Positions 1-64,000 of a stretch of 64,000 bases of DNA are shown here, piece by piece. A program made the position numbers and the translations under genes. The stretch spans positions 124,001-188,000 of the forward strand of contig NZ_CP036268.1 in NCBI RefSeq assembly GCF_007744515.1, read 5' to 3'. Source of the stretch: Stratiformator vulcanicus (GTDB taxonomy: Bacteria; Planctomycetota; Planctomycetia; Planctomycetales; Planctomycetaceae). Each line of letters opens with the position of its first letter. The stretch's first letter is position 1. The notes under the pieces were generated by a model. The model was not told where the DNA came from, ran no database searches, and worked only from the letters and a program-made list of their open reading frames with translations.

Positions 1-1
1 G

Positions 2-325
2 GCGTTCCCGCCGAACGTACCTGTCGGCACCACCATTCCGACCGATTTCGGAAGTAGCGGTACGGTTGAGCAAGTCGGCTTCCACAGTCTGCATACTGGC
101 GGTGCTCAATTCCTGCTGGCCGACGGGGCCGTCCGGTTCATCAGTGAAAATATTGAGAGCCAGGTTCCGACCGTTCCGGCATGCCATTGGGCACCGACCG
201 GCGCGCCGTGCACGTGGTTTCTCGATGCGAGTTGGCAGACCTCGCGGAACTTCAACCGGCAGGATCTCGCCGTTTTCCAAAGGCTTCACGCCCGGAACGA
301 TGATCTGACCGTCGGCGAGTTCTGA
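2..325 (+). CDS. DUF1559 protein, C-terminal part (cut by left window edge)
   Basis: This open frame enters from the left edge without a start codon and ends at TGA 323-325, giving 107 residues. It contains [18 protein letters not shown], which fits the conserved C-terminal end of planctomycete DUF1559 proteins, where a GG..flf.DGsV.fi segment closes the domain. Family members are secreted or pseudopilin-like proteins with an N-terminal prepilin methylation motif; that end lies outside the window. The tail after the motif, with two cysteines and a basic stretch, is longer than the minimal family end. A strong hairpin follows 24 bp after the stop. Two small lipoprotein genes come next, a common neighbourhood for DUF1559 genes. 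Family assignment is fairly sure; function is unknown. Confidence 0.8.
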
Positions 326-349
326 CAGAGCCGCTGAACCGATGTGAAA

Positions 350-380
350 GGAAGGCCCCGAGTCGGGGCCTTCCTCGTTT
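350..380 (+). terminator. Intrinsic terminator after the DUF1559 gene
   Basis: A perfect 10-bp stem GGAAGGCCCC / GGGGCCTTCC (350-359 and 365-374) encloses a 5-nt loop and is followed by TCGTTT. The U-tract is short, but the stem is very stable and sits 24 bp after the stop codon. Confidence 0.75.
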
Positions 381-544
381 CAAAGCCGATCCGTTGTGGC
401 CCACTTTCAGACCGTGGCCGACGCTGAGTTCAAGGTCCGCTCGCACTCCGATTGCAGTGTCCGCGTCGGCAGGCATTGCCTGCGACGACTTGGCGAACCG
501 GCCATTGCACCTCTTCATCTCATCGTTCTTCGGAAATAGATCAC

Positions 545-1009
545 ATGGCTTATCTCTATCGTGCTGGCGGATTTTTCGTCGTCGTTTTCAGCGTCGTGGC
601 AATTGCCGGGTGCGGGGGTTCATCGAGTGGACCGCAGATGGCCACCGTAACGGGGACCGTGCTGTTCGACGGGCAACCCCTCTCCGAGGCCGAAGTGGTC
701 TTTTCACCCGAAGCCGGACCGTCTTCGTCGGCACGCACCGACGAGCAGGGAAATTTCACGCTCGTTGGCGGACCTAAGCAGAAGGGTGCGGTCGTCGGCT
801 CTCATACGGTGCGGATCTCGACTTACCAGCCACCTCAGCCCATCTTCGGCGATCGGGCGAGTTTGAAACAGGGCGAACTCCCCGAAGTCGTCGGCACAAG
901 TCCGGAGAAGCCCGAGACGGTCCCTTCGAAGTACAATTCGGAGTCGACGCTTACCAAAACCGTAGAGCCCGGCAAGAATGCGTTCACGATTGAATTAACT
1001 TCGAATTAG
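545..1009 (+). CDS. Small lipoprotein with carboxypeptidase-regulatory-like (transthyretin-like) fold
   Basis: The product is 154 aa. The ATG at 545 is chosen because it starts directly before a lipoprotein signal: a short polar start, a hydrophobic stretch (FFVVVFSVVAIAGC) and a lipobox ending in Cys at about residue 22. The mature part begins with a Ser/Gly linker. It then carries a pattern like the carboxypeptidase regulatory domain: VTGTVLFDGQPLSEAEVVF, then TDEQGNFTL, then a segment predicted to be beta-rich. It ends with ..PSKYNSESTLTKTVEPGKNAFTIELTSN. Such short lipoproteins often follow DUF1559 genes in planctomycetes; their role is not known. The next gene is a clear paralogue. No catalytic residue is visible, so a structural or binding role at the membrane is an inference. 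Confidence 0.8.
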   Translation: MAYLYRAGGFFVVVFSVVAIAGCGGSSSGPQMATVTGTVLFDGQPLSEAEVVFSPEAGPSSSARTDEQGNFTLVGGPKQKGAVVGSHTVRISTYQPPQPIFGDRASLKQGELPEVVGTSPEKPETVPSKYNSESTLTKTVEPGKNAFTIELTSN

Positions 1010-1082
1010 CGGCAAACGTCTGATAGCTGAAAAGCCTACGTCTTAAATCCTTCGTTAACTTCTCTTCCGGAAACTAATCACA

Positions 1083-1586
1083 ATGCAACGACTGTTGGTG
1101 TCGGCGATGATGGGTGAGCGCGTTCATTTGAGAGCGAGCGTCTGCCTGATGGCAGTCTTGCTCTGCGGTGCGGTCGGATGCTCGGGCGGAGCGGGTGACG
1201 GGCCTCAACGGGCACCAGTCAGTGGGGTCGTAACGCTTGACGGAAACGCCGTCGCTGACGCACGGGTCGTCTTCGAACCGGTCGATGGGGGGCCCGCTTC
1301 GACCGGAATGACAGGTCCAGATGGTAAGTTTTCGCTGCAGATCGACGGAATCCAACCGGGCGCGTATACCGGCGAGTACATCGTCCGGGTCACTACGTTT
1401 CGAGAGGAGAAGAAATTCTACGACGGTGTCGAAGCACCAACTGACCCCAGGGACATCCCCCGTCCGACCCGGGTCGAACCCGGAGCTCCGGAGAAAATCC
1501 CTGCCAAGTACAACGAAGAATCGGAGCTGAAACGAACGGTTGAGGCAGGGCAGAATGAGTTCCAACTCGACCTGACCTCGGCTTGA
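1083..1586 (+). CDS. Second small lipoprotein with carboxypeptidase-regulatory-like fold (paralogue of 545-1009)
   Basis: The product is 167 aa from the ATG at 1083; an ATG at 1107 or 1110 is a possible alternative that would shorten the N-terminus. The signal runs to a lipobox (LLCGAVGC) with Cys near residue 33. The mature region repeats the plan of the upstream gene: PVSGVVTLDGNAVADARVVFEP, then GPDGKFSL, then GEYIVRVTTF. The end, PAKYNEESELKRTVEAGQNEFQLDLTSA, aligns closely with the upstream paralogue. The pair sits 73 bp apart on the same strand and looks like a tandem duplication that has diverged. Membrane-anchored location follows from the lipobox; function is unknown. Confidence 0.8.
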   Translation: MQRLLVSAMMGERVHLRASVCLMAVLLCGAVGCSGGAGDGPQRAPVSGVVTLDGNAVADARVVFEPVDGGPASTGMTGPDGKFSLQIDGIQPGAYTGEYIVRVTTFREEKKFYDGVEAPTDPRDIPRPTRVEPGAPEKIPAKYNEESELKRTVEAGQNEFQLDLTSA

Positions 1587-2193
1587 GGCGCTGGCAGCCC
1601 ATGGAAAAGCTCAAGTTCGGCTGCGGTCGGCGTTTGTCAACGAACTGCTGAGACTCCGACGGACTTGGGCGACGCCACAATCACCTGCCGATGCCCGGTT
1701 CTTTTAGCGAGACAGTCCCGGCTTCCGCCGTCGAAGACGACATGTCGTAGCCTGACTCGATATTTAATTTCGCGAAACGGAAGCCCGGCCCGGCGGTGTT
1801 GACCGTCGGAGGGGTGGGTCTCGCGACCCATGTCGTCGTCAGACTGATTGAGTGGCCGAGCGAAATTTCGACGGCACCCGCGTACCCTGACCCGTCCGCG
1901 CCGAATGGCACACTCGCGAATCCAACGCTTCCGCCGCAGATCGTTGATTTCTTGATTGCCGCGTCGGCTCCTTCGCTGAAGCAATCTGGCGAATTAACGC
2001 TAACCGGCAGTAGTATCTGAGGACGAGGCTCGCAGAGCCGGCCCCGGCGAGTGTGGGGAAAGGTTACGCGTTCGGCTAATTTATCGCCAGATGCGATCGA
2101 CTGGGGGCAGGCGAAAGCGCCCGTCCCCAGCCACCCGTCGCGGACTAGAAAACAATACCAGTGGCACAGAATTTTAAGTCGGGACGGACTGCA
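1587..2193. other. Gene-poor stretch with weak overlapping frames and a structured repeat
   Basis: No convincing gene is seen. A rightward frame (1796-2020, GTG start) and a leftward one (1681-1911, open further to the right) overlap on opposite strands. Neither has a recognisable motif, a good start or a decisive codon bias, so this could be decayed coding sequence. The right end holds copy 1 of the hairpin repeat (2085-2140). Confidence 0.5.
2085..2140. repeat. Hairpin repeat, copy 1 (pair with 3127-3187)
   Basis: This unit shares CGCCAGATGCGATC and ACTGGGGGCAGGCGAA with a second unit about 1.04 kb away. It folds into a 13-bp stem with one wobble and one mismatch (2101-2113 with 2118-2130) around an AAAG loop. 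The two copies are in the same orientation and bracket the AT-rich gene at 2194-2787. The less similar flanking sequence also lines up for about 40 bp upstream. Confidence 0.75.
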
Positions 2194-2787
2194 ATGCGAT
2201 ATGCAACATGCCTGATTAATGGGCTATTCGCCATCTCCCTTTCCTTCAACTTTGCTTGGGGTGATGATGTGATCAAGAGTTTAAGAGCTTCTTCGACAGC
2301 AGATGATATCCGGTTAATCCAGTATCAGTTGCGAGATATTGAAAGAGAGTTGATCAGAATAGGCCGCGAGGTCGATTTAGAAAAAAAAGCGATGGCATTC
2401 CAAACATTGGGACAGATTCGATCCCGTAGGTCGGTCGATTTGTTGATTGAACACATTGACTTTTCCTTTCCTGACCCAGAATTTACCGTAGGAGGCGACC
2501 TCATTTGGCCGAGATGGGAGCCAAACGTTGCAAAGGAAGCTTTAATTTCTGTCGGACTCCCAGCTATGAGTGCAACAAAGGAAGCTTTGTCTCAGGAAAA
2601 GTCGGCGTTGAGAACCAAGTATCTCATCGACGTGATCCTTGCAGTCGAGGGGCCAACGCGGGGAACAGACAGCGTACGCGAAATAATCCGATCCTTTGAT
2701 GAGGAACGAAGACGAGAGGCAGAACGCACTTTGGAATCGTTGTTGAAGAGACTTAGGAAAAGAACGCTGTCTAATGGTAGCGATTAG
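2194..2787 (+). CDS. Secreted HEAT-repeat-like protein of unknown function, atypical composition
   Basis: The product is 197 aa from the ATG at 2194. That start is preferred over the GTG at 2161 because it opens a signal peptide: MRYATCLINGLFAISLSF.., then a likely cleavage near AWG-DD. The body is helical and charged. It has two HEAT/Armadillo-like stretches (AFQTLGQIRSRRSVDLLIEHI and AKEALISVGLPAMSATKEAL) of the kind used for protein contacts. The C-terminus is rich in Arg and Glu. The gene is much AT-richer than its neighbours: 24 of 60 G+C in 2281-2340, against 40 of 60 in 3601-3660. It is bracketed by two copies of a structured repeat, which suggests it was acquired as a unit. No enzymatic motif is visible. 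Confidence 0.65.
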   Translation: MRYATCLINGLFAISLSFNFAWGDDVIKSLRASSTADDIRLIQYQLRDIERELIRIGREVDLEKKAMAFQTLGQIRSRRSVDLLIEHIDFSFPDPEFTVGGDLIWPRWEPNVAKEALISVGLPAMSATKEALSQEKSALRTKYLIDVILAVEGPTRGTDSVREIIRSFDEERRREAERTLESLLKRLRKRTLSNGSD

Positions 2788-3526
2788 GAATTACCAAAAT
2801 TCGCAACACAAAGATTGGACTTGGTTGTTTTCGCTTCTTCGTCAAGATCGAGTCTGCATGGCGCGAAACGCCGGGTTCCCGATCTGAAAACAGGACTGGG
2901 TGGCGGGTCTGAACCGGAGGGCCAGACCCGGATCACCCTCGGGTGCCCGGGGGAGGCTCGCGCCTGTGGAGTGGGGTTTAATTTGCGGCCTGCCCGCCAG
3001 TAGCGCGGTTTTTTATCAAACCGGGCAATTGAATTGTCCCGCTTTCGCGGAGAAAGCTCGGGCGAGCGGGCTCGCAGATCAGGCTCGTCGGGGCGCTGGG
3101 TATGGTTGCGCTATCAACCAATTCGCCGCCAGATGCGATCCACTGGGGGCAGGCGAAGGGGCCTGTCCTCTCCCCAGCCACCCGTCGTAACATCGGGTGT
3201 CCCGGCGCTTATATAGAGTCAGGCGGCGCGGCGAAGCAGCCGCGACTGGTAAGGAGCGGATCATCTGGCGGCTGCTCTCTCCATTGCACCGATGGCGGCT
3301 CGTTCCTGATCCGCTTCCTGCCGGGCGCGGCTTTAAGATCTGTCGAGGAGCGGGTTGATTGGGGAGGTGCCTAATAACGACCTCTTGTCACCCGCCGCCA
3401 ATTGCCGGTTTTGGGTAGCGACGTGCCGTCCGGGGCTGGAGAATGATTTGGTCGGGTGTTGACCCGATATCGTTCGTCCTTTCGGCCTTCGACGGTCGGC
3501 GTTGTGTTACCTAGCGAGCCTGCAGC
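2788..3526. other. Long non-coding stretch with hairpin repeat copy 2
   Basis: About 740 bp without a supported gene; the short frames on both strands lack starts, motifs and bias. It holds the second hairpin repeat (3127-3187) and GC-rich low-value sequence. The last part (about 3360-3526) would carry the promoter of the esterase gene, but no clear -35/-10 pair was found. Confidence 0.6.
3127..3187. repeat. Hairpin repeat, copy 2
   Basis: Direct, imperfect copy of 2085-2140. The core CAGATGCGATC, ACTGGGGGCAGGCGAA, CCCCAGCCACCCGTCG is kept. A 3-nt insertion (CTC) and base changes in the right arm keep the CTGGGG/CCCCAG and GCAGGC/GCCTGT pairings, so the fold appears conserved although the sequence changed. 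Confidence 0.75.
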
Positions 3527-4798
3527 ATGAGTCGCGTTCAGTATTTTCTCACGCCCCTGCTCTGTGTTGCCTGCGGTGGGATCGGCTCGGCCGGTGAGCT
3601 TTGGGAGCCGACCGAGGCGGAGATCAAACAGGCCGAGGCGGGGCGGACGCATCTGACGTTTCGCGAAGCGGAGGTCGAGCCTTACGAACTCCCACCGTTG
3701 CTGAAGCGCGCGGACGGAACGGTCGTTGAGACAGCGGACGAGTGGCAAGCGCGGCGGGCGGAATTGCTGACGTTGTTCGAAGAACACGTCTACGGTCGGC
3801 TGCCCGGTCCCCCCGAAGAGATGTCGTTCGAGCTGCTCTCGGAAGACATGTCGGCGGTCGACGGGAAGGCGACGCGTCGGAAGTATCGAATCGACTGCCA
3901 GTCGGGGGGCCGCACCTTCGATTTTGAATTTCACCTTGTCATACCGAACGGCGTCGATCCGAAGAAAGTCGATTCGGCGGTGCCGGTCTTTCTGCTCATC
4001 AGCCATCGCTCGTTCAAAGAGGTGGGGCGAAAGAAGCCGATCGATGATGTGTTGTGGCCGGTCGATCTGCTGATCGAGCGCGGCTACGGCACGGCGATCT
4101 TCGTTGAGAATCAGCTCTCACCGGACAACCGAACCGCCTTCGACTCAGGGCTCGTCGAATTGCATCCGCAGTCCGATCCGCGGCCAGCCGATGGCTGGGG
4201 CGGGTTGGCCGCGTGGGGTTGGGGAGCCAGCCGGGTCCTCGACTGTTTTGAAGAGATCGACGAGGTCGATGCCTCAAAGGTCGCCGTGTTAGGACACTCT
4301 CGCGGCGGCAAGTCAGCCCTGTGGGCGGGCGCACGCGATGACCGGTTCGGGTTGGTCATTTCCAATAACTCGGGGTGCGGCGGTGCGGCGTTGAGCCGAC
4401 GTCGATTCGGTGAAACGATTGCCGTGATCCTTCGTGAGGATCGCTTTCCGTATTGGTTCGCCCCGAAATTTCAGGACTATAAAGATCGCGAAGCCGGCCT
4501 GCCGATCGATCAGCACATGCTGTTGGCTCTGGTCGCGCCGCGGCCGCTCTATGTCGCGAGTGCGACTGAAGACTTGTGGGCCGATCCCAAGGGTGAATAT
4601 CAAGCGTTAGCGCATGCCTCAAAGGTTTACGAGTTGCACGGACACGACGGCCTCGATCCCGAACGGCCGCTCCGTGTGTCTGATCCGATTCAAACCGATC
4701 GGTTAGGGCATCACCTCAGACCGGGTAAGCACGATCTTTCGCGCAAAGATTGGACGCACTACATCGACTTCGCCGATCACCTTTGGCCAAAGCCATAG
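3527..4798 (+). CDS. Glucuronoyl esterase-like (CE15) alpha/beta hydrolase, secreted
   Basis: The product is 423 aa from an ATG that opens a signal peptide (hydrophobic to about residue 22). The core is an alpha/beta hydrolase. The nucleophile elbow GHSRGGK puts the serine at residue 258, followed by ALWAGARDDRFGLVISNNSG and GGAALSRRRFGE. This fits carbohydrate esterase family 15, whose members split the ester between lignin alcohols and glucuronic acid on xylan, or related uronate esters. Asp/Glu in ATEDLWADP (about 346-354) and His402 in GKHDL are likely triad partners. The Trp-rich stretch GWGGLAAWGWGASR (223-236) precedes the elbow, as expected. Substrate is inferred from the family. The gene stands alone, with non-coding sequence before it and a leftward gene after it. 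Confidence 0.8.
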   Translation: MSRVQYFLTPLLCVACGGIGSAGELWEPTEAEIKQAEAGRTHLTFREAEVEPYELPPLLKRADGTVVETADEWQARRAELLTLFEEHVYGRLPGPPEEMSFELLSEDMSAVDGKATRRKYRIDCQSGGRTFDFEFHLVIPNGVDPKKVDSAVPVFLLISHRSFKEVGRKKPIDDVLWPVDLLIERGYGTAIFVENQLSPDNRTAFDSGLVELHPQSDPRPADGWGGLAAWGWGASRVLDCFEEIDEVDASKVAVLGHSRGGKSALWAGARDDRFGLVISNNSGCGGAALSRRRFGETIAVILREDRFPYWFAPKFQDYKDREAGLPIDQHMLLALVAPRPLYVASATEDLWADPKGEYQALAHASKVYELHGHDGLDPERPLRVSDPIQTDRLGHHLRPGKHDLSRKDWTHYIDFADHLWPKP

Positions 4799-4906
4799 TG
4801 CTTGAGGCGGCGCTGGCGTTGTTCGCTATTCGCAGGTCGAGCGTGTTTCGCTTGATGGTCTCGACGGATAGGACGGGCAAAAATGCTCGGAGGGCGTAGG
4901 ATTTCG

Positions 4907-4930
4907 TCCCTTGCTTGCGCTGCGGGCTTG
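4907..4930. repeat. 24-bp intergenic repeat, copy 1 (pair with 61907-61930)
   Basis: TCCCTTGCTTGCGCTGCGGG followed by CTTG recurs at 61907-61930 with one base difference. Both copies lie just past the stop of a leftward gene: 15 bp here and 10 bp at the other site. This points to a 3'-untranslated repeat rather than chance. Confidence 0.6.
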
Positions 4931-4945
4931 TTTGGGGGCCAACTC

Positions 4946-6358
4946 TCACGTGCGGATTGCTTCGGCGTAGGCCGTTGTGAGTGCTGCTCGGATCTGTTCG
5001 GAACCGACGACTCGGCTCTCGCGGTCGACGGCCTCTTTCAGAAAGACCGATTCTCCTGTGCGAATAAGGTCGAGGACCGTCATGTTGGGGCGAAAGAATC
5101 CCGGATTGAGTTGGAGCCGCCCCGGGCCGATTTCGAGATTTGGATCGGCGATCACGATGATCTCCGAGATTGATTCGTAGACGCCTCGGAAAGAAATGTA
5201 GCGGGCATCGAGCTCCCGCGCGACGGTCTTGGCGAAGTCGTCGTCGATCGACGTGACGTTGATCATTCCCGCACGACCGGCCATCAGTCGCCCGATTGCG
5301 CGGGCGCGATCGTCTCCGGCGATCAGTAAGACCTGCCGCCGGGCGAGCGGATCGGTCTCGCCTTTCGCCGGTGGCAGGACGTCTTCGAGGGCGTTGAGCG
5401 CCAAACGGGTGAATGAATTTGACGCGTGCCAGCCGTCGGAGTGTCGGCGGAGCACGTCGGCGGTTCCGGTCGCTCGGGCATCGCCGTCGCGTCGATCGGC
5501 AAATTCACAGAAGCGACGTGATTCGAGGGGTCCGACGAGAATGGTCTCAATGCCGAGCACCTCGAGCATTTTCGAGAGCTTGTCCATTTTCCCGACCGGC
5601 ATCGGCAGGCAGCGCGCCTGTGTGGCCTGTTCGGCGAAGCGTTCATTGAGTGATTCGATCAGGGCCGTTTCTTCGGAGCCGAACCCGGTGAGGGCGACGA
5701 AGGGCGTTTTGCGATTGAGGGAATCCCAGCGATAGACCTCGTCGAGTTCATGAACCGTGACGAGGTCCGCGTGGGCTTCCATTCCTTTTTCCAGCGAGGC
5801 GTAAACCCAAGGGGAATCGTATTTCCGCGCTAGCAGCGAAAAGGTCGTCCCGGCTTCGCCGACGCCGGTGCCCACGACGGGGAGATCACGCTTTTTGGTC
5901 ACCGCGGCAAGCAGCGGCCAGGCGGCGTTGAGCGTCGGAGTCGGCCACACGAATTTGACGACATCGGCGTGCACCTTCTTGGCTTGGGCAAAGACTTCGT
6001 CGACATTGCCCAGGATGCCTTTCTTGCAGGTGTAACTGATGACCCGTTGCGTGGAGCCGAACCGCGGTATCTTGCCCGCAATGTCCAATTCCAATTCGAC
6101 GTAATCGGGTCCGGCAACGATGGCCTGCCGCAATCGGACAAGCCGTTCGTCCTCGGTGCCCTGCCAGGCCCCGCCGTCTTCGGCGCGTCGGCATGAGACG
6201 AGAATCGGTTTGTCGACCGTCTTGTAGATGTCGGCGTAGTCGGGCTCTTTGATGAGGTGGTCGACACACACTTCGACCATGTCGGCGCTACGGGCCGCGT
6301 TGAGCAAGTCGACTTTGATGAGTTGACGCGAGGATGACGTGACGGAAACGCAGATCAT
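4946..6358 (-). CDS. Type I 3-dehydroquinate dehydratase / shikimate dehydrogenase-like fusion with altered active sites
   Basis: The product is 470 aa. Residues 1-215 resemble type I dehydroquinase (AroD): MVEVCVDHL (27-35) gives the Glu/Asp strand, and VVKFVWP supplies the Schiff-base lysine (Lys135). The strand that normally carries the catalytic histidine (S-x-H-x-F) reads VISYTCKKG, with Thr110/Cys111 at that place and no His. Residues 216-470 follow the order of shikimate dehydrogenase (AroE): TPFVALTGFG at the start and a nucleotide-domain-like VLLIAGDDRARAIGRLM (343-359). The expected NxTxPxK and GxNTD motifs are not evident. A classical bifunctional AroDE role in the shikimate pathway is therefore uncertain; a diverged or regulatory role is possible. 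The gene is monocistronic and divergent from 6552-8459. Confidence 0.65.
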   Translation of the reverse strand: MICVSVTSSSRQLIKVDLLNAARSADMVEVCVDHLIKEPDYADIYKTVDKPILVSCRRAEDGGAWQGTEDERLVRLRQAIVAGPDYVELELDIAGKIPRFGSTQRVISYTCKKGILGNVDEVFAQAKKVHADVVKFVWPTPTLNAAWPLLAAVTKKRDLPVVGTGVGEAGTTFSLLARKYDSPWVYASLEKGMEAHADLVTVHELDEVYRWDSLNRKTPFVALTGFGSEETALIESLNERFAEQATQARCLPMPVGKMDKLSKMLEVLGIETILVGPLESRRFCEFADRRDGDARATGTADVLRRHSDGWHASNSFTRLALNALEDVLPPAKGETDPLARRQVLLIAGDDRARAIGRLMAGRAGMINVTSIDDDFAKTVARELDARYISFRGVYESISEIIVIADPNLEIGPGRLQLNPGFFRPNMTVLDLIRTGESVFLKEAVDRESRVVGSEQIRAALTTAYAEAIRT

Positions 6359-6551
6359 GAATGAAATACTCCGACTCGGCAGTTGTTGCGGGAACCGTTG
6401 CCTGTTCCTGCATCAACTGATTTGAACGAACCCGCCCGTTCCAGTGTGTGAGCTTTGTCTTAATTTTTCGAGTGTGGTTGTTCCGAGAATCGACCCGCCG
6501 GATCAGATTGATAGGATCGGCCCTCACGTGTTCCTCGGGAGAGTCGCCGTC

Positions 6552-8459
6552 ATGGCCAACTGCAACAGTCGTATTTGTGCATCGATCATCCGAAATTTCA
6601 CCATTGCGGTGACGTTTACGTTCGCCTTCACAGGTTGCGATTACCTGCAAAGCCGGTGGCTTTCGGACGCTGAGACCGATGCGAAGCCCGAACCCGATAA
6701 GCCGATCGCCGGCGTGGCGGAGCCGTCGTTACAGACTCCACCGCCATCCGACTATTCGGCCGAGGCCGCGTTTTTCGAATCATTGGCGGCGATCGAGCAG
6801 AATCGCGTCGTGTCGTTGTTTCGGGCGATGAGCGACGGTGCCGGTCCTTCGCAACTTGCGGAGATCGACCGTGAAAAGCTGAGCGCGGTCACCGACCTCG
6901 CGCGGAAAGCAGAAGTCGGGGGGAAGGTCGAAGGCCGCCTGCTAGACTCGGTGTCGTTGGCGCTTAAAGGCGTGAGCCTGCCGATCGAGCACAGCGAGGT
7001 GTTTCCGGAGACGGTCGGACCGTTCGGCAAGGCGGAACTCAGCGACAAGTACTCGACGGCTACCGACCTTTTGATCGCCGACTGGCAGGGCGAGATCAAC
7101 CGGTTGACCGATGCGGGAATGGTGCTCTCGCCGGAACTCGCGGGCCGTTCCCGATTGAGCTATCCGGGGGTGTTCGACGTCCGTGAGCATTTCGCGGCCG
7201 AGGCCATGAGCATCGCGGATGCGTTCGGTGTGCCGCTCGATCTCGGGCGGGCGTCGCAGGACCAGACAGTCGGGCGCAGCATCTCACAACCAACCGCGCT
7301 CGTGACCGGAACGGTGCCATTCGCCGGTGAAGTGACTGTGGAACTAAAGGCCGGGACGACTCCCGTTGTCGGCCGGATCTATCAGGTGGACGAGGTCGAG
7401 GGTGCCTCCGCGACGGCGATCTTCCCCGGACTTTCCGCGGCCGATGCGGGGCGTCTCGCCGCTGCCGCCGGCGAGCAAGGCGCGGCCAAGTTTCAACCCT
7501 CCGGCGACGGGCGATTCGCAATCGCTTTGGCGGCACTTCCCTCGCACGCAACGACCGGAACGATCGAATTGACAGTCCGGCCGGCGAACCTGCGACCCGG
7601 TCTGGTGAAGTGGGTGGGCACAGCCGGGTTGCCGAGCGATGCCAAGAGCCGACTCGACGCATTCGAGAAGGTCGCGAGTGAGAGTCTGTTCGAGGGCAAA
7701 CGGGGCGATTCGGACGCGGTCGCGAGGTTTTCTTCACTGGGTGACGGCACCTTCAGCGGCCGAATTGTCAGCGACGATTCCAAGCGTGAGGCGGCCCTCG
7801 CCGTGCAGCCGGTCAGCCTCTTCGGCGACTTTTTTCTGAAGGCGGACGAAACGCAGCTGCTCTACGCGGGCGCCGGTGTTCCGGGGCAGACCAACGACTA
7901 CTGGTTCGCCATCGAAGGCGGACTCGAAGATGATTCACCGTTCGAGCTTGTCGACCGCGGTCCGTTTTCGAAAACGGCAGAGGTTTCGCTGTCGACGGGC
8001 CGGTCCCGAGAAGGGGCCGAGGACCTTCTGTTCGCCAACGAGCAAGTCGATGCGGCAAAGGCCGAACAGTGGGGGAGACAATTGCTGGCCAAAATGCTGA
8101 CGGAGCAGCGACTGACCACGGTCATGTATTTGGAGACCCCCACCGGCGTGAGTGAGGCTCACTGTCGGACGGACATCAGTCCGCTGAGCGAGACGACCGC
8201 AGGATTCGCCCTCAAATGGATGGAGGTCAAGAGTCACTACTTAGGTACCTATCGCACGTCGAACGTCGGTCCGCAGCTCGTGCTTGAGGAGAAAGAGCGT
8301 TTCGATCCGGACGGAAAGCGGATTCCCGTTCCGGCTTCCGATCTGATCCGGATCGTCCTCACGCTTGAAGCCGATCGGTATAAAGCTCACTTCACCGGTC
8401 GCTGGTTTCAGGGCGAGCGCTCGGGCAAATCGTTGATCGCGACGCAGCTCCCGCTCTGA
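6552..8459 (+). CDS. Large lipoprotein of unknown function
   Basis: The product is 635 aa if started at the ATG at 6552. That start gives a clean lipoprotein signal: RNFTIAVTFTFAFTGC, Cys at about residue 28. The frame stays open upstream to 6444, but that part has no signal character. The mature protein starts with an acidic, Pro-rich linker (EPDKPIAG..TPPPS). A helical region follows, then beta-rich Ala/Gly stretches. The C-terminus has FTGRWFQGERSGKSLIATQL, which recalls short repeated beta-hairpin motifs. No known family was recognised. The gene lies between a divergent AroDE-like gene and a convergent hydrolase gene, so it is probably transcribed alone. Location in the inner or outer membrane cannot be decided from residue +2 (Asp), because sorting rules in this phylum are not established. 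Confidence 0.7.
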   Translation: MANCNSRICASIIRNFTIAVTFTFAFTGCDYLQSRWLSDAETDAKPEPDKPIAGVAEPSLQTPPPSDYSAEAAFFESLAAIEQNRVVSLFRAMSDGAGPSQLAEIDREKLSAVTDLARKAEVGGKVEGRLLDSVSLALKGVSLPIEHSEVFPETVGPFGKAELSDKYSTATDLLIADWQGEINRLTDAGMVLSPELAGRSRLSYPGVFDVREHFAAEAMSIADAFGVPLDLGRASQDQTVGRSISQPTALVTGTVPFAGEVTVELKAGTTPVVGRIYQVDEVEGASATAIFPGLSAADAGRLAAAAGEQGAAKFQPSGDGRFAIALAALPSHATTGTIELTVRPANLRPGLVKWVGTAGLPSDAKSRLDAFEKVASESLFEGKRGDSDAVARFSSLGDGTFSGRIVSDDSKREAALAVQPVSLFGDFFLKADETQLLYAGAGVPGQTNDYWFAIEGGLEDDSPFELVDRGPFSKTAEVSLSTGRSREGAEDLLFANEQVDAAKAEQWGRQLLAKMLTEQRLTTVMYLETPTGVSEAHCRTDISPLSETTAGFALKWMEVKSHYLGTYRTSNVGPQLVLEEKERFDPDGKRIPVPASDLIRIVLTLEADRYKAHFTGRWFQGERSGKSLIATQLPL

Positions 8460-8530
8460 ACTCAATGACTGGAAACAAGTCGGGCCAGACCCTTTGATGC
8501 CCAAAGCTCGGCATCGATCAGACGGAAATC

Positions 8531-8573
8531 GCCGGTCGCTTCGGCCGAGTCGACGTGTTACCGCGCGACCGGC
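8531..8573. terminator. Inverted repeat between convergent genes, possible bidirectional terminator
   Basis: Perfect 9-bp arms GCCGGTCGC (8531-8539) and GCGACCGGC (8565-8573) are separated by 25 nt. They lie in the 115-bp gap between two genes that end toward each other. There is no T-run on either side, so intrinsic termination is only a possibility. Confidence 0.35.
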
Positions 8574-8574
8574 C

Positions 8575-9657
8575 TTAACGTGGCAGGCGAATGGCGGTCG
8601 GTCCCGGCACGACGGCCGGAAACGAGAGTGGTCGTGCGATTCGCGATTCCTGCAGCGGCTTCAGCCACTCGATAATCCGATAGTCCGCCCACCAACCGTC
8701 CGGGGATTCGCTCGATTTGGCGAAATAACCCATGTGTCCACCGTGATCGCTCAGGTGGAGTTGCAACTGCGGGTTAAATGTGAACGACTCGAAGATTTTC
8801 CACGGGATCAACGGGTCGTCCTTCGAATGCAGCACGAGCGTCGGCACTTTGATCCGATCGATGTAAGAGATCGCGCTCGCTTGGCGATAGTAATCTTTGG
8901 TCGATCGAAATCCCCACAGCGGTACGGTGACCCGGCGGTCAAATTCGACGATCCGCTTCGGCGGTCGGCTGGCGATTTCGTCAAAGACATCGCCGAATAG
9001 CTCGGGCCGGCTCAGCACGTTGGCCGTCAGCCCGCGGGCGAAGAATCGATCATACATCCGCTGCGTGCGGTTCTTCAGTTGGAAGCAGCACTGGGCGAGA
9101 TCGACGGCCGGGTTGACCGCCACGCCGCGGATCGGAACGTCGGGCAGTTCTTCGGCGTGTTGCCCGAGCGTCTTCAATGCGAGGTTGCCTCCCATCGAGT
9201 AACCGATCAGGGCGATCGGCGAGGCCGGACACAGCCGGGCGATCTCGCTCAAAGCGGCGACAATGTCCTCGCTGAGCCCGGCGTGGTAAGGCCGCTCGGC
9301 GAAGTCGCGCCCCGCGCCGGTCCCGCGATAATCGATGCGAAACGTCCGAAAGCCGAGCTTTTTCAGCTTCGCCGCACAGCGGGCGACATAGGGACTGATG
9401 TGGCAACCCAGCAGGCCGTGCAGGAACAGCGCCGTCGGTCCGCCCGGCTCCCAACCTGCCGGGGCGTCATCGTGCAGCACGAGTCGATCGCCATCGTGCA
9501 GTTCGACCAGATGCATATCCTGACCGCACCGGTAGCGTTTGCGGTGCCCGTACGCCCCGATCAATGTCTGGGTGTGCGGATTGCGCAGCAGCCGGGGGGG
9601 CCGAAACGGCGGTATGGGAATGAATCGAGGCACCTGAGGTCGCTCTTCGGACGGCAC
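8575..9657 (-). CDS. yheT: YheT-family alpha/beta hydrolase (ABHD1/3-like)
   Basis: The product is 360 aa. The N-terminal RNPHTQTLIG motif (25-34) is characteristic of the YheT/ABHD1-3 group. The hydrolase core has the oxyanion strand LFLHGLLG, the nucleophile elbow GYSMGGN (Ser154), an acid in HSKDDPLIP (Asp280/281) and the base in DHGGHMGY (His308). Related proteins are esterases or lipases acting on acyl esters, with few defined substrates. No signal peptide is seen, so a cytoplasmic location is likely. The gene is alone, convergent with the lipoprotein gene at 6552-8459 and followed upstream by a 570-bp non-coding stretch. Assignment to the family is firm; substrate is unknown. Confidence 0.85.
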   Translation of the reverse strand: MPSEERPQVPRFIPIPPFRPPRLLRNPHTQTLIGAYGHRKRYRCGQDMHLVELHDGDRLVLHDDAPAGWEPGGPTALFLHGLLGCHISPYVARCAAKLKKLGFRTFRIDYRGTGAGRDFAERPYHAGLSEDIVAALSEIARLCPASPIALIGYSMGGNLALKTLGQHAEELPDVPIRGVAVNPAVDLAQCCFQLKNRTQRMYDRFFARGLTANVLSRPELFGDVFDEIASRPPKRIVEFDRRVTVPLWGFRSTKDYYRQASAISYIDRIKVPTLVLHSKDDPLIPWKIFESFTFNPQLQLHLSDHGGHMGYFAKSSESPDGWWADYRIIEWLKPLQESRIARPLSFPAVVPGPTAIRLPR

Positions 9658-10225
9658 CGCACCAATGTGCCGTATTTCACTCGATTCGGCAATAGGTGGA
9701 GACGCGGAAGCCGCCAGCGATCAGCTTTCGGCGATCAGCTTTCAGGTACAGCCCGCCCCGCTTCCCCGATCGCACCGGGGGAATCTCCCAGTATTCGCGC
9801 AACATTCATATTCGCTGCATGATCGCTTCATGTGGGGTCCTACAGTGACTTCCAACCGGAAGCGGTGCCGAACACGGTTCGCCCGCTCTCGGATGCGATG
9901 GCCTGACCTTTGGTGTCAACCGTCGCCAATCGTGAGGTGGCCTAAATTTTTCCCCCGAGGGTCTTGACGAAAATAGAGATTTCGAAGTTCATCGAACTCT
10001 CACGTCAGGCTCAAACGGTGTTCACAGGCCGCCGTACTCTACGGTGCACACAAGCGAAGAGTTCCCCATTGCGGGGCTCGATATATCCGGGGAGGATCCC
10101 CGGTCGCAGATCGATCTGAATTGTGTTGAAGAACTGAAGTAACGACGAACAACGGCAATCGCCCCGCCGCGAAGAGGGCGATGAACTTCAGCTGTTCCCA
10201 CTACCTCAAGAAAGGTACCACAGCT
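9658..10225. other. Non-coding stretch upstream of a DUF1559 gene
   Basis: About 570 bp separate two divergent genes. A short tandem repeat is visible at about 9717-9749: GCGATCAGCTTTC occurs twice with one base difference. A TTGACG box at 9964-9969 could be a -35 element, but no good -10 follows. A purine-rich stretch (AAGAAAGG) ends about 10 nt before the ATG at 10226 and is a likely ribosome-binding site. Confidence 0.5.
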
Positions 10226-11431
10226 ATGCGTAAGGGTTTCACCCTCATTGAACTTTTGGTGGTCATTACGATCATCGCGATCCTCGTGGCTCTGGTCACG
10301 CCCGCCGTCTTCGCCGCCCGCGAAGCCGCCCGTGCCGCCCAGTGCCAAAACAACCTGCGTCAGTTCGGTGTCGCGCTGCACAGCTTCGCAGTCAACGACC
10401 CGCGCGACCGTTTCTGCACCGGTTCGACCGACTACTTCCGTGACGGTTGCCCGGACACGTACGGCTGGGTTGCCGACATCGTCAACCTCGGCACCGGTAA
10501 CGTCGGCGACATGCTCTGCCCCGCTTCGGACTTCCTCGGTCTGGAAAAGTGGAACGAGCTGATCGGTTCGGAAAAGGCCTCCAACGGCGGCTACTACGGC
10601 AAGGACGGAAACACCTTCCCGTTCTTGTATGCGGGTTTTTGTACCTTTATCGGTAACCAGAACTCCACGCCGTTCACTGCAAGTGACTCAGGCACTGTGA
10701 CCACGACGAACGGTACCGTTCTCAACGGCATCGCCAGCACGATTCTGTCGCGTGGCTACAACACGAACTACGCCTCGAGCTGGTTCCTCGTCCGCGGCGG
10801 ACTGAACGGCACCGGTCAGACCGGATCAGCCACCAAGGGTAAGGGTGGTACGACCGGCCCGATGCGTTCGAGCAAGCTCGAAAGTGCCGGCGTCTCGGGT
10901 AACGTCATCGGCTGGCTCGGCTGTGGCTCGCCGGGCGACACCGGCGAAGCTCTCGCCCGTGCCGAGTTCGACGTCGACGGCGACGGCAATAACGACATCT
11001 TCGTCGGTGATCGTCTCGGCGAAACCAGCAACGACGGTCCTTCGGTCATCTCCGGTTTGGGGATTGCCGACGGTGCGTTCACCACGACCGCCAATGTGAC
11101 CGACTCGCTTGACGCTTACCAGACGAATCCGGGTAATGTCAACGGAACCACCACGAGCCTGATTCTGCAGGACGTCCGGGACTGGTACGCCTGGCACGGC
11201 GTCGGCTCGAAGAAGAAGTGTAACATCCTCTACGCCGACGGTTCGGTGAGCCAACTCGTCGACGAAAACGGTGACCTCTTCTTTAACCCGGGCTTCGACG
11301 TGACCGGCCTTCTCGAAATCAACACCGGCTACCGCGACAGCACCGTCGATCTGCCGCCGGGAAAGATGTGGAATGCTGTTGAGCTTCCGGGCTCGAACAT
11401 CATCAAAGGCGCCTTCGAGAGCATTCCGTAG
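10226..11431 (+). CDS. DUF1559 protein with prepilin-type N-terminal methylation motif
   Basis: The product is 401 aa. The ATG at 10226 is chosen because [20 protein letters not shown] is a textbook prepilin leader: a short basic start, Gly before the methylated Phe, and Glu5. An AAGAAAGG element lies in front of it. The conserved block after the helix ([30 protein letters not shown], in pieces) is the hallmark of planctomycete DUF1559 proteins. The C-terminus carries the other family mark, a W.gvGS..K.CN.LYADGSV segment. A middle stretch DGDGNNDIF may bind calcium. These proteins are thought to be pseudopilins or secreted surface proteins. The gene stands alone with its own terminator. Codon use is strongly biased to C-ending codons, suggesting high expression. 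Confidence 0.93.
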
Positions 11432-11473
11432 GTCATCCTACAAATGCAATAACGGCTTCTTTTAAGCACTGCG

Positions 11474-11506
11474 GGGCAGCCGGGTTCGACCCGGCTGCCC
11501 TTTTTG
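11474..11506 (+). terminator. Intrinsic terminator after the DUF1559 gene
   Basis: An 11-bp perfect stem GGGCAGCCGGG / CCCGGCTGCCC (11474-11484 and 11490-11500) with loop TTCGA is followed by TTTTT. It lies 42 bp past the stop codon and is a classic rho-independent terminator. Confidence 0.95.
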
Positions 11507-11634
11507 CTTCGGTGATTGCAAGAGTATTCTTCCCGGTGATTCGCTTCCGATCGTTCGGTCGTTTGCGTTCTCGACGTGCGTTAACTTTCTGTTCCACTGG
11601 CGGACTCGCCCCGAACCAAGCGTAGCGATTTGTG

Positions 11635-14529
11635 ATGCGTGCACAGCCGCAGCGAATTCTCTTCTCTCTCGCGCGAGACTGGCCGCTTCATCTCACGCTA
11701 GTCGCGCTCACCGCCGTCGTGTTTCGCGATCTTCTCTTCCGGGGGCACCTGTTTGCCCTGCGGGATGCGTCGGCGTTTTATCAGCCGCTGACCCTTCTGG
11801 TCATCCAGACGCTGCAGAGCGGCGAACTACCGTTGTGGACGCCACTGATCCACGCCGGGATGCCGCTGCTCGCTTACCCCACCTCGACGGTCCTCTATCC
11901 GCCGAAACTGATCTTCCTCCTACTCCCGTTCCAACCCGCGGTGGCGGTTTACATCATCGGGCACGTTCTGCTCGCCGCGTACGGGATGAACTACGCGACA
12001 AGGCGGTTCGGCGGTCCGCCGCTCGGGGCCGCCCTCGCGGGGCTGAGTTATGCGTTCGGCGGCTACGTGCTGTTTCAAACGACGAATTGGGTCTTTCTGT
12101 GCGGGGCGGCGTGGCTGCCCTTCGGTCTCGTCGCGGTGGAGCGTGTCGTTCGTCGCGGCGGACGGGGCGACGTCGTGCGTCTGTCACTCATCCTGACGCT
12201 GTTCGTGCTCTGCGGTGATGCGCAGACCGGCTATTTGCTGGGCATTGCTGCAGCGATTCTGCTCATGATTCGGGTCCTTCGTGTTCGCGGCCGCGCCGGT
12301 GGCCTCACGCGGGCTGTGCGGAAAAGGCGCGTGTCCCCCGCCCCGCGCTCGCGACGCTGGTTCGTCCCGCAACTTCTCCGCTTGAGTACCGCGGCCCTGT
12401 TGGCGATCGGGCTGTCCGCCGCGCAATTGTTGCCGACGTTGGAACTTGTCCGGCGAAGTGAACGAGCCGAGGACGTGGTCCCCCGCTCGATCTGGGGCGT
12501 GTCGTCCTTTCTATTAGCGGCAGAGTCGCCGCGGCGGATCGATACAGGCAAGCCGGCCAATTGGTACGACGCGATTCTGGGTGACCCGCCCCCGCCGGCG
12601 AGGCACGACGTGCAGCGCTGGTTGTTCAGCGTGTCGCCATTCGCGACCGCCACGCTGCTATCACCGTCGATTCTGGGGCAGCCGTTTCCGAACGCAGCCG
12701 AGTGGGGGATTCACGTCGGCCTTCAACCGAAACAGGTCTGGGTCCCGTCACTCTATGCGGGTCTGCTGACGGCTGTCGGAGGCTTGCTGGCGTTGCGTTT
12801 GCGGACCGGGCGGACTGTCGACCGGTGGCTTAGTTGGACGGCTCTCGTTTTCCTTCTCGGCAGCTTCGGTGTTTACGGGCCCGTCTGGCTGTGCAATTTC
12901 ATCGGCGGCGTCAGCGGTTTGGAGCTGCGATTCACCGGCGGTATCGGCGGCGTTTACTGGTGGATGAATACCTTCCTGCCGGGATTCGACGCGTTCCGCT
13001 TCCCAGCGAAATTGATGATCCTGTTCGCCGCTCCGCTTTCGATACTCTTCGGCCTGCATTTCGAAGCGACGCTCCGCTTCCGATGGGCCGGCCGGATTCT
13101 CGCGTCGATCACCGGCCTCGCCGTTGTCGCCGCGCTCGGTGTTTGGCTGTCGCCCGACCTGTGGACCGAATTTTCGATGGCAATCCTGAAGACTGCGTAT
13201 CGCCTCGAAGGCACGATCAAGCCGAATGCCGAAGATGTCGCGACGCTCGGGCGGGGCCGGAATGCCGTACTCAAGAGTCTGTGCTTCACCTCCTGCGTCG
13301 GGGCCGCGCTGCTCTTGATAAGACTTCTTTGGCTGCGATCCGATGCCGCGTTAACGCTGCGGTCCGGATACGGAATCGGGCTGCTGGTCTTACTGGCGGT
13401 GGACGTCGGAACTGCGAACGCGTGGATGATTCAGACGGTGCCCGCTTCGGCGCTCCTCGATAAGCCACGGGCAGCCCGTTTGCTTGAAACGGCTCTGTCC
13501 GCGGACGAAGCGACCCAAGGGGCCGAGTTGCCCGTAAGAGTTTATGAGGACCGACGGGAACTGATTCACTATGGAGACCGGTTTCTTTTCGGACAGGCGA
13601 TCGAGCGGGGCGAGGATCGCGCGGCGGCTGAGGTGACGATCAGCCACGGCTGCCTTTCCAACCTTCACGGTACGATCTGGGGCATCTCCCCGATGGTGAG
13701 TTCCGGCACTGTGACGCTGCCGGAATACCAAGCATGGCTGGAGCCGCTATCGATCGCCGGGGGACGGCGAACGGTCGCGCCGCGGCGGGGGCTCGATCTC
13801 TGGGGCGTCGACGCGTTCACCTTCACTTGGATGGGCGATCGCCCGGCTGCCGGAAATCTGGAATTACTCAAACAGTGGCACCCGACCGGACAGGATCCGT
13901 CGCCGTTCGTCCCCGGGGGGGAGCCGACCCCGTCGCTCAGTTCTGCGGAACCCGCCCGCAACGCTTATCTTCGCGATCTCCGACTCAACCCGTCGGCATT
14001 CCCGCGGGCGTGGGTCGTGCATGACGTCCTGCCGCTACGACCGCTGCCCCGCTCCGAGTGGGCGAAATATCAGCCCTTGATGCAGAAACTGCTCTACCCC
14101 GGAGAGAACGCGCCCGACCTGCGGCGATTCGCCATTGTCGAAGACGAAGCGCTCTTCAAAACGTGGGGCGGCAAGCGGCACCGCGAACCCGTGCCGAACG
14201 GGAGGCCGGAGTCGATCGCGATTTCAACGTACGAGCCGACTCGTGTTCGGCTCGAGGTGGAACTGGCGGCACCGGGGCTTGTGGTTCTCGCAGACCAATT
14301 CTATGCCGGATGGACTGCCACACGCGAAACAGCCGACGGTGAGACCACTGGTGTCCCTATCGTAAGAACGAACCGGGCGATGCGAGGGATTTATCTGCCC
14401 GAGGGTCGCCATCTCGTCACCATGACGTACCGCCCGCTCAGTGTCACAATTGGCAGCACTGTCAGCGGTCTCTCGTTCATCCTCTGCTTCGCCTTCGCAT
14501 TGACGCGGCGGCGCGGGCGGCGAAACTGA
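11635..14529 (+). CDS. YfhO-like polytopic membrane protein (first of a tandem pair)
   Basis: The product is 964 aa; the ATG at 11635 directly follows an in-frame GTG. The N-terminal two thirds have many hydrophobic segments and the loop pattern RDASAFYQPL..GELPLWTPLIHAGMPLL, which fits the YfhO family of GT-C-like membrane proteins. The C-terminal part is soluble and ends with LVVLADQFYAGWTA.., RTNRAMRGIYLPEGRH and a last membrane helix, again typical of YfhO. In Bacillus, YfhO works with the GT2 enzyme CsbB to put sugars on a surface polymer; a similar transfer from a lipid-linked sugar is inferred here. An internal basic loop (about residues 215-245) is Arg-rich. It is followed by a paralogue, so a duplication is likely. 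Confidence 0.8.
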   Translation: MRAQPQRILFSLARDWPLHLTLVALTAVVFRDLLFRGHLFALRDASAFYQPLTLLVIQTLQSGELPLWTPLIHAGMPLLAYPTSTVLYPPKLIFLLLPFQPAVAVYIIGHVLLAAYGMNYATRRFGGPPLGAALAGLSYAFGGYVLFQTTNWVFLCGAAWLPFGLVAVERVVRRGGRGDVVRLSLILTLFVLCGDAQTGYLLGIAAAILLMIRVLRVRGRAGGLTRAVRKRRVSPAPRSRRWFVPQLLRLSTAALLAIGLSAAQLLPTLELVRRSERAEDVVPRSIWGVSSFLLAAESPRRIDTGKPANWYDAILGDPPPPARHDVQRWLFSVSPFATATLLSPSILGQPFPNAAEWGIHVGLQPKQVWVPSLYAGLLTAVGGLLALRLRTGRTVDRWLSWTALVFLLGSFGVYGPVWLCNFIGGVSGLELRFTGGIGGVYWWMNTFLPGFDAFRFPAKLMILFAAPLSILFGLHFEATLRFRWAGRILASITGLAVVAALGVWLSPDLWTEFSMAILKTAYRLEGTIKPNAEDVATLGRGRNAVLKSLCFTSCVGAALLLIRLLWLRSDAALTLRSGYGIGLLVLLAVDVGTANAWMIQTVPASALLDKPRAARLLETALSADEATQGAELPVRVYEDRRELIHYGDRFLFGQAIERGEDRAAAEVTISHGCLSNLHGTIWGISPMVSSGTVTLPEYQAWLEPLSIAGGRRTVAPRRGLDLWGVDAFTFTWMGDRPAAGNLELLKQWHPTGQDPSPFVPGGEPTPSLSSAEPARNAYLRDLRLNPSAFPRAWVVHDVLPLRPLPRSEWAKYQPLMQKLLYPGENAPDLRRFAIVEDEALFKTWGGKRHREPVPNGRPESIAISTYEPTRVRLEVELAAPGLVVLADQFYAGWTATRETADGETTGVPIVRTNRAMRGIYLPEGRHLVTMTYRPLSVTIGSTVSGLSFILCFAFALTRRRGRRN

Positions 14530-14661
14530 TCCCCACGGCGGAAATTCCTTTTCCTTAAAAAGTCGACTACGAAGGCTCTCCGGACTCCCGGTTCGCGGCG
14601 ATGTCGCCTGTGAAAACGGTTTTTTAAGTCTTCCTTCGAGTCGGTGAACGTTGAAGTTGTC

Positions 14662-17649
14662 ATGAACCGTCCAAGCCCGACCGTCGATTCGGCTGCTGCC
14701 GAGTTGAGATCGCCCGCTCGATCGGGCCGCGTTGCGCATGCGGTGTTTTGGGGTGTTCTGGTCGCGCTCGTGGTCCTGGTGTTCGGTGACAGTCTGCTCG
14801 GGCGGTCGGTGCCGGCGGTGCGGGACTCTTTGCACTTTTACTTTCCGCTCAACCGCCTGATCGTCGAATACCTCGGGGCGGGAGAGTTGCCCCTTTGGAA
14901 TCCGCGGATTCACGGGGGACTGCCGCTGCTCGGGTACCCGACGGCCGCCGTGCTCTATCCGCCGAAGGTGCTGTTCTTCCTTCTGCCTTTGCCCGCGGCG
15001 GCTTCCTGGTTTCTCGCTTTGCACGTCGCGGGCGCGGCCGCGGCAATGCGGTTTCTGGCTCTTCGACTCGGTGCGGTGCCCACGGGGGCCGCGGTCGCCG
15101 GGCTGTGCTACGGCTTCGGTGGGTACGTCCTCTTTCTGACGAGCAATTGGGTCTTTTTGTGCGGCGCCGCATGGATGCCGTTGGGGCTCCACTTCGGGTG
15201 GAACGTCGTGAAGCGTTCACGGTTGCTCGACGGTGCCGGCCTCGCGTTCGTGCTGGCAATGATGGTCTTCGCCGGCGATTCGCAGACGGCGTACATGCTC
15301 GGCGTGATGCTCGTATTTCTGGCCGTGCTGCGGAGTGCGCGAATGGTCGCCATCGGTCGGCGGCTCAAAGGAGCATCCGCCAAGATGCAAAAGCGACCTC
15401 GACCGTCTGAGAAGAAACCGAGTCGGCTGAGTGAACTGCGCCCACTGTTCCTGCCTGTGCTGCGTCTTGTCGGAGCGGCCGGGGTCGCGGCGGCGCTGTC
15501 GGCCGTGCAGCTTGTCCCGACCATGGAGCTGGTCGCGAGAAGTGAGCGGAGTGTCGTGCAGGTTCCCCGCTCGATCTGGCAGGTCCCGGCCTTCCTGTGG
15601 GAGTCGGCGCATGAACCACGCGTCGATACGGGACGACCTCCGAACTGGTACGACGCGATAATCGGCTTTCCGCCCCCTCCGGCCTTTCACGAGTATCAGA
15701 CCTACGGGTTCAGTTACGAGCCGGTGCGGATGCCCCAACTCATCTGGCCGTACCTCGGCGGGCGACGCATGCCGGTCCGCGCAGATTGGGCGACGGCCGC
15801 CGGACTGATTACCGGCCATTACTGGGTCCCCACGATCTACGCGGGAAGTTGGACGTTTTTGGGGTTTCTGTTTGCCGCGCAGTTCTTTCGAGGAACCCTC
15901 CTACGGCGATGGCTGTCGTGGTCGGCGATCCTGTTCTTCCTCGCGGCTTTCGGCGTCTATGGGCCCGGCTGGGTGCTCGGATTTCTTCAGGGTGACGACG
16001 CCGTCAGTCAGCAACTCCGCGGCGGCATCGGCGGGGTCTATTGGTTTTTCGTAACGCTGTTGCCCGGTTTCGCATCGTTCCGATTCCCGGGCAAAATGCT
16101 GCTCGTCCCGCATCTGTGCGCGTGCCTGCTCGTCGGGCTCAGCTTCCGGCAATTGCTGGTCCATCGGAACCTTCGCAACGTGCTTCTGGTCGTGGCTGCG
16201 ATCAGCGGCGTGGGGCTGGTCGCAGTGTTTCTAATGGGCGACCGTTGGTTCGATCTGATGGTCGCAGTGCAGCGTGTGACCGGTGCTCGGACGGGCGGCG
16301 GGGACCTGTCTGAATTGGAGCAGTCCGTGTTCGCAAACGGACGTCTTGACGTGATGCGGTCCTTCGCAATTGGGCTGGTCGGCACCTCCCTTTATGCGGG
16401 CATCATGTCATTCGCCGGCGTGCGTGGGCTTAGCAGAGGGGCTCGACTCACCGCGATCGCATTTCCGGTTCTTGTCGGAGTCGACCTCTTCGCCGGTAAC
16501 AGCTGGATGGTACAGCGTGTCGAGTCAGAAACGTTGATGCGTCCGCCCCTTGTCGTCGAATTGATGGCCGCAAACGGGGGAATGCCGCCGGAAGACAAGC
16601 CCGAAATTCCCCGGCGGCTCTACCTCGACATCGATAAGCTGATCCGCACCGGCGACGGCTTCCTGTTCGGTCAGGAGGTTGGCGAAGATTGGGACTATGT
16701 TCGCGTCGAAACGACCACTGTTCACGACGGCGGGATGAACCTGTCGGTGGTGCCGTGGGGTTACACGCCGATGTTCACGGCGGGGACGATTTCAGACGCC
16801 ACGTACGAGTCGATGTTCGACAACCTGACGTTTCTCGATGCCGGTCGCGAAGTCGGCCCGCGACGGACGATGGACCTGTGGGGCGTGAAATATTTCATCT
16901 TCACGGACGGCCCGCCGGGGGCTCGGGGAAGCGCAAACGATGCGTACCGCTTCGCCTGGGGCGAGGCGAGCCGGCGTCCCGCACCGTTCCTGCCGAGCGG
17001 GCCTCGCCTGCCCTCGCTCGTCGAATCGCCTCCGGAAGGCGATCTCTTTCGGGATGTGATCGTCAATGAGAGCGCGTTCCCCCGTGCTTGGCTGGTGCAC
17101 GACATCGTGCCGATCGAACCGGTCGAGATCGATGCCAGGTCGAAGTGGTTGCCCATCGTCAGGAAGCTCATTTACCCGCAATCGGGAGCTCCCGATCTAC
17201 GAAAGCTGGCCGTCGTCGAAGATCCGGAGTTGGCCGGCGAGCTCGGCTCCGGCGTCACCCGCTTCCCGGTGCCGCGTCCGGATGAGGAGTCCGTCGAAGT
17301 GGTGTCGTATCGCCCGAACGAAATTGTGATCGACGTAGTGCTTTCGGGCCGCGGAGTGCTCGTGCTGGCCGACCAATATTTCCCCGGCTGGACAGTCTCA
17401 ATCGCGACCGACGACGGGCCGCCGGTCCCGGGGCGCGTCGTGCGGACGAACAGGGCGATGCGGGGCGTTCCGCTCCCGGAGGGACGGCATCGGTTGACGT
17501 TCACCTATCGTCCGACGAGCGTAACGGTGGGGCTGGTCGGCAGTGTGCTCTCGTGGTGCGTCTTCCTCGCCTGCGTCGGCCGGGCGCGCTGGCCCCGTCG
17601 GAAAAAGAGCGACGCCGACCCGCGTTTGGGCGAGACGATTGCTTCATAG
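14662..17649 (+). CDS. YfhO-like polytopic membrane protein (second of a tandem pair)
   Basis: The product is 995 aa from the ATG at 14662; a GTG at 14644 is an alternative. It mirrors the upstream gene along its whole length: VRDSLHFYFPLNRLIVEYLG, GELPLWNPRIHGGLPLLGYP, GGYVLFLTSNWVFLCGAAW, then a soluble region. The end is GVLVLADQYFPGWTV.., RTNRAMRGVPLPEGRH and a final helix. Many hydrophobic helices place it in the inner membrane. Family knowledge points to transfer of a sugar from a polyprenyl carrier to a surface molecule; the acceptor is unknown. The gap to the first copy is 132 bp, and the next reading frame begins 9 bp after its stop. The C-terminus adds a short basic tail after the last helix. 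Confidence 0.8.
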   Translation: MNRPSPTVDSAAAELRSPARSGRVAHAVFWGVLVALVVLVFGDSLLGRSVPAVRDSLHFYFPLNRLIVEYLGAGELPLWNPRIHGGLPLLGYPTAAVLYPPKVLFFLLPLPAAASWFLALHVAGAAAAMRFLALRLGAVPTGAAVAGLCYGFGGYVLFLTSNWVFLCGAAWMPLGLHFGWNVVKRSRLLDGAGLAFVLAMMVFAGDSQTAYMLGVMLVFLAVLRSARMVAIGRRLKGASAKMQKRPRPSEKKPSRLSELRPLFLPVLRLVGAAGVAAALSAVQLVPTMELVARSERSVVQVPRSIWQVPAFLWESAHEPRVDTGRPPNWYDAIIGFPPPPAFHEYQTYGFSYEPVRMPQLIWPYLGGRRMPVRADWATAAGLITGHYWVPTIYAGSWTFLGFLFAAQFFRGTLLRRWLSWSAILFFLAAFGVYGPGWVLGFLQGDDAVSQQLRGGIGGVYWFFVTLLPGFASFRFPGKMLLVPHLCACLLVGLSFRQLLVHRNLRNVLLVVAAISGVGLVAVFLMGDRWFDLMVAVQRVTGARTGGGDLSELEQSVFANGRLDVMRSFAIGLVGTSLYAGIMSFAGVRGLSRGARLTAIAFPVLVGVDLFAGNSWMVQRVESETLMRPPLVVELMAANGGMPPEDKPEIPRRLYLDIDKLIRTGDGFLFGQEVGEDWDYVRVETTTVHDGGMNLSVVPWGYTPMFTAGTISDATYESMFDNLTFLDAGREVGPRRTMDLWGVKYFIFTDGPPGARGSANDAYRFAWGEASRRPAPFLPSGPRLPSLVESPPEGDLFRDVIVNESAFPRAWLVHDIVPIEPVEIDARSKWLPIVRKLIYPQSGAPDLRKLAVVEDPELAGELGSGVTRFPVPRPDEESVEVVSYRPNEIVIDVVLSGRGVLVLADQYFPGWTVSIATDDGPPVPGRVVRTNRAMRGVPLPEGRHRLTFTYRPTSVTVGLVGSVLSWCVFLACVGRARWPRRKKSDADPRLGETIAS

Positions 17650-17658
17650 GGATTCCGC

Positions 17659-18772
17659 GTGAGTTACGTCCATCTATCAGGCTTGGTCGGCCTGCCCGAA
17701 GTCATTGCGGTCCTGCTGCTACCGACGGGGGTGCGCTTGCTGATGAGGCGTTCTTCCCGAACGTCCGGTCCTTCGCTCGCCGGTCCCGGTCCGGGCGGCG
17801 TAGTCGCCGTCATGCTGTCTCGCTGGGGCTCGACTTCGGGGGCCGTTGCAATTGCGGCGCTGGGCGCCGGCACTTTGTGGTCGTTGCGGCGGCGTCCGGC
17901 ACTTGCTTTTCTTGGAATTTGGTTTTTCCTGACGCTCGCACCGACTTCGAGTTTCGTGCCGATACTCACGGAAGTGGGTGCCGAGCGACGGATGTATCTG
18001 CCGCTGATGTCGATCGCGATCGCGTTTTCCGCGATGCTGCTGGTGAGTTGCCGTTGGCTCGGCGGGACGGCTCGCCTGGCCCGGCCTCTCTATGTTGCAA
18101 TGATCGCGGTCACAAGCGCACTGTTCGTCGGAGTGTCGGCCTCGCGTTGTGAAGTTTACGAGAGCCGCACTCGCATTTGGAACGATGCCGTACGAGCTCT
18201 TCCTGGTAACGATAGAGCTTGGAACAACTTGGTCGATGCGCTGATTGATGCCGGTGAACCTGCGAAAGCGCTGCCGGCGGCGAAGCGATTGATTCAGCTC
18301 GTACCTGAAAATGCACGGGCGAATTATCAGCTTGGTCGCGTCCTCCGAATGAACAAGCTCCCGGAGTCCGCGATCCCCGCTCTTGAAAATTCAGTCACGC
18401 TCGCTCCCGGCAATGCGGGATTCTATCTGGAGTTGGGCAACGCCTATCGGGATTCAGGAAATGAAAGCCAGGCGATCGCGACATTTGAGAAAACGATTAA
18501 ACTCGATCCCACTTATTCGGAGGCTTACAACAATCTTGCGACACTTGTCGGCAGGACCTCTCCGGAAACCGGGTTGCATTATGCGGAGCAGGCAATGACG
18601 TTATGATCCGCAGAACGCCGAAGCGTGTGTGACAGCGGGAAACCTTTTCGCCCGGAAGGGAAAATTTGAGAAGGCCGTACGAGCTTACGAGACAGCCCTT
18701 TCGATCCGACCCGACTTTCCTGCGGCACAGCGAAATCTCATAATTGTACGTGACGCTTGGTCCGACAAATAA
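17659..18772 (+). pseudogene. Decayed TMTC-like membrane/TPR protein (5'-truncated, internally deleted, frameshifted)
   Basis: The first frame (17659-18606) opens with a weak GTG. Its start, HLSGLVGLPEVIAVLLL, resembles the middle of a TMTC-type protein around its H..vaglVGraE motif. It then jumps quickly to FLGIWFFLTLAPTSSFVPI and AERRMYLPLM, late membrane motifs of that family. The intact N-terminus and several helices are therefore missing. TPR repeats follow (AWNNLVDALIDAG.., ANYQLGRVLR.., FYLELGNAYRDSG..). The frame stops at TGA 18604-18606. Reading from 18605 in the next frame continues the TPR pattern (NAEACVTAGNLFARKGK, YETALSIRPDFPAAQRNL) to TAA 18772. One extra base near 18603 explains this. 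TMTC-like proteins are membrane O-glycosyltransferases; this copy is probably not functional as such. Confidence 0.75.
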
Positions 18773-18801
18773 GCCAAGCTTGTGCCGGTGTGCTGACAAA
18801 A

Positions 18802-20643
18802 ATGTTCGCGATGCATTGTTCGACAGCCCTGCTTTTTGGAATGGCGAACTACCTGCAAATACAGTCGTGGGTGTGGTCACCCGAGGTCATTGCGGCTATT
18901 GCTCTGCTGCTCACCGCCGCATTGATGCCAAAGTGGATGACGCGGCAGTTCCGTCGTGCCGGTTCTTCGCTTACACAGATCGGGCGACGTCCCCTGCTGA
19001 GTCTCGCCGCCGTCGGCATGCTCTCCTTTTCAATGGATTTAATCTTTGCCTCGATCGTCGCATGGCCAGCCCCCAGTTTTCACGACGAGTTCTGCTACGT
19101 CCTTCAAGGAGACACATTCGCACAGGGCCGGATGACGAACCCTCCGCTTGAGCATTGGGAGAACTTCGAAACGTTCTATGTGCTGACGCACCCGACGCGG
19201 CAAGCGAAGTATCCCCCGCTGCAAGGCTGTTTCTTGGCTTTGGGGCAAGTTGTGACAGGGGAGCAAATCGTCGGGGTCTGGTTGAGTCGCGCGCTCGCCG
19301 CCGCGGCAATTCTATGGATGCTGCAGGCGTGGACGACTCGGAAATGGGCAATCGCGGGGACACTGCTATTCATTCTTAATGACCGTCTGATCATGTGGTG
19401 GGGGCAGACGTATTGGGGTGGTGCTATCGCGGCTCTCGGTGGCGCATTGGTCTATGGAGCAACAATTCGATTGGTCAAACGACCACGCTGGTCTCACGGA
19501 GTGTTATTGGGACTCGGCCTGGTGACGCTCGCGAACAGCCGACCTATTGAGGGCCTAATTTCGGTAATCCCTGCGGGTGTCTGGCTCGGGATGACGCTTT
19601 TCGACACAAAGATCGATCGACGAAAATTTCTTGTTCGCTTCAGTCTTGGCGCCCTTGTCATCATCGCACCTGCAGCGATATTGATGGCGGAGTATAATCG
19701 CCAAGTGACGGGAGATCCGTTGACCCACCCCTATGTGGCTCAAGCTTCGCAAACCGGATGGAACGTCATTCAGAGCATTTTACCGAAAAGCCTGCGATTT
19801 GTCGCAGCCGGAGCGAAGCCACGCGAGGAGGTGAAATCGCCTTTTCGCGAATGGGTGGCCGCATCGGGCAGATGGGGCCGTGGTGACTCCAATATTATTG
19901 GAGTCCGTCTCTTTAAGCTGAACAATCGCCAGAGGGCCTTTTACCTGTCGCTCCCGCTGGCTCTCTCGCTCTTAGGATTACCGTGGGCTTTAAAGCGTCG
20001 GAAGAATGCATTCGCTTTCGTGGGCACCGCATTTGTCATTTGCTTCGTCGTTTGGCACGGCGCCGGAGGCTTCCCGCATTACTCGGCTCCGGCAACACCT
20101 TTAATCTTAGTCTTGATCGTGGAGTCACTGCGGAGACTATCTGCGTCGAGGATTGGTCCGTTTCGCACGCGATTGCGTTCCGTCGGTGAGCTTACAATTC
20201 CGGTGACGATTGCAATGTTCGTATTGAACCTGATCTTCATCTGGCCGCAAAATGCGCCGGGATTAGGTGCGCTATCGAAGGTAAAAGCTGAGATTGAATC
20301 AAAATTGTCGTCACGCCCCGGTAAAGATATGGTCCTGATTCAATATGCGAATTTTCCGTACCACATCGTGGACATGGAATGGGTCTACAATCAAGCAGAT
20401 ATCGACAAGGCCGACGTTATCTGGGCTCGGAGCGTCGGATCTGTTGAAGACGCTCAACTGCTTCGTGATTATGCTGATCGGCGGAACCTCTGGATCGCCG
20501 GCGTTCGGAACAGAACCATGCTCAGAATAGCGCGTGTTCCTGCGGAGTCGATTGATCAAGCGATCCGACTGCTGCACACTTCTAACCGCGGAGAAGCAAT
20601 CGAAACGAAACGTCCCACTTCGTCGGAACCATTGCCGAAATGA
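18802..20643 (+). CDS. Polytopic membrane protein, possible GT-C (ArnT/GT39-like) glycosyltransferase
   Basis: The product is 613 aa from the ATG at 18802. The frame is open to 18757 and a GTG at 18790 is possible, so the start is uncertain. About ten hydrophobic segments are visible. A large loop after the second holds SFHDEFCYVLQGDTFAQGRM and HPTRQAKYPPLQGCFLALGQ. This layout (an acidic motif in the first long loop, then a basic/aromatic stretch) is like GT-C transferases that use polyprenyl-phosphate sugars, but no family-specific motif was recognised. The C-terminal 150 residues are soluble. The stop overlaps the start of the next gene by 4 bp (ATGA), so it is translationally coupled to the DPM-like GT2. 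It may flip, transfer or polymerise sugars for the same pathway; that is inference. Confidence 0.7.
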   Translation: MFAMHCSTALLFGMANYLQIQSWVWSPEVIAAIALLLTAALMPKWMTRQFRRAGSSLTQIGRRPLLSLAAVGMLSFSMDLIFASIVAWPAPSFHDEFCYVLQGDTFAQGRMTNPPLEHWENFETFYVLTHPTRQAKYPPLQGCFLALGQVVTGEQIVGVWLSRALAAAAILWMLQAWTTRKWAIAGTLLFILNDRLIMWWGQTYWGGAIAALGGALVYGATIRLVKRPRWSHGVLLGLGLVTLANSRPIEGLISVIPAGVWLGMTLFDTKIDRRKFLVRFSLGALVIIAPAAILMAEYNRQVTGDPLTHPYVAQASQTGWNVIQSILPKSLRFVAAGAKPREEVKSPFREWVAASGRWGRGDSNIIGVRLFKLNNRQRAFYLSLPLALSLLGLPWALKRRKNAFAFVGTAFVICFVVWHGAGGFPHYSAPATPLILVLIVESLRRLSASRIGPFRTRLRSVGELTIPVTIAMFVLNLIFIWPQNAPGLGALSKVKAEIESKLSSRPGKDMVLIQYANFPYHIVDMEWVYNQADIDKADVIWARSVGSVEDAQLLRDYADRRNLWIAGVRNRTMLRIARVPAESIDQAIRLLHTSNRGEAIETKRPTSSEPLPK

Positions 20644-21689
20644 AATTGGTTATACAGATCCCCTGCTACAACGAGGCCGAAACGCTTCCGGCCACTCTCG
20701 CGGATTTGCCCCGCCGATTGGATGGTATCGACGAGATATTAATTCTCATAATTGATGACGGAAGCTGGGACTGCACCAGCGAAGTCGCGCGGGCGCATGG
20801 CGTCGATCACATTGTGCGACATACACGCAACCGCGGACTGGCACGTTCTTTCAGCACGGGCCTTGATGCCAGCTTGGGGCTTGGTGCGGATATCATCGTC
20901 AACACTGACGGCGACAACCAGTACCGTGGCTCCTGCGTCAAAGACTTGATCAAACCGATCTTAAAAGGAGAAGCAGATTTCGTAATTGGTGATCGGCAGA
21001 CCCAGACCATCGAACACTTTGCTCCAATGAAAAAATGGTTGCAGCGCTGGGGAAGTTTCGCGGTCCGGCAGTTGTCGAATACTGAGGCTCCCGACGCCGT
21101 TAGCGGATTCCGTGCGCTCTCACGCGAGGCCGCGCTGAACATCAATATTGTTTCATCATTTAGCTATACGATTGAGACCGTTATTCAAGCGGGTAGCAAG
21201 CGTTTTGCTGTGAAATCGGTTCCAATCGAAATCAACCCAAAGACACGCCAGTCACGGCTTTTTCGAAGTATTCCCGAATTCTTGGGACGCTCGGCGGCAA
21301 CCTTAATTCGCATGTATGCGATGTATCACCCGCTGCGCATTTATTGGTCGCTAGGTCTCGCACTTGGGATCGCGGGAAGTCTGCCGATCCTGCGGTTTTT
21401 ATATTTTTACGCCATAGGAGAGGGCGGCGGTCGTATCCAGTCCCTTGTCCTGGGGGGCACATCGCTCGTCTTATCGTTCTTGATGTTCATGATCGGGCTT
21501 GTGGCCGACTTAATTGCTTCAAATCGCCGGCTTGTCGAAATGTGCCTGACTCGATTGCGTGAGATGGAGGTTAAGATGGACGACGTTCAACTTCGAAGCA
21601 ATCTCGATCAAAAGTCTGAGATTATTGGTAGTGCAAATGTTGACATAAATGCAGACGAAGCTCTCAATGCGGCTCAGGAGCGCACTTGA
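20640..21689 (+). CDS. GT2 glycosyltransferase, DPM/GtrB/CsbB-like, with C-terminal membrane helices
   Basis: The product is 349 aa. Residues 1-230 form a GT-A catalytic domain: IQIPCYNEAETL at the start, ILIIDDGSWDCT, RNRGLARSFSTGLDASLGLGAD in pieces, and NTDGDNQY as the metal-binding motif. Then come VSGFRALSREAALNI and FSYTIETVIQAG. After about residue 235 two hydrophobic segments follow (YWSLGLALGIAGSLPIL and SLVLSFLMFMIGLVADLI), then a charged tail. This plan matches enzymes that load a sugar onto polyprenyl phosphate at the inner membrane (DPM1, GtrB, CsbB). The start overlaps the stop of the upstream membrane protein, and the next gene starts 1 bp after its stop. With two YfhO-like proteins nearby, it is a candidate partner supplying lipid-linked sugar. 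Confidence 0.85.
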   Translation: MKLVIQIPCYNEAETLPATLADLPRRLDGIDEILILIIDDGSWDCTSEVARAHGVDHIVRHTRNRGLARSFSTGLDASLGLGADIIVNTDGDNQYRGSCVKDLIKPILKGEADFVIGDRQTQTIEHFAPMKKWLQRWGSFAVRQLSNTEAPDAVSGFRALSREAALNINIVSSFSYTIETVIQAGSKRFAVKSVPIEINPKTRQSRLFRSIPEFLGRSAATLIRMYAMYHPLRIYWSLGLALGIAGSLPILRFLYFYAIGEGGGRIQSLVLGGTSLVLSFLMFMIGLVADLIASNRRLVEMCLTRLREMEVKMDDVQLRSNLDQKSEIIGSANVDINADEALNAAQERT

Positions 21690-21690
21690 T

Positions 21691-23034
21691 ATGAGTCTCC
21701 CGGCTGCCATACCCGCGGTTCACAATCCGGTGTCCGATCAAGGTGACGAAAATGGTTCAGAAGTTGCTGCCAGTAATGAGGTAGGTCGTCTCCGGGTGCT
21801 GGTATGTGGCAGTACCGTCCCATCGCATCTGGAAGACGGGAGCCCGCGGTTCGTTTATGACTTGGCGGAAGCGTTACTTAAGCATGCCGATGTCAGCTTG
21901 CTGGCGCCCCATCTCCCCGGCGCTGAGAGAGCCGGTCGATTAGGCAACGTTCCGATCGAACGCTTCAGATACTTTTGGCCGGAATCATGGCAGCGTTTGA
22001 CGAGTTCTGAAGGGTTAGGAATGCGGGAGCGGTTTCGCGCGTCGCTGCTTGCGAAGTCTCAAGTCCCGCTGTTCCTTTGGCGTGAGTCGTCCGCAATTCG
22101 CCGTATCGTTAAGCGGGATCGAATCGATGTCGTTAATGCGCATTGGTTAATCCCACAGGGTCTAGCCGCCGCGCGTGCCTTGAAAAGACTTCCTTCCGTT
22201 CAGCTGGTCACCCACATCCACGCGGGTGATGTCTATCTTCTGCGCCGGCTGCCGTTCGGCCGCTCAATCGCGAGGTCTGTCGTGCGGCGATGCACCGCAG
22301 TACTGGCGTCTGGGAGCCACGTTCGCGACACTCTCGACGACCTGCTTGGTTTTCCCTCGAATGCTTTGCTGCAACCGATGGGAGTCCACACGCGGCAATT
22401 TGCCAGAGATATGAACGCGGAGGGAAAGCATGTGCCCGAAGCGGCTCAATTCCCCAACGGATTTCTGGTCACCGTCGGGCGTCTTGTTGAGAAAAAGGGG
22501 ACGAAGTATTTAATTGAAGCGATGCCGGAACTCCTCCGCTCCAACCCCGGCCTCGGGTTAATTGTGATTGGAAGCGGGCCCGAAGAAGCGAGTCTTCGGG
22601 AACAAATCAGTACGCTGGAGATTGAGCACAGCGTTCGACTACTTGGCCGATTACCTCACGCCGAGATTGTCCGCTATCTGCACGCCGCTCGCGTGGCAGT
22701 CGTACCGTCTATTATTGATTCCCGCGGCGAAACCGAAGGCATGCCGACAACCGTGATTGAAGCGATGGCAGCCGGAACGCCGGTTGTCGGCTCCCGCGTC
22801 GACGGTATTCCCGATGTGATTCAGCACGGCAAGAACGGCCGGCTCTGCGAGGAGAAAAACCCTTCCGACTTGGCGAAGCAAATTCGAGAAACGCTTGAAG
22901 AAACAGAGGATGAGAGGCAGCAAAAGAACAAGACTTTACAAATAGAAAAATTTGATTGGGCCGAAGTAGGGCGACGCTACGCTGAATATCTCTGTACCCC
23001 GCAGATCACCAAAGCTGAGGCGAAATTACAGTGA
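21691..23034 (+). CDS. GT4-family glycosyltransferase
   Basis: The product is 447 aa from the ATG at 21691, one base after the stop of the GT2 gene; the open frame upstream is only overlap. A GT-B fold is seen. The N-terminal domain has RLRVLVCGSTVP and VNAHWLIPQGLAAA. The C-terminal domain starts at FLVTVGRLVEKKGTKYLIEAM, continues with LIVIGSGPEE and LLGRLPHAEIVRYLHAA, and holds the nucleotide-sugar motif EGMPTTVIEAMAAGTPVV (Glu-x7-Glu pattern). This is typical of retaining GT4 enzymes that extend surface polysaccharides in the cytoplasm. The first 45 residues are an extra polar stretch of unknown use. Its stop overlaps the next gene (GTGA), indicating coupling. Donor sugar cannot be read from the sequence. 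Confidence 0.88.
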   Translation: MSLPAAIPAVHNPVSDQGDENGSEVAASNEVGRLRVLVCGSTVPSHLEDGSPRFVYDLAEALLKHADVSLLAPHLPGAERAGRLGNVPIERFRYFWPESWQRLTSSEGLGMRERFRASLLAKSQVPLFLWRESSAIRRIVKRDRIDVVNAHWLIPQGLAAARALKRLPSVQLVTHIHAGDVYLLRRLPFGRSIARSVVRRCTAVLASGSHVRDTLDDLLGFPSNALLQPMGVHTRQFARDMNAEGKHVPEAAQFPNGFLVTVGRLVEKKGTKYLIEAMPELLRSNPGLGLIVIGSGPEEASLREQISTLEIEHSVRLLGRLPHAEIVRYLHAARVAVVPSIIDSRGETEGMPTTVIEAMAAGTPVVGSRVDGIPDVIQHGKNGRLCEEKNPSDLAKQIRETLEETEDERQQKNKTLQIEKFDWAEVGRRYAEYLCTPQITKAEAKLQ

Positions 23035-23765
23035 CCGCAACCGAGTCAGCCATCGCTTCGCTGAAACGCCGCCGAGCCAAAATTGAGGACGACCTTACGA
23101 CACGCGGCCGTGCCCACACTTATTCGCTGGCCCGCTATAATCTTCACCAGATGTTGACCGCTGAGATCAAAGAGCATGTCCGCGGTCATTGTCTGGACGC
23201 GGGGGCCGGACGCGGCCCTTTTCAGGCATTGTTACGTCGCGTCGCGACATCAGTGACAGCGATCGACGTCACCGAACGCCCGGGAATAACTGACGCCGTA
23301 GGCGACGTTCAATCAATGCCCGAGTTTGCCAATGAAAGCTTCGATAGCCTGATCTGCTCGCAGGTGCTTGAGCACGTACCGCGTCCATGGGACGCCTTCG
23401 CAGAATTCGCTCGTGTACTGAAACCGGGCGGCATGGCGATTATATCTGTCCCGCATCTTTCGATGATTCACGAAGCCCCCCACGACTACTATCGCTATAC
23501 AGAATACGGGTTGAAGTCACTGGCCGAGCAATCTGGCTTCAGCGTCGTCGACATTTGCCCGACCGGAGGCCTAATAAGTTTCCTCGGGCATTTTGTGTCT
23601 CAGGTAACAATGACGACTGCGGGCGGACTGCCGATCATCGGCGGATTGTTCCGCTTGTTCAACTTGATTGGCTTGGTCTATTTGTTGTCGCTGCTTGATC
23701 GTCTGGGCGGTCTTAGAATGCTTTTTCCATGTGACTACTGTGCCGTCTTTCAGAAGAAGAAATAA
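23031..23765 (+). CDS. Class I SAM-dependent methyltransferase
   Basis: The product is 244 aa with a GTG start that overlaps the preceding stop (GTGA). Motif I is CLDAGAGRGPF (about 54-64). The acidic residue after strand 2 is in VTAIDVTERPG. Then come ESFDSLICSQVLEHVPRPWDAFAEFARVLKPGG and IISVPHLS, the pattern of the Methyltransf_11 group. H..PHDYYRYTEYGL after it is common in methyltransferases found in polysaccharide loci. The C-terminus has two hydrophobic stretches, so membrane contact is possible. It is the last gene of the rightward arm. A sugar or lipid-linked sugar is the likely acceptor by context only. Confidence 0.85.
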   Translation: MTATESAIASLKRRRAKIEDDLTTRGRAHTYSLARYNLHQMLTAEIKEHVRGHCLDAGAGRGPFQALLRRVATSVTAIDVTERPGITDAVGDVQSMPEFANESFDSLICSQVLEHVPRPWDAFAEFARVLKPGGMAIISVPHLSMIHEAPHDYYRYTEYGLKSLAEQSGFSVVDICPTGGLISFLGHFVSQVTMTTAGGLPIIGGLFRLFNLIGLVYLLSLLDRLGGLRMLFPCDYCAVFQKKK

Positions 23766-23790
23766 TATCAAATGTCGACCGCTTCAGGCA

Positions 23791-23842
23791 CTGTTCCCGC
23801 GCGTAAAGCATCTGGTCGCAATTATAATTCGCAGGGGAACAG
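23791..23842. terminator. Inverted repeat at the convergence point of the two glycan arms
   Basis: Perfect 8-bp arms CTGTTCCC (23791-23798) and GGGAACAG (23835-23842) sit in the 78-bp gap between genes that end toward each other. The loop is long (36 nt) and no T-run follows, so the role as a bidirectional terminator is tentative. Confidence 0.3.
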
Positions 23843-23843
23843 G

Positions 23844-24818
23844 TTAACTTCCCACGATAAGTGATCGCATCCTGCGGTACGTTTCGGGAGCTTGCTGTAT
23901 TAAACTTTGGGCGAACCCTATCACCAATTTCCAACTTTTTCGTGTGCCTGGCACTGCCAACGGATATTTCCGTCCTCCTATCCCTGCGATAAAGTCGTCC
24001 GCTCTGACAACCACGTCATCATGTCCTGATGCGAATGCCGATAATCTGTGAAGGTTGGCAAGGCGGCTAAGCTTGCTTCGTAATTGCTGAAGGTCGTTTT
24101 CGGAGAACAGGTGGCTGCTCGACTTGGCGAATTGGTAGCGGACTTCCAACGAGGCAATGTCGTGGTGTGGATTTTTCGTTTGCTGGCTCGACGAAACTCT
24201 GTATCCCGCTAGAGCTCGCGGAACACGAACAAACGTGCCAAATGCAATTAACTCAGACCAGAACAGCATGTCTTCGCTAATCCGAGTAAACTCGGGGAAA
24301 CCGATGCGGACACCGAGTTCGCGTGGGAACATCGAAGCCGACGGAAGATTAGCCGCGTATAAAAGGACCGATAAGGAGGGGTTTGCTGACCCGTCGGGTG
24401 GTTCTCTCTTCGACGGAGGCCAGATTTTATGGCCCTGAAAACGAAAGTGATCCGTGTAGACACACGCGGGTTCAACACCCTTTTCACGAGCCCATTGCAG
24501 CGCGATCACCTGCTCCTCAAGTTTTTCTGGTTTCCAAATATCGTCTGCGTCAAGTAGAGCGATCCAATCGCCGGTTGCTTCTGCCATGCCGCGATTTCGC
24601 GCTACGGATTCGCCAGAATTTTCCTGCCTATAGACCTTAACGGGTGAACCGAAAGACGCGGCAACATCCCCCGACCCGTCAGTGGACCCGTCGTCGATCA
24701 CGATTACTTCGTGAGCCGGACGAGTTTGCGTCAGCACCGACTCGATTGCCGGACGCAGGTAGGGCCCTGCGTTAAAACAGGGAATGATGACAGAAACACG
24801 GACTGCACTTTCGGACAT
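23844..24818 (-). CDS. GT2-family glycosyltransferase
   Basis: The product is 324 aa. The N-terminal GT-A domain has VSVIIPCFNAGPYLRPAIES, VIVIDDGSTDGS, ENSGESVARNRGMAEATGD in pieces, and the metal motif LLDADDIW near residue 98. SEDMLFWSELIAFG lies where GT2 enzymes carry the catalytic base segment (ED). The C-terminal 90 residues are helical and basic. No membrane helix is obvious. The enzyme probably adds one sugar to a growing surface glycan on the cytoplasmic face. It is the last gene of the leftward arm; 68 bp separate it from the GT4 gene upstream. Donor and acceptor are unknown. Confidence 0.88.
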   Translation of the reverse strand: MSESAVRVSVIIPCFNAGPYLRPAIESVLTQTRPAHEVIVIDDGSTDGSGDVAASFGSPVKVYRQENSGESVARNRGMAEATGDWIALLDADDIWKPEKLEEQVIALQWAREKGVEPACVYTDHFRFQGHKIWPPSKREPPDGSANPSLSVLLYAANLPSASMFPRELGVRIGFPEFTRISEDMLFWSELIAFGTFVRVPRALAGYRVSSSQQTKNPHHDIASLEVRYQFAKSSSHLFSENDLQQLRSKLSRLANLHRLSAFASGHDDVVVRADDFIAGIGGRKYPLAVPGTRKSWKLVIGFAQSLIQQAPETYRRMRSLIVGS

Positions 24819-24886
24819 TTCCGAATCATCTTAAAATGAAGTACAGGTTGGAAGTTACGTAAAGAAGTTAGAATGAAACGCCAACG

Positions 24887-25957
24887 TCAATGATGCGGAC
24901 TTCCGATATTTTTTAGCAAGTCGCTCAGCTTTCTACCAATTAATTCCGCAGAGTAGTTGTCTTCAATATGCTTTCGGCCCGCCACCCCCATAATGTGTGC
25001 GCTCTGTGGATCGGCGAGCAAGTCGTTAATTTTGTTCGACATCGATTCGATATCGCCTTCATCCACCAGATAGCCGGTGACGCCATCTTGAATTGCCTCC
25101 TTTAGACCTTCGTGCCGTGTCGAGACGATCGGTAAGCCTGACGCGGCAGCCTCCAGTGCGGCGACCGGCGTCCCTTCGCGATCTCCACTTGGAGCCACGA
25201 CAGAATGCTGTACAAATACCCGGGCGGCCCGCATCTCCTCGGCGACCACATCATGCCTTTGCGCACCGAGGAATACGAGATGATCTGATATACCGAGTTC
25301 TTTCCCCAACGCCCGGCACTCCGCCAAGAGCGGCCCGTCGCCGATCATCCGCAGAGTCGCATCCGGATGCGATCTCAGCGACTTTGAAAATGCGCGAATC
25401 GTCCGGCCGGGGGACTTTTTCGGTGTGAATCGCCCGACCGCGATAAGGCGCTTCTGAGCGCAAGGTTCTGATCGCGGCTGAAAACGTTCAAAGTCGACCG
25501 AATAGGGGATCATATGGGTTCGCTCCGGCGGTGACCCGAGGTCCTCAAGACGCGATCGCATGTCGTTCGAAACAGCGATGATACCAGCCGCCTCCTCGAA
25601 CAGCCGTCGGTACTTCCGACCGTAGCGTTCAAGAATATCGTTGCGTGCGGAGTCGTACCCGTGAAAGTATGCGACCACGCGCCTTGCCCACTCCGGCCCG
25701 GCTGTAGCCACCAATTCGGCTCCCATGATACCGTATTCCGCCAGAATCACGTCGGGCTGATACCGCTCAAGCACGCGACGGACCGGAAATCTGCGTGCCC
25801 AATCCCACGTCGGCTCCAAGCCGATAGAACGGATCCGCTTGGATGTCCTCAGATAGGGCATCGCCAACACGCATTCCGGTCGCAGCAGCTTTATATGCTG
25901 CTTTATGAAAGTTGACGCATTCGCTTCCCGCGAATGAGCGACAATTGCGATCCGCAT
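24887..25957 (-). CDS. GT4-family glycosyltransferase
   Basis: The product is 356 aa with a GT-B fold. The N-terminal domain has MRIAIVAHSREANASTFIKQH and FHGYDSARNDILERYG. The C-terminal domain has KRLIAVGRFTPKKSPGRTIRAF, LRMIGDGPLL, LVFLGAQRHDVVAEEM and EGTPVAALEAAASGLPIV, the conserved Glu-x7-Glu pattern of GT4. SVVAPSGDREGTP before it resembles enzymes of the WcaL/colanic-acid type. It is cytoplasmic and likely peripheral on the membrane. It sits 68 bp upstream of a GT2 gene and about 100 bp downstream of a methyltransferase gene; no separate promoter was seen. Specific linkage cannot be assigned. Confidence 0.88.
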   Translation of the reverse strand: MRIAIVAHSREANASTFIKQHIKLLRPECVLAMPYLRTSKRIRSIGLEPTWDWARRFPVRRVLERYQPDVILAEYGIMGAELVATAGPEWARRVVAYFHGYDSARNDILERYGRKYRRLFEEAAGIIAVSNDMRSRLEDLGSPPERTHMIPYSVDFERFQPRSEPCAQKRLIAVGRFTPKKSPGRTIRAFSKSLRSHPDATLRMIGDGPLLAECRALGKELGISDHLVFLGAQRHDVVAEEMRAARVFVQHSVVAPSGDREGTPVAALEAAASGLPIVSTRHEGLKEAIQDGVTGYLVDEGDIESMSNKINDLLADPQSAHIMGVAGRKHIEDNYSAELIGRKLSDLLKNIGSPHH

Positions 25958-26058
25958 TGAATAACGCTTTCTGACGCTTTGACTAAACGTGTTCTCGCGA
26001 GGAGAATCGACGCATAATCCCTACACAACTTTTCTTCAAAATCACGTTCCTAAACATC

Positions 26059-26778
26059 TCATCGATCACTACTAGCATCGCTGGCGGTACTAGGTAGCGA
26101 TGCTAGGACGACATATACGGAAGCGTCACGAGCTACGACACGTTGTGGTGTAATCCGGTCAAAGGCCTCGATTATTAATTGACTGAAAAAGAAGACAATC
26201 GGCTTAAAAATATGGGGAACCCGCGGCGCAATCGCATCTTGAAATAGCTGAAGACCAGTAGCGGCAGGCCCCATAATCGCTCGAGATTCTAGAACTTGGA
26301 ATCCAGATCGTTCAAGTGTCAACGGAAGTCCCAAACTCGTCCAACGCCAAAAGTCTTCCGGATGACCGTGAAACCGCCAGATCCCATGAGTCGAAAGGAG
26401 CAGCCGACCCTCCGGTCTCAGCAAGCGACGACACTCCGAAAGATAGAGCGTCGGATCGCGAACGTGTTCCAATACCTGATTCGACAACACAATATCCGCA
26501 CAATCATCATCCAGCGGCACAGTAAAATCTTCATTCAAATGTATATCCGCCGACCAATTATTCGCCAGGTCCACGCCGATATAGGCTTTGACAACGTCCT
26601 CAACAAGCGGACGATACGGCATACTCCCGCAACCCAAGTCGATAACGGCCTTGTCGCTCAGATCGAGTGAGTTCAGCAATGCCGTCGTCTGCTCTTTCAG
26701 ACAGCGCAAGTGCCAATAAACCCGACTCGTGCGACGCGGGTTGAGTCGATCGTGTTGCTTATTTCGTTCTGTAGCCAA
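26059..26778 (-). CDS. Class I SAM-dependent methyltransferase
   Basis: The product is 239 aa. Motif I is VIDLGCGSMPYRPL (about 45-58). The acidic end of strand 2 is in YIGVDLANNW. ADIVLSNQVLEHVRDPTLYLSECRRLL follows, then GRLLLSTHG and HPEDFWRWTSLGL, a pattern shared with other methyltransferases of this locus. The start is a TTG that lies inside the end of the upstream GT2 gene (20-bp overlap); no ATG or GTG is available early in the frame, so coupling is likely. FKPIVFFFSQLII near residue 195 is hydrophobic and may touch the membrane. The acceptor is probably a sugar of the exported glycan; this is inferred from context. Confidence 0.82.
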   Translation of the reverse strand: MATERNKQHDRLNPRRTSRVYWHLRCLKEQTTALLNSLDLSDKAVIDLGCGSMPYRPLVEDVVKAYIGVDLANNWSADIHLNEDFTVPLDDDCADIVLSNQVLEHVRDPTLYLSECRRLLRPEGRLLLSTHGIWRFHGHPEDFWRWTSLGLPLTLERSGFQVLESRAIMGPAATGLQLFQDAIAPRVPHIFKPIVFFFSQLIIEAFDRITPQRVVARDASVYVVLASLPSTASDASSDR

Positions 26779-27757
26779 TTCTTTTCATCCTTGCAGTCTC
26801 CCGCAAAGCCTCGCTCTTAAAAGTTGCGGACTGCAGTAACATGTCAGACAATGCAATCCCCAAAAACTTTCGAATGCTAGACGCCTTATAAGAAAGTTCC
26901 GAAATCATTTTATATCTTACCACATCGTTTCGTCCGAGTAGGAACGATTCAACCAATGAGACTTGTTCGACCAACTTTTGATCCGCGTCGACTTTCCTCG
27001 CACGCTGCCGTAAGCGCGCAAAAACCAACGCGAACGCCGAATGAAGTCTTCTGTCGGAGCGAATCGCACTCTCTAGAAATTGCCGGTGTTTCGTGATCAC
27101 ATCGATCCGCGTGCGAACCATTCGCTCGCTGTTAGTACTCATTGAGTTCGGATGTGTGCGATAAAGAACTCGGACGCGGCGGAAAGGCCGAACTCGTACG
27201 CCCGCTATAGCAGCCCTGACGAATATATCCCAGTCCTCACATGAATCGAGTTTCTCATCGAAGAATCCGACTTTATTGATAGCCGACCGCGTCCAAAGGA
27301 CTCCGTGCGGAACCCAACCGAATACCGTCGAGTTTAGCAAACAGCTGGAACGATTGGGCAATTGCCAGCGATGTCCAAGCTCACCAGGATTTGTAAACGT
27401 ACGAAAACCACACTGGACACATCCAACTTTGTCGGCAAATGAGCCGATCATATCTGCGTAGGCACTGGAGAAGACGCAATCGTCCGCGTCGAGAAAATGG
27501 ACAAAGTCGCCAGTCGCAACCGCCAACCCGGCATTGCGCGCCGAAGAGAGTCCCCCGTTTTCCTTCTCGACATATTTAATTCGGTCGCCGTATGAACGGG
27601 CGACCTCGTCGGTGTTGTCATCGGAGCCGTCATTTACCACGACGATCTCCACCGCCTTATAAGTCTGCCGCAATACCGAGTCCACCGCCTCAGGCAACAG
27701 GTGCGCCTGGCGATAGCAGGGGATGATGACGGAGACGATGGGGTGAGTGGCGTTCAT
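26759..27757 (-). CDS. GT2-family glycosyltransferase
   Basis: The product is 332 aa. The GT-A domain shows VSVIIPCYRQAHLLPEAVDS, IVVVNDGSDDNT, ENGGLSSARNAGLAVATGD in pieces, and HFLDADDCV near residue 89 as the metal-binding motif. FDEKLDSCEDWDIFVRAAIAG holds the ED pair typical of the catalytic base region. The C-terminal third is helical and basic, with RKFLGIALSDMLLQ. The gene follows another GT2 by 0 bp (stop 27758, start 27757) and overlaps the next methyltransferase by 20 bp. It is therefore tightly packed in the leftward operon. A cytoplasmic sugar transferase for the exported glycan is likely. Confidence 0.88.
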   Translation of the reverse strand: MNATHPIVSVIIPCYRQAHLLPEAVDSVLRQTYKAVEIVVVNDGSDDNTDEVARSYGDRIKYVEKENGGLSSARNAGLAVATGDFVHFLDADDCVFSSAYADMIGSFADKVGCVQCGFRTFTNPGELGHRWQLPNRSSCLLNSTVFGWVPHGVLWTRSAINKVGFFDEKLDSCEDWDIFVRAAIAGVRVRPFRRVRVLYRTHPNSMSTNSERMVRTRIDVITKHRQFLESAIRSDRRLHSAFALVFARLRQRARKVDADQKLVEQVSLVESFLLGRNDVVRYKMISELSYKASSIRKFLGIALSDMLLQSATFKSEALRETARMKRIGYRTK

Positions 27758-28735
27758 TTATTGACTACAGACACTTACACTTTCGAAAACTTTGCGGGCG
27801 ATTGCTCGTCGCATGCGCCCGCTGACCCGACGAATGCTTGGAGGAACAAACGTAAGACAAAGAATTGCCGTCGCTCGGAAAGGAGACCGGAATTTTAGGA
27901 TCGATGTAGCAAGGTTTTTCCACGCTACTCCGCGGTAACCGTTCTGAATAGCGAGTTTAGCGCAGGTGATATAATTGTTCGGTTTTCGTTTGGCCCGTTC
28001 CGACAGTTTTCGTCTCACATCCTCCGGCAACGTCCGATCCATTCGGTTGTAGGCACGCTCTACGCTTCGAAGCGCGCACTGCGCCTGACGACGCCGTCGT
28101 TCCATACCAACCGCGCTGCCGTGATATCGATATTGCAGTAGCCGGTCAGGCATATTTGCAAACCTCGTCCGGTCGGCCAAGCGAAGCCAGAGGTCAAAGT
28201 CTTGAGCGAATTCGAGCGATTCATCGTATGCATCGACGAGGTTCAATATCGATCGCCTCATCATGACCGACGGGTGGATCAACGTCGTGCTGCCGTCGAG
28301 CAGCCCCTCGACGATTGCCTTGTGATTGAGCGGCATCTCGAATTCGCCACACTCGTTTCCCCAAGCATCAATCACAACCGCACAGGTGCCGACAACACCA
28401 ATTTCGTTGTGTTGCGCGAGGTATTCCTTCTGTTGTTGCAGCCGTTTATGCACCGCCACATCGTCTGAATCCATTCTTGCGATTAATGAACCTCGGGCGT
28501 GTTGTAGTCCGAAATTTAAAGCCACAGTCAATCCCCGCCCTTTGTTGCGCACAGGGCGGATGCGTTGATCCTCAGATGCGTTTCGGAGAAATTCCCAAGT
28601 ACCGTCTGTCGACCCATCATCGACGATGATCGCCTCCCAATTATGGAAAGACTGCCCGATGAGGCTCGCCACAGCCTCTCGCACGTAGGGAAGCCCGTTG
28701 CGCACCGGGAGAATGATGCTAATTTCAGGACTCAT
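27758..28735 (-). CDS. GT2-family glycosyltransferase
   Basis: The product is 325 aa. Motifs: ISIILPVRNGLPYVREAVAS, AIIVDDGSTDGT, RNKGRGLTVALNFGLQHARG in pieces, and ARMDSDDVA near residue 91 (the DSDD form of the metal motif). Then come HPSVMMRRS and FAQDFDLWLRLA, with the QD pair in the base region. This combination (LPVRNG, R.D.DD, H.svm.rr) is common in GT2 enzymes of capsule and O-antigen loci. The C-terminus is strongly basic and ends with VFESVSVCSQ. Its start overlaps the stop of the upstream methyltransferase (ATGA). Sugar specificity is not readable. Confidence 0.88.
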   Translation of the reverse strand: MSPEISIILPVRNGLPYVREAVASLIGQSFHNWEAIIVDDGSTDGTWEFLRNASEDQRIRPVRNKGRGLTVALNFGLQHARGSLIARMDSDDVAVHKRLQQQKEYLAQHNEIGVVGTCAVVIDAWGNECGEFEMPLNHKAIVEGLLDGSTTLIHPSVMMRRSILNLVDAYDESLEFAQDFDLWLRLADRTRFANMPDRLLQYRYHGSAVGMERRRRQAQCALRSVERAYNRMDRTLPEDVRRKLSERAKRKPNNYITCAKLAIQNGYRGVAWKNLATSILKFRSPFRATAILCLTFVPPSIRRVSGRMRRAIARKVFESVSVCSQ

Positions 28736-29475
28736 GATGGACGTAGTTCGGACCAGATTTCACCCCACCGAACCTCGAGATGTTGTATTTCCAGTCCAGC
28801 AGCCGATGTCTCTTCGGCGAATGTCTCTAATGTAAATTCGGTCTCGTGAGTCGGATCAAGCCGATAGTCAACGCCCAGTTCGTCTTTAAGCGGAACTCTC
28901 CAATCCCTCTCGTAAACGGGAACACGGATCAAAAAACGACTCGAACCGGTCGTTTGAATCGCTTTCCTGAGAAAATCGCTTCGGTGCGGCAAGTGTTCGA
29001 GCACGTTCGATAGCACCACAACATCGTAGCGTCCCGCCGGGAGGCTGGTGAGTGCATCTCCACATTGAAAATTGACGCGTGGATGGCCAAAGCGGGTAAG
29101 CGCTTGGTCGATATTTGACCGGCTGAGGTCGATTCCCGTCACATCCGCTCCACTCTTCTCCGCGATACTGAAGGCGAGCGCTCCGACACCGCAGCCGATA
29201 TCCAAAACGAGTTCATTTCTCTGAATGCGGGATGAAAAAAAGTCATGATACTTCATGTGGCGATGCTTGGTGTGCAAGCCGTTTCCATACCTGACTGCTG
29301 CAGGACCATGCAATTGATAGAGCCGATAGTCCAAGTCCATCAGGAATTTTGCCGCCTCGCGAGGCGAAGTGCGCGCCGCAGCGACTTCCGCAATTCGAAC
29401 CAGGAGCGGTGACAAAAATCGTGGCGGGAGGAGCCACAGCGGCGCCGTCAGCCAGGTCGCTAATGCCTTCTTCAT
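28732..29475 (-). CDS. Class I SAM-dependent methyltransferase (UbiG/COQ3-like fold)
   Basis: The product is 247 aa. An N-terminal hydrophobic stretch (LATWLTAPLWLLPPRFLSPLL) precedes a classical Rossmann methyltransferase. Motif I is VLDIGCGVGALAFSIA (about residues 91-106). GADVTGIDLSRSNIDQA gives the acid at the end of strand 2. VNFQCGDAL is followed by YDVVVLSNVLEHLPHRSDFLRKA. The end is acidic and contains EIWSELRPS. It overlaps both neighbours by 4 bp, so it belongs to the same transcript as the GT4 upstream and the GT2 downstream. A sugar methyltransferase role fits the context but is not proven. Confidence 0.85.
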   Translation of the reverse strand: MKKALATWLTAPLWLLPPRFLSPLLVRIAEVAAARTSPREAAKFLMDLDYRLYQLHGPAAVRYGNGLHTKHRHMKYHDFFSSRIQRNELVLDIGCGVGALAFSIAEKSGADVTGIDLSRSNIDQALTRFGHPRVNFQCGDALTSLPAGRYDVVVLSNVLEHLPHRSDFLRKAIQTTGSSRFLIRVPVYERDWRVPLKDELGVDYRLDPTHETEFTLETFAEETSAAGLEIQHLEVRWGEIWSELRPS

Positions 29476-30602
29476 CGGCGAGTTTCTTCCAGATGCTCCG
29501 CGGAAAGCTCCAGCAAAACGTTCTCCTCCTGCTCAACGATTCTTGTAAGGCTGAGGTCGTTTACAATCGCCCGCCGCGCCGCGCCGCCGAGCTGTGATCG
29601 CAGACTGCCATCGTTGAGCAACCGGGTCACAGCGTCCGCAATCTCGGTTGGCTCAGTCCCGCACAGTAAACCGGTTTCGCCCGGCCGAATGACCTCTCGA
29701 ATCCCTGGCACCCGTGTACCCACGACAGCACAGCCGCACGCCATCGCCTCCAGAAGCGTCTTCGGGTGCCCCTCGTAGTGCGACGGCAGCACAAAAATTC
29801 GGCCAAGACGCAACTGCGATGGCAATAATGTGTGCGGAAGCCGTCCGGCAAATTCAACGTCGCACCCCAATGTCCGGGCCTGTAACTCACAAGCCTCACG
29901 TAAATTTCCGTCGCCAATGATCCTGACGCCAAAGCCACCGATGTCCGCCGCCTGGATCAAGCTTTCCACATTCTTTTGCTCGGATAGACGCCCGACGTAC
30001 ACGACGTCCCTGTCCGGCTCGACCGAGTTGTCCGGTGAGAACAGTTCCGTGTCGACGAAATTAGGTATGATCGTCACCCGCGAGGCCAAACGCGGCCAGC
30101 GGGACGAAACCTGATGCCCGGCCGCGGCGGTCGACACAACAATACGGTGCGCTGCAGAAAACACCCGCTGCTCGTACCTCAGCGCCTTCTCACCTGCGGC
30201 ATCCCCCCGCAGGTGGCGCGAAAATTCGGACCAGCGGTAGCCCGATCGAGCGACAAAAGGTCGGCCAAATCGCGCCCCAGCAGCAGCAGCCCGGTCTGCC
30301 CCCAAAGTCTGATTCGACTTGAACACCGAACATCGCGCCAAGGCCTTCGAATGTAACCGAATGAGGAGCCGGCGGTAGAGAGCGCGCGGCATCCCGCTCG
30401 AATTGCAAACGACGTCGATCCCGTCGAGTTGACGGCCTATCTCCAAGTCCGCCCGGCCGCCGTACGTTACGAACGTCACTTTCCACCCACGGTCTACCAA
30501 CCGCTCATAGAGCGATACTTCCCGCGCAAGCATCCCCCCCTGCTCCCACGCTTCGAGGGAGACGTCGCGGGTAAAGAACAGGCCGACGTGCTTCTCAGGC
30601 AT
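29472..30602 (-). CDS. GT4-family glycosyltransferase
   Basis: The product is 376 aa if started at the ATG at 30602, which gives an 8-bp overlap with the upstream stop. The frame stays open to 30680 inside the upstream gene, so a longer form is possible but less likely. MPEKHVGLFFTRDVSLEAW opens a GT-B fold. The C-terminal domain has VVYVGRLSEQKNVESLIQA, VRIIGDGNLREA, EFAGRLPHTLLPSQL and the motif EGHPKTLLEAMACGCAVVGT in pieces (Glu-x7-Glu). VARSGYRWSEFSRHL in the N-terminal half is typical of some capsule GT4 enzymes. Cytoplasmic; it probably extends the polysaccharide exported by the ABC pair upstream. Confidence 0.87.
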   Translation of the reverse strand: MPEKHVGLFFTRDVSLEAWEQGGMLAREVSLYERLVDRGWKVTFVTYGGRADLEIGRQLDGIDVVCNSSGMPRALYRRLLIRLHSKALARCSVFKSNQTLGADRAAAAGARFGRPFVARSGYRWSEFSRHLRGDAAGEKALRYEQRVFSAAHRIVVSTAAAGHQVSSRWPRLASRVTIIPNFVDTELFSPDNSVEPDRDVVYVGRLSEQKNVESLIQAADIGGFGVRIIGDGNLREACELQARTLGCDVEFAGRLPHTLLPSQLRLGRIFVLPSHYEGHPKTLLEAMACGCAVVGTRVPGIREVIRPGETGLLCGTEPTEIADAVTRLLNDGSLRSQLGGAARRAIVNDLSLTRIVEQEENVLLELSAEHLEETRR

Positions 30603-31317
30603 GACTCGTGACACCACTGCCAACAACTTCGACTGAAGTTCGCCCTTTAATCTTTTCGAGGACTGCCCATGTCGGTCCACCCATTAACGAATCGAGGTCG
30701 ACCGACTCATGAAATAATTTTCGGTAAAGCCCTCTACGGAGACGATTGCGGACACCCCTGGCGATATTTACGCCTTCACCCTCCCGGTCAAGTTGAAGAA
30801 CCTCAAGCCCGTTTCGCACGGCCCTCGCCTCGATAAATGCTCTCGCTTCCTGTGCGGAAAAAAACCATTTATGCCGATCCTCGGGTGGCTCGGGCGGAAG
30901 ACCGTAGAATTTAAGGGGGAAGTCGGGCCGATAAGGGCCAAAGCGAAGCATTCGAAACATATCGCCCCAAGGGTTCGGCAGCGAGATGATTACGTGGCTT
31001 CGCGTGACGCGACACAGTTCGTCGAAGACTTCATGCGGATTGTCAAGGTGCTCGAGCACGTCGAGGCACAGCACACAATCGAACGAACCGTCACCGAATG
31101 GGATCGCCTCGCGTTCCAAATTCACCTGATGATCCGGCGAACCGCCCAGCCCGATCCCGACATATTCGGCTTCGCTATCTATGTGCTGGCGCAGGTGCTG
31201 CTCATCTGCTCCAACGTCCAGAATTCGTCGTGAGTGCAGGATCGGCTTGTACTTCTCCCATACATAACGGGCTTTTGAGACGCGATCGGTGTAACCATTT
31301 CTTGTTTTAAACAACAT
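30595..31317 (-). CDS. Class I SAM-dependent methyltransferase with divergent motif I
   Basis: The product is 240 aa from the ATG at 31317, just after an in-frame GTG. The strand-1 motif reads RILDVGADEQHLRQH, lacking the usual GxGxG. The rest is standard: YVGIGLGGSPDHQVNLE, DGSFDCVLCLDVLEHLDNPHEVFDELCRV, HVIISLPNPWG. The later YGLPPEPPEDRHKWFFS is a feature of methyltransferases in O-antigen and capsule clusters. SAM binding through a relaxed loop is likely, but reduced activity cannot be ruled out. The gene overlaps the GT4 that follows and begins 45 bp after the stop of the fusion gene. Confidence 0.8.
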   Translation of the reverse strand: MLFKTRNGYTDRVSKARYVWEKYKPILHSRRILDVGADEQHLRQHIDSEAEYVGIGLGGSPDHQVNLEREAIPFGDGSFDCVLCLDVLEHLDNPHEVFDELCRVTRSHVIISLPNPWGDMFRMLRFGPYRPDFPLKFYGLPPEPPEDRHKWFFSAQEARAFIEARAVRNGLEVLQLDREGEGVNIARGVRNRLRRGLYRKLFHESVDLDSLMGGPTWAVLEKIKGRTSVEVVGSGVTSHA

Positions 31318-31361
31318 CACACGGAGCCAATATTGCTATTTCTATAAAATGATACGACGCC

Positions 31362-33668
31362 TTAGCCGGGAAACGAATACCCGAAATACTCAGCATCCAA
31401 TCGATATTTGGCGAACACCTTCTCTTCCAGTCGATCAGTATAGTAGTGCCTCAGCTCTCGGTGTCTTTGCGATTGGTTAAGCTTGGGAAGCTTTTTCGGC
31501 AGAATGAGGCGGTCTGCAATTACTTGCCAATCTTCCTGTAACGACTCGAATCGGGCAATGAAATCGACCAACGGCGTCTTGTCTTCTCGAAAGAGATGCT
31601 GATGCTGTGGCAGCCAATGCTTATTTCGAGCGTGACCATTTTCGTCCCAGGCTCCCTCAAGCACAAATTCCTCAAAAGTTCTTCCGAATTCTCCTGGCAT
31701 TCCCCGACTATACTCGAACGCTGAAACCATCCGGTCCCACGGACACCGAACGACTGAGAAACGAAAGAAATCTATCCATTCTGCTGCGTCAAGCGGTGAA
31801 GGTAGATTTGGTGCCGTGATTGCATCACTAGCATATCGATCAATAATGCCGCGATGTATTGAGTATCCAGCGGTCTTCGGCACGTGGACAAATATCGCAC
31901 GTCTTGACGGTACAAGAACTAGCGAAAGCTTCAGAAACTCATCAAATGATTTATGGTCATCTCTCCACCGATCAGGGCGAAAGTGTTGATGCTCCCACGA
32001 ACCTTTTCCATCTATCACTGTCGGAAAGGCATAAAGCCTATTGTCGCATTGTGTAGTGTGACCTTTATGGGGCTTTTCTTTGGGTTTCGGCCAAATTTGC
32101 GTCGCCTGATTGATCAGGCGACGAATCGCCGACTTCGGACCCTGATTCCTTGGAAACTCTAATTCTCGTTCGCGAAAGAAAACACCAAGGGTAGGACCAT
32201 AGGCGGCAATATATTGCATTCCCTTGCGAAACGGCCGCCATGAATGCTCGGTCACAGTTTCAGCGCAGCTTGGACGGCAGTCGTTGTCGAGGTGAGCGAA
32301 GCTTTTAAGGAAGTCGGGGTCGTCTGAAAAAAAACAACGTTTCCATGTCGCAGATGCAATCGAACGCTGCCGCGTTCCTTGGCGCATGTCATGAATGAAT
32401 CCAACTTTGACTTCCTCAAATTCCTCCATGAGAGTTTTGAGCAAAGTAAGAGCTTCCAAGCCTTTTGGCCCATCTATCAGAACGGAGCAGGCCTTTCCGG
32501 GCCGCAGAGCGATCTGTTCCCTAAGTACGCGATGCGCGTCTCCGTAAAGCAGTTTAAGATTCTTGTGTGCGGCAAGACGTTCTTCTGCCTGGCGGGCGAT
32601 GTCGTCATGCAGAAGTTCAACGCTTACTACTGGCACAGGCTCGCTGGAAAAAAATTTGGCTAAGACATCAGTGCTTTGCCCGAGAAACCTTCCAGACTCG
32701 AGTACATAATCAACTTCTAATGACTTACTTACACTGCATGCCAAGCACATTTCACTATGTAGAATGCCGCGTTCGGCGAAAGTGAAATTCAATCGACGAA
32801 ATCGGTGAATGTTGGTCTCCGAAGCACTCAGGCAGACTGTCGTCGCTAGAAGTGTGGTGGCGTGATCGCTCGTCTCTTGCCACAATCGATACAGTTCTGT
32901 GCACTCTCTCTTCGGTCTGTTTGTGCTAAACGGAGCGTTATCCAAAAGGATCGGGTGCCAACCACCTTTAAGGTGAACTACAGCAGTGCCTTTTCGTATG
33001 GGCACACAATTCGTTTCGTTCAAAATTGAACATGGCAAGCCCGCGAAAGTCAGATTCTGCCCGCGAACCGATAACTCAGAAGATTGATTCCAATTTGTGT
33101 GTCCCAGCAACTGTGCCAGGGCAAACTGATCTGCTGCGCCGTATGAATCGTCTGCCTCTTGAATTAAGTCTTCGTCTGAGCATATGTGCTCAACACGGCG
33201 TAAAAGGTCGGCAAACACTCGCGCCGCAACCTCTCCGTCACGCGTGAGCATCACACCTGTATTCAGCGGGAATTTCTCGGCCTTCCACGTGTAAACGACG
33301 TCCGCATCCGCTGGCAAGTGTTTTTCAATTCGATCGAGAATGATGGTATCGCAGTCGATAAATACGTGAGGACGACTTTGATTTGATTCAGCCGCGTGGG
33401 CCCAAGCAGCTAACTTCATCGGAATCCGGATTCGAGGGTTCGTTCCGGCATTTAGTCGATATTGTTCAAAAACCACGCTTGGGAAAGTTTTTGCCAACGT
33501 CGCAATTGACGCCGGCAAAACTTCATCGAAGAGAACGATTGCGTCGAATTGACCGTATACATGGCTTAGGGAGGCAAGCAATGTCTCAAGAAACGGCAAG
33601 TACCTGTTGCCGTAGATGGTAGTAACAAACCGAGGAGTCTTCATTTTACTGTCTGAATGGTAGATCAT
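31362..33668 (-). CDS. Three-domain fusion: GT8-like glycosyltransferase, central Rossmann-like domain, sulfotransferase
   Basis: The product is 768 aa; an ATG at 33644 (residue 9) is an alternative start. Residues about 9-270 look like a GT-A glycosyltransferase of the GT8/nucleotide-diphospho-sugar type: FVTTIYGNRYLPFLETLLAS, VFIDCDTIILD with a D-C-D metal motif (105-107), and NTGVML. Residues about 300-500 have EVDYVLESGRFLGQSTDVL, VSVELLHDD and CSVLIDGPKG, a Rossmann-like pattern resembling a class I methyltransferase without a clear SAM motif. Residues about 580-768 form a sulfotransferase: IFVHVPKTAGYS (593-603) for PAPS phosphosulfate, and FSVVRCPWDRMVSAFEY (637-653) for the 3'-phosphate. 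The first codon follows directly on the stop of the ABC ATPase gene. It may add and sulfate a sugar; the order of events is inference. Confidence 0.78.
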   Translation of the reverse strand: MIYHSDSKMKTPRFVTTIYGNRYLPFLETLLASLSHVYGQFDAIVLFDEVLPASIATLAKTFPSVVFEQYRLNAGTNPRIRIPMKLAAWAHAAESNQSRPHVFIDCDTIILDRIEKHLPADADVVYTWKAEKFPLNTGVMLTRDGEVAARVFADLLRRVEHICSDEDLIQEADDSYGAADQFALAQLLGHTNWNQSSELSVRGQNLTFAGLPCSILNETNCVPIRKGTAVVHLKGGWHPILLDNAPFSTNRPKRECTELYRLWQETSDHATTLLATTVCLSASETNIHRFRRLNFTFAERGILHSEMCLACSVSKSLEVDYVLESGRFLGQSTDVLAKFFSSEPVPVVSVELLHDDIARQAEERLAAHKNLKLLYGDAHRVLREQIALRPGKACSVLIDGPKGLEALTLLKTLMEEFEEVKVGFIHDMRQGTRQRSIASATWKRCFFSDDPDFLKSFAHLDNDCRPSCAETVTEHSWRPFRKGMQYIAAYGPTLGVFFRERELEFPRNQGPKSAIRRLINQATQIWPKPKEKPHKGHTTQCDNRLYAFPTVIDGKGSWEHQHFRPDRWRDDHKSFDEFLKLSLVLVPSRRAIFVHVPKTAGYSIHRGIIDRYASDAITAPNLPSPLDAAEWIDFFRFSVVRCPWDRMVSAFEYSRGMPGEFGRTFEEFVLEGAWDENGHARNKHWLPQHQHLFREDKTPLVDFIARFESLQEDWQVIADRLILPKKLPKLNQSQRHRELRHYYTDRLEEKVFAKYRLDAEYFGYSFPG

Positions 33669-34922
33669 CTATTTACCGATCACGTGCCAATTCTGCGAGA
33701 TGAGCACCGGGCCATGTTTGGTTCGATCGGGCAAGAGACCCGAGGGGAAAAAGGCGTCGGCTTCGACAGTGAAGGAAAAGGCATCAAGCATCACGTCGGA
33801 TTGAATTCCATTGACCACGAGATATAGCGAGGCAATGTAATTTCCGGGTGTAAAATTCAGAGATTGAGCATCGCAGCATACCGTGCATGGCGGTGTAAGC
33901 TCCAAGAAATTTTCGCAGGCGATCTTCGTGTCGAGGACAGCCACAGGCGATCCGCTTTGGTCAGAGACCTGGATGGTCACTCGGACGTTTCGCTTTGGCA
34001 TCTGGTCATTTGAAACTAGGTCGAGTTCGAAACGAGCAGGGCGGCTGCAGGAAAGAGATGCGCGGTCGCCTTGCTGTGATGAACTGATCCTAACGTTTGC
34101 AAATTTGAAGTTCGAAAATCGAAAACGTTTAGCGTCCACTAAGCTCATTGAGAGTTCTTCATGTCGTCCCGAACTCGCATACTGGTTCACTACTTGCGAA
34201 GTTGGGCCAAGCGTGACGACTTGTCCTGCAGCAATAAGGATGGCAGAAGCACATAGGCGGGTTACAGCCCCCATGTTGTGACTGACAAAGAATACCGTTC
34301 GCCCGCTTTCGGCCACCTCCCCCATTTTGCCGAGGCAGCGTTTTTGGAACTCGGCGTCGCCGACCGCGAGGACTTCGTCGATAATTAAAATTTCGGGTTC
34401 CAGGTGGGCGGCGACGGCGAAGCCGAGGCGGACGCTCATGCCGCTGCTGTAGCGTTTTACAGGGGTGTCGAGGAATTCTTCGATGCCGGCGAAGTCGACG
34501 ATTTCGTCGAACTTGCGTTTAATCTCGGCGCGGGTCATGCCGAGGACGGTGCCGCTTAAGTAGATGTTCTCGCGGCCGGTCAGTTCGGGATGAAAGCCGG
34601 TGCCGACTTCGAGCAGGCTGCCGACGCGTCCTTTGAGGTGGACGCGGCCCTCGGTCGGGTCGGTGATGCGGCTGAGAATTTTTAAGAGGGTGCTCTTGCC
34701 GGCGCCGTTGCGGCCGATGACACCCACGACCTCGCCCGGCTTGACTTCAAAGCTGACGTCTTTGAGGGCCCAAAAATCATGTCTTTTGCTCGCTCCGCGG
34801 AAAATATTTTGGGCACCCTCGACGAGATCTTCGCGAAGGGAGCGATAGCTCTTTTTCTCCTGCGTATCGGCGATGCGATACCGCTTGGAGAGGCCTTCGA
34901 CTTTGATCGCGTAGTCGGTCAT
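33669..34922 (-). CDS. wzt: ABC transporter ATP-binding protein for polysaccharide export (Wzt-like)
   Basis: The product is 417 aa. Residues 1-245 form the ATPase: Walker A GRNGAGKST (70-78), Q-loop region VGSLLEVGTGFHPELTGREN, signature YSSGM (158-162), Walker B ILIIDEVLAVGD (178-189) and switch His in FFVSHNMG. The GTGFHPELTGREN stretch is specific to O-antigen and teichoic-acid exporters. Residues about 265-417 form a beta-rich extension like the Wzt C-terminal domain, which in O9a-type systems binds the capped glycan end. The ATPase half is GC-rich like the chromosome, while the C-terminal half is AT-rich (23 of 60 G+C at 34081-34140, 38 of 60 at 34321-34380). It follows the permease by 18 bp and abuts the fusion gene. 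Confidence 0.92.
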   Translation of the reverse strand: MTDYAIKVEGLSKRYRIADTQEKKSYRSLREDLVEGAQNIFRGASKRHDFWALKDVSFEVKPGEVVGVIGRNGAGKSTLLKILSRITDPTEGRVHLKGRVGSLLEVGTGFHPELTGRENIYLSGTVLGMTRAEIKRKFDEIVDFAGIEEFLDTPVKRYSSGMSVRLGFAVAAHLEPEILIIDEVLAVGDAEFQKRCLGKMGEVAESGRTVFFVSHNMGAVTRLCASAILIAAGQVVTLGPTSQVVNQYASSGRHEELSMSLVDAKRFRFSNFKFANVRISSSQQGDRASLSCSRPARFELDLVSNDQMPKRNVRVTIQVSDQSGSPVAVLDTKIACENFLELTPPCTVCCDAQSLNFTPGNYIASLYLVVNGIQSDVMLDAFSFTVEADAFFPSGLLPDRTKHGPVLISQNWHVIGK

Positions 34923-34940
34923 TGTGAAGCGAAATCGATT

Positions 34941-35906
34941 TCAAATGAGATCGGCGAAAGAACTTTCGAACCGCCGGAAAATGATCGCCGATACGGGCAC
35001 AATGACAGCAATAGTTGCGCAGCCGATGCCGAACGATTGCCACGGTAGCGGGCTTCCAGTCAGCGTCGCGCGGAAGAAGTCGACGAATCCGTTCATGGGA
35101 TTGAGTGTCGTCGCCCAGTAACGCAGCCCGCTGGTTGATTTTAATGGTTGGGGACGCTCGGCGGGAGTGGCGATTTCGGTTGATGCCTCTGTCGGGGCTG
35201 TTATCGCCGGCAGGTAAATGGCGGGGGTCGCGAAGAGCCCCGCCTGAATGAGAAATGGGATCGCGTACCGCACATCACGGTATACAACGTTCAAAGCCGC
35301 CAGAAGGCAACCGATCGACATCGCCAACAGGGCGGCCGCCAGAATCGGCAGGGGGCTGAGCAAAATCGTCACCGAGGGCACGATGCCGTAAGCGATCAGG
35401 AGTCCGACCATCAGAAGGCTGCCGACGGCGAAATCGACCACGGCGGGAGCTGCCGCGGCGAATGGGATTAACAGTCGGGGGAAATAGACTTTTGTAATGA
35501 GTCTTTCAGCGCCGACAACGCTTTCGGAGGCGCTCGACAGCGCAGTGGAGAACATGGTCCACAATAACATTCCGCAGTAGACGAATGCCGGATAACCGGT
35601 CGTGGCTGAATCGGCCCCAATCGCGGGGGCGACGAAAACCGTGAAGACGATCATCAGTAGTGCCGGCCGCAACATCGCCCAGGCAATGCCCAGAAACGTT
35701 TGCTTATAGCGAACCGAAACGTCTCGCCAGGCAAGCAGCAGAAACAGGTCGCGGTATCGCCAAAGTTCCGCGACGTCGATCAACTGCCACGCCCGCCGCG
35801 GCGCGATCACGGTTTCGACTACGTTGGCGTCAGCCTCCTTGCCGGAAACATCAGCCGCGACGGGAGCTTCCGTCGGCGGTTCGGCAAATTGAGTGGAATC
35901 GGTCAT
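34941..35906 (-). CDS. wzm: ABC-2 type polysaccharide export permease (Wzm-like)
   Basis: The product is 321 aa from the ATG at 35906; the frame is open to 35963 but that part has no clear start. A polar N-terminus (about 45 residues) precedes WQLIDVAELWRYRDLFLLLAWRDVSVRYKQTFLG in pieces, the conserved entry of ABC-2 exporters of O-antigen and teichoic acids. Six membrane segments can be followed, with YFPRLLIPFAAAAPAVVDF and NVVYRDVRYAIPFLIQAGLFATPAIYLP as family marks. A less conserved loop with TEASTEIATPAERP separates the last helices. It forms a transporter with the ATPase gene 18 bp downstream. It is the first gene of the leftward arm. A perfect inverted repeat lies 91 bp upstream of the start. 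Confidence 0.92.
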   Translation of the reverse strand: MTDSTQFAEPPTEAPVAADVSGKEADANVVETVIAPRRAWQLIDVAELWRYRDLFLLLAWRDVSVRYKQTFLGIAWAMLRPALLMIVFTVFVAPAIGADSATTGYPAFVYCGMLLWTMFSTALSSASESVVGAERLITKVYFPRLLIPFAAAAPAVVDFAVGSLLMVGLLIAYGIVPSVTILLSPLPILAAALLAMSIGCLLAALNVVYRDVRYAIPFLIQAGLFATPAIYLPAITAPTEASTEIATPAERPQPLKSTSGLRYWATTLNPMNGFVDFFRATLTGSPLPWQSFGIGCATIAVIVPVSAIIFRRFESSFADLI

Positions 35907-35996
35907 ACGGAAACAGTGCGGACGCGGTTCGAAGGCCAAGCTTCGGATTTCCGCGATCTCCAAATCTAATCAAACGGCGATTCTTCCATAGGCGAC

Positions 35997-36037
35997 ATCA
36001 CCCAATGTTCGGCAGGGGCTGCAGAACATTGGGTGAT
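35997..36037. promoter_or_regulatory. Perfect 14-bp inverted repeat upstream of the export operon
   Basis: Arms ATCACCCAATGTTC (35997-36010) and GAACATTGGGTGAT (36024-36037) are exact reverse complements separated by 13 nt. No T-run follows in the leftward direction, so an intrinsic terminator for the gene ending at 36208 is unlikely. The position 91 bp before the permease start suits an operator or a structured 5' leader. The binding factor is unknown. Confidence 0.55.
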
Positions 36038-36207
36038 ACCCCGATTCGATGATACGCACCCTTGTGGCAGTTCGCGAATCGCCATCACTACAACGGGCGC
36101 CGACAGCCGAGTCAACGAAGTCTGGTATGAAGATTCTGTGAGGAAATCAGAGCGCGCGGCGGCACCGCACTTTCCGGCACCCGAGTCCACAGAACGCATT
36201 GGCAGTG

Positions 36208-38286
36208 CTATTTCTGGGATGCGAACGCCAGCTCATCCTGCCAACGGGCGAGTTCGTCGCCCGCAGCCTTGGCAGCAGTCTCTGCCAGTTTCACGGCCGC
36301 CTGCTGCCTTTCTACCGCCTTGGCGACCTCGGCGAGCTTGGGGCGAAGTCCGTCGAGTTGCTGCTTCGCCGCAGGAATTGCAGCTTCCGCTTTGCTGACG
36401 ACGTCTTCGGCCGCTTTGATGGCCGATTGCGCGGCCGTGGCAATCGACTTCTGGGCTGTTTGCAGGCTTGCCGTCTCGGCCATTGATTTCCGAGTGGCTC
36501 CGAGTTTCTGCTCCAGTTCTTTGCTGACTTGCGTCAGGTCTTGATCCTGCGGCAATGCCTTCAATGCGGCGGCTAAGGATTCCAGTGCGGCCTTCAAGGC
36601 AGGTTCTGCCTCTCGCAGTGACTTCTCTTTTTGAGCCGCCTCGCTTGCGGCTTTTTCGGCTGCGGCCAGCTTCATCTTCTGGGCACTCAGTTTTTCGGTC
36701 GCGGATGCCTTTTGCTTGTCGAGTTCGGCGATCTTCCTCGTGAGGTTCGACTCCTGCGTCTTCCATTCGGATTGATCTTTGAGAAGCGATTCCAGTTTTG
36801 CTTCTTCGCTCTCGCGGTATTTCGTGGCCTTACTCTCGGCTGCTTGAGCGACCGTGATCCGAGATTCGAGCCTTGGAGGGTTCGGAATCAGTTTGTCGAC
36901 TTCCTTGTCATCTTCAGTGTTGAAGACGCGGATTTCGCCCGACCAGTCCGACGCGATCACGTGGCCGGTTTCATCGCTGCTGGTGACGGCGAGGGCGATG
37001 TCGCTGAACGCGGGGAATGTCTTGAGCTGCTTGCCGTTGGCGTCCCACAGCTTGGCGGTTTTATCGCGACCGACCGAGACGAGCTTGCCGTCGCGGGTGA
37101 AGTCGACATCGCTGACTCCGCCTCCGTGGGCACCGAAGTCTTTGAGCTTCTTGCCGTCGGAGGGTGACCACAGCCGAATTTTGCCGTCCTCGCTTGATGA
37201 GGCGAGCATGTTGGAATCACTCCGCCACGACAGGGCGGTGATCGCTTCTTTGTGACCTTCGAGCGTGAGGAATTCACGGCCGGTCCACGCTTCCCACAGA
37301 TGCAGCCCACCGGCTCGGTCCGCCGTGGCGAGCAGCACGCCGTCGGGGCTGAATGCGAGAGCCGTCACCCAGTCCGTATGTTTGGTGATGGTGTAGGCGA
37401 GCGAACCGTCTTCGACCGCGAATCCTTTGACCTCGCGCTTCGGTCCGCCGAGGGCGATGAAGCGACGATCAGGGGAGAGTTCGCCGGCGAGGACGGTATC
37501 TGTCTCGTCGCCGGCTTCCATCACGCGCTGGCCCGACTTCACATCCCACACGACGACCTTTCCGAGATAAGCCCCGCGGCCGCCCCCGGCGATGAGAAGT
37601 TGACCGTCGGTGCTGAAGGTCAGTTGCTCAGGACTGCCTTCAGGGAATGGGAGAATTCCCAAGAACTCAAGCTTCGCGGCATCGTACAGGACGACCTGCT
37701 GTTCGCCGCCGATGGCCACGAGCGGCGACCATGGGTTGGCGGCGAGGGCGGTGATCGTTCCGGGACGTTCGCTCGTGACGACCGGTTGTTTCGAAAGCCG
37801 CTCCGGCATGGGCGGCGGTCCGGCGGGTCGTCCGGAGGAGGGGGCAACAAAGTCGAAGGCGGCGTTCTTGGCCGGGCCTTTGGTCTTGCTGCTGGCATTC
37901 TCGGGAGCACCGATGTTGATCCACTCGCGGATCATGGCGAGCTTGTCGTCGGCCATCTTGGGCGACTCCGGCGGCATCGTCGGTTCGCTCTCGTGACTGA
38001 CGAGCATGTAGAGATAGCTCGCCGAAGCATCGCCCGGTTCGATCGAGTCGCCCGCTCCGCCCCCCTGCATCAGACCGGCATAGGTGGTCAGATCGAGGCC
38101 CGCGATTTTGTCACTGGCATTGTGACAGCCGGCGCACTTGGCGCGGAAGATCGGTTTGACGTGCTTGTCGAAGGTGTATTTGGGCGCCTTCGGCTTCGTG
38201 GAAGCATTGTCTTCGGCCAACAAGAGTCCGGGAAGGATGACAAGACTTGCGATCGCGACAAGCGGGCGGCCAAGTGACTTCAACAT
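36208..38286 (-). CDS. Planctomycete-type cytochrome c / WD40 / coiled-coil protein
   Basis: The product is 692 aa. A signal peptide (to about residue 24, LLLAED) is followed by a c-type haem site AKCAGCHN (Cys51, Cys54, His55) in the planctomycete cytochrome domain; TMPPESPKM (103-111) could supply the distal Met. Residues about 165-480 hold WD40 repeats: VVVWDVKSGQ, GGLHLWEAWTG, GKIRLWSPSDG, KTAKLWDANGK, GEIRVFNTEDD. Residues about 490-690 are a long Ala/Lys/Glu coiled coil (KMKLAAAEKAASEAAQKEK). The protein is exported and may act as a scaffold or redox partner for the large cytochrome-like protein encoded upstream. It is the last gene of the DUF1501 set; 183 bp with a palindromic module separate it from the preceding gene. 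Confidence 0.85.
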   Translation of the reverse strand: MLKSLGRPLVAIASLVILPGLLLAEDNASTKPKAPKYTFDKHVKPIFRAKCAGCHNASDKIAGLDLTTYAGLMQGGGAGDSIEPGDASASYLYMLVSHESEPTMPPESPKMADDKLAMIREWINIGAPENASSKTKGPAKNAAFDFVAPSSGRPAGPPPMPERLSKQPVVTSERPGTITALAANPWSPLVAIGGEQQVVLYDAAKLEFLGILPFPEGSPEQLTFSTDGQLLIAGGGRGAYLGKVVVWDVKSGQRVMEAGDETDTVLAGELSPDRRFIALGGPKREVKGFAVEDGSLAYTITKHTDWVTALAFSPDGVLLATADRAGGLHLWEAWTGREFLTLEGHKEAITALSWRSDSNMLASSSEDGKIRLWSPSDGKKLKDFGAHGGGVSDVDFTRDGKLVSVGRDKTAKLWDANGKQLKTFPAFSDIALAVTSSDETGHVIASDWSGEIRVFNTEDDKEVDKLIPNPPRLESRITVAQAAESKATKYRESEEAKLESLLKDQSEWKTQESNLTRKIAELDKQKASATEKLSAQKMKLAAAEKAASEAAQKEKSLREAEPALKAALESLAAALKALPQDQDLTQVSKELEQKLGATRKSMAETASLQTAQKSIATAAQSAIKAAEDVVSKAEAAIPAAKQQLDGLRPKLAEVAKAVERQQAAVKLAETAAKAAGDELARWQDELAFASQK

Positions 38287-38323
38287 GATTAACTCAACCA
38301 GAGAAGATTAAGATCGGGGAGTT

Positions 38324-38459
38324 GCCCGGACATCGTCCGGGTCGCGAAGCGACCAGAGCATTCAGCTTCAACTCTGATAAAATGGTGAGGCTGAACTAGG
38401 ACATCGGGACGCCGAGCAGGATTCTCTTGCGGCTGCGCCGCCCGGACGTTGTCCGGGCC
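38324..38459. repeat. Palindromic module A (about 136 bp, inverted terminal units)
   Basis: Each end carries two adjacent hairpins. The left end has CCCGGAC-ATC-GTCCGGG (38325-38341) then GTCGC-GAA-GCGAC. The right end has GCGGC-TGC-GCCGC then CCCGGAC-GTT-GTCCGGG (38441-38457). The ends are inverted relative to each other, and AGAGCATTCAGCT follows the left unit. Module B (43519-43655) has the same plan and length. It lies between two genes of one leftward set. Confidence 0.8.
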
Positions 38460-38469
38460 ACGCAGGTAT

Positions 38470-40908
38470 TTATTGGATGAACAAGAACTCTCGGGAGTTG
38501 AGAAGGGCCCAAAAGGCGTCCTCGTAGAGCGCACGTCGGTCTTCCAACTGCTCGGCCTCAGCGAGAAACCGTTCCGTCTCTTTGTCTGTCGGTTCCCGCA
38601 CGAGGCAGCGGATCGTGATGTCACGGAGGAATTCCTTCGGCTCGACCTTGTCGGCGAGAGCCTGTTTCACAACGGAACTCTGCCGAATCTTGCCGTCGAT
38701 CGTGTTCCCGTTAAGCATGTGCAGCGCTTGCGACAGGTTGGGCTCCGTCTTCACCTCGCAGGAGCAAGGTGTTTCACGCGAGGCCCGACCGAAAGTCGTC
38801 AGAAAGTAGGTCGACGTGTTGCCGTCGGGGATCTGCACAGCGCGGGCACCGGCGGGCAAACCGCTGAACTTGTCGGACGTTTCAGTAACCTGAGTGACCG
38901 AATCGAGCAGCACTTCGGCCCGCATCCGTCGGACATGGGCGTGTGAGAAATTGCTCAGGTCGGACGCGTTTGAATCGTTCGATCGCGTGCTGAGCTGATA
39001 CGTCCGCGAGTTGCAGATGTCGCGGACCAGTTCTTTGAAGTCGTACCCGGTCTTCGTAAACCGCTCACCGAGCTCGTCGAGCAACGGCTGATTGACTGCC
39101 GGGTTGGTGACGCGCACGTCGTCGACCGGATCGATGATTCCGCGGCCCAGAAAATGTGCCCAGACAATGTTAGCGAGGTTCTTGGCGAAGTAGGGGTTGT
39201 CGGGCGAGGCGAGCCAATCGGCGAGTACTTTGCGGCGATCTTTGCCTTTCACATCGGCGACGGCTCCGCCGAGGAATTGTGGCGCGACGTTCTTCTTCGT
39301 TACCGGGTGCTTCACGTCGCCCCCGCCGCGGTTGTAGATGATCTGCTGCCGCGGATCGTCCGACCGTTTCCGTCCGATCTGCGAGAAGAAGGCCGAGAAG
39401 CCGTAGTAGTCGTCCATCGTCCAGCGATCGAACGGATGGTTGTGGCACTGGGCACATTGAATCCGCATCCCCATGAAGACCTGGGCGACGTTCTCGGCAA
39501 CTTTGAGGGAGTCCTGCTCGGCCTGGTAGTAATTGGTCGGCGGGTTCTCGAAGGTTCCGCCGTTGGCCGAGAGCATCTCGCGAACCATCTGATCGATCGG
39601 CACGTTGCCGGCGATTCGCTCTTTCAGCCACGCGTGGTAGAGCAACATTCCTTTGGGATCGACGCGGTTGCGGACCGTGCGGACCTGCAGCAGCTCCGCC
39701 CATTTCATCACCCACAGCTCGACGAACTCTTTCTGCTCAATCAATTCGTCGATCAACTTGGCCCGCTTGTCCGGGTTCTTGTTGGCCAGAAAGCGTTCGT
39801 ACTCTTCGGGGGCCGGAAGTCGACCGATGATGTCGAGGTGCACGCGGCGGAGAAACTCCTCATCCGTGCAGACTTCTGACGGGGTCATCCGCAGATTCTT
39901 CAGCTTGGCATGGACGAGTTCGTCGATGTAGTTCGAAGGCTCGATACCGGGCCATTCAAACGACTGATCTTCGGGAACGACGATGAACGGCACACCGACC
40001 GTATGTGTGCCGAACCGCGCTGTGACGAAGGCCTCTCCGCGTTCACCCGCAGTGACCTGACCCGATTGCGATACTGCGGCTGACGTTTCGTTGTTGGTCA
40101 TGAAATACGCGAGGTTGGTCACATCGCGATCGGTGCCGTCGGAGTACGTTGCGCGGACAATCAGCTTTTGCGCGGCACCTTTGCCGGCGAGGACTCCCCC
40201 GGGCGGAAAGACTTCAACCTCGGTGCAGGTCGCGACTTCTCCGGTGTCATTGACCGCGCCGGAGGCGACCCAGCGACGCAGGGTTTCGTAGTATTCACTT
40301 TGCTCATCGAACCGCTGGCCGCCGGTGTGGGAGACCGCACCGACTGACTTCTCGAGCAACATGCTGCGCTCGGGAGAAGCGACGTTGATCCGACGACCGG
40401 CCAATTCGCGGGTCAACCGGTAGTAGTCGCCTTCGGGATCGAAGCCGAACAGCGACAGGCGGAAGCCATCCTTGCCGCGGGCGGCACCGTGGCAGCTTCC
40501 CATATTGCAGCCCGACTTCATGAAGACGGGCATCACGTCGAGCCGAAAGCTCAAATCGGGGTGCGACTCAACGCGACTGGCCTTAATCGGGATCTCACGC
40601 GTCAGCTTTTTGTAGCGAACCTTCAGCGTCGACTCGCCGTTGCGCGACGGGTGAAGCGTCGTGTCTTCGAGCGATGCGCAGGCATCCGAAGGCAATTCGA
40701 ATTTCGCCTCAGCGGTGACATCGCGAGTGACCCCGTCGGCGTACTCGACCTGCACGACGAGCGGTTGCCGATCGGCCCCGGTCGTCAGGTCGACGCTTTC
40801 CGGAAACACGAAGAGCTTTGCAGGTTCAGCGGCAGTGGCAACAGTGACAGGGGCAGCCGTGAGGGCAACGAGGGCCAGCAGGGCGATGCGATGGGAATGG
40901 CGTCGCAT
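38470..40908 (-). CDS. DUF1549/DUF1553 cytochrome-like secreted protein with Ig-like domains
   Basis: The product is 812 aa. A signal peptide (to about residue 27, ATAAEP) is followed by a Big_2-like beta domain (30-110, VQVEYADGVTRDVTAEAKF). Next is a CNMGSCHGA motif (Cys134, Cys139, His140) that planctomycete proteins of this type carry in place of CxxCH. A second Big_2-like domain lies at 230-310 (VRATYSDGTDRDVTNLAYF). DUF1549 follows (about 325-530), with a true haem motif CAQCHNHPFDRW (Cys485, Cys488, His489), then DUF1553 (about 565-805). The family is almost confined to Planctomycetes and relatives and is nearly always next to a DUF1501 gene, as here. Its biochemical role is not established; extracytoplasmic redox or polymer processing has been suggested. 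Confidence 0.9.
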   Translation of the reverse strand: MRRHSHRIALLALVALTAAPVTVATAAEPAKLFVFPESVDLTTGADRQPLVVQVEYADGVTRDVTAEAKFELPSDACASLEDTTLHPSRNGESTLKVRYKKLTREIPIKASRVESHPDLSFRLDVMPVFMKSGCNMGSCHGAARGKDGFRLSLFGFDPEGDYYRLTRELAGRRINVASPERSMLLEKSVGAVSHTGGQRFDEQSEYYETLRRWVASGAVNDTGEVATCTEVEVFPPGGVLAGKGAAQKLIVRATYSDGTDRDVTNLAYFMTNNETSAAVSQSGQVTAGERGEAFVTARFGTHTVGVPFIVVPEDQSFEWPGIEPSNYIDELVHAKLKNLRMTPSEVCTDEEFLRRVHLDIIGRLPAPEEYERFLANKNPDKRAKLIDELIEQKEFVELWVMKWAELLQVRTVRNRVDPKGMLLYHAWLKERIAGNVPIDQMVREMLSANGGTFENPPTNYYQAEQDSLKVAENVAQVFMGMRIQCAQCHNHPFDRWTMDDYYGFSAFFSQIGRKRSDDPRQQIIYNRGGGDVKHPVTKKNVAPQFLGGAVADVKGKDRRKVLADWLASPDNPYFAKNLANIVWAHFLGRGIIDPVDDVRVTNPAVNQPLLDELGERFTKTGYDFKELVRDICNSRTYQLSTRSNDSNASDLSNFSHAHVRRMRAEVLLDSVTQVTETSDKFSGLPAGARAVQIPDGNTSTYFLTTFGRASRETPCSCEVKTEPNLSQALHMLNGNTIDGKIRQSSVVKQALADKVEPKEFLRDITIRCLVREPTDKETERFLAEAEQLEDRRALYEDAFWALLNSREFLFIQ

Positions 40909-40970
40909 ATTTCAGAATTCCTTGCGGAGAACAGTTCCGTCGGTGGAAGCGAGATTCGTTTTGAACAGCG

Positions 40971-43406
40971 TCAGTCCTGCGTGCGATTTTCCTCGGCTTG
41001 CTGCCGGAGCAGTTCAAGTCGAGACAGCGGCTTCTTGGGCGGCTCTTTCTTGGGAGCAGCCTCTTCTTTCGGGGGAGACTCAGCCTTCGGCTTTTTCTCC
41101 GGCTTCGGCTTACGGGGCTTATCGATGCGGAGGTGCGTTCCGCCGCCTCGATACTGCACCGTTTCTTCACCGAAGGTTTGCTCGACCTCGCAGAACAGAC
41201 CTTTGTGGACCCCGGTCGGGCTCTCCGCGTCGATCTGGAGGGTGAAGGCCGCCTCTGTTATGCCCGGTGTGAGCGTCAACTCATCGGCCGTCACCCTGTG
41301 CGGGAGTCCTTTGAGCCGAACGAGAACGCTGTCGGAGGCCCCCTCGGCCCATACGGCTTTGAGTGGGACGAGCAATTCGCTCCCCTGCTCCGCGGCGACC
41401 TGTTGAGGGTTCACCGTGACCGGCGGGTCTTCAATCTGAATTTCGAACAACTGCGACGATGTCATCGTCGGTCCGCCGTCGTCGGCAAGGGCGAACACGA
41501 ATACCTGATGCGTTCCCAAAGCCGCCTTACCGTTGGCGCTGAGCTGATAGTTCGCCTCGGACTGGTCCTTCTTCACCTTCAGATTCGAGCGGGCGCTCAC
41601 ACCCGGCGGGCGGTAGCGGAACTCGAGGGTGACATCTTTCTCGAAACCTTCCTCCCGATGGATCGTCACCGGCAGATTGACCCGTCCATTACGAATCAGA
41701 GGAGCCGTCGGCGGCTTCACTTCGATCGAGTAGGGCAATGATTCGACGACCGCGACGGCGAGCCGATCGGTTGAGATGTTCCACATCGAACTATTGCCGG
41801 GGCCGCGCGTCATCGTCGCGCCTTGAGAGAATCCCCCGGCGACTTCCTCGCCCGACTCGGCCAATTTCGGACGCACATTGACGAGCGTTCCGCCCAACGG
41901 TGCATCTTCAGCGGCGGTGAACAGGATCGGGGTGCTGTTCGAACCCTTGGAAAGCGGCAGCTCGACGGCGGTGACGCCTTCCGGCAGGCCCTCGAAGTTG
42001 AACGCGACCCCATCACCGATCCCGCTGCGACGGGCGTTGAAGATATTCGCCAACCGACCGCCGCGGGGAATCGTCATGTAGTGTCGCTCTTGTCCGTAGC
42101 GGCTGTATTGCGGGAAGCCAAAAGAAATCGACTTCTCACCGCCGACGAACTCGATGCGGTACACGAAATTCTTGCCACCGCGGCCGAGGTGATCTCGCAC
42201 GCGGATCACGTACTCACCGTCTTCGGGCACGCGGAAGTCGAAACCGCTGTCGAGCTGACCGCGCTGGTCATCATTTCCCTTGATGCCCTGCCCGTTTTCG
42301 AGGCGGTATACGTTGACGACCGGATCGAGCGGCGAACGCAGGCGGCGAGCGTAACACTGCAGGTCAAATCGCTGCCCCTTTTTCGCCGAAAACTTGAAGT
42401 GGTCGACGTCGCCGTACTTCTCGATGATCCCGTTGAAAGCACACGGCAGCACGCCCGGAGTCGCCTGCTTGCGATCGTCGTTCGGCTCCTGCTCAAGGAT
42501 GTTCTGCTCGTCTGCCAACCGGAAGCGATGGGGCGACGGGGCGACGCCGGTGTCGTCGGCGATTTCGAGCTCGGTCCAGTCTCCTTCGCTCGGCAACGTG
42601 ACGTTTCGCTCGATCGCGCCGGAGGGATCGCCGATAAATCGCAGGTCGATCGACCCGCCCCGCGGACCGCCGGGTGGGTAAACCGCCGTCGGGCGAGGGA
42701 ACGTTCCGACGTGCAATCGGTAGTAGGAATCGCCGCGACCGCGATAGGTGCTCTCGCGCATCTCGATGATGTAGCGACCGTCCTTCGGTGCGATGACCGA
42801 GGCGACCGCATCCTGCCGCACGAGCGGCGTATCATCGGCGACAACCAGTTCGAAACGATCTTCATCCAAGATGGCGACATACGGGTCGAAGAAATTTCGA
42901 CTGCCGAGGCGGACGCCCTCGACCTCAACCGAAATACGCTCCCCCTCGGCCGCATCGATGACGAAGTAGTCGACATCTTCCCGATTGGCGACGCCGTGGA
43001 TCGTGATGTTGCGATCGATTTGCTGTGGCGCCTCGAAGTCGTTGTTCGGTTCTTTTTCGTCGACCGACGGGTACGGTCCGACCACGAACGTCGCGACATC
43101 CGAGAGCCCGGTCTTCGCCCGCAGGCGGACGCGCTGTTCGCCAAGTTTGCAGTCCTCGGCCGCGCGAACGCGCACTTTGACAACGCGGCCCTTTTCGTCC
43201 GGATCGACGCTCAGGACCTCGATGCCTTCGTCGTAGAGCATGACCTCTTCGACGTCGGTGAGTCGGCTGCCGCGAAAGGTCAGTTCGCTTTCCGCCCCAC
43301 GTTGAATGCCCCGTGGCAGGATCACGCTGAGTTGCGGCGTCGCGGCCTGCAACAGAGGAGCCGAAATGAACGCAACGGCAAAGGCGACGGCGAGTTGTCG
43401 CAGCAT
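40971..43406 (-). CDS. Large secreted protein with pre-peptidase C-terminal (PPC) domains
   Basis: The product is 811 aa from the ATG at 43406; a GTG at 43418 is possible. A signal peptide (MLRQLAVAFAVAFISAPLLQA) is followed by a beta domain (residues about 25-110). Next is a PPC-type domain opening with EKEPNNDFEAPQQID and reading DVDYFVIDAAEGERISVEVEG in pieces. A second PPC-like domain opens with LEQEPNDDRKQATPG and GDVDHFKFSAKKGQRF. PPC domains are beta-sandwich modules found at the end of secreted hydrolases. The C-terminus is a Lys/Pro/Glu-rich tail (PRKPKPEKKPKAESPPK). No catalytic domain was found. It sits between the DUF1501 gene and the DUF1549/1553 gene, a standard planctomycete order. 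A surface or periplasmic binding role is inferred. Confidence 0.85.
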   Translation of the reverse strand: MLRQLAVAFAVAFISAPLLQAATPQLSVILPRGIQRGAESELTFRGSRLTDVEEVMLYDEGIEVLSVDPDEKGRVVKVRVRAAEDCKLGEQRVRLRAKTGLSDVATFVVGPYPSVDEKEPNNDFEAPQQIDRNITIHGVANREDVDYFVIDAAEGERISVEVEGVRLGSRNFFDPYVAILDEDRFELVVADDTPLVRQDAVASVIAPKDGRYIIEMRESTYRGRGDSYYRLHVGTFPRPTAVYPPGGPRGGSIDLRFIGDPSGAIERNVTLPSEGDWTELEIADDTGVAPSPHRFRLADEQNILEQEPNDDRKQATPGVLPCAFNGIIEKYGDVDHFKFSAKKGQRFDLQCYARRLRSPLDPVVNVYRLENGQGIKGNDDQRGQLDSGFDFRVPEDGEYVIRVRDHLGRGGKNFVYRIEFVGGEKSISFGFPQYSRYGQERHYMTIPRGGRLANIFNARRSGIGDGVAFNFEGLPEGVTAVELPLSKGSNSTPILFTAAEDAPLGGTLVNVRPKLAESGEEVAGGFSQGATMTRGPGNSSMWNISTDRLAVAVVESLPYSIEVKPPTAPLIRNGRVNLPVTIHREEGFEKDVTLEFRYRPPGVSARSNLKVKKDQSEANYQLSANGKAALGTHQVFVFALADDGGPTMTSSQLFEIQIEDPPVTVNPQQVAAEQGSELLVPLKAVWAEGASDSVLVRLKGLPHRVTADELTLTPGITEAAFTLQIDAESPTGVHKGLFCEVEQTFGEETVQYRGGGTHLRIDKPRKPKPEKKPKAESPPKEEAAPKKEPPKKPLSRLELLRQQAEENRTQD

Positions 43407-43518
43407 AAATATCCTCACGTGCTTAAAAGTATCAGTCGGCGGCGAAGCCGGGATGTATAAGACGCTTTTTCGAGTAGCAATTCGGCGAATGCCCGTCGCG
43501 AATAAGATTTACTTGAGT

Positions 43519-43655
43519 GGCCCGGACAACGTCCGGGCGGCAAAGCCGCAAGAGCATTCAGCTCAATCTTTCGAGCCAAGTTCGAAGCCGAGATAACTCT
43601 TCGGCGTTCGCACCGAGTACTCTTGTTGCTGCGCGACCCGGACGTCGTCCGGGCC
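43519..43655. repeat. Palindromic module B (about 137 bp, inverted terminal units)
   Basis: Same plan as module A (38324-38459). The left end has CCCGGAC-AAC-GTCCGGG (43521-43537) then GCGGC-AAA-GCCGC and AAGAGCATTCAGCT. The right end has CTCTTGTTGCTGCGCG then CCCGGAC-GTC-GTCCGGG. The outer 36 bp are imperfect inverted repeats of each other. The module lies between the DUF1501 gene and the PPC gene. Confidence 0.8.
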
Positions 43656-43672
43656 CTCCCGTTTGCTCGCGC

Positions 43673-44977
43673 CTACCCCAGCAGCTCATTTCGCAGTTTA
43701 CCGCCGTCGACGATTTCGATCGGGCGATCACCCGGCGCCATCAGTTCCTTGTCGCCGACGATGCCGAGGCAGTGATAGAGTGTGTGAGCCCAGTCGGCGA
43801 CGGTCAGCGGGTTGTCCTGCGGCTCGGCACCGGTGGGGTCGGATGACCCGTAAATTGAGCCGCGGCGAATGCCACCGCCTGCCATGACGACACTGAAGAC
43901 CTTCGGCCAGTGATCGCGACCTGCCTGCGGGTTGATCTTCGGCGTGCGTCCGAATTCGCTCGCGATGCACACAAGCGTTTCGTCGAGCCGGCCTCGTTCG
44001 TCGAGGTCGTTGATCAACGCGGCGAACGCTTGATCAAGCGACGGCACCTGCTTGTCGATGCCGGCCTCGATGTTGCCGTGCATGTCCCAGCCGCCGTAGG
44101 TCATGGTGACGAATCGGGCCCCCGCCTCGACCAATCGGCGGGACATCAGCATTCGGGCACCCGCTTGGTTCCGCCCGTAGCGGTCTCGGACTTCGCCCGG
44201 CTCCGCATCAAGGTTGAACGCCTCGCGACACTCGGGCGAACTGACCATCGAGTAAGCACGATCGTAGAACGTATCGACAGCGCTGACGGCGTCGGACGAT
44301 TCCCGCTCTCGCAGATGCGAATTGACGGCGTCGAGCATCGACCGTCGGCGGGTGAAGCGGGCATCGTCAACGCCATTGGGGAGCTGAAGATCCTGCACCT
44401 TGAAGCCCTTGCTCGCCGGGTCGGACCCGATACTGAACGGGGCGTATGACGAACTGAGATAGCCGGTGCCGGCGAATTCATTCGGTTGCCGCGGAATGCA
44501 AATGTAAGGCGGCATATTCTTGCGGGGACCGAACTCGTGGCTGACCACGCTTCCGATGCTGGGGTAGCTGAGCGCGGGGCTCGGCCGATACCCGGTATAC
44601 ATGTTGTGCGTGCCGCGCTCGTGGGCGGCTTCGCCGTGAGTCATTGAGCGGCAGACGGTGATCTTGTCCGCAATCTTGGCGGTCTCGCGAAGTTTTTCGC
44701 TGAAACGCACACCGGGCAGTGACGTCTCGATCGAGCCGAGGGGGCCACGGTATTCCTGCGGGGCCAGCGGCTTGGGATCAAACGTCTCCTGATGAGCCGC
44801 GCCTCCCGGAAGATAGATAAAGATGACCGACTTCGCGGTGCCTTCGACTGATTCGTAGTGCTTCAGATCGGCTTGGGCCGAGCGCAGCCTCAGAAATTGA
44901 TCAAGCGTCAACCCGAGTCCGCCGCATAGCCCGACGTGCAGAAAGTTACGGCGACTGAAGTTGCTGGCTCCGCGCAT
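43673..44977 (-). CDS. DUF1501 protein with Tat-type signal
   Basis: The product is 434 aa from the ATG at 44977. This start is preferred because GGAGG lies 4 nt before it and because a twin-arginine signal follows at once (NFSRRNFLHVGLCGGLGLTL). The longer frame to 45016 has no such support. DUF1501 marks are IFIYLPGGAAHQETFDPKP, HGEAAHERGTHNMYTGYRP, FVTMTYGGWDMHGN and CIASEFGRTPKINPQAGRDHW in pieces. The fold is that of the alkaline phosphatase/sulfatase superfamily, with several His and Asp that could bind metals; activity has not been shown for the family. It is the first gene of the leftward set with the PPC and DUF1549/1553 genes. Tat export would allow cofactor loading in the cytoplasm. 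Confidence 0.92.
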   Translation of the reverse strand: MRGASNFSRRNFLHVGLCGGLGLTLDQFLRLRSAQADLKHYESVEGTAKSVIFIYLPGGAAHQETFDPKPLAPQEYRGPLGSIETSLPGVRFSEKLRETAKIADKITVCRSMTHGEAAHERGTHNMYTGYRPSPALSYPSIGSVVSHEFGPRKNMPPYICIPRQPNEFAGTGYLSSSYAPFSIGSDPASKGFKVQDLQLPNGVDDARFTRRRSMLDAVNSHLRERESSDAVSAVDTFYDRAYSMVSSPECREAFNLDAEPGEVRDRYGRNQAGARMLMSRRLVEAGARFVTMTYGGWDMHGNIEAGIDKQVPSLDQAFAALINDLDERGRLDETLVCIASEFGRTPKINPQAGRDHWPKVFSVVMAGGGIRRGSIYGSSDPTGAEPQDNPLTVADWAHTLYHCLGIVGDKELMAPGDRPIEIVDGGKLRNELLG

Positions 44978-45425
44978 AGTGCCTCCTTGATGGCAGTCGG
45001 AAAACGCAAGAATCAATGACCGAACCGGCCGGCCTTGTCTGGAATGTCAGCAGTTTGTGCAGCAGGTCAGAATCGAACCCCCACGACGCAATCACGACGA
45101 TCCGCAAAGTCCGTTATTTCGCCGAATTCAGAAATTGCTGAGAAAACCGGCAAATCGACTCAAGTTTATGAGAAGTCCTCAAGTTGCATCGAAACGACGG
45201 CCTGCTGATCTGTCAAGACGCCGAATCGCTCGATGCCGATTTTTTACTATCAGACCGCCTTCGACGCACTTTTCCGGGACCTCGGCGTAAATGCGACATT
45301 TTGTGCACTATGGGCCATCTTCGGTTCGACCGACGAAGTGGGAATCTGACGAAAAAAGCCCGCGCGACCTGATGGCAGGTCGAGCGGGCTTCAGCGGAAT
45401 CACCGGTCTCAGTCCGTCGTTGCGA
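44978..45425. other. Intergenic stretch before the DUF1501 gene
   Basis: About 450 bp. It holds the terminator of the beta-oxidation operon at its right end (45351-45391) and must carry the promoter of the DUF1501 set in its left part. It is AT-richer than its surroundings. No gene or clear promoter was recognised. Confidence 0.6.
45351..45391 (-). terminator. Intrinsic terminator of the beta-oxidation operon
   Basis: Reading leftward, a long stem (arms 45356-45371 and 45376-45391, one mismatch, 4-nt loop) is followed by a run of six T (45352-45357 as A on the + strand; the innermost two overlap the stem base). It lies 35 bp past the stop of the acyl-CoA dehydrogenase gene. Confidence 0.92.
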
Positions 45426-47453
45426 TCAGTCGTACCGCATCATGATCTCTTCGTCGCCGGTCTTTGGAAGGCCGGGGAAGCCGCCGTCGGCGATCTTCTC
45501 TCCCAGCTTCGTCACGTTCTTGAAGTACCGATCGCTCGGTCGCCGGCCCGTGAGGTCGTTCGTCAACTTCTCGCAAATCCCCTCAGCCGCACCGCGGATC
45601 AGTTCATCGTCGTGCCGCGCGGCATACAGCGAGGTGCAGAGGATGACGACGGCCGATTGAATTCGGCCTGAGAGCTCCGCCATCCGGCACTGCCGGTCGG
45701 CCAGCTTCAGTTGATGCTTCCGCATCGTGGCCGAAATTTCCGACGACGAATTGGAAAGGAATTCAGCCGCATATTCCGCGTGTGGCCTTAGTTCACGCGG
45801 CATGTCCGGCAGGTCGAAAGTGGCGTGGCCCGACAATTGGTGCCCCAGCCACCATCGACCATAGTTCATCAGCGGTCCCTTCAGCGCCCAGGCATGGGCC
45901 GGGTTCATCGGATTCGGCTGCTTGATGCCGGACTCTGAAAGCACACGACCGATCGGCTCGAAATAACGCATCCCGTGCTGCTTGACGAGCGACTTGAAGA
46001 ACGCCATCGACAGCATCTCACCTTCGCCTTCATAGATGCAGGGGGCGAGCATGTCGTGGATGTTGTCGCCGAACATGTGCCCGGCCAGGAACGAGCGACC
46101 CCCGTGGGTCTTCATGTGCAACTCGATCGCGGCCTCCTTCTGCGCTTCGCTGCCGAAGACCTTGGCCACAATACATTCCATCTCGCCCCGGAACCCGAGA
46201 TCGAGCAGGGCCGAGCCCCACTCGGTCAATGCGTCACAGGCGACGATCAGGCCGGCGAGATGTCCCAATCGGCGCTCCACCAGTTCACGCTTGGCAATCG
46301 GTTCCCCGTACGTCCGGCGATACCGTGCCCAGGGCAGCATGTCGGCCATCATCTGCCGCATCGTCCCGGCGGCATTGGCGCACAGAGAAATTCGCCCCCG
46401 GTTTAACCCGTGGTAGGCGATCGTCAGCCCGTCACCGCTGTCCGGGATCAGCAGGTTCTCCGCGGGCACCCGGAAATCCTTAAACACGATTCCCTGATTG
46501 TAAGCATACTTTAATGCGTACAGGCCATACTTCTTCAGTTGAAAATGCTCGTTCTGCTCCTCCGGCAATTCGGCCACCAGCACGGAAGGTTCATCGTCAA
46601 TCAGGCAGACGACGCCGATCATCCGTCCGGGGCGAACGTTCGTAATAAAGAGCTTCTCGCCGTTAAGCACGTAAGAGTCGCCGTCCTTAACGGCGGTTGT
46701 CTTTAAGGCCGTCAAATCAGACCCCGCTCCCGGCTCTGTCAATGCGAAGGCGGAGAGCCGTTCCCCCGAAGCCAGCTTCGGCAATAAACGTTCTTTTTGC
46801 TCGGGTGTTCCGAACGTGCGGACCGGGTCGACGGCGCCAATGCAGCCATGAACGGACGCCAGGCCCGCCGTCGTCGGATCGATCGTCGCAACGTCAGTTA
46901 GAAACTGAGCGAACTGTGTAAAGGTCGCCCCCGAACCCCCGTACTCTTCGTCGATGAGCAGTCCCCAATAGCCGGCCTCGCCCAACTCGTTGAGGACTTC
47001 ATCGGAGATTTTTCGTTTGTCATCCAATAGTGTATTCGCCTGACGATGGCGACGCAGGATCGACAGCGACTTTTGCATGACCGGTACCGCGGCTTCAGAC
47101 GGCGGCAACGGTTGAGCGGTGTCAAAGAGTTCGATCGGCGTGCTTTTCTCCCAGACCGCCTGGTGCAGCGGGCTGTTTGCCGTTCGATAGCGTTCTTCGA
47201 ACAAGGTCTCGACGACGTCGTCGGCCGCGTCGACGGTGCCGAGACGACGGACCTCTTCATCAGATTTGCCGCCGAGTTTTAAAGCCTCGCCGGCAAACGA
47301 GGTCGCTTGGACCTTCTCTACTTTCGCGACCTCGGTCGGCGGAACCGGCGCGGTGATCTCGTCGGCAACGGACTTTGCCTTATCGTTTAACCGGCTCGCC
47401 CCGCTACGAATGGCTTTGGGCTTGCGGTCTTCGGGCTTAATGACAGTCGACAT
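45426..47453 (-). CDS. Acyl-CoA dehydrogenase (long form with N-terminal extension)
   Basis: The product is 675 aa, much longer than the usual 380 and closer to VLCAD/ACAD9-type enzymes. Residues 1-125 are a polar extension without recognised motif. The FAD enzyme core follows: [40 protein letters not shown], and [21 protein letters not shown] in pieces. CIYEGEGEM puts the catalytic base at Glu475, replacing the common IYEGTxEIQR form. A C-terminal alpha-helical domain of about 170 residues follows, as in very-long-chain enzymes. It catalyses the first step of beta-oxidation, making trans-2-enoyl-CoA. It is the last gene of the operon, 74 bp after the FadJ-like gene, with a strong terminator behind it. 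Confidence 0.92.
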
Positions 47454-47527
47454 GATTCTGACTCTCCGTCAGAGACTTGTGAATGACCTTCCCGGATCAG
47501 CCGGAGAGGTCGCTGAAGTTATCCTTC

Positions 47528-49771
47528 TTAAATATGCTGCGTCTCTTTAAGGCCTTCGCTTGCTGCGACTGAGGAATCCGATTTCTTAGAATTGTAATCA
47601 TAGAAGCTGTCTTCACTCTCCCGAAGTTGGAGTAGAAGCGAGCTCGGTCGGAATCGTTCACCACACACGGTTTCCAAGTCTTCCAACGTCTTCGCCGTCG
47701 CGTCGATTCCCCACGTGTCGGCAAGTCTTAAAGGCCCGCCCCGAAACGGCGCGAAGCCGGTCCCGAGGACCATTCCGAGGTCGACCATCCAGGCCGCACT
47801 GACGATGCCGGACTCCAGGCAGTCGGAGGCTTCATTAATTAATGCAAACGTGAGGCGTTGCTGATACCCGTCGATCGTCTCCTTCTTGAGCGTCACCGGC
47901 TCGGGAAGTCGGGCCTTTCCGGAAGGACGGTCAAGTTCGACCGGTTGCTGTCGCTTTCCGTCTTTCCATAAATAAAAGCCCCGCCCCGACTTCTTCCCCA
48001 AGTGTCCTTGATCGATCAGGCGTTGTAAGAACTCGGGGGTCGGACTCGGTTCCGGTGAGAGCGAACCGATCGTATCGGCAACGTGACGAGCGACGTCGAG
48101 GCCGACGACATCGAGTAATTCGAGTGGCCCCATCGGCATGCCGAATTTCTTGGCGGCGCGATCGATCGCGGTGACCTCCGCCCCTTCGCTCACCATGCGC
48201 ACGGCTTCGTCCATGTACGGGAATAACACCCGGTTGACGAGAAATCCGGGCCCTTCCCCAACGACAAGCGGCACCTTACCTAACTGCCGCACGACGTCGA
48301 CTAGTACGCGAATCGCCGCGTCTCCCGTTGCGGGGCTGCGCACCACTTCGACGAGCGGCATTTTGTAGACGGGGTTAAAGAAGTGCAGCCCGGCTACCCG
48401 TTCGGGGTGCTTCGTCGCGGACCCAATCTGCTCGATCGAAAGTGCCGACGTATTCGAAGCGAGCACGGCCCGCGGTGACAACTGTTTGTCGAGTTCCGAA
48501 AAAACGTCTTGCTTCACATTCAGTTTCTCGACGATGGCTTCGATGACGAGGTCCGCGTCGGTCAGGTCATCAATTGACGTCGTATATTGAATACGGGCCA
48601 AACGCTCCTCCGCAGCCGGTGCCGAGAGGACTCCTTTCTTCGCGGCTGACCTCATCAGCTTTTCGATGCGCGCCCGTCCGCCCGCGACGAGTTCGTCATT
48701 AATGTCTTTTAAGACGACATCGAAGCCACTAAATGCAGCAGCTTGCGCGATTCCCGCCCCCATCGTCCCTGCACCAAGGACGGCAATCTTCTCGACCTTT
48801 TGAGAAGGTGTTTGAACGTTGGAAACCCAGGTGGCCCGCTTTCTGGCCTGTTCTCGCTGAAGAAATAATCCGACAAGATTTTTGCATGTGTCCGAAAAAA
48901 TGAGATGCGAGAACTCGTCGCGTTCGACGCGAAGGCCGTCTTGAATACCGCTCTCGTATCCGGTTTCAATTGCCCGCAACGCGGCCGGCAAGGCGGGATA
49001 GTGCTTTGCATTCTTCTCGATCCGCTTTCGCGCAGAGCGGAAGATTAAGCCCCGTCCGAATGATGTCTCGTCGCGTAACCATTCGACCAGCGAGCCGCGC
49101 GGATTTCGCGGTGTCTCGCCATTGAGAAGCAAGTCTAGCAACTCATCGAGGGTGTGCTCGAATTCGGCCGGCGGAGCAATTCGATCAACCAACCGACACT
49201 TTAAGGAATCCGGTGCGGAAAGCTTGCGGCCCTGCAGGATCATTGTCACCGCCTGTAGAGCGCCGACCTGCTTTGGTAAGCGTTGAGTGCCGCCCCAGGC
49301 CGGAATGATTCCGAGTTGTGTTTCCGGCAATCCGAGTCGGGTGGAAGGGGTGTCTTCGGCGATGCGGTAATCGCAAGCCAGCGCGAACTCCAGACCCCCG
49401 CCCAAACAGGGGCCGTGGATCACCGCGATTGTCGGAATCGGCAGTGAGGCGATTTTATTGAAGAGATCCTGACCGGCGACGATGACCTGGTCGGCTTCTT
49501 GGGCCGTCCGAATTTGTGCAATTTGTTTAACGTCCGCTCCGGCGAGAAAGCCGGATTCTTTACCGCTGCGGAAGACGACCGCGCCGATGCCGGGGGCGTC
49601 CTGAAGGTCGTCGATAAGACGATCGAGTTCCCCGAGCAGCCCCGCATCAAAGACATTCATTGGGCGGTCGAGCACGTCAATCGAGACGAACAGCGCACCC
49701 CGCTCGTCCCACTTGAGATGCAGGTTCTCGAACATGCGTCCGTATTCGCCATTCGCGAAAGAGGTGGCCAT
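47528..49771 (-). CDS. fadJ: Fatty acid oxidation complex alpha subunit (enoyl-CoA hydratase / 3-hydroxyacyl-CoA dehydrogenase), FadJ-like
   Basis: The product is 747 aa, the usual length. Residues 15-200 are an enoyl-CoA hydratase/crotonase domain: GFLAGADVKQI for the oxyanion hole, with Glu128 (GGGLEFALACD) and Glu150 (LGLPETQLG) as the catalytic acids. Residues about 327-510 are the NAD-binding domain with VLGAGTMGAGIAQAAA (GxGxxG at 333-338) and GLHFFNPVYKMPLVEVV with the catalytic His. Residues about 510-725 are the dimerisation domain (GPGFLVNRVLFPYMDEA, KKSGRGFYLW). It performs steps two and three of beta-oxidation. It lies between the thiolase and acyl-CoA dehydrogenase genes. Naming it FadJ rather than FadB is by resemblance only. 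Confidence 0.93.
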   Translation of the reverse strand: MATSFANGEYGRMFENLHLKWDERGALFVSIDVLDRPMNVFDAGLLGELDRLIDDLQDAPGIGAVVFRSGKESGFLAGADVKQIAQIRTAQEADQVIVAGQDLFNKIASLPIPTIAVIHGPCLGGGLEFALACDYRIAEDTPSTRLGLPETQLGIIPAWGGTQRLPKQVGALQAVTMILQGRKLSAPDSLKCRLVDRIAPPAEFEHTLDELLDLLLNGETPRNPRGSLVEWLRDETSFGRGLIFRSARKRIEKNAKHYPALPAALRAIETGYESGIQDGLRVERDEFSHLIFSDTCKNLVGLFLQREQARKRATWVSNVQTPSQKVEKIAVLGAGTMGAGIAQAAAFSGFDVVLKDINDELVAGGRARIEKLMRSAAKKGVLSAPAAEERLARIQYTTSIDDLTDADLVIEAIVEKLNVKQDVFSELDKQLSPRAVLASNTSALSIEQIGSATKHPERVAGLHFFNPVYKMPLVEVVRSPATGDAAIRVLVDVVRQLGKVPLVVGEGPGFLVNRVLFPYMDEAVRMVSEGAEVTAIDRAAKKFGMPMGPLELLDVVGLDVARHVADTIGSLSPEPSPTPEFLQRLIDQGHLGKKSGRGFYLWKDGKRQQPVELDRPSGKARLPEPVTLKKETIDGYQQRLTFALINEASDCLESGIVSAAWMVDLGMVLGTGFAPFRGGPLRLADTWGIDATAKTLEDLETVCGERFRPSSLLLQLRESEDSFYDYNSKKSDSSVAASEGLKETQHI

Positions 49772-49851
49772 GACGACTCCGATTCTTAACGTAGCTGTTT
49801 TTGATCTTATTTAACTTAGTTGCGGTTGAGGGCCCGATTTGTTGTGTCGAT

Positions 49852-51165
49852 TTAGTCGTCGAGCGTTGTGTCCAGCCAGACGGCCGCTCCCTGCCCACCT
49901 CCGACACATAGGGAGGCGATCCCCCGTCGGAGTCCTCGCTCCTTCAGCGATCTTAAAAGGGTGAGCACGATTCGTGTGCCGCTTGTGCCAACGGGATGTC
50001 CGAGCGCGATCGCGCCGCCGTTGACATTCAGCAGGTCCGGATTTAATTCTCCGATCTTGCGGTCTCGCTGCAGTTCGCGCTGGGCGAAATCATCCGAGTC
50101 GAAAGCTCTTAAACATCCCAGCACCTGCGCTGAAAACGCTTCATTGATTTCGAACAAATCGAAGTCGCTCAGCGACATGCCGGTTTGCCGGAGCAATTTG
50201 TCGATGGCAAAAACCGGTCCGAGACCCATCCGACGCGGATCGCAACCGGCAACCGCATAACCGCGGATATAACCGAGCGGCGCGACGTCAAGGTCAGAGG
50301 CGTTTTGAGGTCTGGCAAGCACTAACGCCGCAGCCCCGTCGGTGATGGGACAACTATTTCCGGCGGTGACGGTGCCGTTCTGCCGATCAAATAGTGGTTT
50401 TAATTTCGCCAACGCTTCCATTGTTTGGTTGTTGCGCGGGCCGAAGTCCTTCTCGAGCTGTTTGTCCGGTCCGAGCGGAACCGGCACGGTTTCGCCACCG
50501 AGAAAGCAGCGATCCCAGGCCGCGATCGCTCGCTGGTGACTGGCGAGCGCGAACTCATCCTGCTCCTTGCGGCTGATGTCAAACTCTTTGGCGACGATCT
50601 CGGCCGTCTGGCCCATGTTTAATCCGCAAACGGGATCGGTCAGGCCCAGTTCGAGCCCGGGAATCGGTTTAAAGAAGCCCGGCCTTAACTGGGCGAGGTG
50701 TGCCAGTCGGCGAAGCCCTTTGGCCTTTCTCAGGCCGAGCATCCAGTCCCGCATCCGCGTGTCCCATAAGAACGGAACGTTCGACATCGACTCCGTTCCG
50801 CCGGCGACAACGAGATCGGCGCGACGTTCCCTTAAGATTTGCCATCCACCAAAGATTGACTCCATCCCCGAGGCACAGTTGCGGTTGACCGTGTGGGCCG
50901 GCCGATCGATCGGGAGGCCGGCTTTCAGCGCGACGACGCGAGCGATGTTGGCCGCATCGGGCGGACCCGAAACGTTTCCCATCACGACTTCGTCGATCCG
51001 GTCGGGAGTGAGGTCGGCAGCCTTAATCGCTTCTTCGACGGCCACGCGGCCGAGCTCGACGGCAGACCGGTCGGCGAGCTTGGTAAAAGCTTTGGCAAAC
51101 GGAGTTCGGACTCCCGCGACGACCGCGATCGGTGGAAGCGGATCATTTTCTAGAGTACCATTCAT
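49852..51165 (-). CDS. fadI: Acetyl-CoA C-acyltransferase (3-ketoacyl-CoA thiolase), FadI-like
   Basis: The product is 437 aa, close to the length of FadI. The acylated cysteine is Cys97 in NRNCASGMES. NEAFSAQ (341-347) and GHPVG (His390) are the other active-site blocks, and CVGGGQG gives the second cysteine, Cys420. VVAGVRTPFAKAF opens the fold. It splits 3-ketoacyl-CoA to acetyl-CoA and a shortened acyl-CoA. The stretch GLRKAKGLRRLAHLAQLRPG is the basic loop typical of long-chain thiolases. Its ATG overlaps the stop of the acyl-CoA synthetase gene (ATGA), and the FadJ-like gene follows after 80 bp, so the three genes are one unit. The assignment is firm; chain-length preference is not known. 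Confidence 0.94.
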   Translation of the reverse strand: MNGTLENDPLPPIAVVAGVRTPFAKAFTKLADRSAVELGRVAVEEAIKAADLTPDRIDEVVMGNVSGPPDAANIARVVALKAGLPIDRPAHTVNRNCASGMESIFGGWQILRERRADLVVAGGTESMSNVPFLWDTRMRDWMLGLRKAKGLRRLAHLAQLRPGFFKPIPGLELGLTDPVCGLNMGQTAEIVAKEFDISRKEQDEFALASHQRAIAAWDRCFLGGETVPVPLGPDKQLEKDFGPRNNQTMEALAKLKPLFDRQNGTVTAGNSCPITDGAAALVLARPQNASDLDVAPLGYIRGYAVAGCDPRRMGLGPVFAIDKLLRQTGMSLSDFDLFEINEAFSAQVLGCLRAFDSDDFAQRELQRDRKIGELNPDLLNVNGGAIALGHPVGTSGTRIVLTLLRSLKERGLRRGIASLCVGGGQGAAVWLDTTLDD

Positions 51166-52991
51166 TTTGAGGCCTCCTCGAGTGCTTCGGGCAGTTCCGA
51201 TCGCTCAGCGGGACTCAAGGCCGCCGTCCCGGCGTCTGCTGCCGTCCTTAATTCGCGGCGGAGAACCTTGCCGAGAAAGTTACGCGGCAGATCGTCGGTG
51301 GTCGTCTCCACGACGCGAGGCCGTTTGTGAGCGGACAATTTCCGATGCGTGAAGGCATCGAAATCGGTTCGGTCGAAGGTCGATCCCTTTTCGATCGAGA
51401 GAATCGCTTTCACGAGTTCTCCCCGCTCGTCGTCCGGGATGCCGACGACGGCTGCGTCGCGAACGCCCGGATACTCACGCAAGGCTTCTTCAACATCGGC
51501 CGGGTAGACGTTAAATCCCGAAGTAATAATCAAGTCTTTCTTGCGGTCGACGATCTTAAAGAATCCCCGGTCGTCGCAAACGGCTAGGTCGCCAGTATAA
51601 AGCCAGCCGTTCTTAATTACGGCTTGTGTTGCCGCTTCGTCATTCCAGTAGCCCAGCATTACCTGAGGGCCGCGGACGATTAATTCGCCGACTTCCCCGA
51701 CGGGCAAGTTGCGCTTGCCGGTTTCGGCATCGACAATTCTCGCATCGGTGTCGGGCAGCGGAAGGCCGATCGTGCCGGGTACGGCCGTGCCGTCGAGTGG
51801 TCCCGCGTGCGTGACCGGGCTGGCTTCCGACAGGCCGTAGCCCTCGACGATTATTGCCCCGGCGTGGTCGTTGAATTCCTCGGCCACCTGCTTCGGTAGC
51901 GGGGCGCCTCCGCTGATCACTCGGACGATCGACTGGAAATCGCGTTTTTTGCTGCGAAGCACTTTCGTATTGAGCGCGTTCAGCAGAGCCGGCACGGCCA
52001 GCAGAATCGTCGGTTGATGCTTTTCGATTAATTCCGCGACGACGGTCGGCTTAACCCGGTGATGCGTCACCAAAGTCGCGCCGAGTTTCGTTCCCATTAA
52101 TAACGAAGTCGACAAGCCGTAACTGTGAAAGAACGGCAGAACGGCGAGGATCGTCTCTTCGCCCGGTCGGGCAAACGACCAGTGCGACAGCTGATTCGCT
52201 TGTGCGGACAGATTGCGGTGGGACAGCGTGACGAGCTTGGGGTGCCCCGTCGTCCCGCCAGTCGGAAGGATAAATGCGGGGTCATCGCACGCCGGGACCC
52301 GCGGCTCAAATTCATCGGCGTCTTCGCCGACGACATCCTGATATTTCAGCACCCGCGTGCGAACGCACGGTTTGCTGAAGCCGATTTTCTGAAACCGAAC
52401 CCACGCGTAACCGAATCGCTCGAGTTGCGACAGCCGGTCGGCCAATGTGGTCATGATGACCAACTCGGGCACGTGATCGTCGCCGCAAATTAACGGCGAA
52501 AGAACGTCAACGGTGATAGCGACTTTCGCGTCGGTTGCCCGGAGGATTCCATTAACTTCTTCGGCGACCATTAATGGACTGACAGAAACCGCGACCGCAC
52601 CGGCCATCCAGATTCCGAACAGCGATGCGACCGTCTCCGGGAGATTCGGGAGCAAAACGGCAACGCGGTCACCGGGTTCGACGCCGCCGTCGACCAGCGC
52701 TTTGGCGAGGCTGCGTGCCTCAGCGAGCATTTGCTCATAGCTGACGGCCTGCTCGTAATAATGGCAGGCAATGCGATCTGGGTAGAGAGCGGCTGCGTCC
52801 TCGAGCAGCCGATAGAGCGGCGCTTCGGGATAATCTAGTCGAGCCGAAATCTCGTCCGGGTAGCTCTTCAGCCACGGACGCGTAACGTCCGGGGGGAGCC
52901 ACATCCGGCGGACTGCCGACCCCAGGTAATTTACAGACGAAGCGAGAGCACCCCGTCTGCCGGGCGACCGGCCATTTCCAACAGAGACCAT
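51162..52991 (-). CDS. fadD: Long-chain acyl-CoA synthetase (AMP-forming), FadD-like
   Basis: The product is 609 aa from the ATG at 52991; the frame is open to 53033 and a longer form is possible. The adenylating core has the P-loop FILPTGGTTGHPKLVTLSH, the A5 motif EGYGLSEASP and A7 LYTGDLAVCD. The A8 hinge is FFKIVDRKKDLIITSGFNVYP (in pieces), with a C-terminal Lys in RNFLGKVLRREL as the catalytic residue. This is the ANL pattern of fatty acyl-CoA ligases. The enzyme activates free fatty acids for the beta-oxidation genes that follow, overlapping the thiolase by 4 bp. The N-terminal 25 residues are basic and may associate with the membrane. It is the first gene of the operon. Confidence 0.92.
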   Translation of the reverse strand: MVSVGNGRSPGRRGALASSVNYLGSAVRRMWLPPDVTRPWLKSYPDEISARLDYPEAPLYRLLEDAAALYPDRIACHYYEQAVSYEQMLAEARSLAKALVDGGVEPGDRVAVLLPNLPETVASLFGIWMAGAVAVSVSPLMVAEEVNGILRATDAKVAITVDVLSPLICGDDHVPELVIMTTLADRLSQLERFGYAWVRFQKIGFSKPCVRTRVLKYQDVVGEDADEFEPRVPACDDPAFILPTGGTTGHPKLVTLSHRNLSAQANQLSHWSFARPGEETILAVLPFFHSYGLSTSLLMGTKLGATLVTHHRVKPTVVAELIEKHQPTILLAVPALLNALNTKVLRSKKRDFQSIVRVISGGAPLPKQVAEEFNDHAGAIIVEGYGLSEASPVTHAGPLDGTAVPGTIGLPLPDTDARIVDAETGKRNLPVGEVGELIVRGPQVMLGYWNDEAATQAVIKNGWLYTGDLAVCDDRGFFKIVDRKKDLIITSGFNVYPADVEEALREYPGVRDAAVVGIPDDERGELVKAILSIEKGSTFDRTDFDAFTHRKLSAHKRPRVVETTTDDLPRNFLGKVLRRELRTAADAGTAALSPAERSELPEALEEASK

Positions 52992-53243
52992 CGTTGCACC
53001 TGCATTCTGGGAATGCCGCGTGCGCGGAACCACTCCGCGCTATCTGCCGTCGTTCCGTCCCGAAATGTCATCAGTTCAGTCTTCTGCGTTGAATTTGCGT
53101 GAAGGGATTACGCTCGATTGCCCGGGGATCGGGCCTTGATCACAGCCACATTCTTAGAGTCACATCAGCGATCGTCAATGCGTTATTCGTCGCGGAGGCG
53201 GTCATATTGACGAAGAACCGTCCCGGCCGGAGCATTTTGTCGA

Positions 53244-54215
53244 TTAGCGGCTTTCGGCCGGGTCTACCGCTGCTCGCGATTGGTCCCGAACCGGGCCTCG
53301 GGAATAAAGTAAGTTGTTCCACAGATTGCGTTTGTGGCGATTGTCGAGGGCGGCAACGGTTGCCGCTCGCCCTGCTTCGATCAGTGCTTCGGCCCGGTCG
53401 AAGGCGAACCAGTCGATATGCCCGACCTTGGGCCGAACAATCAAATCGGCGTCGCAATCGCACTGCTCTCTGAACAGGGCTTCGCCGATCTGGTCCATCC
53501 GGCGGAGGACCCCCATCGACGTCGACATGTCTGAGACCGGAAGCATCTCGGTCCCTACGTCGACCGCTACGATGAAGCTGGGTTTGAACGTCCGAGCGAC
53601 GCTCACCGCCAGCGAATCGAGGCCCCCGATGTCGGAGAGCAGCATCCCTTCGAACTCGACCGGCGGAAAGATTCCGGGAATCGCCGCCGAGCCCCGCACC
53701 GCTGCGCGGAGCGGTCCGCGGTCGAGCACGACCCGGCGACCACTTCGCAGGTCGGCCGCCACGATCGAAAGCGGAGTAGCCGTCTCCGAAATATCGATGT
53801 CTGGCAGCAACTGGTCGACGACCTCCTCCATGATGAGGCCGGAGAGAATCCCCGGTCGTCGGAACAGTCGCGTCAGCAATCGATTCGCATTCCAGTAGTC
53901 GCTCAGGCGGTTGTACCACGACAGAAAGGCGCTCTCCTCGATGCGCTCTTCGCTCGAAGCCGACGTCGTGGCGAATCTTGCCTGATGTCGCTGGAACTCG
54001 GGCGACGACAGGTACGCGACCGCTTGGTCCTGGACCTCTTCGATGTCCTTTCCGAGCGCCGCCAATGCGCCAGCGAGGCTGCCGATACTGACGCCGACGT
54101 ATCGCTCGATCGTGAAGCCGCCCCGCTGGAGTTCTTCAATTGCCCCGAGGTGGGCGACCCCTCGTGCGCCGCCCGCGCCGAGCGCGACGGTTGCCGATCT
54201 TTGTTTGCTTCTCAT
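53244..54215 (-). CDS. Patatin-like phospholipase
   Basis: The product is 323 aa. The start has a good ribosome site (AGGAG, 7 nt before the ATG). The patatin fold shows the oxyanion loop GAGGARG (13-19), the nucleophile elbow GVSIGSLAGAL (Ser43) and the second catalytic residue Asp195 in LLSDIGGLDSLAV; the common DGG reads DIG here. GSAAIPGIFPPVEFEG before it is typical of the RssA/NTE group. No signal peptide is visible, so it probably acts in the cytoplasm or at the inner membrane face on phospholipids or acyl esters. It lies upstream of the fadD-like gene with a gap of about 250 bp; whether it feeds fatty acids to that operon is inference. Confidence 0.88.
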   Translation of the reverse strand: MRSKQRSATVALGAGGARGVAHLGAIEELQRGGFTIERYVGVSIGSLAGALAALGKDIEEVQDQAVAYLSSPEFQRHQARFATTSASSEERIEESAFLSWYNRLSDYWNANRLLTRLFRRPGILSGLIMEEVVDQLLPDIDISETATPLSIVAADLRSGRRVVLDRGPLRAAVRGSAAIPGIFPPVEFEGMLLSDIGGLDSLAVSVARTFKPSFIVAVDVGTEMLPVSDMSTSMGVLRRMDQIGEALFREQCDCDADLIVRPKVGHIDWFAFDRAEALIEAGRAATVAALDNRHKRNLWNNLLYSRGPVRDQSRAAVDPAESR

Positions 54216-54371
54216 GTCACCGCTCCTGAAACGGAATCGGTCCCATCAAGAAGCTTACGTTGCCGCGCGACCGTGTGCGGGAAAATTTAAGTCGATTGCG
54301 GCCGAGAAAAATTTTCCGGCCAATTTGTACTTGCCAACGGGTGAACTGTGTGCATGGCAAAAATCAATCGA

Positions 54372-55520
54372 TCACTTTGTATCGACGCCGAATTGAAAGA
54401 CCGTTTCGGATTGGTATTCGTCCCCGGGTTGCAGAATCGTCGAAGGAAAGTTCGGCTGGTTGGGGCTGTCGGGGAAGTGTTGGGTCTCAAGGCAGAACCC
54501 CCCGCGCTTCACATAGGGGCGGCCCGACTTTCCGATGAGTGAACCATTGAGAAAGTTGCCGGTATAGAATTGCATTCCCGGTTCCGTTGTGAAGACAGAG
54601 AGCGTCCGCCCGGTCGTCGGCTCTCGAACTTCGGCGGCCATTAGGAGTGCGTCATCGCCCTCGTTGCGATTGAGGACGAAATTGTGGTCGTACCCGCCGC
54701 CGATCTTCATCTGTGGATGGCTCTTTTGAATATCACGGCCGATCGGCTTCGCCTCGCGAAAGTCGAGAGGGGTATTGGCTATCGGGAGGATTTCGCCGGT
54801 CGGAATCAGGGCGTCGTCGACCGGCGTAAATCGATCGGCATTAATTTTTATTTCGTGACCAAGCACGTCTTCGTCACCCTCGCCCTTCAGATTAAAGTAA
54901 GTGTGCTGCGTCAGATTGACCGGCGTGGCGGCGTCGGTCGTGGCCCTGTATTCGACCGTGAGTCGATTCTCACTGTCCAAATTGTAGCAAACTGACACAT
55001 CCAAGTTGCCGGGGTAACCCTCTTCCCCGTCACGCGATTGATAGGAGAGGCGAAGTTCAACGAAGTCTTTTCCGGAGGTCGGGCCACTCTCGACATCCCA
55101 AATAACTTTATCAAAGCCGGTATTACCTCCGTGAATGTGGTTAAGGCCGGTGTTCTTCGCGAGCTTGAAGGTTTCGCCATTGAGTATAAATCGCCCACCC
55201 GCAATTCGATTGCCATAGCGACCGACGATGGCTCCGAAGTATGGCTTGCTCGGTGCGTTAAGGTAGCCCTTCAAGCTATTGTATCCGAGTGCGATGTCGG
55301 CGAGGTCTCCATCGCGATCGGGGGTGATGATTGACGTAATAATCGCGCCGTAGTTCGTGACCTTAACCGAAATGCCGTTGTCATTCGAAAGCGTATAGAG
55401 CTTCACGTCGTCGAAGTCGTCGACGGTGCTGCTGAAGTCGCCTTCGCCCGCTGAGGCGGACACGGCATTCGGCACGAAGAAGGCCGTCATTAAGAAAAAT
55501 AGAGCAAAGGCGCGCGGCAT
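54372..55520 (-). CDS. galM: Aldose 1-epimerase (mutarotase), exported
   Basis: The product is 382 aa. A signal peptide (to about residue 22, NAVSASAG) precedes the galactose-mutarotase fold. Marks are NYGAIITSIITPDRDG, GRYGNRIAGGRFILNG, NHIHGG (127-132), LTQHTYFNL with the catalytic acid His206, YDHNFVLN, and CLETQHFPDSPNQPNFP with the catalytic base Glu345. It interconverts alpha and beta anomers of an aldose, likely in the periplasm. It starts 17 bp after the stop of the symporter gene, so the two form one transcript. Mutarotation before uptake by a sodium symporter makes sense, as these carriers prefer one anomer. Confidence 0.93.
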   Translation of the reverse strand: MPRAFALFFLMTAFFVPNAVSASAGEGDFSSTVDDFDDVKLYTLSNDNGISVKVTNYGAIITSIITPDRDGDLADIALGYNSLKGYLNAPSKPYFGAIVGRYGNRIAGGRFILNGETFKLAKNTGLNHIHGGNTGFDKVIWDVESGPTSGKDFVELRLSYQSRDGEEGYPGNLDVSVCYNLDSENRLTVEYRATTDAATPVNLTQHTYFNLKGEGDEDVLGHEIKINADRFTPVDDALIPTGEILPIANTPLDFREAKPIGRDIQKSHPQMKIGGGYDHNFVLNRNEGDDALLMAAEVREPTTGRTLSVFTTEPGMQFYTGNFLNGSLIGKSGRPYVKRGGFCLETQHFPDSPNQPNFPSTILQPGDEYQSETVFQFGVDTK

Positions 55521-55536
55521 GAGGACAAGCTCCGAA

Positions 55537-57177
55537 TTACAGGGCGGTCGGCATCAGGATTGAAAAGTCGGCAAACAGGGCATAGATCGTTCCAACGGCC
55601 AGGATGAGCAGAAGGCCTGACAGTCGGGCGTGACGCCAAGGCGTCAAATCGACGGCTCCGACATCCTGCTGGACGAACTCCTCGTCGCGTGGATTTAATT
55701 CGCCAATGATTAACATTAACACGACCAACCAGCCGAATACGATGCCGACGAAGTGATAACCACCGATGGAATCCGCAATCCAATTGAACGGAGGTACGAA
55801 ATATCCGATCGCGATAATCGCAAAGCCGGCGACCAACGCCACTTTCGCCGCCAGCGCAGGCACCCGACGTGTCAACATGCCGACGAGCACGACTGCGAAA
55901 ATGGGGATGAAGTACATCGCATTCATCTTCTGCAGATAGCCGAACAGGCTGTCTTGCCCGGCGAGCAGCGGGGCGACGGTCATCGCGGCGATCGCAACGA
56001 TCCATCCGAAGATCATTCCGGAACGAACGACCTGTTTTTCGCTCGCCCCTTTGTGAAGAACGCTCTTGTAAACGCCGAGGCTGAACAAGGTGCAGGTGCT
56101 GTTTAGGGCGGAGTTAAAGCTGGATAAGATCGCCCCGATCAGCGCCGCGGCGAAGAAACCGGTCAGTGGAGCGGGGAGAACTTTTCGGACGAGCAAACCG
56201 TACGCATCGTCCCCTTTGACGTCTTGGCCTTCAAACAACGCAAATGCGATGATTCCGGGCAGCACCAGATAAAGCGGACCGAGCAGTTTTAACGCTCCCG
56301 TCAACAGGACCCCCTTTTGTCCCTCGGCTAGGCTCTTGGCGCCGAAGGTTCTCTGGATGATCTGCTGATTGGTCGTCCAATAAAACAAATTGATGAGGAA
56401 GATGCCTGAGAAAATCGTGCCGAACGGGACCGACGTTTCGTTTGAGCCGACTGAGTTTATTCGCTTGGCGTGTTGTTCAGTAAGAATCTGCACGCCGCCG
56501 GCGATGCCTTCGTCGCCCCCGAGTTGTGACAGGGCGAAGCCGGAGATTAAGAATCCGCCGACGAACAACCCTACGCCATTAATCGTGTCAGAAATCGCGA
56601 CGGTCCGTAGGCCGCCGAACAACGCGTAGACCGAACCGATTAATCCGACCACCCACACGATCAGCCAGAGGGACAGCGTCTCGCGTTCAATCCCGGTCTG
56701 CTCGGGGAGCGAGCCGAGCATGCCTGGGATGTCGAGCATCCCCATCATCCCCTTCGCCCCGGAATACAGAATGATCGGCAGCAAGATGACGACGTAGGCG
56801 ACCAGAAAGATCAAATTGGTAATGACCTGCGTCTGATGGTCGTAACGAATCTCGAGATACTCCGGCACCGTCGCCACGCCGCTTTTTAAGAACCTCGGCA
56901 GGAAGAACCAGGCCATGAAGACCAGGGCGACGACGCACACGACCTCCCACACCATCACACACAGGCCGTCGGTGTACGCGGCCCCGTTCAGCCCCACCAT
57001 CTGTTCGGTCGACAGGTTCGTCAGCAACAGCGACCCGGCGATCAGCGGAAACGTCAGCGACCGCCCCGCCAGGAAGTATCCCCCGGTCGTCGAATGGTCA
57101 TCCCGCCGCGTGATCCACCACGTCAACACGGCAACGAGCGTGGTGAAGAACAGAAACGATCCAAGCGTGAGGATCAT
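55537..57177 (-). CDS. Sodium/solute symporter of the SSS (SLC5) family, probably sugar transporting
   Basis: The product is 546 aa with about 14 membrane segments. Family features are [34 protein letters not shown] (in pieces), [52 protein letters not shown], and [22 protein letters not shown] with the Ser/Asn residues near the Na2 site. The layout is close to the SGLT group of sugar carriers such as Vibrio vSGLT, in keeping with the epimerase gene 16 bp downstream. It would use the sodium gradient to bring an aldose through the inner membrane. There is a 378-bp gap before it, in which its promoter should lie. Substrate is inferred. Confidence 0.9.
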
Positions 57178-57555
57178 TGAGTTGGGGCTTTTGGGAGGTG
57201 TGGGCGAAGATCACTTATCGGCAGAACGTCACGGTTGAGTGCTCTGGCAGACAGCTCTGAAAAGTGCGCGATTGAAACCGATTTCGATAGGCGAGGGCAA
57301 GCTATGGCTGTGGGATCAGGAAGAACGATCCCAAAGGTGAGCCGCCATTTCCGAGCATTTTCGATCGTGATACGGCCCGCTGTGAGCAGAGGCGCAAGGA
57401 GATATTTTCTCTGCGGATCATCTGGTGACGCTACACGTTCAAATAACAAGACATTGCGAATACACGACTTACGCCGGGTGATGCGAACAGACGTGAGGAA
57501 CCCTTAAATAGCGACTCGCCCGAGATAAGGGGAATTCTGTGGTGAGCACACAGAC
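57178..57555. other. Non-coding gap upstream of the symporter gene
   Basis: About 380 bp. Short frames on both strands have no motif and no credible start. It probably holds the promoter of the symporter/epimerase pair; no clear promoter elements, repeat or hairpin were seen. Confidence 0.5.
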
Positions 57556-58635
57556 TCACACGTTGAGCAAAATGCTTGACCAAGCCTGTCGATCGGCAAG
57601 CTCACCGAGTTCGTCGAGGCGGTTGCCGACAGCGGTCACAAATGAAGACCGGCCGCTTTCACCAAACAGGATGAGGGAGTGATTCAGGAACGAGTCGAAT
57701 TCCAGGCGATACACGTTATGACCCGCCGTAAACTGTCGTGAGATGATCGTCTCGACCGATTCGACATCCTCATCGAGAATTTCACCTCGCGCGAGAAAAA
57801 GGAGCTCCGTGACTTTGCGGCGCCGCGCTGTTTCGACAGATGACTGAACGTCGATGAGTGTCAGCATGCGGTCTTTGACCTCGATCGCAAGTTTGACCTC
57901 TCCACGCTCGTCAAGGCACTCGATATCGCCCGAATTACCCTTCGCAGCGTCAGCTTGATTTACTTTTCCCGTTTTGACCTCGGCGCAGAAACCGAAGTGA
58001 TCACGATAGGTATCGAAGAGGGCGGTTGAGACAATTTGAAGGCGACGCCCGCCAGTCTTAACCGAGATGAATTCCGATATCGCAGTTTGGCAAGCTCCGA
58101 CAGATATTCGATCCGGTACGGGGTATAAGATTGAAGTCGTAGCGAGACGCTTGTGGATTGCTTGTAGCACACGGTCGAAGACAGCCGATGCTGATCCGGG
58201 ATTTTCTTCCACGAATCCAAGCACCGAGATCAGGTCGTTAAATCCGCTCCGGTTTTTCTGATTGGTGGCGGTCTCGACCGAAATCACCGGAATTCGAAGC
58301 GGATTGTTGACATATGGATCACCGCTGCCGCCTAACACGCTTTCGTGATCTCTATCGAAGGGAACGATATTTCGCGAACAAAATGATCGTGCATCGAATC
58401 CGGTTTCGGGTGTCGTTCCCTTCTGAACCCAACGGCAATCAATATTGGGAAAAGCTAATTTAGCGAGAAGCTGAGTTGGCAAGACATAGCGGTACGACTT
58501 CGTCCGCGAATTAATGCTCCGATCGATGGCGTCTTTAATATCGACCGGGAGGGTGTCTACGTCATCGGAATTCCCTTCGAGGGTACGCTGCCAATGACGC
58601 GTGAAAATTTCGGACGGATCTGCGTCTTCGGACAT
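57556..58635 (-). CDS. Type II restriction endonuclease, SacI-family-like
   Basis: The product is 359 aa. The N-terminal half carries a stretch that resembles the SacI endonuclease family: KSYRYVLPTQLLAKLAF (46-62), GFDARSFCSRNIVPFD (79-94), LGGSGDPYVNNPLRIP (101-116). A PD-(D/E)XK nuclease core is seen as GDIEC (236-240) and AIEVKDR (250-256), giving Asp237, Glu252 and Lys254. SacI cuts GAGCTC; whether this enzyme shares that target is unknown. It starts 3 bp after the stop of an adenine methylase gene, so the pair is a type II restriction-modification unit. Composition is a little AT-richer than around it, as is common for mobile R-M systems. Family call is by motif memory, not by search. 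Confidence 0.72.
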   Translation of the reverse strand: MSEDADPSEIFTRHWQRTLEGNSDDVDTLPVDIKDAIDRSINSRTKSYRYVLPTQLLAKLAFPNIDCRWVQKGTTPETGFDARSFCSRNIVPFDRDHESVLGGSGDPYVNNPLRIPVISVETATNQKNRSGFNDLISVLGFVEENPGSASAVFDRVLQAIHKRLATTSILYPVPDRISVGACQTAISEFISVKTGGRRLQIVSTALFDTYRDHFGFCAEVKTGKVNQADAAKGNSGDIECLDERGEVKLAIEVKDRMLTLIDVQSSVETARRRKVTELLFLARGEILDEDVESVETIISRQFTAGHNVYRLEFDSFLNHSLILFGESGRSSFVTAVGNRLDELGELADRQAWSSILLNV

Positions 58636-58638
58636 CTG

Positions 58639-59580
58639 CTAGCTTGCTTTGTAGTTGACCCACAATGCCTCGCTCCGCGACTGCTTTGCCGAGTGACAGG
58701 CCTTTTCAGGCGCATCAATCCGCCGCCAGTCGGCATAGAGGTCGTCGTAAAGTTCCGATCGATATCCAGACACGGCGACCCATCCCTGTGCGTTCCGCAA
58801 TCGCTCCGCCAGCTTGACATGGTCATCGTCGGTCAACTCGTGGCCGTATGCCTTCGAATCTCCCCGTGTCGAATGGACGTACGGCGGATCGCAATAGATG
58901 AGGGTCTCGATATCGTCGTAGAGATCGATCACTTCCAGTGCCGGGCGATTTTCGATCTGAACCCGCATCAAACGTGTTGCGATTTCAGGAAGTTGTTCGA
59001 TACTCCCGAGCCATCGCGAGACGACGCCGCTCATTCCGGCACGACTTGTATTCTTGCAGTTTGCCCATCGTCCAAGCGAGGCCGTCTGTGCCAGTCCTGT
59101 TCTTACTTGCCTCGCACGAATGAAGAATCGACGGGCCCGTTCCAGATTCGAGATATCTTCCGTAGGTCTTTCGCAAGCGATCGCGAATTCTTCACGCGAG
59201 AATGGAGTCATCGCAATCGCATGAATAATCCGGTCACTATCGTCGCGTAACATACGGAAGAAATTTGCTACTTCTCCATCCAGATCGTTGTAGGTTTCAA
59301 CCGCAGACGGCTCGCGGTTTAGAAGCACGGCTGCTGATCCGGCGAAAGGCTCGCAGTATTGGCGTGTTTTCGGGAGATTGGGCAGGAGCCAACCAAGGTG
59401 GCTGAATTTCCCGCCATACCAACCGAAAGCGATTTTCTTTTTCCGGCCGTTTTTTTTCGGTCGCCCTTTTGAACTTGAACCCGCCTTTTCCACGCGTTCT
59501 TTCAGCGCCGTCAGGTCCGACGCCGGGTCGTCCTTAAACAGATTCCGAGTGTGTGTCACGCGGGAAGGTCGACGACGCAT
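58639..59580 (-). CDS. DNA adenine (N6) methyltransferase, D12 class (Dam-like)
   Basis: The product is 313 aa from the ATG at 59580; AGAGGA lies 9 nt before it. The frame is open to a TTG at 59619, which is less likely. After a basic Lys/Gly-rich stretch (36-49) the D12 motifs appear: FGWYGGK (52-58), YCEPFAGSAAVLLNRE with the SAM-binding motif (75-90), YNDLDGEVANFFRML and IYCDPPYVHS (228-237) with the catalytic DPPY. It transfers a methyl group to N6 of adenine in its target and would protect host DNA from the nuclease encoded 3 bp downstream. The order methylase first, nuclease second helps protection precede cutting. The gene is divergent from the aminotransferase gene, with a 122-bp gap. 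Confidence 0.88.
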   Translation of the reverse strand: MRRRPSRVTHTRNLFKDDPASDLTALKERVEKAGSSSKGRPKKNGRKKKIAFGWYGGKFSHLGWLLPNLPKTRQYCEPFAGSAAVLLNREPSAVETYNDLDGEVANFFRMLRDDSDRIIHAIAMTPFSREEFAIACERPTEDISNLERARRFFIRARQVRTGLAQTASLGRWANCKNTSRAGMSGVVSRWLGSIEQLPEIATRLMRVQIENRPALEVIDLYDDIETLIYCDPPYVHSTRGDSKAYGHELTDDDHVKLAERLRNAQGWVAVSGYRSELYDDLYADWRRIDAPEKACHSAKQSRSEALWVNYKAS

Positions 59581-59702
59581 CCGGCTTATCCTCTTGGTGA
59601 CTTCAATGACAGTTGTCAAGATACCGTGGGGGGAAGCATTGTGAGAGTGTACGCAAGGTCCCTCCCGGTAGCCAGTTTGTCCCAGACATCGACAAAACCC
59701 AA

Positions 59703-60803
59703 ATGAACTTCTCCACCCGCGCCCAGCACATCGACGCTTCCGGGATCCGTAAGGTCTTCGACCTTGCGGCGACGATGAGCGATCCGATCAACCTGTCGAT
59801 TGGGCAGCCGCATTTTGATACGCCGGGGGTGATCAAGCAGGCGATTCATCAGGCGATTGACGATGGCCGGAACGCCTACAGTCAGTCGCAGGGGGTGAAG
59901 CCGTTGATCGAACGGATTCAGGCCGACGTCGATCGCGAGTTGGAACATGACGACCGGCGGGCCTTTATTTGCAGCGGCACCAGCGGGGGGCTGATGCTGT
60001 CGCTGATGGTGCTCGTTGACCCGGGGGACGAGGTGATCGTCTTCGACCCGTACTTCGTGATGTACAAGCACCTGACGACGCTGTGCGGCGGCAAGCCGGT
60101 GCTGATCGATACTTATCCCGACTTCCGCATCGACCTCGACAAGGTCCGCTCCGCGATCACGCCGCGGACCAAAGCGATCCTCTGCAACAGCCCGGCTAAT
60201 CCCACCGGTGCGGTGCTGCCCGATGAAGACCTGAAGGGGCTCGCCGATCTTGCAGCCGAGAAAGGCATCGCTCTGATCAGCGACGAGATTTACCGAGCCT
60301 TCCAATACGACAGCGAGTTCGTCTCGCCGGCGAAGTGGAACCCTGACACGATCGTGATCGACGGCTTCAGCAAGACGTATTCGATGACCGGTCACCGCGT
60401 CGGCTGGGTGCACGGGCCGGAAGCCGTGATCCAACAGATGATCAAACTGCAGCAGTTCACGTTCGTCTGCGCCCCCCACCCGATGCAGTGGGGGGCCCTT
60501 GCCGCGTGCGACTTCGACGTGTCGGATCACGTTGTCGATTACCGCCGCAAGCGGGATTTCATGCTCGCCGAACTGGGCGACCAGTACGACATCCGCAATG
60601 CCGGCGGCGCATTCTATCTATTCGTGAAGGCACCATGGGGCACCGGGACGGAGTTCGTGAAAAAAGCGATCGAGCATAATCTGCTGATCATCCCCGGCAA
60701 TGTGTTCAGCGAGCAGGACACGCACTTCCGCGTCTCCTACGCGGCCGATGACGCCGTGCTGGAGCGGGGGGTGGAAGTGTTGAAGCGACTGGCGACGGGG
60801 TGA
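59703..60803 (+). CDS. Class I/II PLP-dependent aminotransferase
   Basis: The product is 366 aa from the ATG at 59703; the frame is open to 59613 but the upstream part does not resemble the family. Fold type I marks: NLSIGQPHFDTP (30-41), NAYSQSQG, SGTSGGLMLSL, the CNSPANPTGAVLP block (161-173), DEIYRAFQY (194-202) and the PLP lysine Lys224 in DGFSKTYSMTGHRVGW. The C-terminus has FRVSYAA with the carboxylate-binding Arg. Members move the amino group between amino acids and 2-oxo acids; aspartate, aromatic or alanine specificity cannot be told apart here. The gene is divergent from the restriction-modification pair and appears to be transcribed alone. Confidence 0.9.
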   Translation: MNFSTRAQHIDASGIRKVFDLAATMSDPINLSIGQPHFDTPGVIKQAIHQAIDDGRNAYSQSQGVKPLIERIQADVDRELEHDDRRAFICSGTSGGLMLSLMVLVDPGDEVIVFDPYFVMYKHLTTLCGGKPVLIDTYPDFRIDLDKVRSAITPRTKAILCNSPANPTGAVLPDEDLKGLADLAAEKGIALISDEIYRAFQYDSEFVSPAKWNPDTIVIDGFSKTYSMTGHRVGWVHGPEAVIQQMIKLQQFTFVCAPHPMQWGALAACDFDVSDHVVDYRRKRDFMLAELGDQYDIRNAGGAFYLFVKAPWGTGTEFVKKAIEHNLLIIPGNVFSEQDTHFRVSYAADDAVLERGVEVLKRLATG

Positions 60804-61034
60804 GTCGGGTGAAGGCGAGAGAAACGGGAGAGGCAGGCGAAGCTCTTCTCCCCTTCCCCCATCTCACTCGCTCCCCCACCTCACCGACGCCCTCACGCCC
60901 AAACGCACCGACGCCCGCTCGCCTTGTAACCTTCCTCACAGAATCGTCGTTGGCTTTCGGGTCAAATCGGATAGAATCAGGGCGGTCGCGGGCTGCGACA
61001 CCTCTCTCACAATGTTTCTCGCAGGAGTGCAGGC

Positions 61035-61430
61035 GTGGACGAAAGTCATGTTCAGGGGATCGAGTCGAGCGAATCGTCGGAAGAAAACGCGACGAAGGCC
61101 AGCGGCGGCTTTGCCCGCACGATCAAGCTGGTACTAGCGGTCGGCGTCTTGGGATTCGCAGGCGGATGGACCTATGCGAATTCCGGTAGCACCGTCGAAT
61201 ATTACTCGGCACTATTGTCAGGTGAGTCGTACGGACCGACCTGCAGTGCCAGTTACTCCAGCGGCGGTTGCTGCGAAAGTTCGGCGATGACTGCTTCCGC
61301 CGAGTCAGGCTGTTGCCCCGCGTCATCGGGCGGCTGCTGTAGCGAACAAACCAACGAAGTGATCGCGCGGGCTCCGATCGAAGCCCCGCGCCCGGTTGCG
61401 TCCGTCGCGTCAGAAGAAGTCACGCTCTGA
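61035..61430 (+). CDS. Small single-pass membrane protein with Cys-Cys clusters
   Basis: The product is 131 aa with a GTG start; AGGAG lies about 8 nt before it. An acidic, Ser-rich N-terminus (residues 1-20) leads to one membrane helix (IKLVLAVGVLGFAGGWTYA, about 30-48). The outer part has three Cys-Cys motifs, SGGCCESS, SGCCPASS and SGGCCSEQ, plus a single Cys (GPTCSAS). A Pro/Ala-rich tail follows. Repeated vicinal cysteines suggest metal binding, a lipid or haem contact, or disulfide cross-linking, but no known family was recognised. A strong terminator follows, so it is monocistronic. The convergent feoB gene beyond is on the other strand, so a functional link is only a guess. Confidence 0.65.
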   Translation: MDESHVQGIESSESSEENATKASGGFARTIKLVLAVGVLGFAGGWTYANSGSTVEYYSALLSGESYGPTCSASYSSGGCCESSAMTASAESGCCPASSGGCCSEQTNEVIARAPIEAPRPVASVASEEVTL

Positions 61431-61473
61431 CAGGACGACCGAAGCGAATGCGGTTGAGTACATCGAGATGATC

Positions 61474-61509
61474 ACAGGGCGGTCGTGCCGGACACGACCG
61501 CCCTGTTTT
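61474..61509 (+). terminator. Intrinsic terminator after the Cys-rich gene
   Basis: A 13-bp perfect stem CAGGGCGGTCGTG / CACGACCGCCCTG (61475-61487 and 61493-61505) with a 5-nt loop is followed by TTTT. It lies 44 bp after the stop codon. Confidence 0.92.
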
Positions 61510-61906
61510 CAATTTTGCGTCCCCGATCACTCCGTCGTCGGCGGATTGACCGGCGATGCGCAGCAATTGGGCGTCACTGATCGCAGCCGGATCGTTCAAT
61601 CGCCCACGCTCCCATCCCGCAGGGGCGTTCGGACGGGCAAATCGAAAGTAATCAAATCCGGCGATGAGATCGGGTTGGCCGCGCGTCACACGTCACTTTT
61701 TCGAATCTCCAACGGAAACCGGCTCGCTCCCCGCCGCCCGACCGTGCGGCTTAATCGAAACTCCAGATTTCCAAATCGTATTCGCTTAAGACGACGGCGG
61801 ACATAACGCCTGATGTTACTGCGAGGCGTGAGCCTTGGAAATGTATTTTCAAATTAGCCCGACGCGCGAGCGAGGGTTTTCACTTGACGGACGCTCGATG
61901 AGTAAA

Positions 61907-61930
61907 TCCCTTGCTTGCGCTACGGGCTTG
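61907..61930. repeat. 24-bp intergenic repeat, copy 2
   Basis: Same as 4907-4930 except one base (A in place of G at 61922). It lies 10 bp beyond the stop of the leftward feoB gene, matching the placement of copy 1 after another leftward gene. Confidence 0.6.
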
Positions 61931-61940
61931 TGGGCGGCAA

Positions 61941-64000
61941 TTAAACAATCAGGCTGCCGATTTGATAGGTAATTAATGCGCCGATATAGGCGAGGGTCGT
62001 CATGTAGGTGAATGTGAAGACCGGCCAGAACCAGTGATTGGTCTCACGATAGATGACCATTAACGTGGCAGCGCACTGGGCACACAGAGCGAAGAACACC
62101 ATCACCGATAAGGCAACCGGTGCGGTGTAAACGGGGGTGCCGTCCGGATGCGTCGCGTTTCGCATCGTCGCGCGGAGACCTTCATCCTCTTCGTCGACGT
62201 CGCCGCCGAGGCTGTAGATCGTGCCGAGCGTGGCGATGATGACCTCCCGCGCGGGAAAAGAGGCGAGAGCCCCGACGCCGATCTTCCAGTCCCAGCCCAG
62301 CGGCCGAACGATCGGTTCGATGAGGTGACCAGCACGTCCGAGGAAACTAATTCGAATGAGGCGGGCCTCCTCTCGAGGGATCGCGGCCTGAACGGCCTCG
62401 TACTCCTCAGGAATCGTATTCGAGCTCTTGGTTACCTCCGCGTAGAGCGACCAATCCTGTCCTGGAAACTGGATCCCCTTGGGACGTCGATTTTCCGAAA
62501 GCATGCTTTCGGCTTGGTGGAGTGTGTTGAGCGGTCGATGATCCCCCGGGAAATATGCCAGGGCCCACACGACAATCGTCGTCGCGAAAATTAAGGTTCC
62601 CGCTCTTACCACGAACGCCTTGACGCGGTCGTAAACGTTCCAGAATACGATTCGCCAGGACGGCCATTTGTAACTGGGTAGCTCCATCACGAACGGGGCC
62701 GCTTCGCCTTTGAACCAGGTTTTCTTCAGTGTCCAGGCGACCGGAATCGCGACGATCAAACCCAGCGAATACATGACGAACATCACCACCGCTTGCTGAA
62801 ACGTCCCTGCGACGAACAACGATGTGAGTAGAATATAGACAGGCAGCCGAGCGCTGCAGCTCATTAGGGGGGCGATGAGGATCGTCACCATCCGGTCGCG
62901 ACGGTCTTCAATGACGCGGGTCGCCATCACGCCGGGAATCGCGCACGCATAGCTTGACATTAAGGGTAGAAAGCTCTTGCCCGACAGCCCCAATGGCCGC
63001 ATCAGGCGGTCCATTAAGAACGCCGCGCGAGCCATGTAGCCGCAGTCTTCCAGTAGCGCAATAAATAAGAACAGGATCGCGATTTGCGGGACGAATACGA
63101 TCACACCGCCGACGCCGGCGAGGATGCCGTCATTAATCAGGCTGCGTAATGCTCCGGGGCCCATGACCGCTTCGACCTGTTCCGCGAGCCACGCCGGTCC
63201 TGCTTCCATCAGGTCCATCAGCGGACCGGCACCCGAATAAATCGCGTAGAACACGCCGAACATTAACGCGGCAAAGGCCAACAGTCCGAAGACCCGATGC
63301 GTTAAGAACTGATCGACGCGATCGCTGAACGTCGTGTGCGTTTCGGCCGACCGCGTGACGACGCCTTCGAGCGTGTCACGGATCCATGCGTAGCGAGAGA
63401 TCGCCTCAGTGGCCGGCACCTTCACGCCGTGCTCGGCGAGTTGGCAACGCAATTCGCTTAATTTCTCGTCGAGTCCGTCGATTTTCGAACCGACGACCCG
63501 CTCCGCTTCGCCGCCGACGTCAAGCAGCAGTCGCTCGAGTAAGAAGACCGGCAGTTCGCGACCGTTTTCAGAGCAGAGCGCCCGCAGTTGCTCGACGGCC
63601 CGGTAAAACTTTTCCGGAAAGACGCGCGGCATCGGCGTCGCGTCGGCCCCGGCGGCCTCTTGAATCGCATCCTTTAATTTGTCCAAGCCTTTGCGCCGAT
63701 GGGCCTCGGTCAGCACGACCGGCACGCTGAGCTTTTCGCTCAGCAATTTGAGGTCGATCGAAATGCCGCGATCCCGCGCCGCATCGGCCATGTTCAGCAC
63801 CAGCACGATCGGTCGACCGAGGTCGCGCAGTTGGCTGAACAAGTAGAGGTTTCGCTCCAAGTTCGATGCATCGACGATACAAACGATGGCATCCAGATGC
63901 GGCACGTCGTTCTGTCGGCCGAGCAGCACATCGACGCTGACCATCTCATCGGGCGTTCGCGGCGACAGGCTGTACGTCCCCGGCAGATCGACGAGCAGTA
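61941..64000 (-). CDS. feoB: Ferrous iron transport protein B (FeoB), N-terminus cut by right window edge
   Basis: The frame runs off the right edge; 686 codons are visible and the ATG at 63944 is internal. It opens within the small-GTPase domain: LLVDLPGTYSLSP is the G3 motif, and VLVLNMADAARDRG holds the G4 region (NxxD as NMAD). A helical linker follows, then the permease: ILFLFIALLEDCGYMARAAFLMDRL (in pieces) and PLMSSYACAIPGVMATRVI, the two Gate-like motifs. LMSCSARLPVYILL follows, then a final set of helices ending in YQIGSLIV. FeoB drives ferrous iron through the inner membrane with GTP binding. No FeoA or FeoC is in view, but they could lie beyond the edge. It is convergent with the Cys-rich gene. 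Confidence 0.95.
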   Translation of the reverse strand, partial: LLVDLPGTYSLSPRTPDEMVSVDVLLGRQNDVPHLDAIVCIVDASNLERNLYLFSQLRDLGRPIVLVLNMADAARDRGISIDLKLLSEKLSVPVVLTEAHRRKGLDKLKDAIQEAAGADATPMPRVFPEKFYRAVEQLRALCSENGRELPVFLLERLLLDVGGEAERVVGSKIDGLDEKLSELRCQLAEHGVKVPATEAISRYAWIRDTLEGVVTRSAETHTTFSDRVDQFLTHRVFGLLAFAALMFGVFYAIYSGAGPLMDLMEAGPAWLAEQVEAVMGPGALRSLINDGILAGVGGVIVFVPQIAILFLFIALLEDCGYMARAAFLMDRLMRPLGLSGKSFLPLMSSYACAIPGVMATRVIEDRRDRMVTILIAPLMSCSARLPVYILLTSLFVAGTFQQAVVMFVMYSLGLIVAIPVAWTLKKTWFKGEAAPFVMELPSYKWPSWRIVFWNVYDRVKAFVVRAGTLIFATTIVVWALAYFPGDHRPLNTLHQAESMLSENRRPKGIQFPGQDWSLYAEVTKSSNTIPEEYEAVQAAIPREEARLIRISFLGRAGHLIEPIVRPLGWDWKIGVGALASFPAREVIIATLGTIYSLGGDVDEEDEGLRATMRNATHPDGTPVYTAPVALSVMVFFALCAQCAATLMVIYRETNHWFWPVFTFTYMTTLAYIGALITYQIGSLIV

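Follow-up and report, generated by a model that had tools for sequence, protein, structure and literature searches.

A predicted GT8-like glycosyltransferase, methyltransferase and sulfotransferase fusion protein encoded beside a Wzm/Wzt glycan exporter in Stratiformator vulcanicus

Directly downstream of wzt, Stratiformator vulcanicus carries a single gene predicted to encode a GT8-like glycosyltransferase, a COMT-like methyltransferase and a sulfotransferase in one polypeptide, a three-part architecture that was found in this species only, as far as searched. We are highly confident in the identities of the three domains. The protein probably acts on the glycan exported by the adjacent transporter; more tentatively, its position and the analogy with WsaE and WbdD suggest that it could act as a terminal cap builder. 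Positions in Table 1 and the text refer to the window, i.e., the whole 64,000-nucleotide stretch of DNA that was analysed, unless another contig is named.

The reading frame runs on the minus strand from an ATG at 33668 to a stop codon ending at 31362 and contains no internal stop codons. The gene is present as one identical, full-length copy in the genome, which consists of a single 5.23 Mb contig. Its ATG is directly abutted by the TAG stop codon of wzt; the true translation start may be Met9, because the homologue from Candidatus Glassbacteria described below begins near this residue. The sequence-only reading of this DNA had proposed one 768-residue polypeptide with a three-domain layout, located directly after wzt. 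Frame, layout and location were all upheld, with each domain backed separately by profile or domain searches. Neither outcome named beforehand as refuting that reading was observed: the glycosyltransferase and central domains found support, and homologues show the first two domains truly fused instead of as parts joined here by a sequencing error. Third-position GC is low throughout the gene (0.36-0.55 by block, compared to 0.64 for wzt), which suggests that the gene was acquired in one piece or has long existed as such. Codon-position composition is unbroken across the linker, which shares frame and composition with its flanks. Single-sequence searches of Pfam, NCBIfam and PDB with the protein detected the sulfotransferase alone or nothing, and a single-sequence AlphaFold model of all 768 residues reached a pLDDT of 36, with residues 521-768 modelled only at low confidence.

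Table 1. Predicted features of the three-domain gene and its neighbours, with window positions, strand and basis of assignment.
Feature	Position	Strand	Basis
Whole gene, GT8-like + class I methyltransferase + sulfotransferase	31362..33668	-	One frame, 768 codons plus stop
N domain, GT8-like (GT-A type) glycosyltransferase, residues 1-269	32862..33668	-	hhalign against GT8 set; fused Glassbacteria homologue
DxD metal/nucleotide-sugar motif, D105-C-D107	33348..33356	-	Both Asp invariant in four relatives; aligned with WaaJ DAD
N136-T-G138, counterpart of GT8 'FNSGV'	33255..33263	-	Relatives' alignment and GT8 profile alignment
D180-Q181, counterpart of GT8 'DQD'	33126..33131	-	Relatives' alignment and GT8 profile alignment
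H232-L-K-G-G-W237, counterpart of GT8 C-terminal 'HxxGxxKPW'	32958..32975	-	H and K invariant in relatives; aligned with WaaJ IHYTG
M domain, class I SAM-dependent methyltransferase, COMT/YrrM-like, residues 270-503	32160..32861	-	Profile against PDB; AF2 and Foldseek
SAM-binding motif I, E324-SGRFLGQS-T333	32670..32699	-	Almost unchanged among 14 relatives; lines up with 'LEIGTAIGYS' of 2gpy
D399-G-P-K402-G403, matching COMT-type D-x-x-K	32460..32474	-	Invariant in 14 relatives; aligned with 'iDaaKG' of 2gpy
H426-D427	32388..32393	-	Invariant in relatives
Linker, residues 504-584	31917..32159	-	No family match in Pfam
C domain, Sulfotransfer_2 PAPS-dependent sulfotransferase, residues 585-768	31365..31916	-	PF03567, PHROG 3347
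5'-phosphosulfate loop HVPKTAGYS, residues 595-603	31860..31886	-	Aligned with stand-alone relatives from other planctomycetes
3'-phosphate motif VVRCPWDRMVSAFEY, residues 639-653	31710..31754	-	Aligned with VRNPWDxxVS of relatives
wzt, ABC ATPase with Wzt_C-like C-terminal domain, directly upstream	33669..34922	-	PF00005, E 5e-25
wzm, ABC permease of polysaccharide exporter	34941..35963	-	NF050109, E 2e-15, below curated cut-off
Methyltransf_11 gene downstream of fusion gene	30595..31320	-	PF08241; homologue also after Glassbacteria GT-methyltransferase fusion

Profile comparisons indicate that the N-terminal domain is a remote GT8-type glycosyltransferase. A profile built from four relatives of this domain aligned end-to-end by hhalign with eight GT8-type enzymes, including WaaO and WaaJ of E. 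coli (probability 95%, E 4e-8), compared to E values of 0.08 for GT2, 0.6 for GT4, and 0.4-0.7 for column-shuffled GT8 in control comparisons. The domain is collinear with the WaaO/WaaJ-type profile and its DxD, NxG, DQ and H..G motifs coincide with those of GT8; this match, together with the invariance of D105 and D107 in the four relatives, supports an earlier description of the domain as a DxD glycosyltransferase. It differs from GT8 proper in sharing about 16% identity and in lying below Pfam detection, given that no Pfam model matched it and PF01501 remained unmatched at E values of up to 5. We therefore term the domain GT8-like, without assigning it to GT8 itself, as it lies out of reach of the curated model of that family. 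Its predicted structure has a pLDDT of about 55. Relatives are rare: a fused protein from Glassbacteria, a stand-alone gene in another planctomycete family (L025/L046) and a stand-alone gene of the haloarchaeon Salinigranum rubrum, which matched at E 8e-6 in a small database. A single-sequence search of 298 genomes of the class with this domain found only itself, and scans of IMG/VR with it found no relatives. The best viral fold match in BFVD was A0A481Z2T3, a 1159-residue 'glycosyl transferase family 8' protein of Mimivirus LCMiAC02, which covers most of the model of the first two domains, albeit weakly (E 6e-7, TM 0.32); judged from this model comparison, it is possibly another GT8 and methyltransferase fusion.

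The middle domain is assigned, from profile and model comparisons, to the class I SAM methyltransferases of the COMT/YrrM type. A profile of 14 relatives matched solved O-methyltransferases, with 2gpy (E 6.3e-9) the best and 5zw3 at E 1.1e-7; the AF2 model of the domain has a pLDDT of about 90 over its core and again retrieved O-methyltransferases in Foldseek (best E 1e-6). The sequence-only reading had correctly described this centre as methyltransferase-like, but was wrong in seeing no clear SAM loop: a variant motif I is kept family-wide and aligns with the SAM loop of 2gpy. E324, S325, G326, G330, S332 and T333 of this motif are invariant in the family, as is the acidic post-I residue E351. 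Of the Mg2+ ligands and catalytic Lys of COMT-type enzymes (D, K, DN/DD), D399-x-x-K402 aligns with the first two; H426-D427 is likely the second metal-ligand position, judged from its spacing 28 residues after D399. The proposed chemistry should thus include a methylation step, given that the central domain can be recognized as a SAM methyltransferase.

Relatives of the middle domain share the motifs ESGRxRGQST, VSVE, GD, LIDGPKG and F.HD. They resemble COMT/YrrM-type O-methyltransferases (PF01596, PF13578) in motif I, the D-x-x-K-G segment and the fold found by Foldseek, but differ in the ESGRxxGQST form of motif I and in HD as the likely second metal motif. The 14-relative family also lies under the Pfam cut-offs; the domain itself matched neither PF01596 nor PF13578, and its best relatives reached 24.4 of the 26.3 bits needed. 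A relative with 36% identity was found by tblastn on the Salinigranum rubrum plasmid (E 2e-21), scanning 84,980 species with a profile added nine, and planctomycetes and phage contigs supplied others; the domain found only itself in a single-sequence search of the 298 class genomes. By these motifs (ESGRxxGQST, DGPKG, HD), the relatives constitute a putative, unnamed methyltransferase family spread over bacteria, an archaeon and phage contigs. IMG/VR yielded methyltransferase relatives only, and in three of its phage contigs (L029, L030 and L031) the ESGRxRGQST methyltransferase is encoded by itself. L030 contains further sugar- and methyl-transfer-like genes (7879-8589, 8586-9197 and 9191-9910), perhaps a glycan-modifying cassette.

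The C-terminal domain is the only one of the three that was recognized by Pfam, matching PF03567 at residues 633-765 (E 4e-11; 44 bits, twice the cut-off of 22); residues 588-766 also matched PHROG 3347, a galactose-3-O-sulfotransferase family (E 2.6e-17). Like bacterial Sulfotransfer_2 carbohydrate sulfotransferases, it contains both PAPS motifs, as noted from the sequence earlier and now aligned with relatives, and a C-terminal FE.L..D / GY.F signature. In contrast to this fused domain, its relatives in other planctomycetes, phages or plasmids are stand-alone genes. A genome-wide search detected no other Sulfotransfer_2 gene in S. vulcanicus. The genome encodes one CysC-type APS kinase, and thus PAPS can be made.

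The first two domains occur fused outside the planctomycetes. A protein of 538 residues from a Candidatus Glassbacteria MAG (L014:6275-7891) shares the glycosyltransferase-methyltransferase order, is 35% identical over 485 residues and lacks a sulfotransferase. Downstream of its gene lie, in this order, an FkbM methyltransferase gene and a methyltransferase gene whose product is 42% identical over 154 residues to that of the gene downstream of the S. vulcanicus fusion; wzm-wzt was not found within 15.7 kb around it. Some matches of proteins from this locus to Gordonia phage capsid proteases are weak and look like chance. On the Salinigranum plasmid (L010:8166-10699), a GT-like protein, an FkbM protein and a COMT-like methyltransferase are encoded by consecutive separate genes, and this archaeal row resembles the bacterial fusion in split form. 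The glycan cluster that holds them encodes an oligosaccharyltransferase as well and has no adjacent wzm-wzt pair. In the other planctomycete family, the lone GT-like gene directly precedes wzm and then wzt.

A second protein with all three domains was not found among 298 genomes of the class, 246 of the phylum, 200 of the Glassbacteria phylum, and two further sets of 289 and 334 genomes, nor by a pattern search of GTDB contigs or in the IMG/VR, phage and plasmid collections searched; an IMG/VR scan with the full-length protein also found no relatives. These searches sample public genomes and are not exhaustive. The combination had been described as unfamiliar from the sequence alone, which stands for the three-part order, unique as searched, but not for the glycosyltransferase-methyltransferase fusion, which already exists elsewhere; the unusual step is therefore only the addition of the sulfotransferase. 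The conserved pairing of the first two domains is nonetheless undescribed in the literature examined. Overall, each of the domains is of a known kind, and what is probably new is their combination in one protein. It offers a compact three-enzyme module with a traceable evolution, from separate genes in a haloarchaeon, through the two-domain protein of Glassbacteria, to the three-domain protein of S. vulcanicus.

The surrounding genes are those of a surface-glycan cluster. The match of the wzt product to PF14524 (Wzt_C) scored 28.7 bits, slightly short of the 30.4 required. Downstream, the region 20640-31320 is rich in methyltransferase genes, with four (starting at 30595, 28732, 26059 and 23031) among GT2 and GT4 genes, and the exported glycan is therefore probably heavily methylated. 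With the GTG start listed for it, the GT4 gene at 29472-30680 overlaps the methyltransferase gene at 30595-31320 by 86 bases; its translation probably begins at a more internal position. Directly upstream of wzm, 36208-38286 encodes a 692-residue protein with matches to PSCyt1, a WD40 propeller and, at its C-terminus, SMC-like sequences. Neighbouring genes with PSCyt1, PSCyt2/PSD1 and DUF1501 domains type the genome as planctomycete.

The activity, substrates, reaction order and capping role of the three-domain protein are inferred. Nucleotide sugars, SAM and PAPS are cytosolic donors; from established pathway knowledge, its expected substrate is therefore the lipid-linked glycan, prior to Wzm/Wzt export. 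In the proposed mechanism, to which we give about an even chance, a single cytoplasmic protein with three catalytic domains would serve the Wzm/Wzt-exported surface glycan: the GT8-like domain would attach a sugar, supplied by a nucleotide donor, to the lipid-linked glycan; O-methylation of the glycan with SAM would fall to the COMT-like domain, and its sulfation with PAPS to the sulfotransferase domain. The product would be a non-reducing-end cap that stops chain growth and that the neighbouring Wzt recognizes, through its C-terminal domain, for export. Counting against this mechanism are the Wzt_C score below the Pfam threshold, the lack of wzm-wzt in the 15.7 kb around the Glassbacteria homologue and the low pLDDT of the modelled glycosyltransferase domain. 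The suggestion from the sequence-only reading that a terminal sugar is added and sulfated before export is plausible in view of the gene's position and analogous systems. In Wzm/Wzt systems, the caps known to license export consist of methyl, methyl-phosphate or Kdo residues. A chain terminator of new chemistry, in which one protein makes a methylated and sulfated cap and Wzt reads the sulfated cap as the export signal, is a speculative and rather doubtful reading; if true, the sulfated cap would be a new export signal, linking sulfate metabolism to surface-glycan export in planctomycetes.

The closest competitor, itself possible though ranked below the capping role, is that the protein is a tailoring enzyme that places a methylated, sulfated side residue on internal repeat units rather than on the chain end, with the fusion serving only to channel intermediates. 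In favour of this alternative, bacterial glycans commonly carry their sulfate at internal positions, and the cluster encodes several other methyltransferases and glycosyltransferases, so that internal decoration would be common in it. At the haloarchaeal locus, likewise, these modules are encoded by separate genes with no wzm-wzt pair beside them. Moreover, an extended coiled-coil ruler is a described marker of Klebsiella chain terminators (PMC11231755), and none was seen in the model of residues 1-520, where the longest predicted helix spans about 40 residues (residues 521-768 are poorly modelled). Against this, the gene lies directly behind wzt, a lone GT relative independently stands in front of wzm-wzt, and known multidomain proteins with glycosyltransferase and methyltransferase parts at such a position make caps (PMC2943079). 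We rank capping first because of this WsaE precedent (PMC2943079) and the terminus requirement of Wzm/Wzt systems, in which export often requires a chemically modified growing terminus that is recognized by a carbohydrate-binding domain (PMC9445017).

It is improbable that one domain has lost catalysis, e.g., that the GT8-like or methyltransferase domain now serves as a scaffold for glycan binding, leaving the sulfotransferase alone or only two domains active. The extreme divergence of the glycosyltransferase domain, with no Pfam match, an unusual methyltransferase motif I that reads ESGR in place of ExGxGxG, and a gene sequence unlike anything in the 298 class genomes would fit such a loss; however, the DxD, NTG, DQ and H-x-K motifs of the glycosyltransferase are kept between phyla, and all 14 methyltransferase relatives, which come from many phyla, retain ESGRxxGQST, DGPKG and HD unchanged; this conservation suggests that function is under selection. 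A false join of two or three neighbouring genes in sequencing or assembly, to which the absence of the three-domain order elsewhere and the stand-alone sulfotransferases of relatives might point, was rejected as highly improbable, since the frame is intact in a one-contig genome with no stop or frame change, composition is uniform through the linker, the glycosyltransferase-methyltransferase part is truly fused in an unrelated genome of another phylum, and an exact in-frame loss of a stop between the methyltransferase and sulfotransferase domains would be demanded.

The capping role for the S. vulcanicus protein draws on two described chain-terminating systems. WsaE of Geobacillus stearothermophilus NRS 2004/3a combines a methyltransferase and two glycosyltransferases in one protein encoded beside wzm-wzt, and makes a methyl cap (PMC2943079). 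Both proteins thus have a methyltransferase and a glycosyltransferase in one chain, a gene abutting or overlapping near wzm-wzt and, for the S. vulcanicus protein probably, an ABC-exported glycan as substrate; in contrast, WsaE has its methyltransferase at the N-terminus, two rhamnosyltransferase domains and no sulfotransferase (PMC2943079), and the two are likened here by domain make-up. WbdD of E. coli O9a and Klebsiella O3 is similarly a multi-domain protein, and its methyltransferase acts on the non-reducing end prior to Wzm/Wzt export (PMC3482155, PMC11231755). However, WbdD joins its methyltransferase to a kinase and a long coiled-coil ruler (PMC3482155, PMC11231755), whereas the S. vulcanicus protein pairs a predicted methyltransferase with a glycosyltransferase and a sulfotransferase.
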